Origin: an uncultured Amylibacter sp.
GTDB taxonomy: Bacteria; Pseudomonadota; Alphaproteobacteria; Rhodobacterales; Rhodobacteraceae
Assembly (NCBI GenBank): GCA_943846615.1
Contig: OX044354.1
Span: 2,001,001-2,065,000 of the forward strand
Reading direction: 5' to 3'
DNA length: 64,000 nucleotides
Shown here: piece by piece, positions 1 to 64,000 of the stretch
How positions within the stretch are numbered: the stretch's first letter is position 1
Layout of the letters: every line of letters begins with the position of its first letter
Translations under genes and position numbers: made by a program
The notes under the pieces: model-generated
What the model saw: the letters and a program-made list of their open reading frames with translations, nothing else
What the model was told of the DNA's origin: nothing
The model's database searches: none

Positions 1-2
1 AG

Positions 3-125
3 TTTGTAGCGACGCATAATCGTAAGCCAGCACTGTCATCTGATGATCCCGTTGAATTGCGATTAGCAGAGGCATGGGCATGGATCGACCGAAAGAGGCG
101 CGAGAAAGCCGCAAAGGGAGAATAG
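3..125 (+). CDS. C-terminal end of an unidentified protein (partial)
   Basis: An open frame enters from the left edge and closes with TAG at 123-125, followed at once by a second TAG. About 40 residues are visible, ending in a charged, helical-looking tail (RLAEAWAWIDRKRREK). Only three bases separate its stop from the ATG of the GIY-YIG gene, so the two are very probably co-transcribed and functionally linked. The fragment is too short to name a family. Genes for T5orf172-type nucleases are sometimes paired with helicases or methylases, but nothing visible here decides that. Confidence 0.55.
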   Translation, partial: FVATHNRKPALSSDDPVELRLAEAWAWIDRKRREKAAKGE

Positions 126-128
126 TAG

Positions 129-1292
129 ATGCCCGTTTATACTTTGGATCAAATCCTAAACGATGCAGATTACATTCGACTGGCAGAACCATTGCGTGCG
201 TTAGGGCAAAATAATGAAGAGGCGGCGCGGTTAGAAGAAGCGTTCGTGGATGTTTTAAGTTTTTTTGAGGGGAAAGACCGTCTACCCAATGAGCACAATG
301 CAGGAGACTTTGAAGAGCAAAGCCTTGCCGTGAAGTTTCAAGCTATCCTGTCTGATCCTAAAGCAATAACGGATTTGAAGTATCTTGATACATTTGGGTT
401 ACTACCAACCGTGGTGGATGAGACGAATCTAACCATTGATGATATTCTTGAAGATGAGATGTTTGCGGACAGCAGTGATATATTTTCATTAAAACACGTC
501 CGTTCAAGTGAAGACATTGATAAAGCTGACTTTGTTGCAACTAAGAAACCTTGCCGAAATTTCAAAGATTATGAACCACTGTTTGATGCTGTTGCCGCCG
601 ATTTAGAATCTGGGTTGCGCAAAACAAAACGCTTCAAGAACGAACAAGAAATTGAAGTGGGCCACTTTTTTATCCAAAAAGGAACAGTTATATATGTTGC
701 GGAAAAAGGTGAGATTGAGATAAAAAATGGTAAGAAAAACTGTCGGTTAAGACTGATCTATAGCAACGGTACCGAGGGTAATCATCTTTTGCGATCATTA
801 TCGCGTGAAATGTACAAAGATAAAACAGGGCGGCGAGTTTCTGAGCCCAAAACAGGGCCATTGTTTGAGGATGCAGAAGCCGAAAACCAAACTGGGACAA
901 TATATGTATTAAAAAGTTTATCGTCTGATCCAAACTTTACGCAATATGATGGGTTCTTTCATAAAATTGGTGTGACGTCGGGTGATGTAAAGCGGCGAAT
1001 ATCAGGGGCAAAAGATGACCCAACCTTTCTTTTAGCGCCAGTTGAAGTTGTCGCAAGCTACAAGTTGATAGGGATTAATAGGAATAAGTTAGAGCAACTC
1101 TTACACAAGTTTTTCGAAGCCGCACGAGCTAATGTGGAAATTCCTAATAGGTTTGGTAAGGTCGTACGACCACAAGAATGGTTTTTTGTTGCAAGCCCAA
1201 CAATTCACAGGGCTGTTCAGCTGATTCAAAATGCTGACCTTCATAATTGGACTTATGATCTTACTGATGCGCAAATCATTAAGAAAGAATAG
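129..1292 (+). CDS. GIY-YIG (T5orf172/MUG113-like) nuclease family protein
   Basis: A 387-residue protein. The C-terminal third (about residues 257-375) has the T5orf172/MUG113 form of the GIY-YIG fold: a strand GTIYVLKS, then HKIGVTSGDVKRRI carrying the Lys/Arg cluster, then KLEQLLHKFF with the metal-binding Glu, and a closing RPQEWFFV strand. The N-terminal 250 residues match nothing I recognise. The family is a set of DNA endonuclease-like domains found in phages, mobile elements and defence or repair cassettes. The gene follows the partial upstream gene by three bases. The nuclease-fold call is fairly secure; the biological role (defence, repair or domestication) is inference. Confidence 0.75.
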   Translation: MPVYTLDQILNDADYIRLAEPLRALGQNNEEAARLEEAFVDVLSFFEGKDRLPNEHNAGDFEEQSLAVKFQAILSDPKAITDLKYLDTFGLLPTVVDETNLTIDDILEDEMFADSSDIFSLKHVRSSEDIDKADFVATKKPCRNFKDYEPLFDAVAADLESGLRKTKRFKNEQEIEVGHFFIQKGTVIYVAEKGEIEIKNGKKNCRLRLIYSNGTEGNHLLRSLSREMYKDKTGRRVSEPKTGPLFEDAEAENQTGTIYVLKSLSSDPNFTQYDGFFHKIGVTSGDVKRRISGAKDDPTFLLAPVEVVASYKLIGINRNKLEQLLHKFFEAARANVEIPNRFGKVVRPQEWFFVASPTIHRAVQLIQNADLHNWTYDLTDAQIIKKE

Positions 1293-1616
1293 TGTATTGG
1301 GGGTACTTTTAGGGGTATCTCAAGAAAGTGATAATTTTAAACATAATTAAAACAACATATTAGATCAATAATCACAGTCCGTGTGGGGCGCAACTTATTT
1401 ATTATCAATGCGTTACACATGGTTTGGTTTGTAAAATATTTATAATTTTAACTGTGTCCGTTTAGTGCCCGTATGTGTTGTTAGAAAAGGAGTTTTCTGC
1501 TCTTTATATTGCTTTGTGAACCTTAAGGTTCATTCAACCATAATATGGGTAAAAGTGAATTTTTATGCAGTCAGGCTTAATGAAATCGCGACTTCAAGTG
1601 CTGCATCTGTATATGC
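1293..1616. other. Intergenic stretch, no convincing gene
   Basis: AT-rich gap between the convergent GIY-YIG gene and glk. A 75-codon frame at 1465-1692 overlaps the glk 3' end, has no clear ribosome site and resembles nothing, so it is not called. The one clear structure is the 16-bp palindrome listed separately. No T-run follows it, so it is not an obvious terminator. Confidence 0.5.
1517..1532. repeat. Perfect 16-bp palindrome
   Basis: TGAACCTTAAGGTTCA is exactly self-complementary. It lies between two convergent genes, so a promoter operator is not expected there unless an unannotated transcript starts nearby. As RNA the symmetry has no loop, which argues for a protein-binding site or chance rather than a hairpin. 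Confidence 0.4.
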
Positions 1617-2555
1617 TCAATTCCATAATGATCGTTGGCAGCATCCCAACAAACCAGCGGCATCATCGGTTATCAACCCGATTGGAATTTGAGACAAGCC
1701 TTCTAAAAAGTGATGATGTTCAAAAACAGTTTTAGTGAAGATATTGGATACATCAGATCCAAATAAACCGCGCGAGACACTGCCCGCAAAATAAATCCCT
1801 GCAGTCGGTAAATATTGATTTACGGCTTCACGTGTCAACAAACCCAGTAGTTTAGCAAAAATCGACAAAGTATTTGTCGCAGATGGATCACTTTGGTTTA
1901 GATGATCTTTTACAATCAACGCGCCATCCTTCGTGTTCGAACCTGACATGGCTTGGTATAAATTCGAAAGCCCCTTCCCAGAAAAAATGTCCTCAACTGT
2001 TGTGAATTCAGATGAATCACATACATCGGATAAGGTGGATTTGATATTGTGGGGTAAAATTGTATGACCCAATTCGACTTGCAAACAAATAGTATTGCTG
2101 GCGTTACCATGGATCACAGGACAGACATTAAAACCTGTACCCAAGCCAATAACCAAGTATTGCCCATCGTTTCGGGGGGGTGATTTAGGGCCGCCAATGT
2201 GTTGGGTGCCGTTCGACGGCAAGGCCAATAAACTGTACCCTAGAGCCGTCAAATCATTGATCAGTGTCGCTTCGGTGCAATGCGTTGCTCGTTGCAATCC
2301 ATCAACTGATATTTCCCAATCTAAGTTTGTGAGTGTTCCAATCTTCGCTGATACTGGACCTGCGATTGCAATCACACAACGGGTAATCTGAGCGTGAGAT
2401 GTTTGCTGCAAAAATTGCTCTATGACCTCATAAAATGAATGGAAGCGGGCATTCACAAAGTATAGCACCGATGTTTGATCTAGAATTCCGTTCTGTGCCA
2501 AACCGATGCGAGATTGTGTGCCGCCGACATCTGCGACTAGTGTGTGCGCTTCCAT
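1617..2555 (-). CDS. glk: Glucokinase
   Basis: Glucokinase (312 residues) phosphorylates cytoplasmic glucose to glucose 6-phosphate with ATP. It has the bacterial Glk family layout: N-terminal phosphate-1 motif LVADVGGTQSRIGL (residues 6-19), the sugar-site segment IAIAGPVS, the catalytic region LINDLTALGYSL with the expected Asp, and the GLGTGFNV adenosine/phosphate-2 region. Length matches the family (about 315-330). It is the last gene of a minus-strand run with a Gts-type sugar transporter, starting 11 bp after the ATPase stop. The same association of glk with gts genes and a two-component system is known in Pseudomonas, supporting glucose as substrate. Confidence 0.9.
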   Translation of the reverse strand: MEAHTLVADVGGTQSRIGLAQNGILDQTSVLYFVNARFHSFYEVIEQFLQQTSHAQITRCVIAIAGPVSAKIGTLTNLDWEISVDGLQRATHCTEATLINDLTALGYSLLALPSNGTQHIGGPKSPPRNDGQYLVIGLGTGFNVCPVIHGNASNTICLQVELGHTILPHNIKSTLSDVCDSSEFTTVEDIFSGKGLSNLYQAMSGSNTKDGALIVKDHLNQSDPSATNTLSIFAKLLGLLTREAVNQYLPTAGIYFAGSVSRGLFGSDVSNIFTKTVFEHHHFLEGLSQIPIGLITDDAAGLLGCCQRSLWN

Positions 2556-2566
2556 TCTTCTTTATC

Positions 2567-3664
2567 CTAGTTCAAGCGTGATCCAGTTTCGGGATCGAAA
2601 TAGGAAACCTTACCCAAATCAAATGCAAAGTCCAGAGGTTGACCGGGTTTGGCCTGTGTTTCCGCATGTAAACGCGCTGTGACTTCGTTCCCACCAAGGT
2701 GTGTCATCACATAGGTATCGGCGCCAGCTGGTTCGACGATGTCGACCATACAAGTTGCTGTTTGTACACCTTTGCCTGCGCGATAACCTGCTTCTGCAAT
2801 ATCTTCTGGCCGTAGGCCAACGATTACATTTTCTGGCAAATCGAGTTTCGTTTTATCCATTAGAACCAATGGATCACCATTAGCGCGCGAAATTTTGATT
2901 TCTGTGCCAGTTGGCTTTGATACTGCCGTAGCTGGAATAAGATTCATCGCAGGGGACCCCATGAAATCAGCAACAAACAAATTTTTGGGATTGTTATAGA
3001 TTTCAGCGGGTGAACCGATTTGTTGAATTATGCCGTCTTTCAACACCACGATTTTGGTGGCTAATGTCATAGCCTCAATTTGATCGTGCGTCACGTAAAC
3101 CATTGTAGCACCCAAATCCAAATGCAGGCGTTTGATTTCCGTGCGCATTTCGACGCGGAGTTTGGCATCAAGATTTGATAATGGCTCATCAAACAAGAAC
3201 AGTTTTGGATCGCGTACCAAGGCGCGTCCCATGGCAACACGTTGGCGTTGACCGCCAGACAATTGGCCTGGTTTACGGTTCAGTAGCGGTTCCATTTGTA
3301 ACTGCTTTGCAACCTCGTTCAGTTTCTTTTGCTGTGTATCCGCATCAACGCCCCGCACTTTCATTCCAAAGGTGATATTTTTCGCAACCGACATCGTTGG
3401 GTATAGCGCATATGATTGGAACACCATGGCAATGTCACGATCCTTGGGGGAGACATCCGTCATGTTCTGTCCGCCAATAACAACGTCACCTGCAGTGATT
3501 TGTTCTAGGCCTGCGATACAGTTCAACAATGTCGACTTACCGCAACCAGATGGCCCAACCAGAACAAGGAAATCCCCTTGTTCAATGGCTACATTAATAT
3601 CCTTTAAAATTTCGACAGAGCCGTAATTTTTATAGAGGTTCTTTACTTCTAGCATCAAAGACAT
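2567..3664 (-). CDS. Sugar ABC transporter ATP-binding protein (UgpC/MalK type)
   Basis: The ATPase subunit (365 residues) of a type I sugar importer. It shows Walker A GPSGCGKST (about residues 38-46), Q-loop FQSYALYP, signature LSGGQRQRVAMGRAL, Walker B LFLFDEPLSNLDA, and the H-loop YVTHDQIEAMTL. After about residue 240 comes the OB-fold regulatory domain typical of MalK/UgpC (VGLRPEDI). It sits 5 bp after the permease gene and 11 bp before glk. By position it powers the neighbouring GtsBC-like permeases, taking glucose or another aldose from the periplasmic binding protein. Confidence 0.9.
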   Translation of the reverse strand: MSLMLEVKNLYKNYGSVEILKDINVAIEQGDFLVLVGPSGCGKSTLLNCIAGLEQITAGDVVIGGQNMTDVSPKDRDIAMVFQSYALYPTMSVAKNITFGMKVRGVDADTQQKKLNEVAKQLQMEPLLNRKPGQLSGGQRQRVAMGRALVRDPKLFLFDEPLSNLDAKLRVEMRTEIKRLHLDLGATMVYVTHDQIEAMTLATKIVVLKDGIIQQIGSPAEIYNNPKNLFVADFMGSPAMNLIPATAVSKPTGTEIKISRANGDPLVLMDKTKLDLPENVIVGLRPEDIAEAGYRAGKGVQTATCMVDIVEPAGADTYVMTHLGGNEVTARLHAETQAKPGQPLDFAFDLGKVSYFDPETGSRLN

Positions 3665-3669
3665 TTTGA

Positions 3670-4566
3670 TTACCCTTTCACAGAGCCGGCGGTTAAACCC
3701 CGGATGAAATATTTTCCTGCAACGACATAGACCAACAGTGTTGGCATCGCGGCGATGATGGCCGCAGCCATGTCGACATTGTATTCTTTGACCCCAGTGG
3801 TCGAATTTACGATATTGTTCAGCGCAACCGTGACGGGTTGTGTCCCAGCCTGACTGAAGGACACACCAAACAGGAAGTCATTCCAGATTTGGGTGAATTG
3901 CCAGATCACCGTAACAACCACGATGGGCAGGCTGAGCGGGAGGAAGATCGACCAGAAGATGCGTACAAATCCTGCCCCATCCACCTTGGCCGCTTTGACC
4001 AGTTCCTGTGGAATTGTGACGTAGTAGTTTCTGAAAAACAGTGTTGTGAAACCGATGCCGTAAACCACGTGCACGAAAATCAAACCAGGAATTGTGCCCG
4101 CCAGATCAAGGATGCCCAAAACACGCGCCATTGGCAGCAAAACCACCTGAAACGGAATGAAACAACCAAATAGCATCAATGAGAAAATAAGGTTTGAGCC
4201 TTTGAATTTCCATTGCGCAATCACATAACCGTTCAATGCACCAATCAGCGTTGAAATTGCCACCGCTGGTATCGAAAGCAAAATCGAGTTCCAGAAATAG
4301 GGGCGTAAACCTTCACATTGGATACCCGTACAGGCCTTCGACCAGGCGGTTGACCATGCCTCGAAGGTAATATTGCGTGGTAGGGACAATAAGCTGCCTG
4401 TGCGAATTTCCTCTAGGCTTTTCAAGGACGTTGTCAGCATAACAAACAACGGCATTAGGTAGTAAAGCGCGAAGAGGCACAGGATTAAATACAGGCTCCA
4501 GCGCAAAGCGATTTGGCCAAAACGACCTTGCTTGCGTCCTGTAGGGTTTATCGAAAAATCAGTCAT
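3670..4566 (-). CDS. gtsC: Glucose/sugar ABC transporter permease (GtsC-like)
   Basis: Inner-membrane permease of 298 residues with six predicted membrane segments (first at about 23-45). The ABC-permease EAA loop is recognisable as ELVKAAKVDGAGFVRIFWSI, which contacts the ATPase. The region ITFEAWSTAWSKACTGIQCEGLRPYFWNS between helices 1 and 2 is characteristic of the GtsC branch of glucose permeases, hence the symbol. Its start overlaps the gtsB stop by 8 bp, a sign of translational coupling. Substrate specificity is inferred from the adjacent glucokinase. Confidence 0.85.
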   Translation of the reverse strand: MTDFSINPTGRKQGRFGQIALRWSLYLILCLFALYYLMPLFVMLTTSLKSLEEIRTGSLLSLPRNITFEAWSTAWSKACTGIQCEGLRPYFWNSILLSIPAVAISTLIGALNGYVIAQWKFKGSNLIFSLMLFGCFIPFQVVLLPMARVLGILDLAGTIPGLIFVHVVYGIGFTTLFFRNYYVTIPQELVKAAKVDGAGFVRIFWSIFLPLSLPIVVVTVIWQFTQIWNDFLFGVSFSQAGTQPVTVALNNIVNSTTGVKEYNVDMAAAIIAAMPTLLVYVVAGKYFIRGLTAGSVKG

Positions 4567-5431
4567 TTTTCGCTCTCAATTCTGAATAGAGGTAAGGGAC
4601 AACGATTGCGAATACGACCATCATCATGACCATTGCGGAACTGGCCGCCTGACCAATGTCACCGCGTGAGAACGCCAACGCGTACATATAGGTTGCCGGT
4701 AAATCCGTGGCATAACCCGGACCGCCACCTGTAAGGGCGATGACCAAATCGAAACTCTTGATCGCAAGGTGCGCCAAAACGATGAAGGCGGACAGGAATA
4801 TCGGTGCCATGGAGGGTAGAATGATCGCGGTGTAGATGCGTGTTGTTGGGATGCCATCGACGCGCGCGGCTTTGATGACTTCGTCATCTACGGAACGCAA
4901 TCCCGCCAAGAAGAGCGCCATCACGAATCCAGATGCCTGCCAGACGCCCGCGATTACGACGGTGTAGATTGCGTAATCTGGGTTGATCAACCAATCAAAT
5001 TTGAAATTTTCAAAACCCCAATCGTTCATCACGGATTGAATCCCCAGACCGGGATTTAAAATCCATTTCCATGCCGTACCTGTTACGATCAATGACAATG
5101 CCATTGGGTAGAGGTAGATCGTGCGTAACACGCCTTCGACGCGGATTTTTTGATCTAACAAGATTGCGATTAGCAAGCCGAGTAACATTGAAATGACGAT
5201 GAATAAGACGCCAAAAATGAATAGGTTAGACATGGCGGTGTCCCAACGGGGACTGTCGAATAGGCGGTCATATTGAATGAAACCGACGATGTCATATTTT
5301 GGAAGCAGGCGAGAGCGTGTCAATGACACCCAGCCCGTCCAGACGATGAACCCATAGACGAACAGCAGGATCGCGATAAACGATGGTGCAAGTACGATTT
5401 TTGGGATTTGTTTTTCAAACCATTTGGTCAT
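4559..5431 (-). CDS. gtsB: Glucose/sugar ABC transporter permease (GtsB-like)
   Basis: The partner permease (290 residues), with about six membrane helices and the EAA loop VIKAARVDGIPTTRIYTAI. The stretch LPKYDIVGFIQYDRLFDSPRW after helix 1 is typical of GtsB-type glucose/mannose permeases. Together with GtsC it forms the membrane channel. It follows the binding-protein gene after a 57-bp gap that contains a strong hairpin. The downstream permease overlaps its stop. Confidence 0.85.
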   Translation of the reverse strand: MTKWFEKQIPKIVLAPSFIAILLFVYGFIVWTGWVSLTRSRLLPKYDIVGFIQYDRLFDSPRWDTAMSNLFIFGVLFIVISMLLGLLIAILLDQKIRVEGVLRTIYLYPMALSLIVTGTAWKWILNPGLGIQSVMNDWGFENFKFDWLINPDYAIYTVVIAGVWQASGFVMALFLAGLRSVDDEVIKAARVDGIPTTRIYTAIILPSMAPIFLSAFIVLAHLAIKSFDLVIALTGGGPGYATDLPATYMYALAFSRGDIGQAASSAMVMMMVVFAIVVPYLYSELRAKND

Positions 5432-5451
5432 TGGATTGCCCTAGGTTGGGA

Positions 5452-5474
5452 CCCCCAATCATATTGATCGGGGG
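5452..5474 (-). promoter_or_regulatory. Intercistronic hairpin between binding protein and permeases
   Basis: On the minus strand CCCCCGATCA and TGATTGGGGG pair as a 10-bp stem (one G-T pair) around a 3-nt loop. No U-run follows, so it is not a classic terminator. Hairpins at this position in ABC operons commonly protect the binding-protein message and lower permease expression; that role is inferred here. Confidence 0.6.
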
Positions 5475-5488
5475 ACACCAGTTTCAAT

Positions 5489-6736
5489 TTACATGCTGTT
5501 TTTGATTGCTTTTGAAAGCATCGCAACCGCATCCGCAGATGACATGTCAGAGTTGAAGTGTGCCGTAACAACATCTGTGATCGCACCAGATTGCGCACCG
5601 CGCAATGCCATGCCATGTGCATAGCTTGGCAACAATGAACCACCTTCGTTGCTGGCCGCCATGTCAGATGCTGACAAGTGTGCACAGCTGTCGAAATCAG
5701 CCAAATCAACGTCAGTACGTGCAGGGATTGAACCTTTGTTCAAGTTGAAGGTCTTTTGGAAGTTTTGACCAACAACCAGTTTCGCCAACAAATCTTGACC
5801 CGCTTTTTTGTCTGCGCCATCGACGTCAAACATTGCAAAGCTGTCTACGTTGTATAGGAAACCATCGCCAGGTGTTGAGATACACAAGAAATCCTCGCCT
5901 GGTACCTTGCCTGCGGCCATAAATTCGCCTTTGGCCCAGTCGCCCATGATTTGAAACGCGGCTTCGCCGTTCATAACCATCGCAGTTGCCAAGTTCCAGT
6001 CACGACCAGAGAAGTTTGGATCAACGTAACCACGCATCTTGCGCATTTGATCAAATACAGCAACCATCGCGTCAGATGTCAGTGTTGCATCATCAAGTTC
6101 AACAAATGCTTTTTTGTAGAAGTCAGAGCCACCAACACCCAAAGCGACTGCTTCGAATACTGTGGCGTCCTGCCATGCTTGGCCGCCGTGTGCCAATGGT
6201 GTGATACCAGCCGCTTGCAACTTATCGGCTGCTGCGTTGAATTCATCCCATGTTGTTGGCAATGCGATGCCGTTTGCTTTCAAAATGTCAGCGCTTGCCC
6301 AGATCCAGTCAACGCGGTGAACGTTCACAGGCGCTGCACACCATGTGCCTTCGCATTTCATGTGGCCTGCGATGTTCGCTGGCAATACGTCAGCCCAACC
6401 GTTTGCTTCTGCGACGGATGAAATGTCGGCCAAAACGCCTTCTTCGTACCATTCTTGAATTGCTGGGCCTTTCAGCTGAACAGCTGTTGGTGCGTTCCCT
6501 GACAATACACGTGCGCGCAAAGCTGTCATCGCAGCATCACCGCCGCCACCAGCAACTGGCATGTCCGTCCATGTGCCGCCATTGTCTGCGAATTCTTTTT
6601 GTAAAACAGCTACAGATTTTGCTTCACCGCCGGATGTCCAGTAGTGCAGAACTTCTGCTTCTGGGCCTGCATAGCAAGCGGTGCCCATAATTGTTACAGC
6701 AGCGGTTGTCGCTGCCAGAGTTGTTTTAATAAACAT
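5489..6736 (-). CDS. gtsA: Periplasmic glucose/sugar-binding protein (GtsA-like)
   Basis: Extracellular solute-binding protein, family 1 (415 residues from the chosen start). The open frame extends to 6796, but the ATG at 6736 is preceded by GGGAGG at good spacing and begins a clean Sec signal peptide (MFIKTTLAATTAAV..., cleavage near CYA-GPEAEV). The mature protein starts EVLHYWTSGGEAKSVAVLQ, as in glucose/mannose-binding GtsA proteins, and ends with ISKAIKNSM-like helices. It is the first gene of the minus-strand gts-glk run and faces the two-component system across a promoter region with phased repeats. Glucose as ligand is inferred from glk and Gts similarity. Confidence 0.87.
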   Translation of the reverse strand: MFIKTTLAATTAAVTIMGTACYAGPEAEVLHYWTSGGEAKSVAVLQKEFADNGGTWTDMPVAGGGGDAAMTALRARVLSGNAPTAVQLKGPAIQEWYEEGVLADISSVAEANGWADVLPANIAGHMKCEGTWCAAPVNVHRVDWIWASADILKANGIALPTTWDEFNAAADKLQAAGITPLAHGGQAWQDATVFEAVALGVGGSDFYKKAFVELDDATLTSDAMVAVFDQMRKMRGYVDPNFSGRDWNLATAMVMNGEAAFQIMGDWAKGEFMAAGKVPGEDFLCISTPGDGFLYNVDSFAMFDVDGADKKAGQDLLAKLVVGQNFQKTFNLNKGSIPARTDVDLADFDSCAHLSASDMAASNEGGSLLPSYAHGMALRGAQSGAITDVVTAHFNSDMSSADAVAMLSKAIKNSM

Positions 6737-6856
6737 GATATCCTCCCAGATATAACTACATTTTGGTAATCTCAGGCATTGTCGCTCTGCATGCACATCC
6801 AGATCAATCTCTAAAACCAGCAGGAATTGCTTTAAAATATCGAATTTCGATCTATC

Positions 6857-6902
6857 TGTTACGTTCTGTTACCAAACTCTTAATTTTGTTGCACAGTGTT
6901 AC
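6857..6902. promoter_or_regulatory. 10-bp-phased TGTTAC repeat array, likely response-regulator operator
   Basis: TGTTAC occurs at 6857-6862, 6867-6872 and 6897-6902, with TGTTGC at 6887-6892 and a weaker CTCTTA at 6877-6882. All five start exactly 10 bp apart. OmpR/PhoB-family regulators bind tandem direct half-sites with 10-11 bp periodicity, and such a regulator is encoded at 6940. The array lies in the 203-bp divergent region and could control both gtsA and the regulator itself. Confidence 0.65.
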
Positions 6903-6939
6903 AAACATCGATGTAGAATGAATTCAAAAGAGAATCTAA

Positions 6940-7680
6940 ATGAGTTTACCACGGCTACTTGTTGTAGAAGATGATCCAGAGATGGCGGACATGATGGTCG
7001 CTTTTCTGCGTAAGTCTGGATTCATGGTTTTCCCAGCTGTTAATAGAAACGAAATATCCAAGCATATGGAGGCCGGCCGGGTCGACCTTATATTACTGGA
7101 TGTGATGTTAGGTCGTGAAAACGGTTTGGATATTTGCCAATCTTTGCGTCAAGAGTATGACATACCGATTATATTGGTTTCGGCGTTGTCGGCAGATGAT
7201 CAGCGAATGCACGGGTATCAAGTTGGTGCGGATGACTATATTGCGAAACCTTTTAATCCCGAATTGTTGCTGGCGCGCGTTCGTGCCGTTTTGCGCCGTG
7301 GTCATCGTTCGTCCTCTCTTACCTATAGGCGTAACACTTCAGTTTATACTTTCGACGGTTGGACTTATGACGGTAAAAAAGATTTGGTTACAGCACCGGA
7401 TGGTTTTCAGGTTGCTCTATCAAAACGTGAAACGGGATTGTTGAAAGTGCTACTGGCCAATCCGCATATTCCACTGACAAGAGAAGAGATCGCCGAAAGT
7501 TTGGATGTCGCGCGCAGCGATGGGCAAGCGATGGAAACATCCGAAGGGCGATCAATTGATGTGCTGGTAGGGCGTTTGCGTAATAAGATCGAAGTAAATC
7601 CCAAAGAGCCGGAAATCTTACGTACTGAACGCGGTGTTGGGTATGTTTTTTCAACGGATGTAATGACCAAAGATGGGTAA
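6940..7680 (+). CDS. gltR: OmpR-family response regulator (GltR-like)
   Basis: A 246-residue regulator. The receiver domain (residues 4-120) has the acidic pair EDD, phospho-acceptor Asp in LILLDVMLG (about residue 54), the conserved Ser in LVSAL, and Lys in YIAKPF. The C-terminal winged helix (about 140-240) carries LSKRETGLLKVLLANP and RSIDVLVGRLRNKIE and ends RGVGYVFS, as in OmpR/PhoB. The stop overlaps the kinase start by 8 bp. Its place next to glk and gts genes matches GltR of Pseudomonas, which controls glucose uptake, so the symbol is by context. Confidence 0.85.
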   Translation: MSLPRLLVVEDDPEMADMMVAFLRKSGFMVFPAVNRNEISKHMEAGRVDLILLDVMLGRENGLDICQSLRQEYDIPIILVSALSADDQRMHGYQVGADDYIAKPFNPELLLARVRAVLRRGHRSSSLTYRRNTSVYTFDGWTYDGKKDLVTAPDGFQVALSKRETGLLKVLLANPHIPLTREEIAESLDVARSDGQAMETSEGRSIDVLVGRLRNKIEVNPKEPEILRTERGVGYVFSTDVMTKDG

Positions 7681-9127
7681 GTTAGTTGAGCTAACGACCT
7701 TGAAGGTCAAAGCAATTATTTGGTGTACGTGCGCATTAGTAATCGGCATGCTGTCGGTGTGGATATGGACAAATTCGAATGCTGCGTGGGATAACTATCT
7801 GAATAAATCATACCGAGCCGGATACGAGCTGTATGGGAGCCTTACAAAAGGCGAACCGGCGCCAACTGGCGTTGAGATTATGAAGATGGACAAGTTACCA
7901 AAGGTACAAAAAGTCATCTACCCGACTGTTGTGTCAATCCTATCGCATCAAAGTTCACCAATCCAAAGTACACAATTACAACTGACGATCCATTCGAGTG
8001 ATTTAAAATATCCGATTGCGAAACTGGAACAAAACATTAACGACACTCCTGCCCAGCAGTTAGGGAATGTCATAAGGTTCTTAGCAAGCTTTTGCAGTGA
8101 TCCCATTCTTTACACTCAACGTGCAGATCAAATATGGTTACGTGTGGATGGTACGAAAATCTGGTCCTGCGATGCTGCACCAACTGATTATCGCCTTTTG
8201 GCTGCTGCCATTGTGTTTTTCGGCATAGCGATTTTACTAGTACAGATAGATACGACAACTGCTATGTTCACGACGTTTTCATCTGCATTGCGAAATCAAA
8301 GCCAATTCAACGGAAAACATACGTTCGAAGCACAAGGGCCACGAGAATTGCGCGAGATTATTGAAACCGTAAACGACTACTTTGAATTTGAACGCGAAAA
8401 ACTGACAAAGCGCGCAATGGTTATGTCTGGCGTTAGTCATGATTTAGGTACACCCGCGACAAGACTTCGCCTTAGGACTGCATTGATTGAAGACAAAGAA
8501 TTACGTAAGCGCCTTGAAGGTGACATAGATCAAATGACCAGTATGATTGAAGGTGTTTTAACATACACCAGATCAGAGATAGACTCTGAGGAAACGCGCC
8601 GAATTTCATTAACGTCTTTGGTTGAATCGATTGTTGCTGATTACGCAGATGTCGGTAGGCCTGTTACGTTTGAACAGGCTTCCCACCAAGAGATTGAAAC
8701 TCCAGGATCAGTCTTTAACGCGCGTGCTCACGCTACCTTAGCACCAGCAGAAGATGCACGCCGCGTTCTTGCATATGTCCGCCCGATGTCCATGCGTCGA
8801 GCGATCACGAACTTAATTGACAATGCTTTAAAGTACGGACGTCGCGCCACTGTCTCAATTTTAACAACGTCGACCACAGCAACCATCTTGGTCGAAGACG
8901 AGGGTAACGCATTAACGGTGGATCAACTGAATGCACTTACCGCGCCGTTTTTACGCGGTGAAAACTCCAACTATATTGAGGGCACGGGTTTAGGGCTTAC
9001 GATTGTATCAACAATAGCTAAACAACATCGAGGAACATTGATGTTTGAAAAGACTTCTGTGGGTGTCCGCGCGAAACTTAAAATTGGTCGTATAAACCAC
9101 GACACTGATGTCACAGACAGATTATAA
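7673..9127 (+). CDS. Sensor histidine kinase partner of the GltR-like regulator
   Basis: Membrane histidine kinase (484 residues). A first membrane helix (about 13-33) and a second (about 178-198) flank a periplasmic sensor domain containing two Cys. A HAMP-like stretch follows, then the H-box VSHDLGTPATRLRLR, N-box NLIDNALKYG and G2-box GTGLGLTIV. Two departures from consensus are visible: the usual Arg after HDL is Gly, and the G1 motif reads DEGNA rather than DxGxG. It is translationally coupled to the regulator (8-bp overlap). In the Pseudomonas system the equivalent sensor responds to a sugar-derived ligand; the signal here is unknown. Confidence 0.85.
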   Translation: MGKLVELTTLKVKAIIWCTCALVIGMLSVWIWTNSNAAWDNYLNKSYRAGYELYGSLTKGEPAPTGVEIMKMDKLPKVQKVIYPTVVSILSHQSSPIQSTQLQLTIHSSDLKYPIAKLEQNINDTPAQQLGNVIRFLASFCSDPILYTQRADQIWLRVDGTKIWSCDAAPTDYRLLAAAIVFFGIAILLVQIDTTTAMFTTFSSALRNQSQFNGKHTFEAQGPRELREIIETVNDYFEFEREKLTKRAMVMSGVSHDLGTPATRLRLRTALIEDKELRKRLEGDIDQMTSMIEGVLTYTRSEIDSEETRRISLTSLVESIVADYADVGRPVTFEQASHQEIETPGSVFNARAHATLAPAEDARRVLAYVRPMSMRRAITNLIDNALKYGRRATVSILTTSTTATILVEDEGNALTVDQLNALTAPFLRGENSNYIEGTGLGLTIVSTIAKQHRGTLMFEKTSVGVRAKLKIGRINHDTDVTDRL

Positions 9128-9436
9128 AGCGATTTTCGAGTAAACAGAGCATACCAATATTGAACGATCCTTTATATTGATTTGTGAGAAACAAGGTTCT
9201 CTCAACCTGAATCTTAGAAACACTTTCCCAAAAGGTAACTTTCGACCCAAACCCGCCGTTTGCAACGCTCGATTTTTAAAACCTCAGTTTCCTAGAAACG
9301 GACATTGGGCGAAAGCAACATATGTTTGATGTGAGAACTTCAACTAAGGGAAAATCGAACATCAGGTTGAGGTTCGATTTCGAAAAATTTGCGATGCTGG
9401 TTAACCTACATATAGCTGAAGTCCTTTGCCATTGCT
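9128..9436. other. Intergenic stretch, nothing recognised
   Basis: A 309-bp gap between convergent genes. A short plus-strand frame at 9322-9546 runs into the downstream gene and has no family resemblance. Only a weak imperfect hairpin (around 9184-9203) is visible, without a T-run, so no terminator is claimed. Confidence 0.4.
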
Positions 9437-9817
9437 TTAATCCTCTCGCCACCCAAAGTACTCTTTCACAGGTCCGGAAAAACTTAACCCCATGCCAATC
9501 AATGCAACTGCAAAGCCTACAAAGGCTTTCGACGGGATCGAGATGATGAAATCAAAAACAATTGCAGTGCGCAGGCCCACGATGGATCGTTTTAATATTG
9601 AGGTTACAATGGCCGCGAAGGTTGCGACATAGCCCAGCATCGTCCAGAAAATCATGGTCACCGCCGATGGCCCGCTAACGCTGCCGACTTTGAGGTCGAA
9701 GTATTTGAAGCCAACTAGGAGGCCGACTGCGAGTAAAATCTTCAGCGCGTTCAGGATAAATATCGCGCGTAAAAGCGGAGGTTTCTTGCGGCCAATATCG
9801 GTGTTTAAAGTAGTCAT
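9437..9817 (-). CDS. Small integral membrane protein of unknown function
   Basis: A 126-residue protein with four hydrophobic segments (roughly residues 17-38, 48-72, 80-95 and 98-113). The frame opens at 9832, but the ATG at 9817 is preceded by AAAGGAC at good spacing and is preferred. The soluble ends are short (N-terminal TDIGRKKPP, C-terminal EYFGWRED). I do not recognise the family. It is 55 bp downstream of the dehalogenase gene on the same strand and may be co-transcribed with it. Confidence 0.6.
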   Translation of the reverse strand: MTTLNTDIGRKKPPLLRAIFILNALKILLAVGLLVGFKYFDLKVGSVSGPSAVTMIFWTMLGYVATFAAIVTSILKRSIVGLRTAIVFDFIISIPSKAFVGFAVALIGMGLSFSGPVKEYFGWRED

Positions 9818-9872
9818 TTTTTGTCCTTTCAAATGTTAGATGGCGGCACAAATGCGCACCGCGACAGTATGC

Positions 9873-10814
9873 TTAGACACGCGTCAGCCAGTCAGCCAAG
9901 CCCTTGCCGATTTCATCGGGATATTGTTCTTGGATAAAGTGTCCGCCGTTGCCTAAATAGATCGTTTCGATATTGGTAAGGTTCGCTTTGATCCAAGCGG
10001 CTGCTTCCATGGGAATTACCGCCCCTGGACTGACATGGAACATTAGCTTGGGAAAGGTACTAGCGGCTACGAAATCCGAGTTGGCTTGAACAATTTCATG
10101 CACATCCGAAGGGCTGCCCGCCATTGGAATTTCGCGTGGCCAATCCAGAATGATTTGGCGCGAAGCCGGTGTCGGGAAAGGCCGGTTGTATTCGGCCATA
10201 ACTTCTTCGCTCAGCCCAGCACCGTCGTGGCGCATGAAAGCGTCGAGGAAAAGATTTTGATCTAAGATCATTTGTTCGCCAACGCCAGGTGTGCGAATGC
10301 CGGTCATGAATTGCACCATCTCTGGCCCAAGAACGTTGATATCTTTGATCGGCATAAAGGGAGGCGCCATCGCCTCCATGAACGCAATCGCTGCGATCCG
10401 ATCGGGTCTTGTCCGTGCATAGTGCCATCCTAACGCCGATCCCCAATCGTGAATCACCAAGACGGCATCTTGCAAGTCAAGGCTATCGAGAAAGGCATGC
10501 AAGTATTCAGCGCTTTCCAGATACGTGTCGGTCATTGCAGGTTTGTCGCTGTCTCCCATCCCCATCAGGTCAGGAGCAATAGCTCGATGGCCATTGGTGA
10601 CATACGGAATGACGTTTCTCCAAAGATAAGACGAAGTTGGATTGCCGTGTAAAAATACGACAGGACGGCCTTCTCCTTCGTCAAGGTAGCTCATTTGATG
10701 GCCTAAAACAGTCGTGCGTTTCTTTTCATACGACATAGCTAAGCTGGGCATGGGCGCCAGTGCCGAGGCTGCAACCGTTGCGGCAGTCGTTTGCAGGAAG
10801 AATCTGCGTTTCAT
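9873..10814 (-). CDS. Tat-exported haloalkane dehalogenase
   Basis: Alpha/beta-hydrolase of 313 residues. The start at 10814 is chosen because AAAAGGAG precedes it and it begins a twin-arginine signal (MKRRFFLQTTAATVAASALA). The pattern is that of subfamily-II haloalkane dehalogenases: halide-binding Asn58 in HGNPTSSYLW, nucleophile Asp123 and Trp124 in IHDWGSALG, catalytic Glu147 in AFMEAM, and His292 in NGGHFIQEQ. Such enzymes hydrolyse carbon-halogen bonds to an alcohol and a halide. The signal places it in the periplasm or outside, which is unusual for characterised members. A LysR regulator is divergent and probably controls it. True substrate is unknown. Confidence 0.85.
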   Translation of the reverse strand: MKRRFFLQTTAATVAASALAPMPSLAMSYEKKRTTVLGHQMSYLDEGEGRPVVFLHGNPTSSYLWRNVIPYVTNGHRAIAPDLMGMGDSDKPAMTDTYLESAEYLHAFLDSLDLQDAVLVIHDWGSALGWHYARTRPDRIAAIAFMEAMAPPFMPIKDINVLGPEMVQFMTGIRTPGVGEQMILDQNLFLDAFMRHDGAGLSEEVMAEYNRPFPTPASRQIILDWPREIPMAGSPSDVHEIVQANSDFVAASTFPKLMFHVSPGAVIPMEAAAWIKANLTNIETIYLGNGGHFIQEQYPDEIGKGLADWLTRV

Positions 10815-10859
10815 GGTGTTCTCCTTTTCAACCAGATAGTCATAAGTTACGGATTGAAA

Positions 10860-10899
10860 TTTGACCTTTAAACAGCTTAAAATATCCATATTGGTCAAA
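10860..10899. promoter_or_regulatory. Inverted repeat between dehalogenase and LysR genes
   Basis: TTTGACC (10860-10866) and GGTCAAA (10893-10899) are exact inverted repeats 26 bp apart in the 105-bp divergent promoter region. Position and spacing suit a LysR-type tetramer or a pair of operator half-sites. The assignment to the adjacent regulator is inferred. Confidence 0.4.
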
Positions 10900-10919
10900 A
10901 ATTTAACCACGAGGCTAAA

Positions 10920-11810
10920 ATGGACTGGACGGCAATACCTTATTTTCTTGCAGCAGTGCGAGCGGGAACGTTGCGAGGTGCAGCCCAAGCGACAGGAGCC
11001 ACCCACGCCACGGTCAAGCGTCATATCGAAGTGTTGGAAAACAGTTACGGTGTGCAACTGTTTCGCCGTACACGGCGTGGGATGGAGCTGACATCTGCTG
11101 GGCGTGACTTATTGCCAGTGGTTGAAGAAGCAGAGATGAAGGTTATGGAGGCTCGCAAGCGTGTACAAGGACTAGACAAAGAAGAAACAGGAGTTGTACG
11201 GTTTTCGACCACCGGCACCTTGGTTTATGAAATTATTTCCCCAATCTTGGCTCGGTTCAGCAAGTCTTTTCCCGAAATTGATCTGGAAATTCACGTCTCT
11301 GACCGTTTCGAAGACATCAATCGCCTCCAGACCGACGTTTCATTAAGGTTCGCCCATGATGTCCAAGACGATGTGACCGCACGTAAATTTTATCCAATGG
11401 CGCTTATTCCGATGGCGAGCAGAGAATATCTTGAGAAAGCCCTCCCAATTTCTGGCCCGCAAGGTGAAGGTCTCAACTGGATCGGATGGGATAAAGCAGA
11501 GCGGAATCCGGAATGGCTGCAGAGTACCGCCTTTCCTGCGGCGGAGGTTCGTCACGCGACGACCGATCCAGTTTTGCAACTCGGCCTTGCGCGTCAAGGC
11601 TTGGGAATGATTAACTCATCGGTCTATTTTGCAACGATCTACCCGGAATTGATCCCTGTTCCAGGGGCTGCACCAGTTTTAGATAGAAACCTTTGGCTCT
11701 TGTTTCACTCAGAGTTGCGACGCACGGTTCGCGTGCGGAGATTTATCGACTTCATGAGTAAAGAACTCATTGCTCTAAAACCGCTCCTGCAAGCCGGAAT
11801 GATTGATTAG
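10920..11810 (+). CDS. LysR-family transcriptional regulator
   Basis: A 296-residue regulator. An N-terminal winged helix (residues 2-60; ATGATHATVKRHIEVLENSYGVQLFRR) is followed by a linker helix and a LysR substrate-binding domain from about residue 92. The segment DVSLRFAHDVQDDVTARKFYPMALIPMASREYL is typical of the GcvA/DsdC-like branch. The gene is divergent from the haloalkane dehalogenase across a short promoter region, so control of that gene, and of itself, is the likely job. The inducer cannot be told from sequence. Confidence 0.85.
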   Translation: MDWTAIPYFLAAVRAGTLRGAAQATGATHATVKRHIEVLENSYGVQLFRRTRRGMELTSAGRDLLPVVEEAEMKVMEARKRVQGLDKEETGVVRFSTTGTLVYEIISPILARFSKSFPEIDLEIHVSDRFEDINRLQTDVSLRFAHDVQDDVTARKFYPMALIPMASREYLEKALPISGPQGEGLNWIGWDKAERNPEWLQSTAFPAAEVRHATTDPVLQLGLARQGLGMINSSVYFATIYPELIPVPGAAPVLDRNLWLLFHSELRRTVRVRRFIDFMSKELIALKPLLQAGMID

Positions 11811-12452
11811 CGGAAGCTTTGAAGGTTACCCTCGAAATTAGGCATGCCTACAAGCAAAAACACAAGGCTGATTTTACGAGGAGTCCCCAAAATTTGCGCC
11901 CTAGATATCTGTAATTGTGGCACGTTGAGACGAGATGGAATTGGACTGACGGCATCGTTGGATGAATAAATTTTTAAACTTCGCGTGATTTCCATCCAGA
12001 TTCACCTTAAGATGTTGCTCACATAAAAATTTATTACTTTTAGCTGTGGCGGTATTGCAACAAATAAGCGTTCGAAGAAACAACTGCAAGTAGAGGCTGA
12101 AAAACAAAACCAAAACAATAGGTTATCGAAAATGCAAGCCAGTTTTTCGTGTGAAAAATACAGTATTCATAAGTAATGTACCAATTAATATTTTATAAAC
12201 TTAAAGTTTCACCACTAAAAAGCCCAATTTGGGTAACAATCTGTCTTATAAATGTCTGGTGTGAATGGTTCAGACACGGGGTTGCAGTCAGATAGGTTCC
12301 ACAAATAATTTTTGTGTGAGACAAATTGAGGGAAGCCGCAATTGGAAAATAAGTAGATCAAAAGAGTATCTATGTTTGAGAATAAAAATAAGATTAACCG
12401 ATTTGGGTGGTCGGCAATTTTAAAAGTTAGGAGAGGGAATATTTAACAAATT
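11811..12452. other. Long AT-rich intergenic region upstream of signalling locus 1
   Basis: 642 bp with no supported gene. Short frames on the minus strand (for example 11807-11995 and 11901-12113) have no ribosome site or recognisable features. A 6-bp inverted repeat (TGTCTG at 12253-12258, CAGACA at 12271-12276) is the only symmetry noticed. I looked for peptide genes like those at 47.4-47.7 kb and saw none. The promoter of the PP2C gene must lie here. Confidence 0.5.
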
Positions 12453-13538
12453 ATGAATAGTTTAACCAAAGAGAACAACGCCCACTCTAGTAAAAAAACG
12501 ACACTAAATCGTGGTGGATTAAATCAATTCTTAACTCTTGACGACATCAAGAAAACATCTGTTTTGCAAGAAGTCTCGGGCAGCTTTAAAAAGCTCTTCA
12601 GACGGATTGCTTTTGGCAAAGTTAAGGACATCCAGTTTAAGATTGCATCCCTAAGCGACCAAGGCCAACGTGATTATCAGCAGGACGCAATCATTGTTGA
12701 AGAGTTGGGCGAGGGTTTGGCTTTTGCGGCTCTTTCCGACGGAATGGGTGGTCACGCCGCAGGGGACATTGCCGCAACGCTTGCAGTAGATACAATTCGT
12801 GCCAAGCTATTGGCCGAGATCTCTGAGGCAGATGATCTTGGGAAATTGCAAAAATTATTTTCTGATTGTGTCGATGAGGCCAACAAAGCAATTTCAGAAC
12901 ATACAGAAAAAGACCCAAAAACCGAAGGCATGGGGGCCACACTGGTTGTTGCGTTCGTGCGCGACCACAAATTGTACTGGCTTTCGATTGGGGACTCGCC
13001 GCTCTATTTGTGGCGAAATAAGAAGTTTTATCAATTGAACCAGGATCATTCTATGGCACCGGCGTTGGATATGATGGCCAGCAAAGGTTTGATGACTGCA
13101 GAGGAAGCACGCGCACATCCCAGTCGCAATAATCTGACGTCTGCACTAAACCATCAGACGCCCGAAATGATTGATATCTGCGAAACCCCACTGGATTTGA
13201 TCCCGGGTGACTTGATCCTAATTTCCAGTGATGGGTTGCAAACAATGCAAGACAAAGAAATTGCAAAGACTTTAAACTCATCTGTGGATCGTGATCCACA
13301 GTATATCTGCTCCGCATTGCTCGGTGCAGTTATTGATTTGGCAGACCCCGATCAAGACAACATCGGTGTTGTTGCTATGAAGGTAGAGGCAATTACTGCG
13401 TTTGACATTGCACAAAAAGAACGCGCTGAAATTGAAGCGCATCGTATGAAAGAAATTTCTGCACTTGAAGATGCCGCCTTGGATGAAATCGCAAGGCAAG
13501 ATAAAAAACGAGGAGAAACAGATGCTAAAACTAAATAA
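12453..13538 (+). CDS. PP2C-family Ser/Thr protein phosphatase
   Basis: A 361-residue metal-dependent phosphatase. Core motifs are SLSDQGQRDYQQDA (metal Asp, residues 67-80), ALSDGMGGHAAGDIAA, a KTEGMGATLV segment, SIGDSPLYL, and near the end ISSDGLQ and DNIGVV. It removes phosphate from Ser/Thr in proteins. An unusual 65-residue N-terminal extension precedes the domain. The next gene overlaps its 3' end by 17 bp, and a membrane kinase lies at the end of the same run, so it probably reverses that kinase. GGAGAGGG lies about 17 bases upstream of the ATG, which is rather far for a ribosome site. Confidence 0.88.
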   Translation: MNSLTKENNAHSSKKTTLNRGGLNQFLTLDDIKKTSVLQEVSGSFKKLFRRIAFGKVKDIQFKIASLSDQGQRDYQQDAIIVEELGEGLAFAALSDGMGGHAAGDIAATLAVDTIRAKLLAEISEADDLGKLQKLFSDCVDEANKAISEHTEKDPKTEGMGATLVVAFVRDHKLYWLSIGDSPLYLWRNKKFYQLNQDHSMAPALDMMASKGLMTAEEARAHPSRNNLTSALNHQTPEMIDICETPLDLIPGDLILISSDGLQTMQDKEIAKTLNSSVDRDPQYICSALLGAVIDLADPDQDNIGVVAMKVEAITAFDIAQKERAEIEAHRMKEISALEDAALDEIARQDKKRGETDAKTK

Positions 13539-15108
13539 AAAACTGCTGACAGGATTATTGACGGCGGCAACCTGTTTAACCGTGGGTACCTCAGTGTCCG
13601 CACAGGATGCGCAAATCAACCTTAAGTCGGTGGATGGCTCAGCCAGCCTGCAAGGTAATTTGATTGAATTTGTCGATGGCTTTTACACGATCGATACAGA
13701 TCTTGGACGTTTCCGTGTATCTGCCGCTCGGATGACATGTGAAGGCGATGCATGCCCAACAATCATTGCAAGTGATGCAAACGTAATCTTTGCTGGATCC
13801 GATACTATTGGCCTTGGATTGATGCCATTGTTATTGACTGGATTCGCAAACACACAAGGCGCCGAAATCGATGTACGTAACGGTACACAAGCAGGTGAAG
13901 TTATTGCCGATGTTATCGGTGACGAGGGGTTTGGCGACAAAATTGGCCAATACTTAATCTCTTCCAAGACATCCTCCGCAGCGTTCACGGCGCTTGCAGA
14001 CAAATCAGCAACGATTGGCATGGCGTCGCGTCGTATAACACGTGACGAAGCGAGAATCTTAAAAACTGCGGGCGCTGGATCGATGGTATCGGCAGATAGT
14101 GAACGCGTTATCGCCGTAGATAGTATCGTTGTTATTGTGCATCCTTCAAATCCGGTATCGCGCATTTCATTTGAACAACTGGCTGCAATCTATTCTGGTG
14201 AAATTTCAAACTGGAATCAAATTGGTGGATCAGATCAAGTGATTGCACCTTTCACCCGGTCAGAAAATTCCGCTACGCGCGGCACATTTGAGCGCGCTAT
14301 ATTCGCGCAATCACGCGGTAAAATTGGATCATCTATTGAAAGTGTTGGAACGAACAATGACATGGCTGCAGCCGTCAATGCTGACCAAGGTGGAATTGGA
14401 TATGTTGGGTTTGCGTTCCAGCGCGGTGCAAAACCATTGAACCTGACAAACACCTGTGGGATTACTGTTTCCCCAACAACGTTCAGTGCTAAAACCGAAG
14501 AATACCCAATGGGGCAACGGATGTATTTGTACAACCGCACCGACAACCTTCCAACAGAAGCGTCGGACTTCCTGGCCTATGCACAGTCACAAGATGCGGA
14601 TGGTGTTATTGCTAAATCAGGTTTTATTGATCTTGGGGTCGAACGCCTGAGTCAAAACTTTACCGGTAATCGTATGCAGGAAATCATTAACAACACGTCG
14701 GATCAATTTGAATTGGGCTTAATGCGAGAGCTGTTGGTGGAAATGCTACAATGGGAACGCTTATCAACGACACTTCGTTTCAAATCGGGGTCATCTCGTT
14801 TGGATCGAAAAGCTGAAAACGATGTTAAACGTTTGATCGATTACCTTGAATCTTTGCCGTTGGGTGCCGAAGTGGCCGTTGTTGGTTTCACGGACAGCGA
14901 TGGTGCTTTCGAAGCAAATCGCGGACTTTCAATCAACCGCTCAGCGGAAGCTGCAAAGGCAATCCAAGCATTGGCAGCTGGGCGTCTAAGCAACGTAAAA
15001 TTTGTGTCTAAAGGATTTGGTGAACTGTCTCCTGCAGCTTGTAATACCAGTGGCGCAGGGAAAGCGATTAATCGCCGCGTCGAAGTATGGGTGCGTACAC
15101 CGTCATAA
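13522..15108 (+). CDS. Periplasmic PstS-like binding domain fused to OmpA peptidoglycan-binding domain
   Basis: A 528-residue exported protein. The start at 13522 has GAGGAG upstream and begins a signal peptide (KLLTGLLTAATCL..., cleavage after VSA). A short N-terminal domain with two Cys is followed by a phosphate-binding-like module (about residues 80-345; GSDTIG, SKTSSAAF, IGMASRRIT, EISNWNQIGG, TRSENSATRGTFE). The C-terminal OmpA-like domain has RFKSGSSRLD, VVGFTDSDG and a closing INRRVEVWV. It presumably senses a periplasmic ligand while tied to the cell wall. It overlaps the phosphatase gene by 17 bp. The true ligand may not be phosphate. Confidence 0.85.
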   Translation: MLKLNKKLLTGLLTAATCLTVGTSVSAQDAQINLKSVDGSASLQGNLIEFVDGFYTIDTDLGRFRVSAARMTCEGDACPTIIASDANVIFAGSDTIGLGLMPLLLTGFANTQGAEIDVRNGTQAGEVIADVIGDEGFGDKIGQYLISSKTSSAAFTALADKSATIGMASRRITRDEARILKTAGAGSMVSADSERVIAVDSIVVIVHPSNPVSRISFEQLAAIYSGEISNWNQIGGSDQVIAPFTRSENSATRGTFERAIFAQSRGKIGSSIESVGTNNDMAAAVNADQGGIGYVGFAFQRGAKPLNLTNTCGITVSPTTFSAKTEEYPMGQRMYLYNRTDNLPTEASDFLAYAQSQDADGVIAKSGFIDLGVERLSQNFTGNRMQEIINNTSDQFELGLMRELLVEMLQWERLSTTLRFKSGSSRLDRKAENDVKRLIDYLESLPLGAEVAVVGFTDSDGAFEANRGLSINRSAEAAKAIQALAAGRLSNVKFVSKGFGELSPAACNTSGAGKAINRRVEVWVRTPS

Positions 15109-15208
15109 AAGGGGGGTGTCCCAGTCTCGCCGTAGGGCACGTATTTAAGTCAGATAATGGTCCCTTTGAAAGAAAAGTGACCTTAATGATCAGGATTAAG
15201 GAAGAAAA

Positions 15209-16669
15209 ATGTTTAGGAACCACAAACTAAGCAAGAAACAAAAGGCAAAGTGTCGTACCAATCGCCATGTGATAAACGCTGTTACTAGTATTTTTGTTGC
15301 AACGTTGGGGATGAGCCAAGTGCCACAAATTGCATCCGCCCAAAGTGTTACGCAAGTCGAATTCGATGGTGGTAAATCACGTGTGAACTTGTCTGGGCGA
15401 TTACGTACGCTAAATCAGGCAATGTCAGGCGCTGCGTGCCAAATAGGAGCCGGTATCGATGTCGAAACAGCCCGCGCGCGCCTGTTTGAAGCACGCACAG
15501 CCTTTGGCAGTATTATTCGCGCACTTCGCGAAGGCGATATTGCCATTGGTGTGCCGACAGTCGAACGAAGGGCCCGTATCTTATCTAAAATTTGGGAAAT
15601 CGAACAGGAATGGGTGAAAGTCAAATTTGCGGCTGACAAAATTCTAGGTGGAATACGCATTCCGGAGTATGTCGACGTAATTTCCCAAAAGACAGATAAA
15701 CAACACCAAGTGTTGAATGACTTGCTCTCCGAAATTGTTGCACATTATTCCAATCCGGCGGAAATGCTGACAGGCGATGCTTTTCGAATTAACGTTGCTG
15801 GCCGCCAACGCACATTATCCGAAAAGATGGCAAAAGAAATTTGCGGTATTGCGTCGAAGCAACCCGTTTTCGGAAAAGTTTCAGATATCGAACAAACGTT
15901 CGCGCTTTTTGAAAAATCGTTGACAGCGCTTGAATTTGGCTTGCCAAGTGCTGGTATTGCGCCGCCGCCAAATGAATTCGTAACAGGCAAGCTTATCGAG
16001 GTTCGCATTAAATGGCTTCATGCCCGTTACAAGGCGATCGAGACGGCCAAGGATACCAATGACCTTGAACGAAAAAATAGACAGTTTGTTGCGTTACGCA
16101 AAGAAATGAACAATGTTGTCACACTTTATATGACATCGACATTGGGTCAAAAGCAGGCGTACCAGGCGCCATTGGCAAAATTTGGCAAAGAGATTCTTTC
16201 AAAATGGGCATTAGACGAGAAAGTCCTAAATGCTGTTGTTGCGCAAAACACTGCAAACAAAGATATCACGCAAGCAGAGATTTTCGAACTTGATCGTAGA
16301 TGGCGTTCCGAAGTTAATACAGGCGGTGATCGTCCGTTGATAGATGAAATGTATTCACGCGATCTGTCCAATTGGCTATTCGTTAATCAAGTTGAATCAT
16401 CTGGCCTTATCACCGAAGTTTTTGTGACTGATAACAAAGGTTTAAACGTAGGTGTCAGTTCAGCAACCAGTGATATCTGGCAAGGTGATGAGCCAAAATG
16501 GACAGAACCATTTTACAAGAACAACATTGAACCTTTCATTACTGATGTTGTATTTGATCAATCTACTGGTTTTTTCCAAAGCCATCTGTCGCTTCCCGTT
16601 CGCGACCCCCAAACTGGCGCTGCGATTGGCGCGATCACATTTGGAATTAACGTTCAAGCGTTCCTATAA
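15209..16669 (+). CDS. Periplasmic protein with duplicated PilJ-type sensor domain
   Basis: A 486-residue protein with a long basic start and hydrophobic export segment (about residues 22-45). Two PilJ-type four-helix modules follow, each opened by a GRxRTLxxxM motif (GRLRTLNQAM near residue 63, GRQRTLSEKM near residue 200). In PilJ and NIT-type receptors this motif fronts a ligand-sensing bundle. The last 110 residues resemble a Cache-like sensor (TEVFVTDNKGLNVG, LSLPVRDPQTGAAIGAITFGIN). There is no cytoplasmic signalling domain, so it must work through another protein, most simply the membrane kinase downstream. A ribosome site AAGGAAG precedes the ATG. Confidence 0.75.
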   Translation: MFRNHKLSKKQKAKCRTNRHVINAVTSIFVATLGMSQVPQIASAQSVTQVEFDGGKSRVNLSGRLRTLNQAMSGAACQIGAGIDVETARARLFEARTAFGSIIRALREGDIAIGVPTVERRARILSKIWEIEQEWVKVKFAADKILGGIRIPEYVDVISQKTDKQHQVLNDLLSEIVAHYSNPAEMLTGDAFRINVAGRQRTLSEKMAKEICGIASKQPVFGKVSDIEQTFALFEKSLTALEFGLPSAGIAPPPNEFVTGKLIEVRIKWLHARYKAIETAKDTNDLERKNRQFVALRKEMNNVVTLYMTSTLGQKQAYQAPLAKFGKEILSKWALDEKVLNAVVAQNTANKDITQAEIFELDRRWRSEVNTGGDRPLIDEMYSRDLSNWLFVNQVESSGLITEVFVTDNKGLNVGVSSATSDIWQGDEPKWTEPFYKNNIEPFITDVVFDQSTGFFQSHLSLPVRDPQTGAAIGAITFGINVQAFL

Positions 16670-16739
16670 ACGTACCAATTACGAAACGCCGAACAGGCGT
16701 TTCGCATCAAACGATTGCTAAATTGATAAGGTAAGACTC

Positions 16740-19463
16740 TTGGTTGATAACAAAAAAGAAGACTACGTTGATAATCTTGAAAATGGTACAACGCTTTCTG
16801 ATGGAAAATACCGCATTGAGGAGTTCATCAATAGTGGCGGTTTTGGAATGACCTACCTTGCACGCGACAAGAACGATAATCGCGTGGTGATTAAAGAGTG
16901 TTTCCCAACTACAATTTGCCGCCGTTCACAAACCCTGGTTGCAGCACGCGCACGCAACCACGCCGAGGCACTTGAACGTTCTATCAAAAGTTTCCGCCAA
17001 GAAGCCGAAAACCTAGAAAGGTTGACCCACCCTAATATTGTGCGAGTGCATCACGTTTTCGATGAAAACGATACGGTCTACATGGTCATTGATTATGTCG
17101 AAGGCCTTGATTTACAAGAGATGATCAAAAAGGCCCCAATGCTCTTGACCCCAGATTACCTTGTAAAGTTGTTGGAAAAACTTCTACTCGCGATCCAGGA
17201 AATTCATGAACGCGGCATGCTTCATCGTGATATTTCACCTGATAATATTTTACTCAGAAACGACCATGAGCCCGTTTTAATTGATTTTGGCGCTGCGCGG
17301 GGAGATGTTTCAAAACAAAGTCGCCTTCTTTCAACTCTAAATGTCGTCAAAGACGGATATTCACCGCAAGAGTTTTATCTTGAAGGCAGTCTACAAAGCG
17401 AGTCCAGCGATCTATATGCTTTGGCTGCAACCTTCTACCACTGCATAGCTGGAGAAGCGCCGCCAAACAGTCAAAAACGTCTATTTGAAGTCGCCCAAGG
17501 CAACAAAGAGAGTTACCAACCCTTAGTAGGACGCTTCGAAGGATACCCAGATAACTTCCTCGGTGCGATTGATACAGCGCTCCAGGTTATGCCCGAAAAC
17601 CGATTGCAATCTGCAAAAAAGTGGCTTGCAATCATTGATCCAGACCAAGCAGTTGGCCTGCCGAGTAACGACAAAAAAGCCATCGGTGTCGCGCTCCTAA
17701 GCGAAAACTTACCTATGGTCGGCGCTGGCGTTGCAGCCGTTCTTGTCTTGGGCCTTGGTGCGTACTTCTTGACTGGATCATCGGATAAACCCGAAGAGAT
17801 GGTCGTAGCAGAAAAATCCACGCTACAACTTCCAGCAAAGGCAGAGGCACAGATTGTAAACACCGAACCAGCTGTAGTTCCAGAGCCTGTTATTGAAGCA
17901 GAACCTGTGGTGGAAATTGTTGAGGTCATACAAGCACCCGAAACGACACCGGAAATAGTGGAAGCAGTCGAAGAAGTTGTTCAAGACTTTAAAGAAATTG
18001 AGCCAACACCTGAAGTTGTAAATGTAACAGAAGAAGCGATTTCAGAGCCCAAGGTTGTTGTTGAGGCGACTATTGAAGAGCCAAAAATCGAAACAATTAA
18101 GTCAAACGAAGTTACCAGAGTTGTAGACGAAATTACTGTAGAACCTAAGGTTGCCGAACCTGTGTCAGATATTATTGAACCAACGGTGGAGATTGTCGAA
18201 AACGCCGAAGAACCAGTTCAAGAACCAACAATCGCTGTCACGTCGATTGTGGAAGATACAATGCCACTGCCGGCCACCACAGAGGTCGAAATTGCAGAAC
18301 CAATTATTGTTGTTGAAAATACAATAGATGAACCGGCCGTTGGAGTATCGAAACCAACTAACGTAGCTGACGAACCCGAACCAGAAGAAGTCGTTCAAGT
18401 TACCGAAAGCACAATCGCAGTGGAAAAAGCGGTCGAAGAGCCTGTCGAAATTATCGAAATTGCTGAAGAGCTGGTTCAAGAACCTGCACCAACAGAACCT
18501 CAAGCCGTGGTCGAATTTGCAAGCACAACTACGCCACGACCATCAGCACTTAACGACGCATCAGAGTTCCGAGCAGACACAGCGGACGATGATGGGATTA
18601 TTCGCGATTTTGCACCCCAGGCGCCTAGTGGTGGTGATTTTTTTGCCGGCCTGTCAAATGCAACAGACAGGATCGACGAAGAATTGGTAACGCAAATCGA
18701 AGGTAATTCATTCACGATCCAAGAGGCTTTGCCTGACAGCATCGATGAGAGCACAAGCAATTTAGCGCCTATTTTTGAAATTATAGCGCCCTTTTCAAAA
18801 CCTGTTATCCAGCCTGAAACTAAAGAGATTGAAACAGTCAAAACGTTTGCAGATTTAACGCCAAAGCGCGCGATCAGCGTAAATTTCGAAGACTGGGAAC
18901 TTGAAATACCATTCTTGATGGCTGACGCAGTAACCCAAGGCAATCTCGGTGCTTTCCCAGTCATCACAGCGGTTCGTCAAGGCGCAGATCTCGGGTTTTC
19001 GGGTGCTTGGATTAAACCAGGTGTTATAATCTACTCAATCGACCAACTTTTGCTACCACCTGCGGATGATGTTCCCGCGTTTTTGATACGCTCATTTGGA
19101 AATAGAGCGCCAAATTCAATATCAACGGTTGCTCGAGTTTCCACTGGACCAGGAGCTAAAGCAGAAGACGCACCCTTGCAGTTGAGCTTTTCACGTACCC
19201 TGAGGCTTAGTAATGGTTTGGCCATCAAACAACGTTTCGCTAATAAGCGATGGCAATTAGTTGTCACGCAAATACCGCAAACGGGAACTGAAAATATCCA
19301 AATCAACGACGTGTTGTTAAACGATCTTGGCCTTGGTTTACAGCTCGCGTCACTTAACGATTTTACCCAGATGATGAGTCTTACAAAAAGTAACGGTGTC
19401 GATACTGCAGAAATCACTATCCAACGTGGAAATACGACAGAAGTTGCATTTTTGAAATTTTGA
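16740..19463 (+). CDS. Membrane-anchored Ser/Thr protein kinase with PDZ-like periplasmic tail
   Basis: A 907-residue protein; TTG is the apparent start. The Hanks-type kinase (residues 24-300) is intact: Gly-rich loop NSGGFGMTYL, Lys52 in VVIKE, HRD 162-164, Asn169, and DFG 182-184. A membrane helix (about 325-346) is followed by about 250 residues rich in Glu, Pro and Val, suited to span the periplasm. The C-terminal 200 residues look like two PDZ-like modules (ITAVRQGADLGFSGAWIKPG and IQINDVLLNDLGLGL). It closes locus 1 after the phosphatase, OmpA-fusion and PilJ genes and probably reads periplasmic input. The architecture matches the pseudokinase at 51.8-53.3 kb. Confidence 0.87.
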   Translation: MVDNKKEDYVDNLENGTTLSDGKYRIEEFINSGGFGMTYLARDKNDNRVVIKECFPTTICRRSQTLVAARARNHAEALERSIKSFRQEAENLERLTHPNIVRVHHVFDENDTVYMVIDYVEGLDLQEMIKKAPMLLTPDYLVKLLEKLLLAIQEIHERGMLHRDISPDNILLRNDHEPVLIDFGAARGDVSKQSRLLSTLNVVKDGYSPQEFYLEGSLQSESSDLYALAATFYHCIAGEAPPNSQKRLFEVAQGNKESYQPLVGRFEGYPDNFLGAIDTALQVMPENRLQSAKKWLAIIDPDQAVGLPSNDKKAIGVALLSENLPMVGAGVAAVLVLGLGAYFLTGSSDKPEEMVVAEKSTLQLPAKAEAQIVNTEPAVVPEPVIEAEPVVEIVEVIQAPETTPEIVEAVEEVVQDFKEIEPTPEVVNVTEEAISEPKVVVEATIEEPKIETIKSNEVTRVVDEITVEPKVAEPVSDIIEPTVEIVENAEEPVQEPTIAVTSIVEDTMPLPATTEVEIAEPIIVVENTIDEPAVGVSKPTNVADEPEPEEVVQVTESTIAVEKAVEEPVEIIEIAEELVQEPAPTEPQAVVEFASTTTPRPSALNDASEFRADTADDDGIIRDFAPQAPSGGDFFAGLSNATDRIDEELVTQIEGNSFTIQEALPDSIDESTSNLAPIFEIIAPFSKPVIQPETKEIETVKTFADLTPKRAISVNFEDWELEIPFLMADAVTQGNLGAFPVITAVRQGADLGFSGAWIKPGVIIYSIDQLLLPPADDVPAFLIRSFGNRAPNSISTVARVSTGPGAKAEDAPLQLSFSRTLRLSNGLAIKQRFANKRWQLVVTQIPQTGTENIQINDVLLNDLGLGLQLASLNDFTQMMSLTKSNGVDTAEITIQRGNTTEVAFLKF

Positions 19464-19641
19464 ATTTGCCCATACTGGCCTCCTGACCTCAAAACTAGGG
19501 CAGAAAGTGTCCACAATACTAGGGGCTATCCAATCAGAAGAGACTACGGTTGGCCAAAGTCTGCCTGGCGCAACTCAAGTGTGGCATCAAGTGTTCAAAT
19601 TGCCTCAAATCGAGACTGGATCGGATTGGTTTTACAGCAGG

Positions 19642-20409
19642 TTAATCAAACAAGCTCTGTTTTAAACGCAATGCACCGTCGAATAAAACATCAACACCCT
19701 GTTTCATGTCCTTCACCGACAATCGTTGCGATGGGCCGTGATAGGCGAGGGATGCCACAAATCGTTGACGATCGTCCATCACAGGCACAGCGATCGCACG
19801 CATACCATCCATGAACTCTTCATTGTCGATTGCAAAGCCCTGCTTTGCAATCGTTTCCAATTCGACCAACAAGCTCTCTGCAGAAACGTAGGTATGTTGC
19901 GTCAATTGTTTCAAATTCAACCCAGAAACAAATTTACGCCGCGCAGAACGCGACAGACTGGCCATAAAGCATTTCCCACTCGCGGTGCAGTGAAACGGGA
20001 CGTTTGTCCCAACAGGCAATTGAATGCGAAACGGCCAATCGGTATCGATACGATCTAAATAGTGCATCCCCGTTTCTTCAGGTACTGCATAGTTCACCGC
20101 CTCTTTCACTGCGGTCGCGACATCTTGTAGAATTCCGTGCCGTGTTATGTAAAAGCGCGAAGCATGTAACAAGCCGGCCCCCATCGCACGTAAACGGCGG
20201 CTGGGGCGAAACCGTTTGCCGTCTATTTCTCGCACCAAGAAACCCTCTTTTTCCAGTGTGGCGACCAACCGATGTACTGTTTGCTTTGGCAAATCGATTT
20301 CTGCATTTATTTCGGTCGCTGTCATCGCATGATCTGACCTGCCAATGATTTCTAGGATCAAAAGCGTCCTTAAATTGGTCGGAATACGACTCTCTGTCTC
20401 TTTTTCCAC
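19642..20409 (-). CDS. IclR-family transcriptional regulator
   Basis: A 255-residue regulator with an N-terminal winged helix (residues 10-70; TATEINAEIDLPKQTVHRLVATLEKEG) and the IclR effector domain (about 85-250; MHYLDRIDT, FHCTASGKCFMAS, AIAVPVMDD). It is divergent from the GMC oxidoreductase and so probably governs the oxidoreductase/TRAP/dehydrogenase run. IclR proteins of the KdgR type often respond to sugar-acid breakdown products, which would agree with the KduD-like gene downstream. Confidence 0.87.
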   Translation of the reverse strand: MEKETESRIPTNLRTLLILEIIGRSDHAMTATEINAEIDLPKQTVHRLVATLEKEGFLVREIDGKRFRPSRRLRAMGAGLLHASRFYITRHGILQDVATAVKEAVNYAVPEETGMHYLDRIDTDWPFRIQLPVGTNVPFHCTASGKCFMASLSRSARRKFVSGLNLKQLTQHTYVSAESLLVELETIAKQGFAIDNEEFMDGMRAIAVPVMDDRQRFVASLAYHGPSQRLSVKDMKQGVDVLFDGALRLKQSLFD

Positions 20410-20469
20410 GGGAACCTTGAACTTCTTGTTGCACGAATCAGTTTTACTCAGTTTACTCTAATTTGACGA

Positions 20470-20496
20470 AAAAACGAGACCAAAAGTCTCATTTTT
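20470..20496. promoter_or_regulatory. Inverted repeat in the IclR/GMC divergent promoter
   Basis: GAGAC (20476-20480), five bases, then GTCTC (20486-20490), flanked outside by A6 and T6 runs, giving an almost symmetric 27-bp element. It lies 20 bp before the GMC start. IclR-family operators are short palindromes of this kind. It could also form a small RNA hairpin with a U-run (attenuator). Confidence 0.45.
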
Positions 20497-20515
20497 TGAT
20501 AAAAAGGGTTAATTT

Positions 20516-22114
20516 TTGGAATTTGACTACATCGTCATAGGTGCCGGGTCTGCTGGTTGTGCTGCTGCTAGCCGTTTATCGGAGAGCGGGAAGTACACCG
20601 TTGCCCTGCTGGAAGCGGGCGGTAAGGATTGGAATCCTTGGATTCATATCCCCGTTGGCTATTTCAAAACCATGGGCAATCCGAATACGGATTGGTGTTA
20701 TCGCGCCCAACCCGATGCGGGTCTGAATGGCCGTGCAATCCCGTGGCCACGTGGCCGTGTGTTGGGCGGCTCCAGTTCAATTAATGGATTGCTGTATGTT
20801 CGTGGACAGGCCCAAGATTACGATCACTGGCGTCAACTGGGGAATGCCGGTTGGGGGTGGGATGATGTTTTGCCATTGTTCAAAAAGGCCGAAACATGGA
20901 CGGGTGAAAAAACCAATGATCAACGTGGTGATGATGGGCCGTTGATGGTTTCCCCCACACGCCTGTCACGTGATGTTGTGGACAAATGGGTCGATGCCGC
21001 CGTTGCCGCGGGATATGCCCGCAACGAAGATTACAATGGCGACGACCAAGAAGGCGTTGGGTATTTCCAACTGACATCCCACAAAGGGCAACGCTGTTCA
21101 TCCGCCAAGGCGTATTTGAAACCCGCGCGTAGACGCAACAACCTAACCATCATCACCCATACCCAAGTGGAAAAATTGAACATCACCGATGGGCGTGTAA
21201 CAGGTGTAAATGCAATTACCCGTGATAATGCGGTAAAACTGACAGCAAACCGAGAAGTCATCTTATCCGCAGGGGCCATCGGTTCGCCGCAAATCCTGAT
21301 GTTGTCAGGCATTGGTGATCCCGATGAATTGACCCCACATGGCATTAAGGTTGAAAAGGCATTGAAAGGCGTTGGTAAAAACCTGCAAGATCACCTTCAG
21401 GCCCGCCCGATTTTCAAAACAGACCTGTCGACGATCAACGTCGAGACGAACAATTATTTCAAACAAGGGATGATCGCCGTGCAATACGCGGTATCACGTA
21501 CAGGCCCGATGACCATGGCCGCCAGTCTGGGTACAGCATTCCTAAAAACCGATGACCGTTTGGAAACGCCAGATATTCAATTCCACATCCAACCGTTCAG
21601 CGCGGACAATGCCGTTGAAGGCGCACATAAGTTTTCCGCATTCACCGCTTCCGTGTTGCAAATGCGCCCAGAGAGTGCTGGACATTTGAAATTGGTGTCA
21701 AACGATTATCGCGATCATCCCGAAATTCACCCCAATTACCTGTCCACAGAATTGGATCAGGAAACGATCGTTAAGGGCATCCAAATTGCACGTAAAATAG
21801 CGCAATTCGAACCACTAAAATCTCATATCACCGAAGAATACCAACCCGGCAAAGCGGTGGCTATGGACGACTATGAAGGTACATTGGATTGGGCACGCAA
21901 CACTGCAGTAACGATTTATCACCCCACAGGGACCTGCAAAATGGGATCTGATCCGATGGCGGTTGTTGATGAACGACTACGGGTTCATGGCATTGATGGC
22001 CTGCGCGTAGCGGATTGTTCGATTATGCCCACAATCGTTTCAGGAAACACAAATGCCCCCGCCATCATGATTGGCGAAAAGCTGGCCGAAATGACCCTGC
22101 AGGACGCATCATGA
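20516..22114 (+). CDS. GMC-family FAD oxidoreductase (choline/alcohol dehydrogenase-like)
   Basis: A 532-residue flavoprotein starting at TTG (AAAAGGG upstream). It has the FAD dinucleotide fold YIVIGAGSAGCAAASRL at the N-terminus, GMC signature 1 GRVLGGSSSINGLLYVRG (about 80-97), signature 2 GAIGSPQILMLSGIG (about 253-267), and the catalytic His/Asn region YHPTGTCKMG and SGNTNAPAIMIGEK. The family oxidises primary alcohols, choline or polyols. It resembles BetA/AlkJ-like dehydrogenases, but the neighbours (TRAP transporter, KduD-like SDR, zinc dehydrogenase) suggest a polyol or sugar acid rather than choline. Confidence 0.85.
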   Translation: MEFDYIVIGAGSAGCAAASRLSESGKYTVALLEAGGKDWNPWIHIPVGYFKTMGNPNTDWCYRAQPDAGLNGRAIPWPRGRVLGGSSSINGLLYVRGQAQDYDHWRQLGNAGWGWDDVLPLFKKAETWTGEKTNDQRGDDGPLMVSPTRLSRDVVDKWVDAAVAAGYARNEDYNGDDQEGVGYFQLTSHKGQRCSSAKAYLKPARRRNNLTIITHTQVEKLNITDGRVTGVNAITRDNAVKLTANREVILSAGAIGSPQILMLSGIGDPDELTPHGIKVEKALKGVGKNLQDHLQARPIFKTDLSTINVETNNYFKQGMIAVQYAVSRTGPMTMAASLGTAFLKTDDRLETPDIQFHIQPFSADNAVEGAHKFSAFTASVLQMRPESAGHLKLVSNDYRDHPEIHPNYLSTELDQETIVKGIQIARKIAQFEPLKSHITEEYQPGKAVAMDDYEGTLDWARNTAVTIYHPTGTCKMGSDPMAVVDERLRVHGIDGLRVADCSIMPTIVSGNTNAPAIMIGEKLAEMTLQDAS

Positions 22115-22231
22115 CGTTCAACAGGATTTAAGACGGTTCGCCAAACGCGGCGAATTCAAATACCCTCCTTTTAAGTCTTCGGATTGGGGGGAAATAAGTA
22201 AGAAGACAACATTAAGGGAGGAGAAAAACAT

Positions 22232-23326
22232 ATGTTTAATCTCAAAACAGCAACTGCGGTAGCGGTTGCACTTTCCATGACGGCGACATCTGCCTTTGCG
22301 GAAAAAGTTCTTCGTATTCAGTCTGTTCTACCGAACACTGCTGACGAAGTTGTCATGCTAAAAGCGTTCGGTGACGATGTATCTGCCTTGACTGGTGGTT
22401 CGTTGAAGTTGGAAGTACTACCAGCAGGCGCCATTGTTGGCCCACGCGATATCATGGACGCGGTTGACGCGGGCTTGGTTGAAGGTGGCTTTGCTTGGAC
22501 ACACTACTGGGGTGGTAAGCACGTTGCCGCAAACCTATTTGGTGCACCAGTTGCGGGTGCGGGTGTTGGCATGGACAACATTGCATTCCTATCATGGTTC
22601 CAGTTCGGTGGCGGTAAAGAATTGTACGACCGTCTATGGGACGAAATGGGCGTAAACGTAAAAGGCTTCATGTTACAGCCAGTTGGTCCAGAAGCATTGG
22701 GTTGGTTCCCAGAGCCGATCAAATCAATGGATGACTTCCGCAAAATGCGTTTCCGTGCCCCTCCAGGTATGGTTGGTGCTGCTTACGCTGAAATCGGCGT
22801 TCCTGCTGTTGCTATGGGTGGTGGTGACATTTTGCCAGCGCTTGAAAAAGGTACAATCGATGCGGCTGAATGGTGCTGTCCAAAGCCTGACTCTGTGTTT
22901 GGTTTCCAAAAAGTTCTGAAGCACTACTACCTTCAGGGTCTACATCAGGTTGTTGTGAACGCTGACATGTATGTGAACGGCGATTTTTACGATGGTCTTA
23001 CTGATCTTGAAAAGAAAGCATTGGAAGTTGCAGCAAACGCTTCTTTGTCTAAGTCTATGTCATACCGTATCTACGAAAACGGTAAGGCGCTGAAAGATCT
23101 GACAGATAACCACGGTGTTATCTTGGAAGATACACCAGCTGACTACTTCACAGAGTACATGGCTGCGGCGAAAAAATCGCTTCAGGCTGCGTCTGATGAA
23201 AACCCATTCTTCGCAGAAGTATGGCAGTCTCAAAAAGACTTTGCTGATGTTGCTGTTCCATTCTGGGCAGGTGCACAAGCATCTAACGCCAGCTTGGGCA
23301 AAGCCCACGCAGACACATTGAAGTAA
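22232..23326 (+). CDS. TRAP transporter substrate-binding protein (DctP family)
   Basis: A 364-residue periplasmic receptor with a clear Sec signal (FNLKTATAVAVALSMTATSAFA). The DctP fold shows the substrate-binding segment KMRFRAPPGMVGAAYAEIG with the conserved Arg that holds a carboxylate, followed by ALEKGTIDAAEWCCP. The latter part resembles the TakP (2-oxo acid) branch, also called mannitol/chloroaromatic-binding. A strong ribosome site (GGGAGG) precedes it, and a terminator hairpin follows. A carboxylic ligand such as a sugar acid is likely. Confidence 0.87.
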   Translation: MFNLKTATAVAVALSMTATSAFAEKVLRIQSVLPNTADEVVMLKAFGDDVSALTGGSLKLEVLPAGAIVGPRDIMDAVDAGLVEGGFAWTHYWGGKHVAANLFGAPVAGAGVGMDNIAFLSWFQFGGGKELYDRLWDEMGVNVKGFMLQPVGPEALGWFPEPIKSMDDFRKMRFRAPPGMVGAAYAEIGVPAVAMGGGDILPALEKGTIDAAEWCCPKPDSVFGFQKVLKHYYLQGLHQVVVNADMYVNGDFYDGLTDLEKKALEVAANASLSKSMSYRIYENGKALKDLTDNHGVILEDTPADYFTEYMAAAKKSLQAASDENPFFAEVWQSQKDFADVAVPFWAGAQASNASLGKAHADTLK

Positions 23327-23340
23327 GATTTATCTTACTT

Positions 23341-23375
23341 TGCGGGGCCTCTTGGGGCCCCGCACTTCTTTTTTG
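23341..23375 (+). terminator. Intrinsic terminator/attenuator between TRAP binding-protein and permease genes
   Basis: TGCGGGGCC (23341-23349), loop TCTTGG, GGCCCCGCA (23356-23364), then a T-rich run CTTCTTTTTT. A perfect 9-bp GC-rich stem plus U-run is a standard intrinsic terminator. Partial read-through would give more binding protein than permease. Confidence 0.85.
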
Positions 23376-23442
23376 ACATCGGTCCATTCGCGTGACCTTT
23401 GCCAAAAAAGAAGCCAATAAATGGCACTAAGGGAGACAGATA

Positions 23443-25914
23443 ATGGCTGCAGAAGAACCAAAACCAGAGGATCTCGAGATTGCTGATGAGCTGATCGCGG
23501 AACGCCGCGCCGAAGCACCTGGCGAAACACCAGAAGATATGACGGCGTGGCAGCGCCCTATCACGGCGGCGATTGATGTTGTGAACTATCGTGCAGGCCA
23601 GGCGATTGCCCTGCTGATGGTGCCGTTGATCGTTGTTGTCGTTTACGAGGTTTTCTCCCGAAATCTTGACTCGATCCTAATTGATGCAGGTTTTGGTGGT
23701 TTAGCCAAAACTTTGGGTCTTGGGCCGACACTTTGGGTCTATGACATGAGCCGCATGATCGCGGGTGTGATGTGGATGGCGGCTGCGGGTTATGGTTTGA
23801 TGCGCGGGGTACACATTCGTGCCGATTTCTTGTATCGCAACTGGACGGACAAGACACAAGCGACCGTGGATGCAATACTCTACATGCTGTTCTTCATTCC
23901 AGCTATGATCTTTTTCACTTGGGTGTCAGCAGAGTTTTGGTGGAAAGCACTCATCTCTGGCGAAACGAACCAAGTGGACAGTGCATGGGGGCCATTGTTG
24001 TGGCCTGCACGAACTGCCATGCCAATTGGCGGGTTGTTATTGCTACTCCAAGGTATTCCAGAAATATTCCGCGCTTTCCATAAAATGGGTAAAGAACGCG
24101 AACGTCTTTTTGTCATGGCGCTTCCCGTTTACCTGATTGCGTTAACTTGGCTTGTTTTGGCAATTTTCTTACCTGATCTCGTGCCAGGTGGCGCGTGGTT
24201 TACCGAAGTGATGAAGGCCAAACCATCAATGGACAGAGCGACAATCGGTCTTATCATGATGGGGGCCATGCTGTTCGTTATCTTTATCGGCTTTCCAATT
24301 GCATTCACCTTAATCTTCTTGGCATTTGTCTTTGGCATTTGGGGATACAACTTCTTCTCAACCACTTACCTGATGACGCTTGGAACAAACTCTACAATGT
24401 TGAACGACCAGCTGATGGCGGTTCCATTGTTTGTTTTGATGGGTATCGTGATGGAATCCGCAGGTTTAATGGAACGTCTGTTCTCATCCATCCAAATGAT
24501 CATGTCACGGGTACGCGGTGCATTGTTTATCGCGGTATTGATCGTATCAACGATCTTTGCTGCTGCAACGGGCATCGTTGGCGCATCTGTGACAATGTTG
24601 GGTATCATGGCCGGCGCCACGATGAGCCGTGCAGGTTATGATGTGAAATTGGCGGCGGGTACGATTACTGCGGGTGGTACACTTGGTATCTTAATCCCAC
24701 CGTCAATCATGTTGATCGTGATGGGCCCAGTGTTAGAGGTATCCACGCTTGACCTGTTCCGCGGCGCGTTTGTTCCTGGGGCTCTTCTTGCGACGTTGTA
24801 TCTGCTCTACACGCTTGGACGTTGCTGGATTAATCCCGACTTAGGGCCAATCTTGTCAGAAGAAGATCAACCAGACACATCCCGTTATTATGGCGCAGAG
24901 GTTGCATTAATTTGTCTAGGTGTTCTAACTGTTTGCCGCGTTTTCGGTTTAGGAATGGGTGGATCCTTCGGAGGGTTGATACCATTTGGCGGTTTGTTTG
25001 CGTTGATCATCGTGGGGTTATTTGCCTATAAGGCTTACCGCAATTTATCCATCCTTCGGATTGCGTTGCCAATCGCGGTTCTATTCCACTTGTACATGAT
25101 TTTCGCCAACTTAGGCGAAGACGGTAGCCTACCAATTATGTCCATCGTTATGGGTGCCTTCATCTTGCTTTTGGCTTACTTAGGTCGCGCAATCTACAAA
25201 CCAGAAGCAGAGAAAGATTTCTACTTCTCCAATCTATGGGATGAGTTCTTTGCAGGCTTAATGCCGCCAACAATCCTTATATCTTTTGCTTTGGGTTCGA
25301 TCCTACTTGGCTTCGCAACTCCGGCGGAAGCCGCTGCTATGGGGGCGTTCGGTTCGATACTCCTATCCATCGCATACCGTAAATTCACCATACCAAGCTT
25401 CTTTGATAGCTTGATCAAAGCGCTTGAAATCACGGTTTTGATCATGTTCTTGGTTGCGGCTTCAAACTTCTTTGGTGCGGAATTCAGCGCACTTGGAACA
25501 CCGAAGTTGATGACAGAGATGTTGTTGGGGTTAGATATGTCTCCATACATCATTCTCATTCTTGTGATGGCTTTGATCTTCTTACTGGGTTGGCCTCTTG
25601 AATGGGTGCCAATTGTTTTGATCGTTGTGCCGATCCTGTTGCCCACTGTTCAATCTTTGGATCTTCATGGACTGAGCCAGTACGATACGATGGTTTGGTT
25701 TGGTATCCTTGTGGCGGTGAACTTACAAACCGCTTGGCTCAGCCCTCCGGTGGCATTGTCTGCATATTTCCTAAAGGGCGTTGTGCCCAATTGGGATCTA
25801 AAGGATATCTACCTTGGTATGATGCAGTTTATGTTGGTTCAATTGTTGGGTCTGATATTGATATTCATCTTCCCACAACTCGTGCTTTGGCTACCAAGGG
25901 TAATGGGGGGATAA
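23443..25914 (+). CDS. Fused TRAP transporter permease (DctQM)
   Basis: An 823-residue membrane protein joining both TRAP membrane subunits. A soluble start (1-40) is followed by a four-helix DctQ part (about 45-225) and the large DctM part (from about 265), which has GFPIAFTLIFLAFVFG, AAATGIVGASVTMLGIMAG and AGGTLGILIPPS. TRAP systems import organic acids using a sodium or proton gradient. A central insertion (about 475-590) contains extra hydrophobic segments. It is 116 bp after the binding-protein gene, behind the terminator hairpin. Confidence 0.9.
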   Translation: MAAEEPKPEDLEIADELIAERRAEAPGETPEDMTAWQRPITAAIDVVNYRAGQAIALLMVPLIVVVVYEVFSRNLDSILIDAGFGGLAKTLGLGPTLWVYDMSRMIAGVMWMAAAGYGLMRGVHIRADFLYRNWTDKTQATVDAILYMLFFIPAMIFFTWVSAEFWWKALISGETNQVDSAWGPLLWPARTAMPIGGLLLLLQGIPEIFRAFHKMGKERERLFVMALPVYLIALTWLVLAIFLPDLVPGGAWFTEVMKAKPSMDRATIGLIMMGAMLFVIFIGFPIAFTLIFLAFVFGIWGYNFFSTTYLMTLGTNSTMLNDQLMAVPLFVLMGIVMESAGLMERLFSSIQMIMSRVRGALFIAVLIVSTIFAAATGIVGASVTMLGIMAGATMSRAGYDVKLAAGTITAGGTLGILIPPSIMLIVMGPVLEVSTLDLFRGAFVPGALLATLYLLYTLGRCWINPDLGPILSEEDQPDTSRYYGAEVALICLGVLTVCRVFGLGMGGSFGGLIPFGGLFALIIVGLFAYKAYRNLSILRIALPIAVLFHLYMIFANLGEDGSLPIMSIVMGAFILLLAYLGRAIYKPEAEKDFYFSNLWDEFFAGLMPPTILISFALGSILLGFATPAEAAAMGAFGSILLSIAYRKFTIPSFFDSLIKALEITVLIMFLVAASNFFGAEFSALGTPKLMTEMLLGLDMSPYIILILVMALIFLLGWPLEWVPIVLIVVPILLPTVQSLDLHGLSQYDTMVWFGILVAVNLQTAWLSPPVALSAYFLKGVVPNWDLKDIYLGMMQFMLVQLLGLILIFIFPQLVLWLPRVMGG

Positions 25915-26033
25915 TGATGCGTGTCCCCATGGGGGCACGCAGTTAGTAGTGTTATCAGTAGAACTTTGAATTTGACGCTGTGTTGCGTATTGTTTGAGAG
26001 TTGATCGCAATTATATCAAAAATTGCCATTGGG

Positions 26034-26061
26034 TTACCTAACTATGTATACAAGTAGGTAA
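26034..26061. promoter_or_regulatory. Candidate GntR-type operator upstream of dehydrogenase gene
   Basis: TTACCTA (26034-26040) and TAGGTAA (26055-26061) form an inverted repeat, and TGTATACA (26045-26052) at the middle is itself palindromic. TGTATACA-type cores are typical of FadR/UxuR-like GntR repressors of sugar-acid genes. No GntR gene is present in this window, so the regulator would be elsewhere. Confidence 0.45.
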
Positions 26062-26124
26062 TTAAATTTAACTGCGCCGGCTGACTAGTTAACGGGCTAA
26101 GCGTACAAACTGTAGAAAGAAAAA

Positions 26125-27159
26125 ATGCAAGCTAAAGCGACTGTCTACCGCGGTGACAAAAAATTCAGCGTTGAAACCAAGGATGTTCTGCCCCCAAAGG
26201 CAGGCGAAGTCCAAATCGACGTCTCATATTGCGGAATTTGCGGCACTGACCTTCACATCTATCTAGGGCACATGGATCAGCGCGTGGGTTTTGAACGCAC
26301 AATTGGGCATGAAATGTCTGGCACCATCGCCGCACTTGGTGATGGCGTGATGGATTTTTCTGTCGGTCAGAATGTTGTGGTGCGTCCGTTGGATCACTGC
26401 GGTGATTGCCCAGCATGCGATGCGGGTCACGAACATATTTGTCATAACCTGACATTCATCGGCATTGATAACGAAGGCGCGTTTCAGGAAAAGTGGAATG
26501 TCCCTGCACACACTATTCACGTTTTACCAAATAACTTGGATTTATCACACGCGGCATTAATCGAACCATTGGCGGTTGCCTGTCACGATGTGAAACGAGG
26601 CAATGTTGCCCCCGGTGATGATGTCTTGGTGATTGGTGGCGGGCCGATTGGGATGTTGGTGGCGCTGGTTGCACGACATGCAGGTGGAAATGTTACGATT
26701 TCCGAAATCAATGAAAACCGTTTGGCCTATGCGCAATCACTGGGCTTTGAAACGATGAACCCGAAATCGGATGATGTTGCGGCGTTGGTCCACGTACGCA
26801 CGGGCGGCAAAGGTGCCGACGTGGTGTTCGAGGTGTCGGGAACCCAGCCCGGTGTTGATTTAATGACCGAGGCCGCGGCAACACGTGGTCGCATTGTTAT
26901 GGTGGCAATTCATGCAACCAAACCACAAATCGATCTGTTCAAGTTCTTTTGGCGCGAACTCGATATGTTGGGGGCACGCGTTTATCACAAACAAGATTTC
27001 GACACGGCGATGGAATTGCTGGAGCAAGGTGTGGTTGATTGCGACAGCTTCATAACAGACATCAAACCCTTGGACGAAATTCAATCTGCGTTTGAGGCGC
27101 TGACCTCTAACCCCAATGCAATGAAAACGATGATCAAAATTACAGGTGCAATAAAATGA
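26125..27159 (+). CDS. Zinc-dependent medium-chain dehydrogenase (idonate/threonine/polyol dehydrogenase type)
   Basis: A 344-residue MDR enzyme. The catalytic zinc ligands are in CGICGTDLH (Cys37 region) and GHEMSGTI, the structural-zinc Cys cluster is CGDCPACDAGHEHIC, and the NAD-binding motif is VIGGGPIGMLVALVA. The family oxidises secondary alcohols of polyols, sugar acids or threonine with NAD(P). It overlaps the KduD-like gene by 4 bp (ATGA), so the two enzymes probably act in one pathway, for instance oxidation then reduction of a hexonate. The precise substrate cannot be told. Confidence 0.82.
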   Translation: MQAKATVYRGDKKFSVETKDVLPPKAGEVQIDVSYCGICGTDLHIYLGHMDQRVGFERTIGHEMSGTIAALGDGVMDFSVGQNVVVRPLDHCGDCPACDAGHEHICHNLTFIGIDNEGAFQEKWNVPAHTIHVLPNNLDLSHAALIEPLAVACHDVKRGNVAPGDDVLVIGGGPIGMLVALVARHAGGNVTISEINENRLAYAQSLGFETMNPKSDDVAALVHVRTGGKGADVVFEVSGTQPGVDLMTEAAATRGRIVMVAIHATKPQIDLFKFFWRELDMLGARVYHKQDFDTAMELLEQGVVDCDSFITDIKPLDEIQSAFEALTSNPNAMKTMIKITGAIK

Positions 27160-27926
27160 CGATACTTTCTTCCTTTGATCTCAGCGGAAAAGCAGCGCTT
27201 GTAACAGGATCAAAACGCGGGATCGGGCGCGGCATGGCCGAAGCATTAGCCGCCGCAGGTGCAAACATCATCGGCGTCAGCGCATCAATGGAAACAGATG
27301 GCGGTGCCGTTGGCGCGGCGGTGCGTGATTTGGGGCGCAAGTTTTACGCATACCAATGTGATTTTTCACACCGTGCGGCGATGCGTGAATTTGCGGCACA
27401 GGTGAATTCAGATCATCCCGTGATCGATATTTTGGTAAATAACGCAGGCACTATCAAACGTGCGCCCGCCGCAGAACATGACGATGATTTATGGGACGAA
27501 GTGATCGAAACTAACCTGTCCGCACAATTCGTTTTAACCCGCGAGGTGGGTAAGGGCATGATCAAACGCGGCAGCGGTAAGATCATTTTCACCGCATCAT
27601 TGCTCACCTTCCAAGGTGGTATCACCGTGCCAGGATATGCGGCATCAAAAGGTGGTATCGGTCAGTTGACCAAAGCGTTTTCGAACGAATGGGCATCCAA
27701 AGGCGTGAATGTAAACGCAATCGCACCAGGCTATATTGCAACGGATAATACTCAAGCTCTTCAGGACGACACCGATCGTTCTAAATCTATCCTCGAACGC
27801 ATCCCTGCGGGACGTTGGGGCAACCCAGATGATTTCGCAGGTCCAATTGTGTTCCTTGCATCATCGGCATCAAACTATGTTCACGGCGAGGTGTTGACCG
27901 TTGATGGTGGCTGGATGGGACGGTAA
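27156..27926 (+). CDS. kduD: KduD-like short-chain dehydrogenase (2-deoxy-D-gluconate/keto-deoxygluconate type)
   Basis: A 256-residue SDR. It shows the cofactor motif VTGSKRGIGRG, the NNAG strand, catalytic Ser in SLLTFQGG and Tyr-x3-Lys in YAASKGG. The stretch NVNAIAPGYIATDNTQAL and ERIPAGRWGNPDDFAGPIVFL matches KduD closely, where it reduces or oxidises 5-keto-4-deoxyuronate-derived sugar acids. The start overlaps the zinc dehydrogenase stop (ATGA). It supports a sugar-acid role for the TRAP run. Confidence 0.82.
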   Translation: MTILSSFDLSGKAALVTGSKRGIGRGMAEALAAAGANIIGVSASMETDGGAVGAAVRDLGRKFYAYQCDFSHRAAMREFAAQVNSDHPVIDILVNNAGTIKRAPAAEHDDDLWDEVIETNLSAQFVLTREVGKGMIKRGSGKIIFTASLLTFQGGITVPGYAASKGGIGQLTKAFSNEWASKGVNVNAIAPGYIATDNTQALQDDTDRSKSILERIPAGRWGNPDDFAGPIVFLASSASNYVHGEVLTVDGGWMGR

Positions 27927-27927
27927 G

Positions 27928-28146
27928 CTGTGTAAACTTGACTATCGCCCATTGGCGAGGTGTTGACGGAAAATCGAAGTTAAATATCAGATGAGGGAAA
28001 CCCTTGTTTTGGTTCTGGGTGCACCCGCGACATCGGAACGCCAAGATATCATTCCTGCTGCGATAGAGGTGGCGGGCGGGCAAATCACGCGTTTCGGCAG
28101 GCCTGTCGATCCAGGGATCCCGTTGGTTATGGGGCAGTGGTGCTAA
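27928..28146 (+). pseudogene. Decayed fragment of a molybdopterin-binding (MoeA-like) protein
   Basis: Reading in one frame from about 27928 gives KLDYRPLARC, an in-frame TGA at 27964-27966, then from ATG 27991 a 51-residue stretch including LVLVLGAPATSERQDIIPAA and GRPVDPGIPLVMGQW before TAA at 28144-28146. LVLVLGASATSDRxDxIPAA and PVDPG are typical of the molybdopterin-binding half of fused nucleotidyltransferase/MoeA proteins. Both ends of the domain are missing, so this is a gene remnant. It lies 3' to the kduD-like gene; no intact molybdenum-cofactor gene is nearby. Confidence 0.55.
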
Positions 28147-28318
28147 GAAATGCCTTTGTTTCGCCGATTATATAGCTATGGGTGGGATCCTGTATAAATT
28201 TTCCGAATGGTTGCCTTTTGGTTTTGGGAACTTCATGTCTCAAATCAGTTGAACTGTGCTGATGCGACTATGCATAAAACTTAGCACATTTCTTTCTGGA
28301 CAATTACCCAACCCAACA

Positions 28319-28346
28319 GAAAACACCCCCAAAGTGAGGTGTTTTC
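28319..28346 (+). terminator. Hairpin with partial T-run (possible terminator)
   Basis: GAAAACACC (28319-28327) and GGTGTTTTC (28338-28346) form a perfect 9-bp stem with a 10-nt loop, followed by CAGTTTCTG. The U-run is inside the stem rather than after it. It may end plus-strand transcription of the dehydrogenase run. Confidence 0.45.
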
Positions 28347-28420
28347 CAGTTTCTGTATTTAGATGGGAATTTCCCTATGCTTGTAGCAAACACGCGTGCT
28401 GCGGGGCTGAAACAGAGAGA

Positions 28421-28441
28421 AAAAAAGGGCCTTGCGGCCCT
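28421..28441 (-). terminator. Intrinsic terminator of acnB
   Basis: On the minus strand AGGGCC-GCAA-GGCCCT is followed by at least six T. It starts a few bases after the acnB stop, as expected for a strong intrinsic terminator. A and T runs flank both sides, so it may work in both directions. Confidence 0.85.
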
Positions 28442-28447
28442 AATTTT

Positions 28448-31240
28448 TTAGTATTGAACCGATTTAGGATCCAATGGTTTCATGTTTGGTGGCGTGAAGG
28501 TCGTCAGCTCGATGCCTTCAACCGCTGCCTTGTATTCCTCGATCGTTGGCGTACGGCCAAGGATCGCAGCCAATACAACAACAGGTGTTGATGCCAACAA
28601 TGATTCACCGCTCTTCTCGGCGCTGTCTTCTACAACACGACCTTTGAACAAACGCGTGGATGTTGCTAGAACAGTGTCGCCTTTGGCGGCTTTCTCTTGG
28701 TTACCCATACACAGGTTACAACCTGGGCGTTCCAGATACAGGATGTTTTCATATTCGGTACGTGCTGCAGTTTTTGGCGCCATGTCGTCAAATTCAAAAC
28801 CTGAATACTTTTGCAAGATATCCCAATCGCCCTCGGCCTTCATCTCGTCGATGATGTTGTACGTTGGTGCCGCAACAACCAATGGCGCGTTGAATTCAAC
28901 GGCTTTGCCTTGCTTTTCAAGGTTCGCCAGCATTTTGGCTACGATTTGCAAATCACCTTTGTGAACCATACATGATCCGATAAAGCCAAGATCAACATGC
29001 TTCTCGCCTTTGTAGTATGAAATCGGGCGAATTGTATCGTGCGTGTAACGCTTTGAGATGTCCGCGTTGTTTACGTCAGGGTCAGCAATCATCGGCTCGT
29101 CAATTTCGCCCAGATCAACCACAACTTCGGCAAAGTACTCCGCATTATCATCAGGCGTCAGCGCAGGTTTCGCACCAGAGCGGATTTCCTCGATACGGTT
29201 TTGCGCGATGTCGATCAGCTTTTGCAGCATGCCATTTTCATGCTCCATGCCTTTGTCCATCATGATCTGAATACGTGATTTCGCGATTTCCAATGATTCA
29301 ATCAATGTTTCATCATTTGAAATACAGATAGACGCTTTCGCCTTCATTTCCGCAGTCCAGTCGGTGAATGTGAATGCTTGGTCTGCCAACAATGTTCCGA
29401 TGTGCACCTCGATGATGCGTCCTTGGAATACGTTGTCGCCATGTTGATCCAACATCTGCGCTTGGGTCGCGTGTACAACATCACGGAAATCCATGTGTGG
29501 TGCCATCTTGCCCTTAAATGTCACTTTCACTGATTCTGGGATCGGCATTGATGCCTCGCCCGTTGCCAATGCCAATGCCACGGTGCCAGAATCCGCACCA
29601 AAGGCAACGCCCTTGGACATACGTGTGTGGCTGTCGCCGCCGATGATGATCGCCCAGTCGTCCACAGTGATGTCGTTCAACACCTTGTGAATCACGTCGG
29701 TCATCGCGTGGTATTCACCTTTGGGGTCACGTGCCGTCACCAAACCAAATTTGTTCATGAATTCCATCAAACGTGGCGTATTCGCCTGTGCTTTCAAATC
29801 CCAAACAGATGCAGTGTGACAACCAGATTGGTACGCACCGTCAACAGAAGGTGACAGGGTCATCGCCGCCATTGCTTCCAACTCTTGGCTGGTCATCAAA
29901 CCTGTTGTGTCTTGCGAACCAACAATGTTCACTTTCGCGCGTACATCTGAACCAGCGTGCAATACTTTGCCCGGTGTGTTGCCACGTGCGTTGGCGTTGA
30001 AGATTTTTTCAACAGCCGTCAGGCCTTGGCCTTCGTGCGATACTTCTTTGGATGGTGCGAATACTGGCGTAACGTCGACACCCAATGCTTCGGATGCGAA
30101 TGTTTGCAACTTCTTACCAAATACGATGGCGTAGGAGCTGCCAGCTTTCATGAATTCAACTTTTTGCGGCGTGAATGATGCTGACATATCAACCAGCTCT
30201 TCGTCGCCTGCTTCGTTGAACAACTTCTTCTCTTTGGTGTTGATGGTCAAAACCGTACCGGTCGCAACTGAATAGCGCTCTTCTAAAATTGGGTCGCCAT
30301 CGTTGTTCATGATTGGGTTGCCGTCTTCGTCCAGCTTCTTAACCCAGTTTTTCAAATCCACACCGATACCACCGGTCACACCAACAGTTGTTAGGAAGAT
30401 CGGTGAAATACCGTTCGTACCCGCAACAACAGGTGCATAGTTTACGAATGGAACGTATGGGCTGGCTTGCTTACCAGTCCACAATGCAACGTTGTTCACA
30501 CCAGACATACGTGATGAACCAACGCCCATTGTACCTTTTTCAGCAATCAACATAACGCGTTTGTCAGGGTGTTGTAGTTTCAACGCTTGAATTTCTTTTT
30601 GCGCTTCTTCTGTGATCAAACATTTGCCGTGCAATTCGCGATCTGAACGCGAGTGCGCTTGGTTACCTGGTGACAACAAATCTGTTGAAATATCACCTTC
30701 ACCCGCGATGTAAGTCACAACCTTAACTTCTTCGTCAACCTCTGGAAGGTTGGTAAAGAACTCGGCCTTGGCATAGCTTTCAACGATGTCTTTTGCGACA
30801 GCATTACCAGCGTCCAATGCATCTTTCAGGCGATCTGTATCGGCTTCGTACAAGAATACTTGTGTTTTCAAAACTTCGGCTGCTTGGCCTGCCAATGTAG
30901 CATCGTTACCCAGCGCCAAATCCAACAACACTTCTACTGATGGTCCACCTTTCATGTGGGACAACAATTCGAATGCAAATGTTGGCGTGATTTCCGCAAC
31001 AATCGCATCACCCAAAATGATCTCTTTCAAGAACGCAGCTTTTACACCCGCAGAACTGGTTGTACCTGGCAATGTGTTGTACACAAGGAAATCGATGGAG
31101 GCAGCGCGATGCTCGTTGCTCTCATCTTTGATCTGCGCGATCAATTCGGCAGTCAATGGGCCATCATCGATGGGCTTAGGGCTTAGGCCCTGTGTTTTAC
31201 GTGTTTCGATCTCATTTAGGTAGTCTGTGTATAAGCTCAT
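28448..31240 (-). CDS. acnB: Aconitate hydratase B
   Basis: A 930-residue enzyme of the TCA cycle that interconverts citrate and isocitrate through a 4Fe-4S cluster. It has the AcnB layout: N-terminal HEAT-like domain (1-160), swivelling domain (MGVGSSRMSGVNNVALW), and cluster-binding residues in QSGCHTASVWD and RPGCNLCMGNQ. Length fits AcnB (860-930), and the domain order rules out AcnA. A terminator follows. A LysR regulator lies upstream on the same strand, separated by 142 bp. Confidence 0.95.
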   Translation of the reverse strand: MSLYTDYLNEIETRKTQGLSPKPIDDGPLTAELIAQIKDESNEHRAASIDFLVYNTLPGTTSSAGVKAAFLKEIILGDAIVAEITPTFAFELLSHMKGGPSVEVLLDLALGNDATLAGQAAEVLKTQVFLYEADTDRLKDALDAGNAVAKDIVESYAKAEFFTNLPEVDEEVKVVTYIAGEGDISTDLLSPGNQAHSRSDRELHGKCLITEEAQKEIQALKLQHPDKRVMLIAEKGTMGVGSSRMSGVNNVALWTGKQASPYVPFVNYAPVVAGTNGISPIFLTTVGVTGGIGVDLKNWVKKLDEDGNPIMNNDGDPILEERYSVATGTVLTINTKEKKLFNEAGDEELVDMSASFTPQKVEFMKAGSSYAIVFGKKLQTFASEALGVDVTPVFAPSKEVSHEGQGLTAVEKIFNANARGNTPGKVLHAGSDVRAKVNIVGSQDTTGLMTSQELEAMAAMTLSPSVDGAYQSGCHTASVWDLKAQANTPRLMEFMNKFGLVTARDPKGEYHAMTDVIHKVLNDITVDDWAIIIGGDSHTRMSKGVAFGADSGTVALALATGEASMPIPESVKVTFKGKMAPHMDFRDVVHATQAQMLDQHGDNVFQGRIIEVHIGTLLADQAFTFTDWTAEMKAKASICISNDETLIESLEIAKSRIQIMMDKGMEHENGMLQKLIDIAQNRIEEIRSGAKPALTPDDNAEYFAEVVVDLGEIDEPMIADPDVNNADISKRYTHDTIRPISYYKGEKHVDLGFIGSCMVHKGDLQIVAKMLANLEKQGKAVEFNAPLVVAAPTYNIIDEMKAEGDWDILQKYSGFEFDDMAPKTAARTEYENILYLERPGCNLCMGNQEKAAKGDTVLATSTRLFKGRVVEDSAEKSGESLLASTPVVVLAAILGRTPTIEEYKAAVEGIELTTFTPPNMKPLDPKSVQY

Positions 31241-31382
31241 GACGGTCCCGAAGATTAGTTGTTAGAGAAGTAAACGCCCCTGATTATTCATTAGAGCAAG
31301 GGTATTTGTAGTGATTGTATGCGGATGTATACCAACCGTGTCGAAGATACAAGTCGCAACAGTATTTATCCGATATGCGCGA

Positions 31383-32285
31383 TTATACCTTATTCTCTTC
31401 CAGTCTCGCAACGATCTTCTCTGCGAATTTCTGTGGTGCTATGGCCATTGTACTGTGTGTAGCGGTGATCAAGCTTACGAAACCGGATGGAATGTCTTTG
31501 CTTGCCACGGGAATCAATTTGTAACCACACCGCTGGTACGCCTCAAAGTCTTCGCGAAATGGCAAGCAGAACGAAACCAATGATCGCTTCGTCGCGGCCA
31601 AAAAGGGCAGGGCGTCGCTACATTCCATACGTGCCCGCAATGTCAGCCCCAATCGTTCGCTTGCGCCATCAACTTTTGCACGCAAATGCGTGTTCTGTGC
31701 TGGCAACAATGCTGACTGATCCATTATCTCGTACAGTTTAACCTCATCTTTCCCATCTAACGGTACGCCATTTGGCAAGGCGACATGCACGTTTACTTGG
31801 GTCGCATGGATTACGTTTAAACCACGCCCCAACATCGGCTGATAAAACAGGGCAATGTCCAACTGGTTCGACGTTAGCTCGTCTTCCAACACGTCTTGGC
31901 TGACAACCTTAAGCTCAAAATGCACCTCTGGATGCTCGTTTTGGTATTCCGCGATCTGGGCTTGGATGAACTTCGGGCTTAAATCCGCGCTGATACCTAC
32001 CCGCACGGCACCTGTGCGTAATCCTTTGATATCATCAATCTGCGCCTTTAATCGATCAAACCCTGCCAACTGCCGCAACGCGAATTGATAGAACAATTCT
32101 CCCTCTGTTGACAGGCGCACGCCCTTGCTGACGCGATCAAAAATTTGAATGTCTAAATCCAATTCCAACGTCTGAATATGGCGGTTCAACGCAGACGGTG
32201 AAATTGCACAACTTTCGGCGGCGCTACGAATAGAGCCCGATTCTGCAATTATTTTGACGTACTTGAACGACTGTAAATGACGCAT
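31383..32285 (-). CDS. LysR-family transcriptional regulator
   Basis: A 300-residue regulator with an N-terminal winged helix (IRSAAESCAISPSALNRHIQTLELDLDIQIFDR) and a LysR effector domain (RTGAVRVGISADLSPKFIQ). It is divergent from urtA across 188 bp and lies upstream of acnB in the same direction. It could control either. CynR/Nac-like control of urea uptake is possible but is not shown by the sequence. Confidence 0.82.
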   Translation of the reverse strand: MRHLQSFKYVKIIAESGSIRSAAESCAISPSALNRHIQTLELDLDIQIFDRVSKGVRLSTEGELFYQFALRQLAGFDRLKAQIDDIKGLRTGAVRVGISADLSPKFIQAQIAEYQNEHPEVHFELKVVSQDVLEDELTSNQLDIALFYQPMLGRGLNVIHATQVNVHVALPNGVPLDGKDEVKLYEIMDQSALLPAQNTHLRAKVDGASERLGLTLRARMECSDALPFLAATKRSLVSFCLPFREDFEAYQRCGYKLIPVASKDIPSGFVSLITATHSTMAIAPQKFAEKIVARLEENKV

Positions 32286-32374
32286 AGGCCCCTCTTTTCT
32301 TTGATATTTTATTAAAGTGGTGCATATTTTGCAACGGTGAATTGAATATTATGACGCAGACTGCACCGCATTAA

Positions 32375-32396
32375 ATTCTTAACGTAAATTAAGAAT
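32375..32396. promoter_or_regulatory. Perfect inverted repeat in the urtA/LysR promoter region
   Basis: ATTCTTAA (32375-32382) and TTAAGAAT (32389-32396) are exact inverted repeats with a 6-bp spacer. The element is 78 bp before the urtA start and suits a dimeric regulator such as the divergent LysR protein. No clear sigma-54 promoter was found between it and urtA. Confidence 0.45.
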
Positions 32397-32473
32397 CGAA
32401 AATCATTCGGATTATCGGTTCGCTTTACACAAACGGCGGCCTCCCTCTGCGCCGTTCTAACTTGGGAACGAAA

Positions 32474-33736
32474 ATGAAAAAAATTCTGCTCGCAACGGCG
32501 CTAACCGCCCTAACAACAACAACGGCAATGGCTGACATCAAGGTCGGCATCCTACACTCACTTTCTGGGACAATGGCGATTTCTGAAACAACGTTGAAAG
32601 ACACGATGTTGATGTTGATCGAACAACAAAACGCCAAGGGTGGCATCAACGGTGAAAAACTGGTTCCCGTGGTTGTTGATCCGGCATCCGATTGGCCATT
32701 GTTCGCGGAAAAAGCACGTGAATTGCTAAGCGTTGAAAAAGTGGACGTGATTTTCGGTAACTGGACATCAGTTTCACGTAAATCAGTTCTTCCCGTGATC
32801 GAAGAGTTGAACGGCCTACTGTTCTACCCAGTACAATACGAAGGCGAAGAAAGCTCTAAAAACGTATTCTACACAGGTGCCGCCCCAAACCAACAGGCAA
32901 TCCCAGCAACTGATTACTATCTCGAAGAATTGGGCGTCGAAAAATTCGCGCTATTGGGTACAGACTACGTTTACCCGCGCACAACAAACAAAATTCTAGA
33001 ACAATACCTTAAAGACAAAGGCATTGATGGAAACGACATCTTTGTAAACTACACACCGTTTGGTCACTCTGACTGGTCGAAAATCGTAGCAGACGTTGTT
33101 GCGCTGGGCGCAGACGGTAAAAAGGTCGGCGTTATCTCAACAATCAACGGTGACGCAAACATCGGCTTCTACAAAGAATTAGCCGCCCTTGGCGTATCCG
33201 CTGACGACATCCCAGTTGTTGCATTCTCAGTTGGCGAAGAAGAGCTTGCAGGTCTGGACACATCAAACTTGGTTGGTCACTTGGCTGCATGGAACTACTT
33301 TCAATCTGCCGAAGGCGAAGCAAACGCAGAATTCATCAAAACTTGGAAAGCAACCATGGGTGAAAACCGCGTAACCAACGATCCAATGGAAGCACACTAC
33401 ATCGGTTTCAACATGTGGGTGAACGCAGTTACAGCAGCGGGCACAACAGATGTGGACGCAGTGCGCACCGCGATGTATGGACAGAAATTCCCGAACTTGA
33501 CTGGCGGTATGGCTGAAATGTTGCCAAACCACCACCTTGCGAAACCAGTTCTGATTGGTGAAATCCAAGCGGACGGTCAATTCGATATCATCAGCCAAAC
33601 TACAGAAGTTCCAGGCGATGCTTGGACGGACTTTCTGCCTGAATCCGCGGTGCTGAAATCAGATTGGAAAGACTTGGGTTGTGGCATGTACAACATCGAA
33701 ACGAAATCATGTGTACAGGTTAAATCCAACTATTAA
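32474..33736 (+). CDS. urtA: Urea ABC transporter substrate-binding protein
   Basis: A 420-residue periplasmic urea receptor. The frame can be opened at a TTG (32462), but the ATG at 32474 with GGGAACG upstream begins a clean signal peptide (MKKILLATALTALTTTTAMA). The mature protein begins DIKVGILHSLSGTMAISE and includes GNWTSVSRKSVLPVIEE and LNGLLFYPVQYEGEESS, hallmarks of UrtA/AmiC-type receptors. It leads the urtABCDE-ure run and is followed by a GC-rich hairpin that likely raises its relative expression. Confidence 0.93.
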   Translation: MKKILLATALTALTTTTAMADIKVGILHSLSGTMAISETTLKDTMLMLIEQQNAKGGINGEKLVPVVVDPASDWPLFAEKARELLSVEKVDVIFGNWTSVSRKSVLPVIEELNGLLFYPVQYEGEESSKNVFYTGAAPNQQAIPATDYYLEELGVEKFALLGTDYVYPRTTNKILEQYLKDKGIDGNDIFVNYTPFGHSDWSKIVADVVALGADGKKVGVISTINGDANIGFYKELAALGVSADDIPVVAFSVGEEELAGLDTSNLVGHLAAWNYFQSAEGEANAEFIKTWKATMGENRVTNDPMEAHYIGFNMWVNAVTAAGTTDVDAVRTAMYGQKFPNLTGGMAEMLPNHHLAKPVLIGEIQADGQFDIISQTTEVPGDAWTDFLPESAVLKSDWKDLGCGMYNIETKSCVQVKSNY

Positions 33737-33760
33737 TGCCGCGTCTAACAGGGATCGGTA

Positions 33761-33782
33761 GGGGGCGCAAAAATGCGCCCCC
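33761..33782 (+). promoter_or_regulatory. GC-rich hairpin between urtA and urtB
   Basis: GGGGGCGCA (33761-33769), loop AAAA, TGCGCCCCC (33774-33782): a perfect 9-bp stem, followed by a mixed CGCACTCTTATC instead of a T-run. It is best read as a stabilising or partially terminating structure favouring the binding-protein message. Confidence 0.7.
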
Positions 33783-33806
33783 GCACTCTTATCTAAAGTT
33801 GAAAAT

Positions 33807-35759
33807 ATGTTCCGCATAATCCTATTTGCACTGTGTTGCCTTGTTCACACCAACATCGCATCCGCCCAAGGTACGTTCCAAGACTTGGTTCAATACCATG
33901 CCCCCAACATTATCAAAGGATCGGTGAAAACCGCCCCACCGGTGATTACAGACATCCAAAACTTCGGTGGCCCTGTGGCAACGGACTTTCTACTAGCATG
34001 GCAATCCAAAGAATTGTGGTTTCGCAAATCAGATGATCGTTTGATTACCGTGACCACAACCGACAAAAAAACATATACCTTGTTGGATTTGCAAACAGGC
34101 GACGCGATTGGCAGTGCCACCAAATCAGAAATCAAACAAATTAAACCCAATTCTGGCCTGCGCGGCATGTTGGGCACATCACTGGTCGCTTCGCAATTGA
34201 TCAGCGACGACATCAACACCCGCACCGCTAGTTTGCGAAGCTTGGCACGCGACCCAAAACTAACACATTTGGCGCCGTTACGTGTGGCGGTCGCCAAAGA
34301 AACCGATCCAGACCTGTTGGTAAAAATGACACGTCTGGAACGCCTTTTGACGACGCAATATGATACCAATTCTTATGAACGCGTTAAGGCGATAAACAGC
34401 TTTTCAAACGATCTAGGATTGGATGTGCGTGGACGCTTAAACCCAATACTCGACACCCAGATTCAACTGTCGAAAACCGCGCCAGATCACGGAAAATTCG
34501 CCCAAATAATCACGCCTAATGCGAATGGGGAATTCACCCCCACCGACGCCTACGCAATGATTGTGGCTCAGGGCTGGGCCGAACCCGACATCACGACGGA
34601 CGAGAAGCGCCAGGCCATTATCAACAACATTGAAAACGGTTCTGTCGCGGGTATCGATATAAAAACTTTGGACACAGCCCAGAGCCGCGACGCCGCCTAT
34701 GCAGCATTGGCAAAACTGGGCACTGTTCCAACAGACGTGTCGGATGCGGACATCCAAGCCGCAATCAACACCACCCACTTCTACACGACTTACCTAGAAA
34801 AAGATCCCGCCGTCGTTGCTGCCACAATTGAAACACTGGACAGCATCAACACTCGCGTCGGAATTTCCAACACCATTGATCTGTTTTTGGACGGCCTATC
34901 TCTAGCCTCAATCTTCTTCCTCGCCGCGATCGGCTTGGCTATCACATTCGGCGTCATGGGCGTCATCAACATGGCGCACGGCGAATTCATCATGATGGGC
35001 GCATACACGGGATATTTGGTGCAACAAATCATCACCAACTACACCCTATCAATCATCATCGCGATCCCCGCCGCATTCATGGTGACCTTCGCCGCTGGCG
35101 TCCTAATGGAACGCTTGATCATTCGCCACCTTTACCACCGCCCATTGGAAACATTGCTGGCGACATTCGGTGTATCCATCGCATTACAACAATTGGCGAA
35201 AAACATTTTTGGCACACAAGCACGTCCGCTAACATCACCCGATTGGCTGGGCGGCGCGTGGCAAATCAACGACGTCATTTCCATCAGTTGGATCAGGGTC
35301 GCGATCTTTGTCCTCTCGATTTTGTTCTTCCTTATGTTGTGGTTCACGCTGAATAAAACCCGCCTCGGCCTTGAAACCCGCGCGGTTACACAAAATCCAC
35401 GTATGGCGGCCTCGATGGGAATTAACCCTGCAAAAATCAACATGCTAACATTCGGGCTCGGCTCTGGTATCGCTGGGATCGCGGGTGTCGCAATCGGCTT
35501 GTTTGCCAAGGTGACGTCAGAACTGGGTTCCGACTACATCGTACAATCCTTTATGACGGTCGTTGTCGGCGGTGTCGGCAATATCTGGGGCACCTTGGCG
35601 GGTGCTGCGATGATCGGGTTTTTGCAAAAAGGCATTGAATGGTTCAACCCATCTAACACCTTGGCGGCGCAAACATTCATGATCGTCTTCATCATCATCT
35701 TCATCCAATTCCGCCCCCGTGGCATCATCGCCCTTCGTGGCCGCGCCGCAGGAGATTGA
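33807..35759 (+). CDS. urtB: Urea ABC transporter permease UrtB
   Basis: A 650-residue protein. A signal peptide (first 20 residues) leads a long periplasmic region of about 340 residues with helical repeats, a known trait of UrtB. The membrane permease part begins near residue 360 (LFLDGLSLASIFFLAAIGLAITFGVMGVINMAHGEF), typical of branched-chain-amino-acid-type permeases. It forms the channel with UrtC. Confidence 0.92.
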   Translation: MFRIILFALCCLVHTNIASAQGTFQDLVQYHAPNIIKGSVKTAPPVITDIQNFGGPVATDFLLAWQSKELWFRKSDDRLITVTTTDKKTYTLLDLQTGDAIGSATKSEIKQIKPNSGLRGMLGTSLVASQLISDDINTRTASLRSLARDPKLTHLAPLRVAVAKETDPDLLVKMTRLERLLTTQYDTNSYERVKAINSFSNDLGLDVRGRLNPILDTQIQLSKTAPDHGKFAQIITPNANGEFTPTDAYAMIVAQGWAEPDITTDEKRQAIINNIENGSVAGIDIKTLDTAQSRDAAYAALAKLGTVPTDVSDADIQAAINTTHFYTTYLEKDPAVVAATIETLDSINTRVGISNTIDLFLDGLSLASIFFLAAIGLAITFGVMGVINMAHGEFIMMGAYTGYLVQQIITNYTLSIIIAIPAAFMVTFAAGVLMERLIIRHLYHRPLETLLATFGVSIALQQLAKNIFGTQARPLTSPDWLGGAWQINDVISISWIRVAIFVLSILFFLMLWFTLNKTRLGLETRAVTQNPRMAASMGINPAKINMLTFGLGSGIAGIAGVAIGLFAKVTSELGSDYIVQSFMTVVVGGVGNIWGTLAGAAMIGFLQKGIEWFNPSNTLAAQTFMIVFIIIFIQFRPRGIIALRGRAAGD

Positions 35760-35761
35760 TC

Positions 35762-36940
35762 ATGAACGGCCCTCTTATAAAATTTTTAAAACAACATCCA
35801 AGCGTGCTGATTTTCCTGACGATCCTGTCGATGTTCACAGTCTTGATATCCATCGGCTCAGAGGCATTTGGTTACGGCTTTGTCTCTACCTCTCTGGTCA
35901 AAACACTCGGCAAAACGCTCTGCTTCTGTCTGATCGCATTGGCAATGGATTTGGTCTGGGGATACTGCGGTATCCTTTCGCTTGGTCACTTCGCCTTCTT
36001 TGGATTGGGGGGCTACATGATCGGCATGTGGCTGATGTATGAACGTACACGATTGATCGTGATGGAAAGCGCGCAAAACGCGCAACTCCCCATGACGACC
36101 CAAGAAATCCAAGACGCCATCGGAACACAAATTTTTGGTGTCGTGGGTGGATCTGAATTTCCAGTAATCTGGGCCTTTTCGCACCTCTTCTGGGTACAGC
36201 TCTTACTGGTCATTCTGGTTCCGGGCCTGCTTGCGCTCATCTTCGGTTGGCTCGCCTTCCGCTCGCGCGTCACGGGCGTTTACTTATCGATCCTAACGCA
36301 GGCCATGACCCTCGCATTGGCTCTATACCTCTTTCAAAACGACAGCGGCCTGCGCGGTAACAACGGCCTATCAGGCCTCCAAAACCTACCCGGTCTTGAA
36401 GGTACCGCTCAATCCGTCATCTCAATGTGGTTTTTCTGGGGGTCTGCTTTCGCGCTGGGCATGGGTTACCTGCTGGTAAAACTCCTTACAGAGAGCAAGA
36501 TCGGCAACGTCATTCGTGGCATCCGCGACGATGAACAACGCGTGCGTTTTTTGGGCTATAACGTCGAGGTCTATAAACTCTTTATCTTCACAATCACAGC
36601 TATCATCGCCGCCATCGGGGGCGCACTTTATTACCCTCAAGCTGGCATCATCAACCCTGCTGAAATCGCCCCCATCGCCTCAATCTATCTTGCGGTTTGG
36701 GTTGCAATCGGCGGACGTGGACGTCTGTATGGCGCGGTCATCGGCGCGGCGGTTGTTTCGCTCCTCTCCAGCTGGTTCACAGGCGGCCAAGCCCCCAACA
36801 TCCCCCTTGGTTTCGCTACCTTAAACTGGGTCGATTGGTGGTTGGTTCTGCTGGGCCTCTCCTTCGTCATCGTCACACTTTACGCCCCCAAAGGCATCGG
36901 TGGTCTATTTGATAAACTCACCAAAGGCGGCACATCATGA
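35762..36940 (+). CDS. urtC: Urea ABC transporter permease UrtC
   Basis: A 392-residue permease. The ATG at 35762, with AGGAGA upstream, is preferred over an earlier TTG. LivM-type motifs are present (MDLVWGYCGILSLGHFAFFGLGGY; GIRDDEQRVRFLGYNVEVYKL), with about ten membrane segments. Its stop overlaps the urtD start (ATGA), consistent with translational coupling. Confidence 0.92.
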   Translation: MNGPLIKFLKQHPSVLIFLTILSMFTVLISIGSEAFGYGFVSTSLVKTLGKTLCFCLIALAMDLVWGYCGILSLGHFAFFGLGGYMIGMWLMYERTRLIVMESAQNAQLPMTTQEIQDAIGTQIFGVVGGSEFPVIWAFSHLFWVQLLLVILVPGLLALIFGWLAFRSRVTGVYLSILTQAMTLALALYLFQNDSGLRGNNGLSGLQNLPGLEGTAQSVISMWFFWGSAFALGMGYLLVKLLTESKIGNVIRGIRDDEQRVRFLGYNVEVYKLFIFTITAIIAAIGGALYYPQAGIINPAEIAPIASIYLAVWVAIGGRGRLYGAVIGAAVVSLLSSWFTGGQAPNIPLGFATLNWVDWWLVLLGLSFVIVTLYAPKGIGGLFDKLTKGGTS

Positions 36941-37680
36941 GCGGCGCAATACTCGAAGTCGATGCAATCTCAGTTTCTTTTGATGGTTTTAAGGCCATTA
37001 ACAAACTGTCCTTCAATATAGATAGTGGTGAATTACGTGCGATCATTGGCCCAAACGGTGCGGGTAAAACCACCTTCATGGACATCATTACGGGCAAAAC
37101 CCGCCCTGACAGTGGTGATGTTTTATGGGGCGATAAAAACATCAGCCTGATCAAAAAATCCGAGAGCGACATCGCCAACATGGGCGTCTGTCGCAAATTC
37201 CAAAAACCAACCGTATTCGAGGATCAATCGGTCAACGACAACCTAACCATGGCGCTGAAAAACAATCGCGGCCCGCTGTCGGTTCTGTTCTACAGGCCGA
37301 ACCAAGCGGATCAAGAAAAGGTCGACAACATCGCCACAGACATTGGCCTGTCCGATCAATTGGATCGCCGTGCGGGTGATCTAAGCCACGGCCAAAAACA
37401 ATGGCTGGAAATCGGTATGTTGCTGGCCCAAGATCCGCAATTATTGCTGGTCGATGAACCTGCTGCTGGCATGACGTTGGATGAACGCAACCAAACCGTT
37501 GCCTTGCTTCAACGCGCCGCCAAAACCCGTGCCGTTGTGGTGGTGGAACACGATATGGAATTCATCCGCAATCTTGATTGCAAGGTGACCGTGTTGCACG
37601 AAGGCTCGGTGTTGGCCGAAGGCACCTTGGATCACGTAACCAAAAACCAAACCGTCATCGACGTTTATCTGGGGCGCTAA
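36937..37680 (+). CDS. urtD: Urea ABC transporter ATP-binding protein UrtD
   Basis: A 247-residue ATPase with Walker A GPNGAGKTTF, signature LSHGQKQWLEIGMLL and Walker B LLLVDEPAAGMT. LSHGQKQWLEIGM is characteristic of UrtD. It energises urea import with UrtE, whose gene begins one base after its stop. Confidence 0.93.
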   Translation: MSGAILEVDAISVSFDGFKAINKLSFNIDSGELRAIIGPNGAGKTTFMDIITGKTRPDSGDVLWGDKNISLIKKSESDIANMGVCRKFQKPTVFEDQSVNDNLTMALKNNRGPLSVLFYRPNQADQEKVDNIATDIGLSDQLDRRAGDLSHGQKQWLEIGMLLAQDPQLLLVDEPAAGMTLDERNQTVALLQRAAKTRAVVVVEHDMEFIRNLDCKVTVLHEGSVLAEGTLDHVTKNQTVIDVYLGR

Positions 37681-37681
37681 C

Positions 37682-38377
37682 ATGCTGGAACTCAAAGACA
37701 TCACATTGCACTATGGTCAAAGTCAGATTTTAAACGGCGTCGATCTGGTGGCGGAACAGGGGCAAATTACCTGTCTGATGGGCACCAATGGTGTCGGTAA
37801 AACCAGTCTGTTAAAGGCAATTTCTGGAACACACGCCCATTCAGGTGGATCATTCAAGTTAGATGGCGTCGAACAGGGCGTAACACCTGCCCATATCCTT
37901 GCGAAACGTGGCATTGGCTATGTCCCACAGGGTCGCGATATTTTCCCGCTGATGACCGTGCGCGAAAACATGGAAATCGGTTTCGCCTGTTTGGATAAAT
38001 CGGATCGCCGTGTGCCGGATGAAATGTTCGAATTGTTCCCCGTGTTAAAGGAAATGGAAAACCGTCGCGGCGGCGATTTATCGGGTGGGCAACAACAACA
38101 ACTTGCCATCGCGCGTGCGCTGATTACGAAACCAAAACTGTTGTTGCTGGATGAACCAACCGAAGGCATCCAACCCAACATCATCCAACAAATCGGCCGT
38201 GTCATTTCTTTTCTGAAAAACCAAGGCGACATGGCGATCCTGCTGGTCGAACAGTACTTTGAATTCGCCTACGATCTGGCGGATCATTTTTACGCGATGC
38301 GACGGGGTGAAATTATTCTGGACGGTGCTAAATCAAAACTGCGTAAGGCTGACGTCCTTGCCACATTGTCAGTATAG
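37682..38377 (+). CDS. urtE: Urea ABC transporter ATP-binding protein UrtE
   Basis: A 231-residue ATPase with Walker A GTNGVGKTSLLKAI, signature LSGGQQQQLAIARAL and Walker B LLLLDEPTEGIQPNII, the usual UrtE/LivF form. It is the last transporter gene and runs 8 bp before ureD, so urea uptake and hydrolysis are one transcription unit. Confidence 0.93.
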   Translation: MLELKDITLHYGQSQILNGVDLVAEQGQITCLMGTNGVGKTSLLKAISGTHAHSGGSFKLDGVEQGVTPAHILAKRGIGYVPQGRDIFPLMTVRENMEIGFACLDKSDRRVPDEMFELFPVLKEMENRRGGDLSGGQQQQLAIARALITKPKLLLLDEPTEGIQPNIIQQIGRVISFLKNQGDMAILLVEQYFEFAYDLADHFYAMRRGEIILDGAKSKLRKADVLATLSV

Positions 38378-38385
38378 GGTCGCAG

Positions 38386-39204
38386 ATGTTGGATCATCCA
38401 CAAAACCGAACGATGCAACGCGCCCAAGGGCGCGCGCATTTGGGCTTCGTGGCTAAAAACGGTAAAACAAAACTCGCCGACCTCCACCAATCTGGCTGTG
38501 TCAAAGCGTTATTGCCCCGTAATCACGCGGATCGCATCGACGGCGTTTTGATCAACACCGCAGGCGGTGTCACAGGTGGCGATGAACTCGCTTACTCTGC
38601 CGCTCTTGGCGATAATACATCCCTGTGCCTAACCACCCAAACCGCCGAACGCATCTACAAATCCTTGGGCGGAGATGGGCAAATCAACACTCAATTCGAC
38701 CTTGGCGAAAACACGGCACTCGACTGGCTGCCACAGGAAACCATCCTATTCGAGGACAGCCGCCTGCGCCGCACGTTAAACATCAACATGCCCGCATCCG
38801 CATCCGCACTTTTGTTGGAGCCCATCGTTCTGGGTCGTCGCGCGATGGGCGAAACATTACAATCATGTTTCATGTCCGATCAATGGCGCATCCATCGCGA
38901 TGGCAAACTGGCCTACGCAGACGCCCTGCGCATCACTGATCCAACTACGTTGACGGGCACCGCAACAATTGGTGAAAACCGCGCCTTCGCCACGCTGGTA
39001 TATATAGCACCCGATGCCATGGCGCGCCGCGATCAAATGCAATCCCTGTTAAATTTCGACGCTGTCACCGCCGCGACATCCGCGTGGAACGACTGTCTCG
39101 TCACCCGCTTCATCGCGTCCGACGCGCAACCGCTCCGCGCCGCTCTCATCGCCACACTCACCCAATTTCGCGCCCATCCTTTGCCGCGCGTTTGGCACAT
39201 GTAA
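38386..39204 (+). CDS. ureD: Urease accessory protein UreD
   Basis: A 272-residue accessory protein that binds apo-urease and, with UreF and UreG, delivers nickel. Family segments are INTAGGVTGGDELAYSAALG and TQTAERIYKSLG, then ILFEDSRLRRT. It opens the urease part of the operon, 8 bp after urtE and 9 bp before ureA. Confidence 0.92.
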   Translation: MLDHPQNRTMQRAQGRAHLGFVAKNGKTKLADLHQSGCVKALLPRNHADRIDGVLINTAGGVTGGDELAYSAALGDNTSLCLTTQTAERIYKSLGGDGQINTQFDLGENTALDWLPQETILFEDSRLRRTLNINMPASASALLLEPIVLGRRAMGETLQSCFMSDQWRIHRDGKLAYADALRITDPTTLTGTATIGENRAFATLVYIAPDAMARRDQMQSLLNFDAVTAATSAWNDCLVTRFIASDAQPLRAALIATLTQFRAHPLPRVWHM

Positions 39205-39213
39205 GGAAAATTC

Positions 39214-39516
39214 ATGCAACTCACCCCTCGTGAAAAAGACAAGCTTTTGATCAGCGTCGCCGCCATGGTCGCGCGTGGCCGATTGGAGCGCGGTGTCAAA
39301 CTTAACCACCCCGAAGCAATTGCAATCATCACCGATTTCGTGGTCGAAGGTGCCCGCGACGGAAAATCTGTCGCCACCCTGATGGAACTGGGCGGCAAGG
39401 TCATCACCGCAAACCAATGCATGACAGGCATCGCCGATATGATCCACGACGTCCAAGTCGAAGCAACCTTCCCAGACGGAACGAAACTGGTCACCGTCCA
39501 CCACCCCATCCGATAG
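39214..39516 (+). CDS. ureA: Urease gamma subunit
   Basis: A 100-residue structural subunit with the family hallmarks [35 protein letters not shown] and [17 protein letters not shown]. Length matches UreA exactly. It is followed by ureB after 8 bp. Confidence 0.96.
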
Positions 39517-39524
39517 AGGCCACC

Positions 39525-39830
39525 ATGATCCCAGGCGAAATCATTACTGCGACCGGCGATATCACCCTAAACGAGGGGGCAGATGCCATAACACTTACCG
39601 TATCCAACACAGGCGATCGACCGATACAGGTCGGCAGCCACTATCACTTTGGTGAAACCAACCCCGCCCTTGATTTTGATCGCACCGCCGCACGCGGCAT
39701 GCGGCTGGACATCGCCGCAGGTACGGCGGTACGCTTTGAACCAGGTCAAACCCGCAATGTCACATTGGTACCACTCGCGGGCAAACGCCGCGTTTTTGGT
39801 TTTAATCAACATGTGATGGGAAAATTATGA
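39525..39830 (+). CDS. ureB: Urease beta subunit
   Basis: A 101-residue subunit starting at the ATG at 39525 (an upstream in-frame extension to 39417 overlaps ureA and is not used). It begins IPGEI and contains [17 protein letters not shown] and ends [15 protein letters not shown], all typical. Its stop overlaps the next gene by 4 bp. Confidence 0.95.
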
Positions 39831-40444
39831 ATCGTTCAATCCACAATTTCTACGACAAAGCACTTCTCTGGCTTCTGCTTGCATTCGTTACCGTACACTT
39901 GATTAATCATCTGGTGGTCGCATTCGGCGCACCCGCACATATTGCGGTGATGGATGGCCTGCGGGTTATTTATCGCAACCCACTGGTCGAAATCCTACTG
40001 ATCTGGGGCATTGCGCGTCAAATCTGGGCGGGCATCAGACAACTCCGCCGCTTCGGTATTCGCAAACCCAAGGGGCCAATGCGTGTTCTGATCCTAACGG
40101 GCCTCTACCTTATATTTTTCCTCGTCATCCACATCAGCGCGGTGATGCAGGCCCGTTGGACGGGGGTCGACACCAATCTCTACTTTGGCACCGCTGGCTA
40201 CCGCGTCTGGCCGATCATGTTGTTCTTCTACCCATACTATTTCACCGCAATCTTCTGTGTCTTCGCCCACACAGGCGCAGTCCTGTGGATGCGGACCCGC
40301 GCTCAAGATGCCCCGCGTGCCCAAACCATATACCGTAGATTCAACATCCTTGGCCTCGCAATTGCCACTATCCTCACCCTCATGCTCAGTGGTTTGATCG
40401 CGGACTTTGCTGTCCCACAATCCTACCTCGCCCCGTTTCAATAG
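39827..40444 (+). CDS. Membrane protein with helix-located histidines, inserted in the urease operon
   Basis: A 205-residue protein with about five membrane helices (roughly 12-32, 48-66, 86-106, 125-148 and 170-192). Its His residues sit in or beside the helices: [33 protein letters not shown]. This pattern resembles four- and five-helix b-type cytochromes such as SdhC/FrdC-like proteins, though I cannot prove haem binding. It overlaps ureB (ATGA) and lies 9 bp before ureC, so it is made with urease. Possible roles are urea, ammonia or nickel handling, or a redox link; none is shown. Confidence 0.65.
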
Positions 40445-40453
40445 GAACCAGAA

Positions 40454-42163
40454 ATGCCCACGAAAATCTCTCGCGCCGCCTATGCCGATATGTACGGCCC
40501 CACCACAGGCGATAAAATCCGCCTTGCCGACACGGAATTATTTATCGAGGTCGAACGCGACCTAACCACTTACGGCGAAGAGGTGAAATTCGGCGGTGGC
40601 AAAGTGATCCGCGACGGCATGGGTCAATCCCAAGTCACCCGCGCAAACGGCGCCGTTGACACCGTTATCACCAACGCCCTGATCGTGGACGCGACAGGTA
40701 TCTATAAGGCAGATGTTGCCCTACACGGCGGTCAAATCCACGCCATCGGTAAAGCAGGGAACCCAGATACCCAATCAGGCATCGACATCATCATCGGCCC
40801 GGGCACCGAAATCATCGCGGGCGAGGGTAAAATCCTGACTGCAGGCGGTTTTGATTCCCACATCCACTTCATCTGTCCGCAACAACTCGAAGACTCCCTG
40901 CATTCTGGCATGACGACAATGATGGGCGGCGGTACAGGACCCGCACACGGCACATTGGCCACCACTTGCACTCCCGGCCCATGGCACATCGGGCGTATGT
41001 TGCAATCCATGGACGGCGTCGCGATGAACATCGGCCTATCTGGCAAAGGCAACGCTAGCCAACCTGCGGCATTACAGGAAATGGTGCGCGCAGGGGCATG
41101 CGCTCTGAAATTACACGAAGATTGGGGCACCACACCCGCCGCCATCGATTGCTGTCTGTCTGTGGCCGATGACATGGACATTCAGGTGATGATCCACACA
41201 GATACCTTGAACGAGAGTGGTTTCGTCGAAGACACAATTAATGCCATCGATGGACGCACAATCCATGCCTTCCATACCGAAGGCGCGGGCGGTGGCCACG
41301 CCCCCGACATCATCAAGGTCTGCGGCGAAGAGCACGTAATACCATCATCCACAAACCCAACACGCCCCTACACTGTAAATACGCTAGAGGAACATTTGGA
41401 CATGCTGATGGTCTGTCACCATCTCGATAAATCCATTCCCGAAGATGTGGCATTTGCAGAATCCCGCATCCGCAAGGAAACCATCGCCGCCGAAGATATC
41501 CTGCACGACATGGGCGCATTTTCGATCATCGCATCCGACAGCCAAGCAATGGGTCGCGTCGGCGAAGTGGCAATCCGCACATGGCAAACGGCCCATAAAA
41601 TGAAGGTGCAACGCGGACGTCTACCCGAAGAAACGGGCGACAACGATAATTTTCGCGTAAAACGCTATATCGCGAAATACACCATCAATCCTGCAATTGC
41701 CCAAGGTGTCTCAAAACATATCGGCTCCATCGCCGTGGGTAAACGCGCCGACTTGGTTCTATGGGATCCCGCATTCTTCGGCGTGAAACCCGAAATGGTT
41801 TTGCTGGGTGGTATGATCGCTGTGGCGCAGATGGGTGATCCAAACGCATCCATCCCAACACCGCAACCTGTCTTCACCCGCCCGATGTTCGGATCGATGG
41901 GCCGCGCGGTGGAACAATCCGCCGTGTGCTTCGTATCTGGGGCGGCACATGCGGATGGTATTGCTGACAAACTCGGCCTCGCCAAATCCACATTGCCAGT
42001 TGAAAACACCCGCAACATCGGGAAATCCGACATGGTGCTAAACGATGCGCGTCCCAATATCGAAGTCCACCCAGAAACCTACGAAGTCCGCGCAAACGAC
42101 GAACTTCTCACATGCGAACCCGCCACCGACCTACCGATGGCGCAACGCTACTTCATGTTCTAA
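40454..42163 (+). CDS. ureC: Urease alpha (catalytic) subunit
   Basis: A 569-residue enzyme that hydrolyses urea to ammonia and carbamate at a dinickel centre. All key elements are intact: metal His pair in [11 protein letters not shown], carbamylated Lys and ligand His in [13 protein letters not shown], His ligands in [10 protein letters not shown] and [14 protein letters not shown], flap Cys-His in [13 protein letters not shown], and Asp in [10 protein letters not shown]. Length is normal. It is followed by two small genes before ureE. Confidence 0.97.
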
Positions 42164-42325
42164 AGGGCACCATGTATTCGCAAATAATTGAAAATTCTGT
42201 CAAAAACAGCATTGCATCAGACGCAAAGCGACTATGCGCATCTGGATGTTGTTCAATAGGACAGGGCATCTTACCTTTGTATCAGAAGAGGGCAATGACT
42301 GCCTTCCAGACCAAAGAGGTATCAA

Positions 42326-42571
42326 ATGCCACAAGTATTACAATCAAGCCCAGTCGTCGAATTCGTGAATTCAGCAGCACACGCCGTATACAAAGTAGCC
42401 AAAGCAACTGTCGAAGCGGTTTTAAGCTTTTTCGAACAAGTTTCTCTCGCTCAATCGCGTGCGGATCAAGTAGAACAAATGAATTCACTAACGGATCGCG
42501 AATTGGCCGATCTATTTCAAATCAATCGCGACCAAATCATTCCATACGTTTTCCGCGACAAAATTCTGTAA
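42326..42571 (+). CDS. Small DUF1127-like protein
   Basis: An 81-residue protein with AAAGAGG at good spacing before its ATG. The C-terminal part MNSLTDRELADLFQINRDQIIPYVF resembles the DUF1127 helix-turn-helix (LSDRELxDIGxxRxDI), a family of small Arg-rich proteins that in alphaproteobacteria bind RNA or affect stress and phosphate responses. It lacks the Arg-rich end of the classic members, so the match is partial. It is inside the urease operon, 162 bp after ureC. Confidence 0.65.
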   Translation: MPQVLQSSPVVEFVNSAAHAVYKVAKATVEAVLSFFEQVSLAQSRADQVEQMNSLTDRELADLFQINRDQIIPYVFRDKIL

Positions 42572-42580
42572 ATACCATCG

Positions 42581-42637
42581 ATACGCCATCGGCGTATACC
42601 GACCCTATGGGAGGCCTGTCATGATACCGGCCTCCCA
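42581..42637 (+). promoter_or_regulatory. Two consecutive hairpins after the DUF1127-like gene
   Basis: ATACGCC-ATC-GGCGTAT (42581-42597) is followed by TGGGAGGCC (42608-42616), a 12-nt loop and GGCCTCCCA (42629-42637). Both stems are perfect. No T-run follows. They could end or trim transcripts, or form a stable 3' RNA. Small RNAs derived from DUF1127 gene 3' regions are known in Rhodobacter. Confidence 0.6.
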
Positions 42638-42846
42638 AGAATTCTATTCTCCCTACCATGAAGATTATCAGCCCCAGCGCATCCATAGCGTTAGGTATGC
42701 ATCAACGTCATGCTTTTCATTATTAGCTATGCATTATACGCATTTCGAATATGCCATCTTGTCGCTTTTCCAAAAGGTACGCATTGCTTACCTATCTACC
42801 TGTAGACACAAGCAGGCGACCCAACATGGGTCAAGGAAGCAAAGCA

Positions 42847-43008
42847 ATGGCACTTGGATTAAACATCAGAACACTGGCCTTGGTATTATGTGGCCTGGCA
42901 ATCGGCGAAACCGTTGTCGATCAAGTTTTCAGCGGTCGCGCCCAACGCAACACAGTAACCGAAACCATCGAATTCAAATTCACCAAAGTAAAACGCGCCA
43001 AGGTCTAA
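42847..43008 (+). CDS. Small single-span membrane protein
   Basis: A 53-residue protein. The frame could open at 42751, but only the ATG at 42847 has a good ribosome site (AAGGAAG). It begins with one hydrophobic helix (ALGLNIRTLALVLCGLAIG) and ends in a basic tail (KFTKVKRAKV). No family is recognised. It lies 20 bp before ureE and is likely co-expressed with the nickel chaperones. Confidence 0.5.
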   Translation: MALGLNIRTLALVLCGLAIGETVVDQVFSGRAQRNTVTETIEFKFTKVKRAKV

Positions 43009-43027
43009 GCGTACAACAGGTGGCATC

Positions 43028-43474
43028 ATGATCCGCGCCACCCGCACCACCCATTCCCACGACATCCCCGCTGGCATTGTCACACTAAATTACGACGATC
43101 GTTTTCGTCGTCGCATCGTAATGACCTGCGACAACGGTTTCGAATTCATGCTTGATCTACCCAAAGTGATCGAGCTGCGCGATGGGGATGATCTTCTGTT
43201 GGACGATGGTCGCCATGTTCGCGTGCGTGCAGCTGCCGAGTCGCTGATGCGCGCCACTGCCACCGATCCCCACCATCTGATCCGCACTGCATGGCACGTC
43301 GGCAATCGCCATCTTCCCTGTGAAATCCACGCGGACCATCTGATCCTACGCTTTGATCACGTCATCGCAGAAATGTTGAAAAAACTGGGCGCGGATGTGG
43401 AAAAACTTGATGGCCCCTTCAACCCCGAAGGCGGCGCATATGGTCAGGGGCGAACACACAGCCATGAACACTAA
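43028..43474 (+). CDS. ureE: Urease accessory protein UreE (nickel chaperone)
   Basis: A 148-residue metallochaperone. The N-terminal domain contains DRFRRRIVM, and the central segment AWHVGNRHLPCEIHADHLILRFDHVI has the conserved nickel-binding His of the family. A short His-rich end (HSHEH) adds metal sites. It overlaps ureF by 11 bp. Confidence 0.93.
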   Translation: MIRATRTTHSHDIPAGIVTLNYDDRFRRRIVMTCDNGFEFMLDLPKVIELRDGDDLLLDDGRHVRVRAAAESLMRATATDPHHLIRTAWHVGNRHLPCEIHADHLILRFDHVIAEMLKKLGADVEKLDGPFNPEGGAYGQGRTHSHEH

Positions 43475-44105
43475 TCAACATAAATTAATGGCATGGCTCT
43501 CGCCCAGCTACCCCATCGGTGCATTTTCCTACAGCCACGGTTTGGAATACGCCATTGATAATGGCGACGTCACGGATGCTGACAGCTTGCAAAACTGGCT
43601 GCTCGATGTGCTGAAAAACGGGGCAGGGCGCAACGATGCTATCTTGTTGTGTCACGCCTTTCATGCCCCAAACGCGGACGTATTAAACGACATATCAAAC
43701 CTTGCGACTGCTCTATCCGCCAGCGCCGAACTCCACCTTGAAACCACCGCCCAAGGCACCGCGTTTAGCAAGGTAACATCCGCTGTCTACAACGCTGATT
43801 TAGAGGCTATGCCATTACCTGTCGCACTGGGCGCAATGGCGGCGCAACAGGAAATGGATTTAGACACCGTTCTCCCCCTCTATCTGCACAGTTTTGCCGC
43901 GAATATCATCGCGGCAGGTGTGCGTTTTATCCCTCTTGGGCAAACTGACGGCCAGCGCGTATTGGCGAACCTGTTTGATACCTTCGATGCGATTGCAAAA
44001 ACCGCACAAACAACACCTCTTGATGATCTCGGAGGCATTTGTTTCCTAGCCGATATCGCATCAATGAAGCACGAAAAAATGACCACAAGGATTTTCAGAA
44101 CATGA
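43464..44105 (+). CDS. ureF: Urease accessory protein UreF
   Basis: A 213-residue accessory protein starting at ATG 43464 inside the ureE end. Typical segments are [21 protein letters not shown] near the N-terminus and a C-terminal helical bundle. It gates GTP hydrolysis by UreG in the activation complex. Its stop overlaps the ureG start by 4 bp. Confidence 0.92.
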
Positions 44106-44710
44106 CACAAAACGGCCCCCTACGCATTGGTATCGGCGGCCCTGTTGGCGCAGGTAAAACCACATTGACGGAAATGCTGTGCAAACAGATGGGACAAACC
44201 CATTCAATGGCAGTGATCACCAACGATATTTACACCTCCGAAGACGCCGAATATCTGATGCGAAAACAGGTGCTGCCCTTGGACCGTATTCGCGGCGTCG
44301 AAACGGGCGGCTGCCCACACACTGCTATCCGCGAGGACGCCTCAATCAATCTTGCCGCAATTGATGATCTGAACGCAAAATTTCCCGATCTAGATATGAT
44401 TTTGATCGAGAGCGGTGGCGATAACTTGGCGGCAACATTCAGCCCCGAATTAGCTGATATCACAATCTACGTCATAGACGTCGCCATGGGCGAAGAGATC
44501 CCGCGCAAAGGCGGCCCGGGCATCACTAGATCCGACATCCTTATCATCAACAAAACCAACCTCGCGCCCCACGTCGACGTATCTTTGGACGTGATGAATC
44601 ATGATGCATCCAACCAACGAAAATCCAAACCCTTCATCTTTGCCGATATCAAATCAGGCAAAAATATCGATGAAATCGTAGAAACAGTTCAGCGTGTTGG
44701 TGGACTCTAA
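44102..44710 (+). CDS. ureG: Urease accessory protein UreG (GTPase)
   Basis: A 202-residue SIMIBI-class GTPase starting at ATG 44102. P-loop [13 protein letters not shown], nickel-binding Cys-Pro-His in [33 protein letters not shown] and the INKTNLAP base motif are all present. It ends the operon. The acyl-carrier gene on the other strand begins 22 bp later (convergent), with no clear terminator. Confidence 0.95.
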
Positions 44711-44732
44711 CGAACCGGTAATACTAATGTAA

Positions 44733-44969
44733 CTAAGCGGGATTTATCGTTTCAAAAACCGCACGGCTCAGTAGCGCCACCGATGGATTATCCAGCAAAA
44801 TCCAACCTGGTAAATCTGTACCGACAACTTGCGAAAGCTCGCTTAAAATCACCTCAACGGCCACAGAATCTCCACCCTCGTCAAAAAAATCGGCGTTTAC
44901 GTCGATGTCATGCCCCAATGTTTCAACATATTTTTCCAAAATAATTGCAAATAGTTCATTCTCTGTCAT
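44733..44969 (-). CDS. Stand-alone acyl/peptidyl carrier protein
   Basis: A 78-residue carrier protein. DFFDEGGDSVAVEVILSEL contains the GGDS motif whose Ser (about residue 34) carries the phosphopantetheine arm, in the NRPS/PCP form. It overlaps the adenylation gene by 14 bp and is the last gene of the peptide cluster. The adenylation enzyme most likely loads an amino or carboxylic acid on it, for later transfer. Confidence 0.85.
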   Translation of the reverse strand: MTENELFAIILEKYVETLGHDIDVNADFFDEGGDSVAVEVILSELSQVVGTDLPGWILLDNPSVALLSRAVFETINPA

Positions 44970-46368
44970 CGCCGTCCTCCAGTATCATCGCGCGTAGCGA
45001 CACCAAGTCGTTCTTCAAAGATGCCGTAACTGGGATCGTATCAATAGCAACAACATGATCCGGATATTCTGCCGTCGGAAGATTTTTACGAATAATTTGC
45101 CACACTTTGTTGACCTGTTTACTGCGCCCTTCGAAAACCAGATACACGACATCACCTTGGTCCACATTTGGCTTGGATACCACATCTGCATTCGAAATCG
45201 AACTGTCCGCTAGAACGGCTTGTGCCAACCGTTGCGCGTTAAAATTTATTCCGTTGCGACAGAATAATCCTTGAACGCGCCCTGTAATATATAGATATCC
45301 GTCTTCATCAAAATACCCAACATCTCCGGGCCGCCTATCATTGAATTTAACGTTTGAAACCGAAATTTCGCCAACTTCGCCCACAGTGCATTCGCGCATA
45401 CCGTCGAAAATTCGCACACTTAAACCATCCTGGGGCTTCCCAACAGATGCAGGTTTGCGCGTGACTTCGTCACCTAGAATTCTGGCAATTTTTCCAATAC
45501 CAACGGCACTATATGTCATGCGGTAACTGTTGCTAAGTTGTGTAACCGCTCCGCATTTCTCTTGTGGGCTTGCAGGCCCGCCCACAGAACACAGATTAGT
45601 CAATTGCGGGTATCGTAGCGATGACGATTGCGCCGATGGTGCCTCTATTTCCAACAATTGGCGTATCTGACTTGGCGCTAAACCCGCCTCTGAAACGTCG
45701 GCTCTCTTCAAACTATTGTCCAACTCTGTCAAACGATGCACCAAATCCAGCGCAACAATCGAACGCCCCACGGATAATATTGATAGCCACAAAAAACTAC
45801 TGGCCGAATAGGCCACAGACAAAGGGCTGAGCGCCGCGCCAGGTGTTTCCCAATCACGTGCTTGGCTTGTGGCAATCAGGTTTTTTGCCAATTTGGATTG
45901 GGTTATTGGAGTGAAGCGCGGTGCACCCGTGGTGCCAGAACTCGACATGAAAATCGCTATATTATCTGGATAAAAGTTAAGTTGGTCGCTTGAAAAAGCG
46001 ATCGGTTTTGGGTCCACCTCTTGAATATGCTGCGAAATCTCATTATTCGGTTTCAGCCCGATTATGATACGTGCATTTAGTTGTTTTTTAGTTTCTGATA
46101 TACGCGCCGATGGTGTGCGAAAATCAACAAACGCTCCAGCCACACCGTTGATCCAACATGCCAACAATTGCTCTATCGCGCACATATTATCGGATACGAC
46201 AATCAACGCTGTATCCGTAGGTTCTATGCCCACAGATTTCAAATCCATCGCACGCGAATAGACTCGATCAAGTATCTCTTGCCCGGAAAACCAGCGGCCA
46301 CGCCGTTCGATGATCGGCCGATCCTTGGCGTCACACAACGCGTCAAAGATCAAGCGAACGGCCGTCAT
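44956..46368 (-). CDS. Adenylation-type AMP-dependent ligase
   Basis: A 470-residue enzyme of the ANL superfamily that activates a carboxylic acid as its adenylate. Core motifs are A3 MSSSGTTGAPRF, A5-like YSAVGIGK, A7 GDVGYFDEDGYLYITGR, A8 FCRNGINFNAQRLAQAV and a C-terminal Lys in SLKNDLVSLR. It lacks fused condensation or carrier domains, so it is a free-standing loader for the adjacent carrier protein. It starts within the stop of the HExxH gene (4-bp overlap). The substrate pocket cannot be read with confidence. Confidence 0.85.
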   Translation of the reverse strand: MTAVRLIFDALCDAKDRPIIERRGRWFSGQEILDRVYSRAMDLKSVGIEPTDTALIVVSDNMCAIEQLLACWINGVAGAFVDFRTPSARISETKKQLNARIIIGLKPNNEISQHIQEVDPKPIAFSSDQLNFYPDNIAIFMSSSGTTGAPRFTPITQSKLAKNLIATSQARDWETPGAALSPLSVAYSASSFLWLSILSVGRSIVALDLVHRLTELDNSLKRADVSEAGLAPSQIRQLLEIEAPSAQSSSLRYPQLTNLCSVGGPASPQEKCGAVTQLSNSYRMTYSAVGIGKIARILGDEVTRKPASVGKPQDGLSVRIFDGMRECTVGEVGEISVSNVKFNDRRPGDVGYFDEDGYLYITGRVQGLFCRNGINFNAQRLAQAVLADSSISNADVVSKPNVDQGDVVYLVFEGRSKQVNKVWQIIRKNLPTAEYPDHVVAIDTIPVTASLKNDLVSLRAMILEDGDDRE

Positions 46369-47336
46369 TGGGTAAGGGTTGAATTCTTGCTGTATTGTGC
46401 AACAACATCAGCGGCTTCGCCGATGATCTCGCGGCCCAAGGCCGTTAGTTCACCTTGGGCCTTGATGATCTCATTTGCAGCATCAAACGCGGCGATGGAA
46501 CGGTCAAGCTCCGCGTCGATTTCGCTGATCGGTGTGCCGCCAAATATATCTTCACCAAGGTCTATCCGTTTCACATCCGCCAAAAACGCAATCATGCGTG
46601 CCAATACGAACGCGGCGTGGTAAATCCCGTTCATAGGGCGTGGTTCGCGGCGCAATGGACTGGCAAACCTTTGGGATGGATCATTCAAAACGATCTCGTC
46701 ATCCAAATAGGGATAGAATAGTTTTAAATGTGAACTTTCATGCACAATCGTCAAAGCTGTCGACAGGGGCGATACGCAATTGGCGGGATTGATTAAAATA
46801 CTGCCCCATGCGGAAAACGCTGATGCCCCACCAAATTTATTAGCCTTCGCAGTAGCTAAAACGATTGTTTTGACCAAGCTTTCAAACTCCGCCCACCATG
46901 TGGATAGATGATGCTGAAATGTCGGTTTTACCTGTGAAAACATATCATTAAATTGCGCAATATGGGCGGCTGAGGGCATCTCCAGATGCGTGGTCAACCC
47001 TATGTCGTCTTGAAATGCAGATGCAAACAATGCACATTGTGATGCATTCATGTCGGGTGCACCCAATGATTTGACTTCACACGATTTTGATTGGTCGCCC
47101 TGGTATAAAACCGCACCATGAGTATCAAACAATGATCGGATTTCGGCCACGTCGTTATCGACGGCCGCTTGGCGCATTAAATACTGTAATGCATGTGCCG
47201 TCGGGCCTGTCGACGCAATTGATGCTTCATCGGGTTTCTGCAATATGTCTGAAATTAAATAACGGAAGGCTTCTGTAAGCCTTCCGTTAATTTCCGTATT
47301 CATGCTCTGTGTCGCAGTGGAATTTGGTTTGATCAT
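46365..47336 (-). CDS. HExxH-type putative peptide-modifying hydroxylase (RiPP maturase)
   Basis: A 323-residue protein from ATG 47336 (a TTG at 47387 would overlap a peptide gene; another ATG at 47303 is possible). The key motif is VHESSHLKLF (His199-Glu200, His203), followed by SPLRREPRPMNGIYHAAFVLARM. This arrangement is that of the HEXXH motif-containing peptide-modification family (TIGR04267 type, now often named aKG-HExxH peptide beta-hydroxylases), which modifies ribosomal peptides. Three short peptide genes lie directly upstream. It overlaps the ligase by 4 bp. The chemistry here is inferred from family and place. Confidence 0.72.
   Translation of the reverse strand: MIKPNSTATQSMNTEINGRLTEAFRYLISDILQKPDEASIASTGPTAHALQYLMRQAAVDNDVAEIRSLFDTHGAVLYQGDQSKSCEVKSLGAPDMNASQCALFASAFQDDIGLTTHLEMPSAAHIAQFNDMFSQVKPTFQHHLSTWWAEFESLVKTIVLATAKANKFGGASAFSAWGSILINPANCVSPLSTALTIVHESSHLKLFYPYLDDEIVLNDPSQRFASPLRREPRPMNGIYHAAFVLARMIAFLADVKRIDLGEDIFGGTPISEIDAELDRSIAAFDAANEIIKAQGELTALGREIIGEAADVVAQYSKNSTLTQ
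47261..47288 (-). promoter_or_regulatory. Perfect hairpin near the start of the HExxH gene
   Basis: AACGGAAGGC (47261-47270) and GCCTTCCGTT (47279-47288) form a perfect 10-bp stem with an 8-nt loop, inside the first 25 codons of the maturase. On the transcript it comes after the three peptide genes and is followed by an AU-rich stretch. It could dampen transcription or translation of the enzymes relative to the peptides; it may also be chance in coding sequence. Confidence 0.5.
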
Positions 47337-47371
47337 GTATTGATAGTCTTCTTCAGCGGGTGCCCATATTA

Positions 47372-47476
47372 CTATTGTTTTTTGCAACCGGGCCCTGGCT
47401 CAGCTGGCTCGCCAACTTTTGCTGCACCAGCTGCAGAAATTTTAAGTGAAAGCAATTTACTAAGATTGATAGTCAT
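47372..47476 (-). CDS. Putative RiPP precursor peptide 3
   Basis: A 34-residue peptide, too short for routine gene calling. It shares the leader MTI-N-LSKLLSLK and core GAAKVG with its two neighbours, then ends with a longer Pro/Gly/Cys tail (EPAEPGPGCKKQ). The Cys is unique among the three. The core start reads ISAAG rather than VP[ST]SG. GGAC precedes the ATG, a weaker ribosome site than those of the other two. It is the copy nearest the HExxH gene. Confidence 0.7.
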   Translation of the reverse strand: MTINLSKLLSLKISAAGAAKVGEPAEPGPGCKKQ

Positions 47477-47524
47477 CTTTTTGTCCATTCTTATTGAGAG
47501 GGGTAAATTTCGTGCCCGCTGTAC

Positions 47525-47611
47525 CTAGGTAACAGGTTCACCGCCGCCAACTTTAGCTGCCCCCGATGAAGGAACTTTCAGGACAAGTAACTTTTTCAAA
47601 TCGATGGTCAT
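47525..47611 (-). CDS. Putative RiPP precursor peptide 2
   Basis: A 28-residue peptide with the same leader (MTIDLKKLLVLK) and core (VPSSGAAKVG), ending GGGEPVT. An AGAGGT ribosome site precedes the ATG. It sits 26 bp after peptide 1 and 48 bp before peptide 3. Conservation of protein sequence across three tandem copies, with different synonymous codons, argues that these are translated genes rather than a DNA repeat. Confidence 0.75.
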   Translation of the reverse strand: MTIDLKKLLVLKVPSSGAAKVGGGEPVT

Positions 47612-47637
47612 ATTTTACCTCTTTGTATTTGGAAAAT

Positions 47638-47733
47638 TTAGTTTTTCTTAACGGCTGGCTCATTATTGCCAACTTTTGCGGCGCCAGATGTGGGCACTTT
47701 TAGTGCTAGTAGTTTGTGCATATCGATGGTCAT
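47638..47733 (-). CDS. Putative RiPP precursor peptide 1
   Basis: A 31-residue peptide: leader MTIDMHKLLALK, core VPTSGAAKVG, tail NNEPAVKKN. A strong GAGGAG ribosome site precedes the ATG at 47733. A longer frame to 47823 would overlap the thioesterase gene and is not used. It starts 14 bp after the thioesterase stop, so it belongs to the same transcript. The set of short leader plus conserved small-residue core next to an HExxH maturase is why a RiPP precursor is proposed; no known RiPP class is matched. Confidence 0.75.
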   Translation of the reverse strand: MTIDMHKLLALKVPTSGAAKVGNNEPAVKKN

Positions 47734-47747
47734 TGTCTTCTCCTCTA

Positions 47748-48833
47748 TTAACGTCCTCGAAACTTTTGCATAACATTTCTTAAAGTACAAACGAAATTTA
47801 ACCTTTCGGTAACCTTCGCCCATCGTCGGCTACTTTGGTGGTGACCCGTCAAGGAAATCGTTTGAAAATCTGTGATTGGCCACGCACAGGGTCCGACATC
47901 CCGTGCGCAAGCCGCTAGACGTAGAATGAATTCACCTTGAACAGCGGGTTTCTTTAATTTGCATTGATAGTCGTCTCCATGTGTCAGTGGATAGCAAATC
48001 CAATCATCGCCCATTGACCGCAAAGTTTCACCGTTTCGCTCCCACCCTGCAATGATTGCAAGGTCAGTAATTTTACAGGTCGCCTTGGGAGTGCTGACAA
48101 CCAGATATTCTTCATCCTCTTCAATGACATTCCAATGGGGTAATCGCGAAACCGATATTTGCTTCTCGACGATTTTTCTGGCGCCTGATACTTCACGTGC
48201 AAGGCTGGAAACATTTTCAGGGAAAAAATATTCGCCATGCCCTCCATCGACAATTGCGATTTTGACACTGGAAATGGCATGTCGCCAATCCAGCGCAGGG
48301 GCTGCATTCATATCGATTTCCTTTTCAAAAAACGGATTTTGCAGACGGCTATTACGCCCAAACAACATCAGCATTTTGCCTGGATAAGGCCTGCGTAGCA
48401 CGGCATCCAAAGTGATCAAGTCTAAAACATTCGTATCACGCGATTGCATCGAAAGGGCTAACGCATATGAAATCGACGCGGCTTGGCAATTTCCACCGAC
48501 AATGCAAGGCGCGGTTCCGAATTCATTAAATAATTTTTCCGCATAATATTCGCCCAATTCGCGCGCGTGACTGGGCGAAATTGCGGTTGGTTCCAATATT
48601 TGGTTCAAAGATCGCAAACCAACAATCGGTTGATCCGTGCCCAATGCTTCTGCCAACGCGGGAAATTCACCCGCGCTATTAAAGCACCAAAAAATTGGGG
48701 GTTTTGTACCATTTGCATTTAAAATTCTGATACTGCCCCATTCATCTAACGGATCACCAGGCCAACTTTTCACGACCTTGCTGATACGTCGCAGATGTAT
48801 TTGCAATGATGTTTCAGGCGTGGCGACTGGCAT
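47748..48833 (-). CDS. Thioesterase-like alpha/beta hydrolase with Cys nucleophile and extra C-terminal domain
   Basis: A 361-residue protein. The N-terminal 215 residues resemble NRPS-type thioesterases: PIFWCFNSAGEFPALAEAL, then the nucleophile elbow VGGNCQAAS, where Cys116 replaces the usual Ser. Asp143 (ITLDAV) and His199 (DGGHGEYFF) complete the likely triad. A C-terminal part (about 225-361) looks strand-rich and is unknown. Cys-type thioesterases are known in some NRPS systems that form strained rings. Here it may release or transfer the group held on the carrier protein. It lies between the PP2C and peptide genes. Confidence 0.7.
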   Translation of the reverse strand: MPVATPETSLQIHLRRISKVVKSWPGDPLDEWGSIRILNANGTKPPIFWCFNSAGEFPALAEALGTDQPIVGLRSLNQILEPTAISPSHARELGEYYAEKLFNEFGTAPCIVGGNCQAASISYALALSMQSRDTNVLDLITLDAVLRRPYPGKMLMLFGRNSRLQNPFFEKEIDMNAAPALDWRHAISSVKIAIVDGGHGEYFFPENVSSLAREVSGARKIVEKQISVSRLPHWNVIEEDEEYLVVSTPKATCKITDLAIIAGWERNGETLRSMGDDWICYPLTHGDDYQCKLKKPAVQGEFILRLAACARDVGPCAWPITDFQTISLTGHHQSSRRWAKVTERLNFVCTLRNVMQKFRGR

Positions 48834-48918
48834 AACCGTGGGCTTTGTGAAAATGGATTGTTCGTCGGAACGCTACTGTTTGGTTTCAAATTTAACAATA
48901 CAGAAAGTTTTTGTGAAA

Positions 48919-49695
48919 TTACTGTCCAACCGCTACACAAATCGCCAAGTTATCTTGCCCAACCGCGCCTTGGCGTTCGACATTTTGGATAAGCCCATTC
49001 ACCTTGGACGCCGCACATAATGATTTCGTCTTGGCCAAGAATTCCGAAATGTCCGCATCTGAAATCGTTTGAATCCCATCGCTGGCAACCAATAAAACAT
49101 CCCCTTTGGAAAACGTTTTGCCATCTTCTGGGCAATCAATCTTCTTCAAAGGTTCACCCAATAACGCAGAGGTTAATGTATTGCGCGATGCCATTTTCTT
49201 TGCGATGCGCGGATCAATTTGCCCAAGGCTCGCCAAATTATCGATGCCCGTCGCCAGCGAATGATCGGCACTTAACCGTGTCAAACCTGTCTTACCAAAA
49301 CGATAAACCAGACTATCCCCAACCGACAGCCAATAAACACGCGGCCCTACGATTGCGACCAAAACCAACGTGCCACCCATCCCCTTTTTATCAGGGTTAT
49401 CGGTCACAAAACGCGCCAATTCACGGTTGGCAGCGAATGCGGATTTGCGCAGGATTTCAGGGCAAACCTGTGGATTACCGATCAGCTCAGCCATATGTGA
49501 TTTGAAATTCGCTATAGCAGTGCGCTGGATCAATCGACTGGCCAAATGTCCATAACCTGCGCCACCAATCCCATCGGACAGAGCGATGATTGAAACTTGA
49601 CTGGCGTGATCAGTAAACGCTCCAACTGAATCTTGCTGAGACTTACGATCACCTTGAAATTGACCACATGCGATATCCAACTTCGACCCTCGCAT
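48919..49695 (-). CDS. PP2C-family Ser/Thr protein phosphatase
   Basis: A 258-residue phosphatase from ATG 49695, which overlaps the kinase stop as ATGA (an ATG at 49722 would add nine residues). Motifs are GDRKSQQDSVG, IALSDGIGGAGYG, KKGMGGTLVLVA, LSVGDSLVYR, LVASDGIQTI and QDNLAICV. It belongs to the same type as the phosphatase of locus 1. In this operon it follows three kinase-like genes and probably opposes the two active ones. Confidence 0.88.
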   Translation of the reverse strand: MRGSKLDIACGQFQGDRKSQQDSVGAFTDHASQVSIIALSDGIGGAGYGHLASRLIQRTAIANFKSHMAELIGNPQVCPEILRKSAFAANRELARFVTDNPDKKGMGGTLVLVAIVGPRVYWLSVGDSLVYRFGKTGLTRLSADHSLATGIDNLASLGQIDPRIAKKMASRNTLTSALLGEPLKKIDCPEDGKTFSKGDVLLVASDGIQTISDADISEFLAKTKSLCAASKVNGLIQNVERQGAVGQDNLAICVAVGQ

Positions 49696-50618
49696 CAGAT
49701 ATCTTTCAAGGTTTTCAACCACTGTTTCGCGGTGGCGATACGGTCGTCGATTAAAACAGCCATGGAATCGTCAATCGATCCAAAAAACGCGCTGTGTTTT
49801 GATTTCTTGCGTCCCAATGCGGTCAACGGATCGGGTCGCCCTTGGGCCCGCGCATGCAGGCGAGCCACACTTTCGACTGGGCGCTGGCCTGTGATGCAAT
49901 GGCGCAATGTTGCCGCCAATTGATATAAATCCGATGCCTGCCCAACCTTGGCGCCCGCGCGGTAAAACTCCTGTGGACTATAGCCGATTTTCACCACCAA
50001 CATGGGATCATCATCACTGTTTTCGCCAAACGGCGCTGCCGATCCGAAATCAATTAAAATCGGCACGCCTTGTTGATTGATAATGATGTTGTCGGGCGAA
50101 ATGTCTTTGTGCAAATACCCTTTGGCATGAATGGTTTCCAACGCATCCAAAACATCGCGCCCAATCTGTTTGGTTTGTTGGCGTGATGGCCGCTTAAACC
50201 AACTGGACAGATGATCAATCAATGGCTTCCCATGCACCTGATCCATTTCGATATAAACGGTGTTGAACGCGGTTATCAGCAAGCCACCCGCCACAATATT
50301 CTCATGTTCAAATTCCGCTAAAATAGCGGCTTCTTGTTGAAATCCATCGCGTATCATTTCAAAATCATCCGCCAAATCATGGGCCTTCAGCCCGACATCC
50401 AGCCCATTACGGCGACAAAATTCAAACGGAAAACATTCCTTTAACGCAACGTGATGTCCATCAAATCGCCGCGCCAGATAGGTATATCCAAACCCACCCG
50501 ATCCCAAATATCCGGTAATCTCATGTTCATCACCCACACGCGTTCCAATCGGCAGGGCGTCGACGGGTGTCAACCGATCAACCGATGCAGTACGCATAAA
50601 TGAGGGTTTCCACACCAT
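49695..50618 (-). CDS. Cytoplasmic Ser/Thr protein kinase
   Basis: A 307-residue Hanks-type kinase with no membrane segment. Gly-rich loop LGSGGFGYTYLAR (about 38-50), Lys60 in VALKE, HKD 170-172 with Asn177, and DFG 190-192 are present, so it should be active. The Arg of HRD is Lys, which hints that activation does not need the usual phospho-loop contact. Its stop overlaps the phosphatase start, and GGAG precedes its own ATG. Targets may include the neighbouring pseudokinase, kinase 2 or the peptides. Confidence 0.88.
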   Translation of the reverse strand: MVWKPSFMRTASVDRLTPVDALPIGTRVGDEHEITGYLGSGGFGYTYLARRFDGHHVALKECFPFEFCRRNGLDVGLKAHDLADDFEMIRDGFQQEAAILAEFEHENIVAGGLLITAFNTVYIEMDQVHGKPLIDHLSSWFKRPSRQQTKQIGRDVLDALETIHAKGYLHKDISPDNIIINQQGVPILIDFGSAAPFGENSDDDPMLVVKIGYSPQEFYRAGAKVGQASDLYQLAATLRHCITGQRPVESVARLHARAQGRPDPLTALGRKKSKHSAFFGSIDDSMAVLIDDRIATAKQWLKTLKDI

Positions 50619-50630
50619 GAAAGCTCCGAC

Positions 50631-51647
50631 CTATCGACGTAACAACAGGTTTTTAACCCGTATGAAAATTCCTTGGTGTGTCAACGGTGTGCTGCGTTTC
50701 CCAACATCACGTTTCATACGCCTTGTCTCATCAAAATCGATATCCTTGGACATGATGAACATCAATTCAGTGGCGGAATGAACGCGGCTATCGTAAAATA
50801 ATTCCATCGACATATCCATCGCCTTAAGAAAGCGATCATCAAACTTCTTATGGCTCCCTTCCAGTGGCACATACGGATCGGGATCATTTGCCGCCACGGC
50901 GGCAACCCTATCCAAACTGGCCGCTGGCGGTTCGCCCGTAATCAGATGGTAAACCACTGCCGCAACGCAATAGATATCGCTACCATCGCCTTGGCGCGCG
51001 TCATCAAATGTCAACTCAAACGGCGCGTAGTGCTGTGCCGATTGCAACACGGATGACACGACGCGGCTGGCATTACTGCGATCCTCGCGAAAGGTGCCGA
51101 AGTCTGGCAATAACACTGCCGACCCGTCCTTGGTGATCATAATATTGCTGGGCGTAATATCGCGGTGCAACATGCCAAATCCATGAACTTCGACCAGCGA
51201 TCGTGCCAAATCGTTGGCAATTGATGTGATCTGTTTAGGGGTAAACTTGCGACTGGGATCCACGATTAAATCCGCCAATAATTCGCCTTCTGGAATGCTC
51301 TTCACCATATACGCGGTGCCGTTTTCCTCAAACAAATCCAAAACACTCGCCAAATGTTCGCTGTCCAGTGATGTCAAAAAAGTGGCATCACGTAGGAATG
51401 TTTTCACCAAACTGTTAAAAATCTTCGCATCCGCTTTGGCGGGAATTTGGATGTTGTTCCCTTCGCGTCGGCACATATCGCGCAGGAAAAATTCTTTGAT
51501 CGCCACACTCGTCCCATCGGATGTTTTCGCGTGGTAATTATAGCTATTGTTACTGGAACCCTTGATATCAGAAATGGTGTACTCACCACCTTGCAAGGTC
51601 GTCGAAACGGCCAATTCGTCTGTTTGTCTTGATGATGAATGCTGCAT
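50631..51647 (-). CDS. Cytoplasmic Ser/Thr protein kinase with degenerate glycine loop
   Basis: A 338-residue kinase-like protein. Lys51 (VAIKE), HRD 161-163 with Asn168 and DFG 182-184 are present, but the phosphate-binding loop reads KGSSNNSYNYHA and lacks the GxGxxG pattern. It may bind ATP differently or weakly. It ends with a basic stretch after the kinase fold and has no membrane helix. It lies 12 bp before kinase 1; AAGGAT precedes its ATG. Confidence 0.82.
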   Translation of the reverse strand: MQHSSSRQTDELAVSTTLQGGEYTISDIKGSSNNSYNYHAKTSDGTSVAIKEFFLRDMCRREGNNIQIPAKADAKIFNSLVKTFLRDATFLTSLDSEHLASVLDLFEENGTAYMVKSIPEGELLADLIVDPSRKFTPKQITSIANDLARSLVEVHGFGMLHRDITPSNIMITKDGSAVLLPDFGTFREDRSNASRVVSSVLQSAQHYAPFELTFDDARQGDGSDIYCVAAVVYHLITGEPPAASLDRVAAVAANDPDPYVPLEGSHKKFDDRFLKAMDMSMELFYDSRVHSATELMFIMSKDIDFDETRRMKRDVGKRSTPLTHQGIFIRVKNLLLRR

Positions 51648-51758
51648 TTTTCAAATCCTTTTACGGGACACATCACGTATCTTGTTTGCATTTACATAAG
51701 TACGGAACACGAAATTTCCAGTAATTCAGGACGTAAAAAATGTCTCCCGTTTAACGTG

Positions 51759-53306
51759 TTAATCGCCCAGAAAAAGCGCGACAGAAACCGTTCTATCCAC
51801 AATTGTACCATCAAACTGTTTTACGCGAATAGGCGCCGTTCTCTCGCCGGTTTTTTTCTGATCCCAAAGGTATTCAGCAAAGTTAGCAATATTATCAAAG
51901 CCCAAGATTTCATCGCCCACATTCAGCGATGCGTTCGCCCCAGAATCTATCTCAGCTACCTCTAATTTCCACCCCTGTGGATGCGATGGTTGGTGTATGA
52001 CGACGCGCCCCAGTACCGAAATTCCGACGGTATCAAATACCAGAGCAACTTCGCGTTCTAGTGGTAAAACCGCATCATGAACGGTTAGGGCCACAATAGC
52101 GGTTTTCGATTTCGCCAAACTGTCAGACACCAAACGTGGAAAATCAGCGACCTCCTGAACCGCCACACCATCAACGGCCCGCAATACATCACCTGAAACA
52201 AACCACGGATTACGCTGCTTAAAATCTGCATCCGTATCGGACAGGCTCATAATCAACCGTTCACCATCAGGCGATTGCGCGACACGGATCGGCAAATCCA
52301 TACGCCACGAAATCTCGGGCTTGGGCGTCGACAGTTCGTTGCCACCAACCTGCGCATCCAATGGCGTGGCTGTCGAAACCTCATCACTCACGCTCTGAGA
52401 TCCACCCAGCATCGACAATCCGCCCACAGCAAGCCCTGCTATCAACACAGCGGCGCCACTCCACAACCAAACCTTAGAAATGCGTGAAAACAATGGCTGC
52501 TCCGCTGCGTTTTGATGCCGGATAAATGTGTTCCATTGCCCCGCATTTTCAAATCCTTGATCCGACGAGCCCGCCAACATCTGATCGACGCTTTGTAGCA
52601 ACCCATCTGGATAACCATCGACCCGCCCGCGCAACGCAACATAGGGTTCAGGAACATCCTGCCCCGTCAATAACTCATACAGCGTTTGCGCCAATACCAC
52701 ACAGTCATCGCGCGCCTGCGTTGCATCGGACAATTCAAATTCCACCGTTCCATCAATATATTTGCGCAGCAAAACCTGCGGCATGCCATCCGCATCAGAC
52801 AGAGCGATCGCCTTTGGTGCAATTTTAAAACCATAGATTTCAAAGGCATGAATATAATCCAACAGCCCGATCAACGCGGTTGCAACTTTCGTGATTTCAC
52901 TGGAATCATAAAATCCATTTGCGGATGAAAGCGAACGAGATGCATGCGCCCCTAGCTCATCCGCAAAGGTCACATACTGCGTCCCATTTTCCTCAAACTT
53001 TTGAATGATACATTGCAAAGCGGCGTGGTTTAACCGCGATAGTTTCTCAATCTTTTTGGCGGTAGTATCTCGGAAAAATTCCCACAACTTTTCCTTGCCA
53101 GACAGCGCCGAAATACGGCCCTTTTTATCCCTAAAGACAATACTGGGTTTCACTAATTCAAGGATAAGATGGGCATCGCCCAGCGGATCACGCGCCCGAT
53201 ATGTCGCGCCACTTGGCGCTGTTTCAAACAGCTTTAGCGCAGCATATTCACCACCCATCAGGGTTTGGTTTTTCGGAAAAACCATATCGGGCGTTTTTGC
53301 CGGCAT
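51759..53306 (-). CDS. Membrane-anchored pseudokinase with PDZ-like tail
   Basis: A 515-residue protein from ATG 53306 (GGGGAAA upstream; a GTG at 53384 would add 26 residues). The N-terminal 260 residues align with the kinase fold of its neighbours, but the Lys strand reads HLILELVKP, the HRD loop is replaced by YGFKIAPKAIALSD, and DFG by LRKYIDG, so it should not transfer phosphate. A membrane helix (about residues 279-299; VWLWSGAAVLIAGLAVGG) leads to a periplasmic region with two PDZ-like modules (NPWFVSGDVLRAVDG, NVGDEILGFDNI). The layout equals the active kinase at 16.7-19.5 kb. Confidence 0.78.
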   Translation of the reverse strand: MPAKTPDMVFPKNQTLMGGEYAALKLFETAPSGATYRARDPLGDAHLILELVKPSIVFRDKKGRISALSGKEKLWEFFRDTTAKKIEKLSRLNHAALQCIIQKFEENGTQYVTFADELGAHASRSLSSANGFYDSSEITKVATALIGLLDYIHAFEIYGFKIAPKAIALSDADGMPQVLLRKYIDGTVEFELSDATQARDDCVVLAQTLYELLTGQDVPEPYVALRGRVDGYPDGLLQSVDQMLAGSSDQGFENAGQWNTFIRHQNAAEQPLFSRISKVWLWSGAAVLIAGLAVGGLSMLGGSQSVSDEVSTATPLDAQVGGNELSTPKPEISWRMDLPIRVAQSPDGERLIMSLSDTDADFKQRNPWFVSGDVLRAVDGVAVQEVADFPRLVSDSLAKSKTAIVALTVHDAVLPLEREVALVFDTVGISVLGRVVIHQPSHPQGWKLEVAEIDSGANASLNVGDEILGFDNIANFAEYLWDQKKTGERTAPIRVKQFDGTIVDRTVSVALFLGD

Positions 53307-53515
53307 TGTAAACGTTTCCCCACCAAACGAAGCATTTGAAACCTTATTTTGGTATTTTTTTCCATTTTTACAAGTCCCGAACACGCTTAATTAACAGGCT
53401 TATTCTTTAAAGTTACTGTCTCAATACTGTAAAGTTAACCAACGTTACGTTACGCCCCTTGTTTCGACGATTTTGCTGAATACATACGCTCCACGTCTGC
53501 ATTGGGGAACGCGAT

Positions 53516-55333
53516 ATGCGAAACACAGCACCTTGGATATTTTTGATCGCTGGATTGGCAACAACTGGCTATTTCGCGCGTGAATACGCGGCTACGTCGA
53601 TTCAATCCGATATTTCCGCCCATGTAAAACAGGCGGTGCCAGAAGGGACGCGCCACAACGCAAAGATTGATGTTTCTGGTCGTGATATCACGGTTTCGGG
53701 CCTTTTACATGACACGGCCGAACATGACGCATTGATAAAAACCCTGTCGGAACTGCGCGGCAATCGCGTGGTACGCACGGATGATATTACCTTCCTGCCT
53801 GTTGCGGCCCCATTTCAGGGTACAGTGACCAAAGGTCCAAATGGCACAACCGTTGAAACCGTTCTTCCGGACGAAAAAATCGCATCTCAAATCGGGCGCA
53901 GTTTTCAAGGCAATGCCGATATGAAACACGCGTTGGCGTCTGGCATGCCCGATGACGAATGGCCCGCGCAATTGGTCGCGATGGCATCGGTTCTGTCTCA
54001 CATGGAAAATGGTTCGGCGACTTTGGAAGGCACGAAAATCACCCTGTCTGGACGCGCATCAACACGGGCCGCACAACAACGTTTTGAAAATTTCGAAAAC
54101 ACGCTACCCGCTGGCTACAGCCTGAATATGGCATCTGTCGATTACCCGGAACCTTACAATATTACCCTTAACAAATCCCCCGATGGCACGGTGTCGTTTT
54201 CGGGTTTAGCGCCAAAAGAAACCCAAGCATCTGCGATCTCTGACGTGCTGAACATATCGGAATATGACGCGGCAAATTTGGAAAATACTGCCGATGGCGA
54301 CCTATCAGAGGTCGTCGAGAAACTCACCCAAGTTGCCCCCGTTTTGGCGTTAATGAAATCTTACGATGTCACCTTCAAACAGCTGCCAGAGGCATCCGTT
54401 GTCGTGACAGGGGCCGTTTTACCCAATGTCGATTTGGAAGAATTCGCCGCCATTCGCTCCGCGGCAAAATTGGACGCGGCGGATTTGCAAATGCCACGCC
54501 CATTCGATGTGCAATTCTCGCTTGATGCGGTCAAAGGCGCGCAATTGGTCGGCCTCGCACCCGAAGGATTTGATCCAGAACAATTGGCGGCAAATCTAGG
54601 CATTCCAAAAATTAACACTGACAAATTCGAAATCGGTGCGCGTGGTGACTCCGCTGAGCTATCCGATCAAATCAGCGGTCTAAAGCCGGTCTTAGAAGAT
54701 GTGGAAACATTAGAAGTTGGCCTTGAAAGCGCGACCGATCAAGGGCCGCAGGTGAAGGCGGAAACATTACCAAACGCCGACCCTGAACGCGTCGCAAACC
54801 TGTTGAAAGATGTGTTCGTCACACTAACCGAGGTCGACGTCGCCCCCACGAAAAATGTCTACGTCGATGGTCAACAGCGCATCAATGGTATTACAGGGGT
54901 GAAAGAGCAATACCAAGCAGGCTATTGGGTGCCACTGGTCACCGTAACTGATCCCACAATCGCGGGCTGCAAAGTCATTACAGATGCCATTCTTAAGGAT
55001 CGTCAAATTGCGTTTAAATCCGCTGTCGCAAAACTGGACCCATCTGCGCGTGTCGTGATCAACCGTCTGGCGGGCGTGATCATATCCTGCTTCGATCAAA
55101 CGCCACTAAAGGTTGAACTGTCAGGCCACACTGACAGCCAAGGTTTTGATGCTGACAACCTTTTGCTCAGCATCGAACGGGTCAATACAGTGCGCGATGC
55201 CTTGGCCACGCGCGGGGTCGATCTGTTGCGCATGTTGGCTGTTGGTTATGGTGAAACGCAACCCATCGCAGATAATGAAACCGCCGAAGGCCGCCGCGCC
55301 AATCGTCGCACAGAATTTGAATGGCTCAATTAG
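53516..55333 (+). CDS. OmpA-family protein with repeated BON-like domains
   Basis: A 605-residue exported protein. An N-terminal hydrophobic segment (7-22) serves as signal or anchor. Several BON-like repeats follow (for example NAKIDVSGRDITVSGLLHD, and later KITLSGRAS and VVVTGAVLP). The C-terminal OmpA-like domain has VELSGHTDSQGFDADN and RRANRRTEFEWLN, the peptidoglycan-binding form. GGGGAA precedes the ATG. It is divergent from the pseudokinase, so envelope and signalling parts share one promoter region. Similar BON-OmpA proteins (ArfA-like) occur in other bacteria. Confidence 0.82.
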   Translation: MRNTAPWIFLIAGLATTGYFAREYAATSIQSDISAHVKQAVPEGTRHNAKIDVSGRDITVSGLLHDTAEHDALIKTLSELRGNRVVRTDDITFLPVAAPFQGTVTKGPNGTTVETVLPDEKIASQIGRSFQGNADMKHALASGMPDDEWPAQLVAMASVLSHMENGSATLEGTKITLSGRASTRAAQQRFENFENTLPAGYSLNMASVDYPEPYNITLNKSPDGTVSFSGLAPKETQASAISDVLNISEYDAANLENTADGDLSEVVEKLTQVAPVLALMKSYDVTFKQLPEASVVVTGAVLPNVDLEEFAAIRSAAKLDAADLQMPRPFDVQFSLDAVKGAQLVGLAPEGFDPEQLAANLGIPKINTDKFEIGARGDSAELSDQISGLKPVLEDVETLEVGLESATDQGPQVKAETLPNADPERVANLLKDVFVTLTEVDVAPTKNVYVDGQQRINGITGVKEQYQAGYWVPLVTVTDPTIAGCKVITDAILKDRQIAFKSAVAKLDPSARVVINRLAGVIISCFDQTPLKVELSGHTDSQGFDADNLLLSIERVNTVRDALATRGVDLLRMLAVGYGETQPIADNETAEGRRANRRTEFEWLN

Positions 55334-55357
55334 CCACATCGAAAAGGATACTTTAAC

Positions 55358-55801
55358 ATGTTGAATAACTGGAACTTTCTCGTCGCTGAAATTTGGACAT
55401 TTCTGGCAATCGCGGCCATTTTGACTTTTGTGGTATGCTGGTTCGTCTGGGGCCGTTCAGCAGTACGCGCAAACGTAACGCGCCTAAAGCAAACAGAGGA
55501 AGATCTGACACTGGCCCGTTCTGCTTTGACACAATCCCGCGCAGAAGTTCAACGCGCAGAACGCAAACAAGAAGAACTGAAAGATCGCCTTATACGCGAA
55601 AACGCAAAACTGGCCCAGATGAAGAAAGAGTTCGCGGCACAACAAAACGCGGTTCAATCAGCCTCGTCAAACATGAAAAATTTCATAGACCAACGTGTAA
55701 ATGGTGACGGACCAGATGCAGTGCTGATCGACACAATTTCACGCGGATCAACCAAGGCGAAAGAAGCAGTGCAATCGCTGTTCGCGCGTTTCAAATCGTG
55801 A
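55358..55801 (+). CDS. Single-span membrane protein with cytoplasmic or periplasmic coiled coil
   Basis: A 147-residue protein. One membrane helix (about 10-32; WTFLAIAAILTFVVCWFVWG) is followed by a long charged coiled coil (about 40-105, rich in Arg, Glu and Gln) and a short tail. It is 24 bp after the OmpA gene and probably works with it. Its stop touches that of the convergent xylulokinase gene. I do not recognise a family. Confidence 0.65.
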   Translation: MLNNWNFLVAEIWTFLAIAAILTFVVCWFVWGRSAVRANVTRLKQTEEDLTLARSALTQSRAEVQRAERKQEELKDRLIRENAKLAQMKKEFAAQQNAVQSASSNMKNFIDQRVNGDGPDAVLIDTISRGSTKAKEAVQSLFARFKS

Positions 55802-57250
55802 TCATTGGATCGCTTTGATACCGGCATATGCTTTTTGAAATGCCGCGTGGGATTGCCTCATAACATCGCGCATTTCGGGCACAGGCTCTATGGTTTCGTC
55901 AATATCTGGCGCCACCATAACGTCGCCAACCATTGCTCCATTCGCGACCATTCCTAATCTCGCGGCCCCCAGGGCCGCACCAAATTCTCCGCTGGTGGGA
56001 ATATGCAACGGCACATCCAAAACTGTCGCAATCAAGCGCAACCAATACCGCGATGCTGCGCCGCCGCCAATCGCAAACAAACTGTCGAATTTCGCCCCTG
56101 CGGCGACCAACGCTTCAAAACTGTCGCACAGTCCAAACGCCACACCCTCTAGCACGGCTTGGGTCATATCATTACCTGTTGTGCGCGTACTAAGTCCCGT
56201 AAAACTGCCCCGAATATGCGCATCATTATGCGGTGTGCGTTCACCCGATAAATATGGCAGAAACCGTAATTCCGTCGGCGCATGCAAATTTTCACCCAGC
56301 TCTTCGGTCAGGGCCTGCGGGCTCTTGCCAACAATGCCCGACAACCAATTCAAACTGTCGGTAGCACATAACATCACACCCATCTGATACCACTGATCTG
56401 GCACCGCGTGGCAAAACGTATGCACGGCTGTTTGAGGCGCGGGATGATACCCATCGCGCGCCGCCAGCAACACACCCGAAGTGCCCAAGGATACAAAACC
56501 CTGCCCCTCGTGCATTGCACCAATGCCACATGCGGCGGCGGCATTATCACCTGCGCCACCTGCAACAGTAACTGTTTGCGCCAATCCCCAATCGGCCATT
56601 AATTCCGCACGCAATGTGCCGCCAGATTGCGATCCCTCAACCAATCGCGGCATCTGATCACGTCGCATCTGTCCCGCATCCAACAGATACGTGGACCAAT
56701 TACGCGCCCCAACATCCAACCACGATGTGCCCGCACTGTCGGACATATCCGCCACAAATTCACCCGTCAGATAATAATTCAAATAGGCCGCAGGTAATAA
56801 AACTTTGGCCACTTTGTTGAAAACCTCAGGCTCGTTTTGCGCAACCCACAACATTTTAGGCGCGGTAAATCCCGGAAACACAATATTCCCAGATAACGCA
56901 CGCACCCGTTCATCGTTGTCCAGACCAGCGGCCTGTGTCTGTGCGCGCGTGTCATTCCACAAAATACAGGGCCGCAAAACTTGCCCCCCATCATCCAACA
57001 GGGTTGCACCATGCATATGCCCAGCAACACCAATTCCCGTCAGATTTTGAAACGCAGGATATTGATCGCGCAGATCGCGAACCGCACCCTCTAACGCGAT
57101 AACCCAATCGTTGGGGTCTTGTTCCGACCACCCATCATGGGGGCGCGATACATCGAAACTTTTGGAACATGATCCAATCGGCACACCATCATCTGATACT
57201 AATAACGCACGCAAACCAGACGTGCCTAAATCAATCCCCAAATACGCCAT
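55802..57250 (-). CDS. xylB: Xylulokinase
   Basis: A 482-residue FGGY-family kinase that phosphorylates D-xylulose to xylulose 5-phosphate. It has YLGIDLGTSGLRALLV at the start, the sugar-site GVAGHMHGATLLD, ILWNDTRAQTQAA, and the C-terminal ATP motif AIGGGAASRYWLRL. Length matches. No xylose isomerase or transporter is beside it. It begins directly after the rhodanese stop (no gap). Confidence 0.9.
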   Translation of the reverse strand: MAYLGIDLGTSGLRALLVSDDGVPIGSCSKSFDVSRPHDGWSEQDPNDWVIALEGAVRDLRDQYPAFQNLTGIGVAGHMHGATLLDDGGQVLRPCILWNDTRAQTQAAGLDNDERVRALSGNIVFPGFTAPKMLWVAQNEPEVFNKVAKVLLPAAYLNYYLTGEFVADMSDSAGTSWLDVGARNWSTYLLDAGQMRRDQMPRLVEGSQSGGTLRAELMADWGLAQTVTVAGGAGDNAAAACGIGAMHEGQGFVSLGTSGVLLAARDGYHPAPQTAVHTFCHAVPDQWYQMGVMLCATDSLNWLSGIVGKSPQALTEELGENLHAPTELRFLPYLSGERTPHNDAHIRGSFTGLSTRTTGNDMTQAVLEGVAFGLCDSFEALVAAGAKFDSLFAIGGGAASRYWLRLIATVLDVPLHIPTSGEFGAALGAARLGMVANGAMVGDVMVAPDIDETIEPVPEMRDVMRQSHAAFQKAYAGIKAIQ

Positions 57251-57646
57251 TTAACGAACCTTAAATTCCACAGGTCCACCGTGTTTTTCCCACGTGGAAA
57301 AACCCTCTTTCAGATGCGCCGCTTTAAATCCCATGGCGTTGATTGTCTGCACCGTCAACGCGGATCGCCAACCAGATGCGCAATGAAACACAAATTTCGC
57401 ATCTTGGGCGAAAATCTCTTTGAAATAGGGGCTGTCGGGATCGATCCAAAATTCAATCATCCCACGCGGTGCATGAAAGCTGCCGGGGATAAACCCACTG
57501 CGTTCGCGTTCACGCGGATCACGAATATCCACAATCACAACATCTGGATCATCCATCTGTGCAATCAGATCAGATGTTTCAATTTCCTCAACCTGTGCCC
57601 GCGCATTTGCGACCATTTCTGCAGCAGTCGTATTCAGCGATCCCAT
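57251..57646 (-). CDS. Rhodanese-domain protein
   Basis: A 131-residue single rhodanese domain. It has DVVIVDIRDPRERERSGFIPGS and the active loop FHCASGWRSAL with the sulfur-accepting Cys. Such proteins move sulfane sulfur or act as small regulatory phosphatase-like domains. It lies between the methyltransferase and xylulokinase genes on the same strand. The partner is unknown. Confidence 0.87.
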   Translation of the reverse strand: MGSLNTTAAEMVANARAQVEEIETSDLIAQMDDPDVVIVDIRDPRERERSGFIPGSFHAPRGMIEFWIDPDSPYFKEIFAQDAKFVFHCASGWRSALTVQTINAMGFKAAHLKEGFSTWEKHGGPVEFKVR

Positions 57647-57718
57647 GATATATCCTTTTTCACCAACTTGCCCGTCAATGATACGCAGTTCAACCGCGAA
57701 AACCCACGGGTCATAATC

Positions 57719-59245
57719 CTAAGGCGTCAAAATATTGAATGCCTCACGAATGGCACGATCTTGTTCCTCCGTCAAATATGATGGGTGATGGGTTGCCAAT
57801 ACTTCGCGGGCCTTAATTCCCGCCATATCCCACGCCGATTGCGCACCCGCATCGGCCCAGGTTTTTGGATTCTCACGGTCCGCCAGGGCAGGATAAAAAT
57901 AATCCCGTTCCATCGCGGCCAATGTATGTTCACCGCCCAGAAAATGCCCATCACCCAATACGGCGGTACAGATCGCATCAAACCCCAGATTTTCTTCGCT
58001 CACCTCGACCCCACGCAAAACACGGTATGTGTTCGAATGCATTTCATCGTCCAAAATAAACGCCTCAAAACTGGCACCCAGTAATGACGCGGTCATGCCC
58101 GAACTTTCATAAATCAAATTCCCCCCCGCCAGCGCCGCCGCTAACGAAGTCATCCCCTTTTCAACCCCGTATTGCGCATCCAACGCCTTGGCATCGCTCA
58201 TGGATGCGGCAACGCCACTGGGCAATCCTAACCAATTGGAAACTTGGGCCGACGCCGCATTCAACAACGCCGTTTCCCCACCACCACCGGCGAAGGCACC
58301 GGTGCGCAAATCAATAACCAACGGCCAGTTTGAAAAAACCATCGGATGGCCCGGCTTGATCACATGCACCATTACCAAACTGGCCAATGTTTCGGCCAAT
58401 GATTGAGCCAAAAAACCCGCCATTGTCGCAGGCGCAGTCGCCCCCGCTTGTGCCGCGGTGATACACGAAACGGGTACGTTATGTTTCAAACATTCAAACA
58501 CCACATCAACCGCGTCTTCGCCATAACGCATCGGCGAAATTACGGGGCTGATGTGTGCCTTCACAAATGGTCGCTTGGCAAACTCCCCATCACCACCCGC
58601 GGCAATATCAAACATACCCACAATCGGTTCGACATTTTCTGCCACTGTAAACGCCGTCGCCACAGGCTTGGTCGTGTTTTTTATCAACGCATATGCCGTG
58701 TTCACATCCAGATCGAAAACATCAGGCACATCGGTTGCAATGCAGCACCGCGTGTACCAACTAACGTTCGCCAATGTGTCCTGTAACCGCGTAAATTGAT
58801 GCAAATCCGCAAGCGTGCTCTCGCGGTAAATCCCACTGTCCAAATCCAACGTCTGCACCGCCGCGCCACCGGTGCCAAAATGCACAGCATCGCCGCCAAC
58901 GGTAATGGTGCGCGCAGGGTCACGCCCATGTAATTCAAATGTCTTGGGGGCGGTATCAATCGCGGCTTCAACCAACGCACGTGGGAACATCACGCGTGCG
59001 TCACGCTCTGTCGCACCATGTTTCACCAATAAATCACGCAAACGATCGGGAACCTCACCCATGCCCAACTCGCCCAACAGGCGGATCGCCGTTTCATATA
59101 TCTGTTCAACCTCGCCATCCAACAGGGGGCGATATGCACCACCAGATTGCCCGGGCGGGCAGGGGTCAATCACAGGTTTTGCCGCACGTTTATCATGGCG
59201 CGCTTTGCGCCCACCGCGTTTAATCGTTTGTCCTGCTTTCGTCAT
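57719..59245 (-). CDS. MttB-family (trimethylamine/betaine) methyltransferase, non-pyrrolysine
   Basis: A 508-residue protein from ATG 59245 (a TTG three bases earlier is less likely). The MttB superfamily transfers a methyl group from a quaternary or tertiary amine to a corrinoid protein. The frame has no internal amber codon, so it lacks pyrrolysine, as in glycine-betaine-type MtgB proteins common in Rhodobacterales. Family segments include FGTGGAAVQTLDLDSG and SSGMTASLLGASFEAFILDDEM. It faces the DMGDH-like gene across 184 bp, suggesting linked demethylation of betaine-type osmolytes. No corrinoid protein gene is seen here. Confidence 0.85.
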   Translation of the reverse strand: MTKAGQTIKRGGRKARHDKRAAKPVIDPCPPGQSGGAYRPLLDGEVEQIYETAIRLLGELGMGEVPDRLRDLLVKHGATERDARVMFPRALVEAAIDTAPKTFELHGRDPARTITVGGDAVHFGTGGAAVQTLDLDSGIYRESTLADLHQFTRLQDTLANVSWYTRCCIATDVPDVFDLDVNTAYALIKNTTKPVATAFTVAENVEPIVGMFDIAAGGDGEFAKRPFVKAHISPVISPMRYGEDAVDVVFECLKHNVPVSCITAAQAGATAPATMAGFLAQSLAETLASLVMVHVIKPGHPMVFSNWPLVIDLRTGAFAGGGGETALLNAASAQVSNWLGLPSGVAASMSDAKALDAQYGVEKGMTSLAAALAGGNLIYESSGMTASLLGASFEAFILDDEMHSNTYRVLRGVEVSEENLGFDAICTAVLGDGHFLGGEHTLAAMERDYFYPALADRENPKTWADAGAQSAWDMAGIKAREVLATHHPSYLTEEQDRAIREAFNILTP

Positions 59246-59429
59246 CAAGGCCCCCTGCTATTTCCCAAACAGTAGGCGACGACGTTCTCGGTAAACAAAT
59301 GAAAAAAACACCATGATAAAAAATAAATAAAACCTTCGGGAAAGTCGAATTTATATTCGGTTTTTCGAAAACTCTAGACAAGACCTCATCTGCGCAATTA
59401 CCTGCAATCAAATCCACAGGGGAAACGCC

Positions 59430-61850
59430 ATGAAAACCAGAACCAAAGCAGTCGTAATCGGTGGAGGCATCGCAGGGTGTTCCACATTATATCACCTAAC
59501 CCAAGAAGGTTGGACAGATGTGGTTCTGGTGGAACGCAACGAGTTGACCAGCGGCACAACGTGGCACTCTGCCGCCCAGGTGACGAACTTTGGTATGACC
59601 CAAACAATGGTTGGCCTGAAAACCCACTCGATCAACTTGTATAATGAATTGGCAAACGACCCTGAATACCCAATCAACTATCACCACGGTGATGGCGGAA
59701 TTCGTTTGGCCAACACACAGGAACAAATGGACGGCTACGCCCATTTCGCATCAATGGCCCGTGGCATGGATGTAGAGTTCGAGGTGCTGGATGCAGAAGA
59801 ATGCGCACGTCGCCACCCCCTGATTTCCACCGACAACATGATTGGTGGTCTGTGGGATCCAATGGACGGTGATATCGACCCCGCACAGCTATGCCAAGCA
59901 TTGGCACGCCGCGCCCGCAAAGCAGGCGCAGAGGTATATCGCAACACCCCCGTTACGGGTCTGACCCAACACAAAGACGACACATGGACAGTACACACCG
60001 AACACGGCGACATCGATTGTGATGTCGTTGTGAACGCGGGCGGCTACCGCGTGAACGAAGTCGGCGCAATGATGGGCGTGCATCACCCCGTTGCATCCAT
60101 GGAACACCAATATTTCCTAACCGAAGACATTCCAGCAATCGTCGAATCCGATAAACGCATGCCGCTGTTGCGCTGCCCAATTTCCGATTACTACTGTCGT
60201 CAGGAAAAGAATGGCCTCTTGGTCGGTTTTTATGAACAGGACTGTAAAACTTGGGGCATGGATGGCATCGATCCAAACTTCGTCAATGCATTATGCCCAG
60301 ATGATCTAGATCGCGTAACGGATGTCCTAGAGGGCGCAATGGAACGCATGCCTGCCTTAATGGAAACAGGCATCCACACCATCGTAAACGGCCCAATTAC
60401 CTACACAATCGACGGCGCACCACTGGTTGGCCCAATCCCTGGCAAACGCAACGCATTCTGCATCATCGGCCTACGCGCTGGCTTGGGCGAAGGCGGCGGT
60501 CACGGTTGGCTACTGGCGCAACAAATCGTGCATGGCGAGGCCCAGTACGACACATGGGTCATCGACCCACGCCGCTTCACAGGTCACTGTAACGTTGAAC
60601 TCACCGCGTTAAAGGCAATCGAGGATTACCAAAACGAATTCCGCTTCCACTTCCCACACGAACACCGCCCAGCGGGTCGCCCAATGAAAACGACACCACT
60701 GACACCAATCTTGGCTGCTGAAGGCGCGGAATTCACAACGGTCAACGGTTGGGAACGCATGGAATACATCAAACCAGCCCCTGATTTCCATGAAACACTC
60801 GGCTTCAAATTTAACGAGGCCCAAGACATCATCAAAGGCGAAGTCAACGCGGTCCACACCGCCGTCGGCCTGTGCGAAGTCAGCGGTTTCAACCGTTTCG
60901 AAATCACAGGCGCCGATAAACACGACTTCCTTGATCGCATGATCTGTGGTCGCGTCACCCGCAAGGAAGGCCGCGTCGGCTTGGGCTATCTTCTGAACCA
61001 CCAAGGTATGCTCAAGGCCGAGGCAACAATCGCCAACATGCCCGATGGTTCCATCTGGTACGGATCGGCCGCGGCGGCTGAATTCCACGATATGGATTGG
61101 TTGCAAAACCACATCGGCGTGGATGAGGATGTGCAAATCAAATCCCTGACGAACGATTACACAATCCTCGTTCTGGCAGGGCCAAAATCCCGCGATGTCA
61201 TGTCCGCGGTATCCCGCGATGATTGGTCTGCGAAAGCAATGCCATGGCTCTGCGTGCGCGACGCCTTCATCGGCATCGCACCAGCCAAGGTGATGACGGT
61301 TTCCTTCTCTGGCGAACTCGCCTACGAAATCCACATCCCTAACAACCAACTTTACGCGGCCTACTTGGCCCTGCGCGAAGCGGGCGAAAAACACGGGCTA
61401 AAATTATTCGGCGCACGCGCCGTGGACAGCATGCGGATGGAAAAAGGCTTCTTGCATTGGAAGGCAGACATCCTAACCGAATTCACACCGTTTGAAACCA
61501 GCCTAGATCGCTTCATCAAAATGGACAAAGGCGACTTCATCGGCAAAGAGGCGTTAGAACAACGTATGATGGACGGCCCGCGCACCAAATTGGTCACCAT
61601 CGTGATCGACGACGATATCGCCCCTGCACATGGCGGCGCATCTGTGATGATGGATGGCCGCGTTGTTGGTACGGTTTCATCGGGTGATTACGGACACCGC
61701 ACAGGTAAAAACATCGCCTATGCCTTCGTTGATCCAGAATTCGCAGCCACAGGTACAACCTTCGAAATCGACATCATCGGAAAAATGACACCTGCAACGG
61801 TTGTTGAACAATGCCTATACGATCCAACATACGCATTGATGCGTTCCTAA
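59430..61850 (+). CDS. FAD-dependent oxidoreductase fused to GcvT (dimethylglycine/sarcosine dehydrogenase-like)
   Basis: An 806-residue protein. The N-terminal DAO-type FAD domain shows AVVIGGGIAGCSTLYHL and the GTTWHSAAQV segment, whose His can hold FAD covalently. From about residue 430 follow FAO-M and GcvT aminomethyltransferase domains (EITGADKHDFLDRMICGRV, AVDSMRMEKGF). Such enzymes remove a methyl from dimethylglycine or sarcosine and pass it to tetrahydrofolate. AGGGGAAACG precedes the ATG. It pairs with the divergent MttB gene in C1/N metabolism of methylated amines. Confidence 0.88.
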   Translation: MKTRTKAVVIGGGIAGCSTLYHLTQEGWTDVVLVERNELTSGTTWHSAAQVTNFGMTQTMVGLKTHSINLYNELANDPEYPINYHHGDGGIRLANTQEQMDGYAHFASMARGMDVEFEVLDAEECARRHPLISTDNMIGGLWDPMDGDIDPAQLCQALARRARKAGAEVYRNTPVTGLTQHKDDTWTVHTEHGDIDCDVVVNAGGYRVNEVGAMMGVHHPVASMEHQYFLTEDIPAIVESDKRMPLLRCPISDYYCRQEKNGLLVGFYEQDCKTWGMDGIDPNFVNALCPDDLDRVTDVLEGAMERMPALMETGIHTIVNGPITYTIDGAPLVGPIPGKRNAFCIIGLRAGLGEGGGHGWLLAQQIVHGEAQYDTWVIDPRRFTGHCNVELTALKAIEDYQNEFRFHFPHEHRPAGRPMKTTPLTPILAAEGAEFTTVNGWERMEYIKPAPDFHETLGFKFNEAQDIIKGEVNAVHTAVGLCEVSGFNRFEITGADKHDFLDRMICGRVTRKEGRVGLGYLLNHQGMLKAEATIANMPDGSIWYGSAAAAEFHDMDWLQNHIGVDEDVQIKSLTNDYTILVLAGPKSRDVMSAVSRDDWSAKAMPWLCVRDAFIGIAPAKVMTVSFSGELAYEIHIPNNQLYAAYLALREAGEKHGLKLFGARAVDSMRMEKGFLHWKADILTEFTPFETSLDRFIKMDKGDFIGKEALEQRMMDGPRTKLVTIVIDDDIAPAHGGASVMMDGRVVGTVSSGDYGHRTGKNIAYAFVDPEFAATGTTFEIDIIGKMTPATVVEQCLYDPTYALMRS

Positions 61851-63814
61851 AGGTATTGTTGCATCTGCCTCTTCAATCTGTGTGACAACAGACATGAATG
61901 CGAAAAATCTAAATTGCGCTGAATTAATTCGGCGCTTTTTTCATATGATTTGATATCCGCCAACGCCTGCGCATGGGCATGGGTAATGGTTGGATTTTGC
62001 TGTACCCACGCCACATCCATCGCGGATAATGCATCAAATATTTCAACCGCTTTTGCGGGCTGGCCGAACTCTAATAATCGCACGCCATATGCGGCCATGA
62101 ATGCGGGGTGATTACCACTGCGTTCAACGGCGATCTGCATTGCGCCAAGGCCTGCATCATTTTCACCCACACGAAAACACCCCACGGCCAAACGTTTCGC
62201 GGATAATGCATCACCATCCTTGGCTATCGCGCGTAACCTGTCCAACGATCCACCCGATTGCATCACATCATTTAGCACCGCAATTCCATCGGGCAGGCTG
62301 TCCACAATATCGCGCACCATAATCGATTTCATCTGCAATTTGCGCCGCGTCTTTGGGTTCACAAATTCCAACCAATCCATCAGGGCAACAGGAGCCATAT
62401 GGTTTTTCAAATGAAACGGGCTTTGCACCGCATCGGGGAAGGCGCGTTTACTTAAACGTCGAAACCCTTTCTGCGGGGGGATCGCGGACTTTAACGTCAA
62501 ATCATCGTAACCCATCCCATCAAACCACGCGCCACCACCACGCATCAACACGGATGTTACATAACTGACAAAGGGCGATTCAGGATAATACCAATGCGCC
62601 CACGCCAAATGGCGCAACGCCACATCACGCGCCCCCGCCAATTGATTGGCATAGGCAAGTGCAGCAAATGGTTCTCCCAACGCGGAAACATGTTGAAACC
62701 CATATGTTTGAACCATGTCCCCCAACCACGAAACAGGATCCAGATCACCGGTGAATAATGTATGTTTCAATCCCGCATCCAACACATGCATTGTCGTAAT
62801 TCCATGGGCTTGCGCCAACTTGGCCACGTCAATCACATCCATTTTCGGATGCGCATAATCACAATATTTCATCAACGTATTCAGCGACTGTTTGTAATCA
62901 CCCTCGCTGTGAAATGCATCAACACCAATCTTAATATCGCGTGCCAATTTGTTAATCGCGATACGTATTTGCGCTGGGGTTAATAAATCTTCGACAGGTT
63001 CACGTATTACGGCGGATAAATCGGCCGCCACGGTGGAATATGCACTGTTTTGCGGGCATAAAATCCGCGCACAACGGCTCATCAAATACATCTCTGCTAA
63101 ATCAATATGCAAATCAGGTTGCCCATCCGCACCCGTCATCTGTGCGGCACCCACTGCGGTTTCATAACGCGCCAGATAGGTGCCCAAAACCGCCTCATCA
63201 TCGCAAAAGAAAACAAACCGCACATCGGATTTATATAAATCATCCAACGCGGCAAAGTAGATCGCATCAGGCACAAATTGCCCATGCCAAAAACCCTCTG
63301 ATGTGTTGGGGTTTCGAATAACATCACCACGGCGAATATGGACGCCAATATATTGAACATCACCGCCCAGCGCGCCATCAATATGATCCATCGCGGCGCG
63401 AAATGCAGGCGCAAAATCAAGGCTTTGAAACGCCTGCGCAAATCCTGCACGCGCTGTTGCTACATCCTCAAACGGTAAGGGAACCGCACCTTCGCGTGTC
63501 GTGAACCCAAAATCCCCACCATTGGCGACCTGCGCGTCAAAGGCATCGCGCGTCATGGGACGGGATTTTTTGGGAATGGCGTTAAATTTCAAACTGCCCT
63601 GCGGGGTGTCGGGGGGCAAGAAATGATCACGAATGAACGCGGGCGAAAAAACCGCCTCTGGCGTTACCAATTCAGGGTATGCATTCTTGGGCTTGCTCCA
63701 AAAAATCTGTAAATCCAGATCAAACATATCCGCCATACGCTTTGCGTTCACCATCGCGGATAAACGCCCACCCAACCGATCGGGCCGTACAGCAAATACT
63801 TTGTTTTTTGGCAT
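61847..63814 (-). CDS. Fucosyltransferase-like protein with helical repeat tail
   Basis: A 655-residue protein. The ATG at 63814 fits the AAGGG ribosome site best; ATGs at 63817 and 63853 are also possible. The N-terminal half resembles NodZ/O-FucT-type glycosyltransferases: VRPDRLGGRLSAMVNAKRMADM, YIGVHIRRGDVIRN (HxRRGD motif for GDP-fucose), and ILCPQNSAYSTVAADLS. The C-terminal half is helical, probably TPR-like (residues 300-655). It likely decorates surface glycans. Its end overlaps the convergent DMGDH-like gene by 4 bp. Confidence 0.65.
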   Translation of the reverse strand: MPKNKVFAVRPDRLGGRLSAMVNAKRMADMFDLDLQIFWSKPKNAYPELVTPEAVFSPAFIRDHFLPPDTPQGSLKFNAIPKKSRPMTRDAFDAQVANGGDFGFTTREGAVPLPFEDVATARAGFAQAFQSLDFAPAFRAAMDHIDGALGGDVQYIGVHIRRGDVIRNPNTSEGFWHGQFVPDAIYFAALDDLYKSDVRFVFFCDDEAVLGTYLARYETAVGAAQMTGADGQPDLHIDLAEMYLMSRCARILCPQNSAYSTVAADLSAVIREPVEDLLTPAQIRIAINKLARDIKIGVDAFHSEGDYKQSLNTLMKYCDYAHPKMDVIDVAKLAQAHGITTMHVLDAGLKHTLFTGDLDPVSWLGDMVQTYGFQHVSALGEPFAALAYANQLAGARDVALRHLAWAHWYYPESPFVSYVTSVLMRGGGAWFDGMGYDDLTLKSAIPPQKGFRRLSKRAFPDAVQSPFHLKNHMAPVALMDWLEFVNPKTRRKLQMKSIMVRDIVDSLPDGIAVLNDVMQSGGSLDRLRAIAKDGDALSAKRLAVGCFRVGENDAGLGAMQIAVERSGNHPAFMAAYGVRLLEFGQPAKAVEIFDALSAMDVAWVQQNPTITHAHAQALADIKSYEKSAELIQRNLDFSHSCLLSHRLKRQMQQYL

Positions 63815-63873
63815 CATAATCCCTTGGCGCAAACTGTTCCCAATTTGCGCCAAACGGCGCTTATGCGCAACGG

Positions 63874-64000
63874 CTATTCAGGGGGCAATTTGCGAAACGC
63901 GATCATTTCTTGAACACGTTTCCCCATTGTGCCCACTTCGCAAATGGTTCCTTCACGTGATCCTTGTAATGATTCCACGGTCACTTTGGCTCCATCATAT
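63874..64000 (-). CDS. C-terminal end of an unidentified protein (partial)
   Basis: An open frame enters from the right edge on the minus strand and stops at TAG 63874-63876. About 41 residues are visible, including GTICEVGTMGKRVQEMIAF and ending RKLPPE. It lies 60 bp before the glycosyltransferase start in the same direction, so it may belong to one operon. The family is not recognisable from this piece. Confidence 0.5.
   Translation of the reverse strand, partial: YDGAKVTVESLQGSREGTICEVGTMGKRVQEMIAFRKLPPE

Follow-up and report, generated by a model that had tools for sequence, protein, structure and literature searches.

Carrier-borne acyl groups are joined to ribosomal peptides in the lipolanthines, goadvionins and selidamides, by a PKS or FAS together with GNAT-type transfer, and the PQQ, mycofactocin and pearlin pathways use a peptide as a scaffold. 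Among RiPPs, the known targets of hydroxylation by HEXXH enzymes include Asp, His and Gln (excerpted text of PMC12636437) and also Pro, with Phe named as well (excerpted text of PMC13060819); lysine is absent from the HExxH substrates named in these excerpts. A RiPP lysine can be carbamoylated at its epsilon-N, after which an oxidase of another type hydroxylates it at the beta/gamma position, according to an excerpt of PMC13174530. For the Cys-type thioesterases (TEs) SulM and ObiF, a portion of PMC11298585 describes attack on the acyl-thioester by a beta-hydroxyl or a sulfamate, and adenylation domains are listed among the low-frequency neighbours of graspetide clusters in a portion of PMC13097080.

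Gene run and conserved cassette

We analysed a locus of an uncultured Amylibacter sp. within a window of 64,000 nucleotides, the term denoting the whole stretch of DNA studied. The original prediction of one uninterrupted minus-strand gene run, from a pseudokinase, two kinases and a PP2C through a thioesterase-like protein and three related short peptides to an HExxH protein, an adenylation (A) enzyme and a carrier protein (ACP), was borne out by the following features.

44733..44969, minus strand: carrier protein with a GGDS phosphopantetheine-type site (PF00550; Ser35 invariant in 6)
44956..46368, minus strand: stand-alone adenylation (AMP-binding) enzyme (PF00501; Lys452 invariant in the alignment)
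46365..47336, minus strand: HExxH protein of 323 aa, by family an aKG-HExxH-type peptide beta-hydroxylase (H199, E200, H203 and the SPLR...RP..G..H motif intact)
47260..47289, minus strand: 13-bp perfect hairpin with a U-rich tail, near the HExxH gene start (z -5.7)
47375..47476, minus strand: predicted precursor peptide 3, MTINLSKLLSLKISAAGAAKVGEPAEPGPGCKKQ (stop codon 47372-47374; alternative ATG 47488; without a clear ribosome site)
47528..47611, minus strand: predicted precursor peptide 2, MTIDLKKLLVLKVPSSGAAKVGGGEPVT (stop codon 47525-47527; AGAGG upstream)
47641..47733, minus strand: predicted precursor peptide 1, MTIDMHKLLALKVPTSGAAKVGNNEPAVKKN (stop codon 47638-47640; AGAGGAG upstream)
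47748..48833, minus strand: thioesterase-like alpha/beta hydrolase with a C-terminal beta-rich extension (predicted Cys116-Asp143-His199 triad)
48919..49695, minus strand: PP2C phosphatase, a neighbour outside the conserved cassette (Pfam)
49695..50618, minus strand: Ser/Thr kinase, neighbour (Pfam)
50631..51647, minus strand: Ser/Thr kinase, neighbour (Pfam)
51759..53384, minus strand: pseudokinase, neighbour (catalytic motifs missing, by eye; hydrophobic helix; sub-threshold PDZ match)

The further proposal that all these genes act as one system was supported for a RiPP-like cassette with an NRPS-type A enzyme and carrier protein and was not supported for the kinases. TE-peptide-HExxH-A-ACP is a conserved gene cassette, its order being identical in the window and in three other genomes (L024, L025, L026); A-ACP-TE and HExxH also occur together at L027, at L028 and, in fused form, at L034. 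Both NRPS-type features, the adenylation enzyme and the carrier protein, were recovered by Pfam, and no condensation domain was found in the Pfam matches (E<=0.1) of the run's eight larger proteins. ATP-grasp was likewise missing from the Pfam matches of the run's proteins and present only in sister loci. The cassette flanks have neither a transporter nor a leader peptidase nor a GNAT-type acyltransferase in common; some loci do have ABC-transporter ATPases, belonging to a generic cluster, several kb away but inside 20 kb. The two kinases (307 and 338 aa) match LanL/LanKC over one kinase-like stretch, far below the cut-off, for example with 79.9 against 650 bits, and a class III/IV lanthipeptide synthetase, which needs lyase and cyclase domains attached to the kinase, was rejected.

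Rfam gave no matches across 44000-56000. The hairpin at the HExxH gene start is a possible attenuator keeping the precursors in excess; a perfect stem of at least 9 bp occurs in the corresponding region of 5 of 16 loci, a region chosen after the window hairpin had been seen. A promoter scan was not informative (9 promoter-like sites, including one at the PP2C-TE gap, where 14.4 were expected), and terminator-like sites numbered 12 against an expected 10.9.

Predicted precursor peptides and their enzymes

The cassette peptides, of 28-34 residues, are predicted RiPP precursors. They fall in a wider family with a D-x-x-K-L-L leader and Lys-x-Gly cores, a putative leader/core split drawn at the sequence level. 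As anticipated from the window, such peptides recur beside homologous HExxH genes: 20 of the 27 loci carry a leader peptide. Immediately upstream of HExxH genes the strict leader motif was counted 23 times, a figure that is partly post hoc because the regular expression was drawn from peptides already seen; it had no occurrence in 887 strand-kb elsewhere and none in 356 strand-kb of further loci (L041-L068, which partly overlap and include two from the window's own genome). More independent evidence comes from this zero background and from the later match at L079 by a looser, previously fixed expression. Matches of the looser scan at L028 7122, L034 13758, L038 6183, L084 6112 and L085 10408 and 9980 were set aside as chance; the L004 peptide was spotted by eye and that of L028 picked from a short-ORF listing. 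No recognisable peptide was found at L027, where A-ACP-TE and HExxH are present, and no leader peptide at the five distant HExxH loci L081-L085.

Seven close peptides are under purifying selection (pN/pS 0.16). A small conserved gene for a predicted precursor, with coding selection, adjoins that of a predicted modifying enzyme, one of the features expected of a RiPP pathway. Lys-x-Gly is present in 26 of 29 cores, the exceptions being that of L040 and both L003 peptides, and it occurs 55 times versus a shuffled mean of 18.7 and maximum of 32 (2000 shuffles). None of the nine precursors tested against NCBIfam models (three from the window, six from relatives) had a match, and the leader motif offers a direct handle for mining genomes for more of them.

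The window HExxH protein, a predicted iron-dependent hydroxylase, scores 76.4 bits with TIGR04267, versus the NCBIfam cut-off of 40, and modelling predicts that it shares the fold of the ChlB HExxH domain. In the HExxH tree, which has long branches (L034, L004, L027 and others), a single clade (100/99) holds the six unfused A-ACP-TE loci together with six further proteins, and L034 falls outside it. HExxH relatives are patchily distributed, being present in 18 of the 394 family genomes and in 2 of the 33 from the same genus, and the loci read exclude the wider regions around matches in G367, G098, G682 and G425. Among plasmid records, four had an HExxH match and five a TE match, none reaching 80% query cover.

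In the aligned A4 region, the A enzyme has Ser where LgrA has Asp (HMM alignment to LgrA); Ser is shared by L024, L025, L026 and L028, whereas L027 has Gly there and L034 Ala. The carboxylic acid that the enzyme would adenylate is probably not an ordinary alpha-amino acid. The TE, which by sequence alone matches the PDB weakly (E 0.0011), is predicted from a model to have an alpha/beta-hydrolase fold. Its Cys and His are invariant in two alignments of homologs (7/7 and 13/13), and the triad Asp is replaced by Asn in L027 and L028 and by Glu in L034.

Across the 27 loci, A-ACP-TE accompanies HExxH at 7, a D-Ala-D-Ala-ligase-like ATP-grasp protein at 11 and a cyanophycin-synthetase-like protein at 3; no ligase was seen at the remaining 6 (L036 and L081-L085). 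In relatives ATP-grasp proteins take the place of A-ACP-TE. This replacement suggests that the second step is the activation and ligation of a carboxylate, and it makes it likely that the peptide products form a natural-product family that is both new and modular.

Proposed pathway and alternatives

We propose, at about even chances, that the cassette peptides are hydroxylated by HExxH at or next to Lys-x-Gly and acylated on that lysine via A-ACP-Cys-TE. In this scheme the HExxH enzyme would beta-hydroxylate the peptide at or beside the core Lys-x-Gly, and the A enzyme would adenylate a carboxylic acid and then load the carrier protein. The Cys-TE would receive the acyl group and pass it to the lysine epsilon-amine or the new hydroxyl rather than to water. 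The D-x-x-K-L-L leader would be the part bound by the enzymes, and the hairpin may hold the peptide mRNA in excess. With slightly less confidence, somewhat short of even, we extend this to a new RiPP class, defined by D-x-x-K-L-L leaders and Lys-x-Gly cores, in which a lysine beta-hydroxylated by HExxH would receive an acid cap from an interchangeable ligation module: A-ACP-Cys-TE, taken over from NRPS machinery, in one branch and an ATP-grasp ligase in the others. If true, a set of three small genes would bring NRPS-type acid activation to the tailoring of a ribosomal peptide, and the module for ligation would have been exchanged among three protein types. The loci would then be a ready comparison set for HExxH and ligase action on Lys-x-Gly, and the module a compact means of acyl transfer for peptides that are genetically encoded.

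HExxH might instead modify the peptides alone, with A-ACP-TE making a separate small molecule (a free acid or acylated metabolite, for instance) and merely sharing the operon. A Phaeobacter plasmid carries a Cys-TE/A/ACP set of the same type without a detected HExxH or leader peptide, so this type need not act on a peptide, and a Gemmobacter aquarius plasmid likewise carries a fused A-ACP-TE. We nevertheless consider such a division of labour unlikely: A-ACP-TE stays with HExxH in six loci besides the window's (L024-L028, L034), a leader peptide being present at five, the unfused A-ACP-TE loci share a single HExxH clade, and relatives retain a different ligase beside HExxH. Less probable again is that the peptide serves as a scaffold for assembling and acylating a Lys-derived unit, which would then be cut off as a small cofactor or metallophore. 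No dedicated protease was found and there is no known product to match, against which stand the very short precursors, the repetition of Lys-x-Gly units in relatives, the lack of an exporter common to the cassette flanks and the oxidative backbone cutting possible for HEXXH enzymes in the excerpt of PMC12636437.

It is very unlikely that the kinases and PP2C belong to the pathway, phosphorylating the peptide or controlling its enzymes. Kinase, pseudokinase and PP2C queries gave 0 matches (tblastn, E<=1e-3) in 26 other HExxH loci (19 + 7; at most 20 kb each), so that their membership in the system was not borne out and the expectation of kinases beside homologous HExxH genes largely fell away. 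The pseudokinase has a full-length match only in its own genome among 388 family genomes, the next best showing 29% identity over the kinase domain, and in G120, G159 and G300, three genomes examined because they hold a kinase as well as HExxH, the two are on different contigs or 1.7 Mb apart. Nor do the seven close peptides have an invariant Ser/Thr. On the other side, the genes lie on the same strand, the PP2C-TE gap is 85 bp, and metagenome homologs of PP2C (P0094, 74% identity), TE (P0083, 54%) and HExxH (P0003, 65%) all have 9444 bases as the length of their longest listed contig. This equal figure is a hint that the linkage probably exists in a close relative too; a 72% PP2C homolog, however, has a 52,952-base contig, a length that recurs among none of the HExxH or TE entries. 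The kinases are probably bystanders or local regulators; by the favoured reading of peptide hydroxylation and acylation, they and PP2C form a separate, lineage-specific neighbour. Least probable of all, we think, is that the A enzyme and TE use a carboxylate of the peptide itself as their substrate, forming a Lys-to-Glu lactam or C-terminal macrocycle as graspetide ligases do. Glu-Pro follows Lys-Val-Gly by a few residues in 6 of the 7 close A-ACP-TE peptides, with equal spacing in 5, and ATP-grasp proteins fill the module's place in relatives; most ATP-grasp-type cores, though, lack Glu-Pro at the corresponding place, and free acids are the usual substrates of A enzymes that work with a carrier protein.

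Comparison with described systems

We found no paper in the open-licence literature that describes HExxH together with ATP-grasp or A-ACP and precursors of this kind. The terms ATP-grasp and thioesterase are absent from PMC12636437 and PMC13060819, HExxH is not mentioned in the graspetide paper PMC13097080, and no relevant paper on SjiH was among the matches listed. As in graspetide clusters, ATP-grasp ligases adjoin small precursors in sister loci of the window; unlike graspetides, the window run has no ATP-grasp protein, and leader and core differ.

SulM and ObiF1 are Cys-type TE domains ending NRPS assembly lines, whereas the window TE is free-standing, carries a C-terminal extension in a run without a condensation domain, and has the Pks13 TE, not a Cys-type TE, as its closest structural match. 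The lipolanthines, goadvionins and selidamides share the idea of transferring an acyl group to a peptide, with PKS/FAS and GNAT where the window has A-ACP and Cys-TE.

Like the aKG-HExxH RiPP hydroxylases ChlB/ChlH, PflC/PosC, PesO and BpmH, the window enzyme matches TIGR04267, has HExxH and the SPxR...RP..G..HA motif, is predicted to adopt the ChlB-domain fold and is encoded next to a small precursor peptide. The leader and Lys-x-Gly core of the window peptides differ from the precursors of ChlB/PflC/PesO/BpmH-type clusters, and the partners in those clusters, so far as the excerpted sources describe them, are radical SAM, MNIO, nitroreductase, GNAT or asparagine-synthetase-like proteins, unlike those of the window. 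The std cluster of the homocitrulline RiPP, as excerpted from PMC13174530, follows the same logic as proposed here, a capped epsilon-amine of a core lysine together with beta-hydroxylation, but uses a carbamoyltransferase and an MNIO where the window has HExxH and A-ACP-TE.

The run and the conserved cassette

Open reading frames and domain matches bear out every part that the original prediction had named in this run. In transcription order, it encodes a pseudokinase, two Ser/Thr kinases, a PP2C phosphatase, a thioesterase-like protein (TE), three short peptides, the HExxH protein, an adenylation enzyme (A) and a carrier protein (ACP).

44733-53384, minus strand: the whole run
47260-47289: perfect 13-bp hairpin followed by a U-rich tail, within the 5' portion of the HExxH gene (z -5.7)
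minus strand: the three window peptides, MTIDMHKLLALKVPTSGAAKVGNNEPAVKKN, MTIDLKKLLVLKVPSSGAAKVGGGEPVT and MTINLSKLLSLKISAAGAAKVGEPAEPGPGCKKQ

By its match to NCBIfam TIGR04267 (76.4 bits; cut-off, 40), the HExxH protein is a predicted aKG-HExxH-type peptide beta-hydroxylase, and its homologs (P0001) suggest a start at ATG 47336, giving 323 aa. HExxH relatives occur in 18 of 394 family genomes (20 matches in all) and in 2 of 33 genomes within the genus; setting aside the window's own match, 19 remained, and regions were fetched for 17 of these. The TE-peptide-HExxH-A-ACP order is kept in the three closest loci (L024, L025 and L026; 44-48% identical). L027 and L028 have HExxH-A-ACP with TE on the opposite strand, and L034 has HExxH followed by a fused A-ACP-TE of 841 aa. 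In L028 a peptide, MNVDVKKLLILSGSKAASSSKVGEAPVAPAKK, adjoins TE; a search of L027 found none. The HExxH and TE protein clusters are listed with the same longest contigs (9444, 8737, 8488 and 6890 bases), which fits linkage of the two in those relatives also.

Residues of about 225-330 of the window TE (within 47748-48833, minus strand) form a C-terminal beta-rich extension, which the close TE group has and the aligned L027, L028 and L034 stretches lack; it is a candidate peptide-binding part. Elsewhere in the window, about 860 bases (42164-43027) between genes that by eye resemble those for the urease alpha subunit and UreE hold no convincing gene, though ORFs are listed there.

Predicted precursor peptides

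The peptides are genes. Seven close peptides, from four genomes, gave a pooled pN of 0.109 and pS of 0.696 (ratio, 0.16) over 16 codons, and all seven share M1, K7, L9, L11, K12, G17, A19, K20, V21 and G22. No NCBIfam model was matched by the window's three peptides or the six relatives tested. Most other HExxH genes also adjoin related peptides, five of them in L033, whose leader is of the D-x-x-K-L-L-G-F type and whose core is rich in Lys. A strict leader motif, derived from already known cases, found 23 peptides within 26.8 strand-kb directly upstream of HExxH genes (16 of 22 loci); the remaining 887 strand-kb of the same loci gave none, nor did 356 strand-kb from L041-L068, a partly overlapping set. 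Once looser cases were counted (L003, L039, L004 by eye, and L028), 20 of the 22 loci had a leader peptide, L027 and L080 being those without; none was found in five more distant loci (L081-L085). The proposed association of HExxH genes with such peptides is seen in 20 of 27 HExxH loci overall. Lys-x-Gly is present in 26 of 29 cores, the exceptions being L040 and both L003 peptides, and occurs 55 times (shuffle mean, 18.7; shuffle maximum, 32).

Perfect stems of at least 9 bp were 21 times denser between the peptide stop and HExxH codon 50, a region picked after the window's hairpin had been seen, than elsewhere (5 in 2984 bp versus 25 in 310,794 bp; 5 of 16 loci). We infer that the hairpin acts by partial attenuation, holding precursor mRNA in excess.

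Kinases and PP2C as neighbours

The kinases had been proposed as members of the system, a role that the relatives do not support: kinase, pseudokinase and PP2C queries had no match in the 26 other HExxH loci, each of at most 20 kb, and in G120, G159 and G300, genomes that have both gene kinds, the kinase is either 1.7 Mb from HExxH or on a different contig. The pseudokinase has some match in 81 of 388 family genomes and a full-length match only in its own genome (a single contig of 2.75 Mb). Homologs of PP2C (74%), TE (54%) and HExxH (65%) all have a listed contig of 9444 bases, so the linkage is probably shared by a close relative. We treat the kinase-phosphatase part as a local neighbour.

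The window holds a second kinase-phosphatase set (12453-19463, plus strand), consisting of a PP2C, a PBP-like/OmpA fusion, a PilJ-domain protein and a 907-aa kinase. Adjoining the pseudokinase, 53516-55801 (plus strand) encodes a divergent OmpA protein with a sub-threshold BON match and a small coiled-coil-like protein, with a near full-length paralog (33%) elsewhere in the genome (G000:C1:1301702).

A proposed exchangeable ligation module and its reaction

A-ACP-TE is found in 7 of the 27 HExxH loci (the window, L024-L028 and L034), an ATP-grasp protein in 11 (L003, L030-L033, L035, L037-L040 and L079), its gene usually divergent from the peptide-HExxH pair, and a cyanophycin-synthetase-like ATP-grasp protein in three (L004, L029 and L080); the queries used detected no ligation module in six (L036 and L081-L085). 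A profile built from ten of the eleven ATP-grasp proteins hits D-Ala-D-Ala ligases (E 3.1e-6). The HExxH tree groups the six unfused A-ACP-TE loci with six further proteins in one clade (12 rows, 100/99) and places the fused L034 outside it on a long branch. All three types activate carboxylates for amide or ester bonds, and this common chemistry is our chief ground for proposing that A-ACP-TE acts on the peptide. What speaks most against peptide acylation is a Phaeobacter plasmid carrying a comparable Cys-TE/A/ACP set, in which neither HExxH nor a leader peptide was detected.

On that plasmid (Phaeobacter sp. G2; L086, 7169-14030), Cys-TE, an AMP-binding enzyme, a 728-aa protein resembling by eye two P450 halves, ACP and a carbamoyl transferase are encoded. 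In L080 (9506-11904), from another family of the class, HExxH adjoins the cyanophycin-synthetase-like gene. One genome (G065) has three HExxH loci: L027 of the A-ACP-TE type, L033 with its precursors and ATP-grasp, and L036, adjoining an RTX-repeat protein. On a Xenorhabdus plasmid (L089, 5842-8171), an HExxH peptide-modification gene precedes carboxymuconolactone decarboxylase and MFS transporter genes.

In the reading we favour, the enzymes would bind through the precursor leader, beta-hydroxylation would likely fall at the core lysine or beside it, and the TE cysteine would pass an acyl group from ACP to either the epsilon-amine of the lysine or the newly formed hydroxyl. As precedents, PMC13174530 describes one lysine both capped and hydroxylated, and HExxH enzyme substrates include Asp, His and Gln (PMC12636437) and Pro (PMC13060819). 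No common exporter or peptidase was found next to the cassette; some loci have generic ABC-transporter ATPases within 20 kb.

A search of the open-licence literature found no system with this gene set or this leader. The degree of novelty hinges on whether the peptide is a substrate of the A-ACP-TE relay; RiPPs with an HExxH enzyme are already known, and the cassette is a variation on them.
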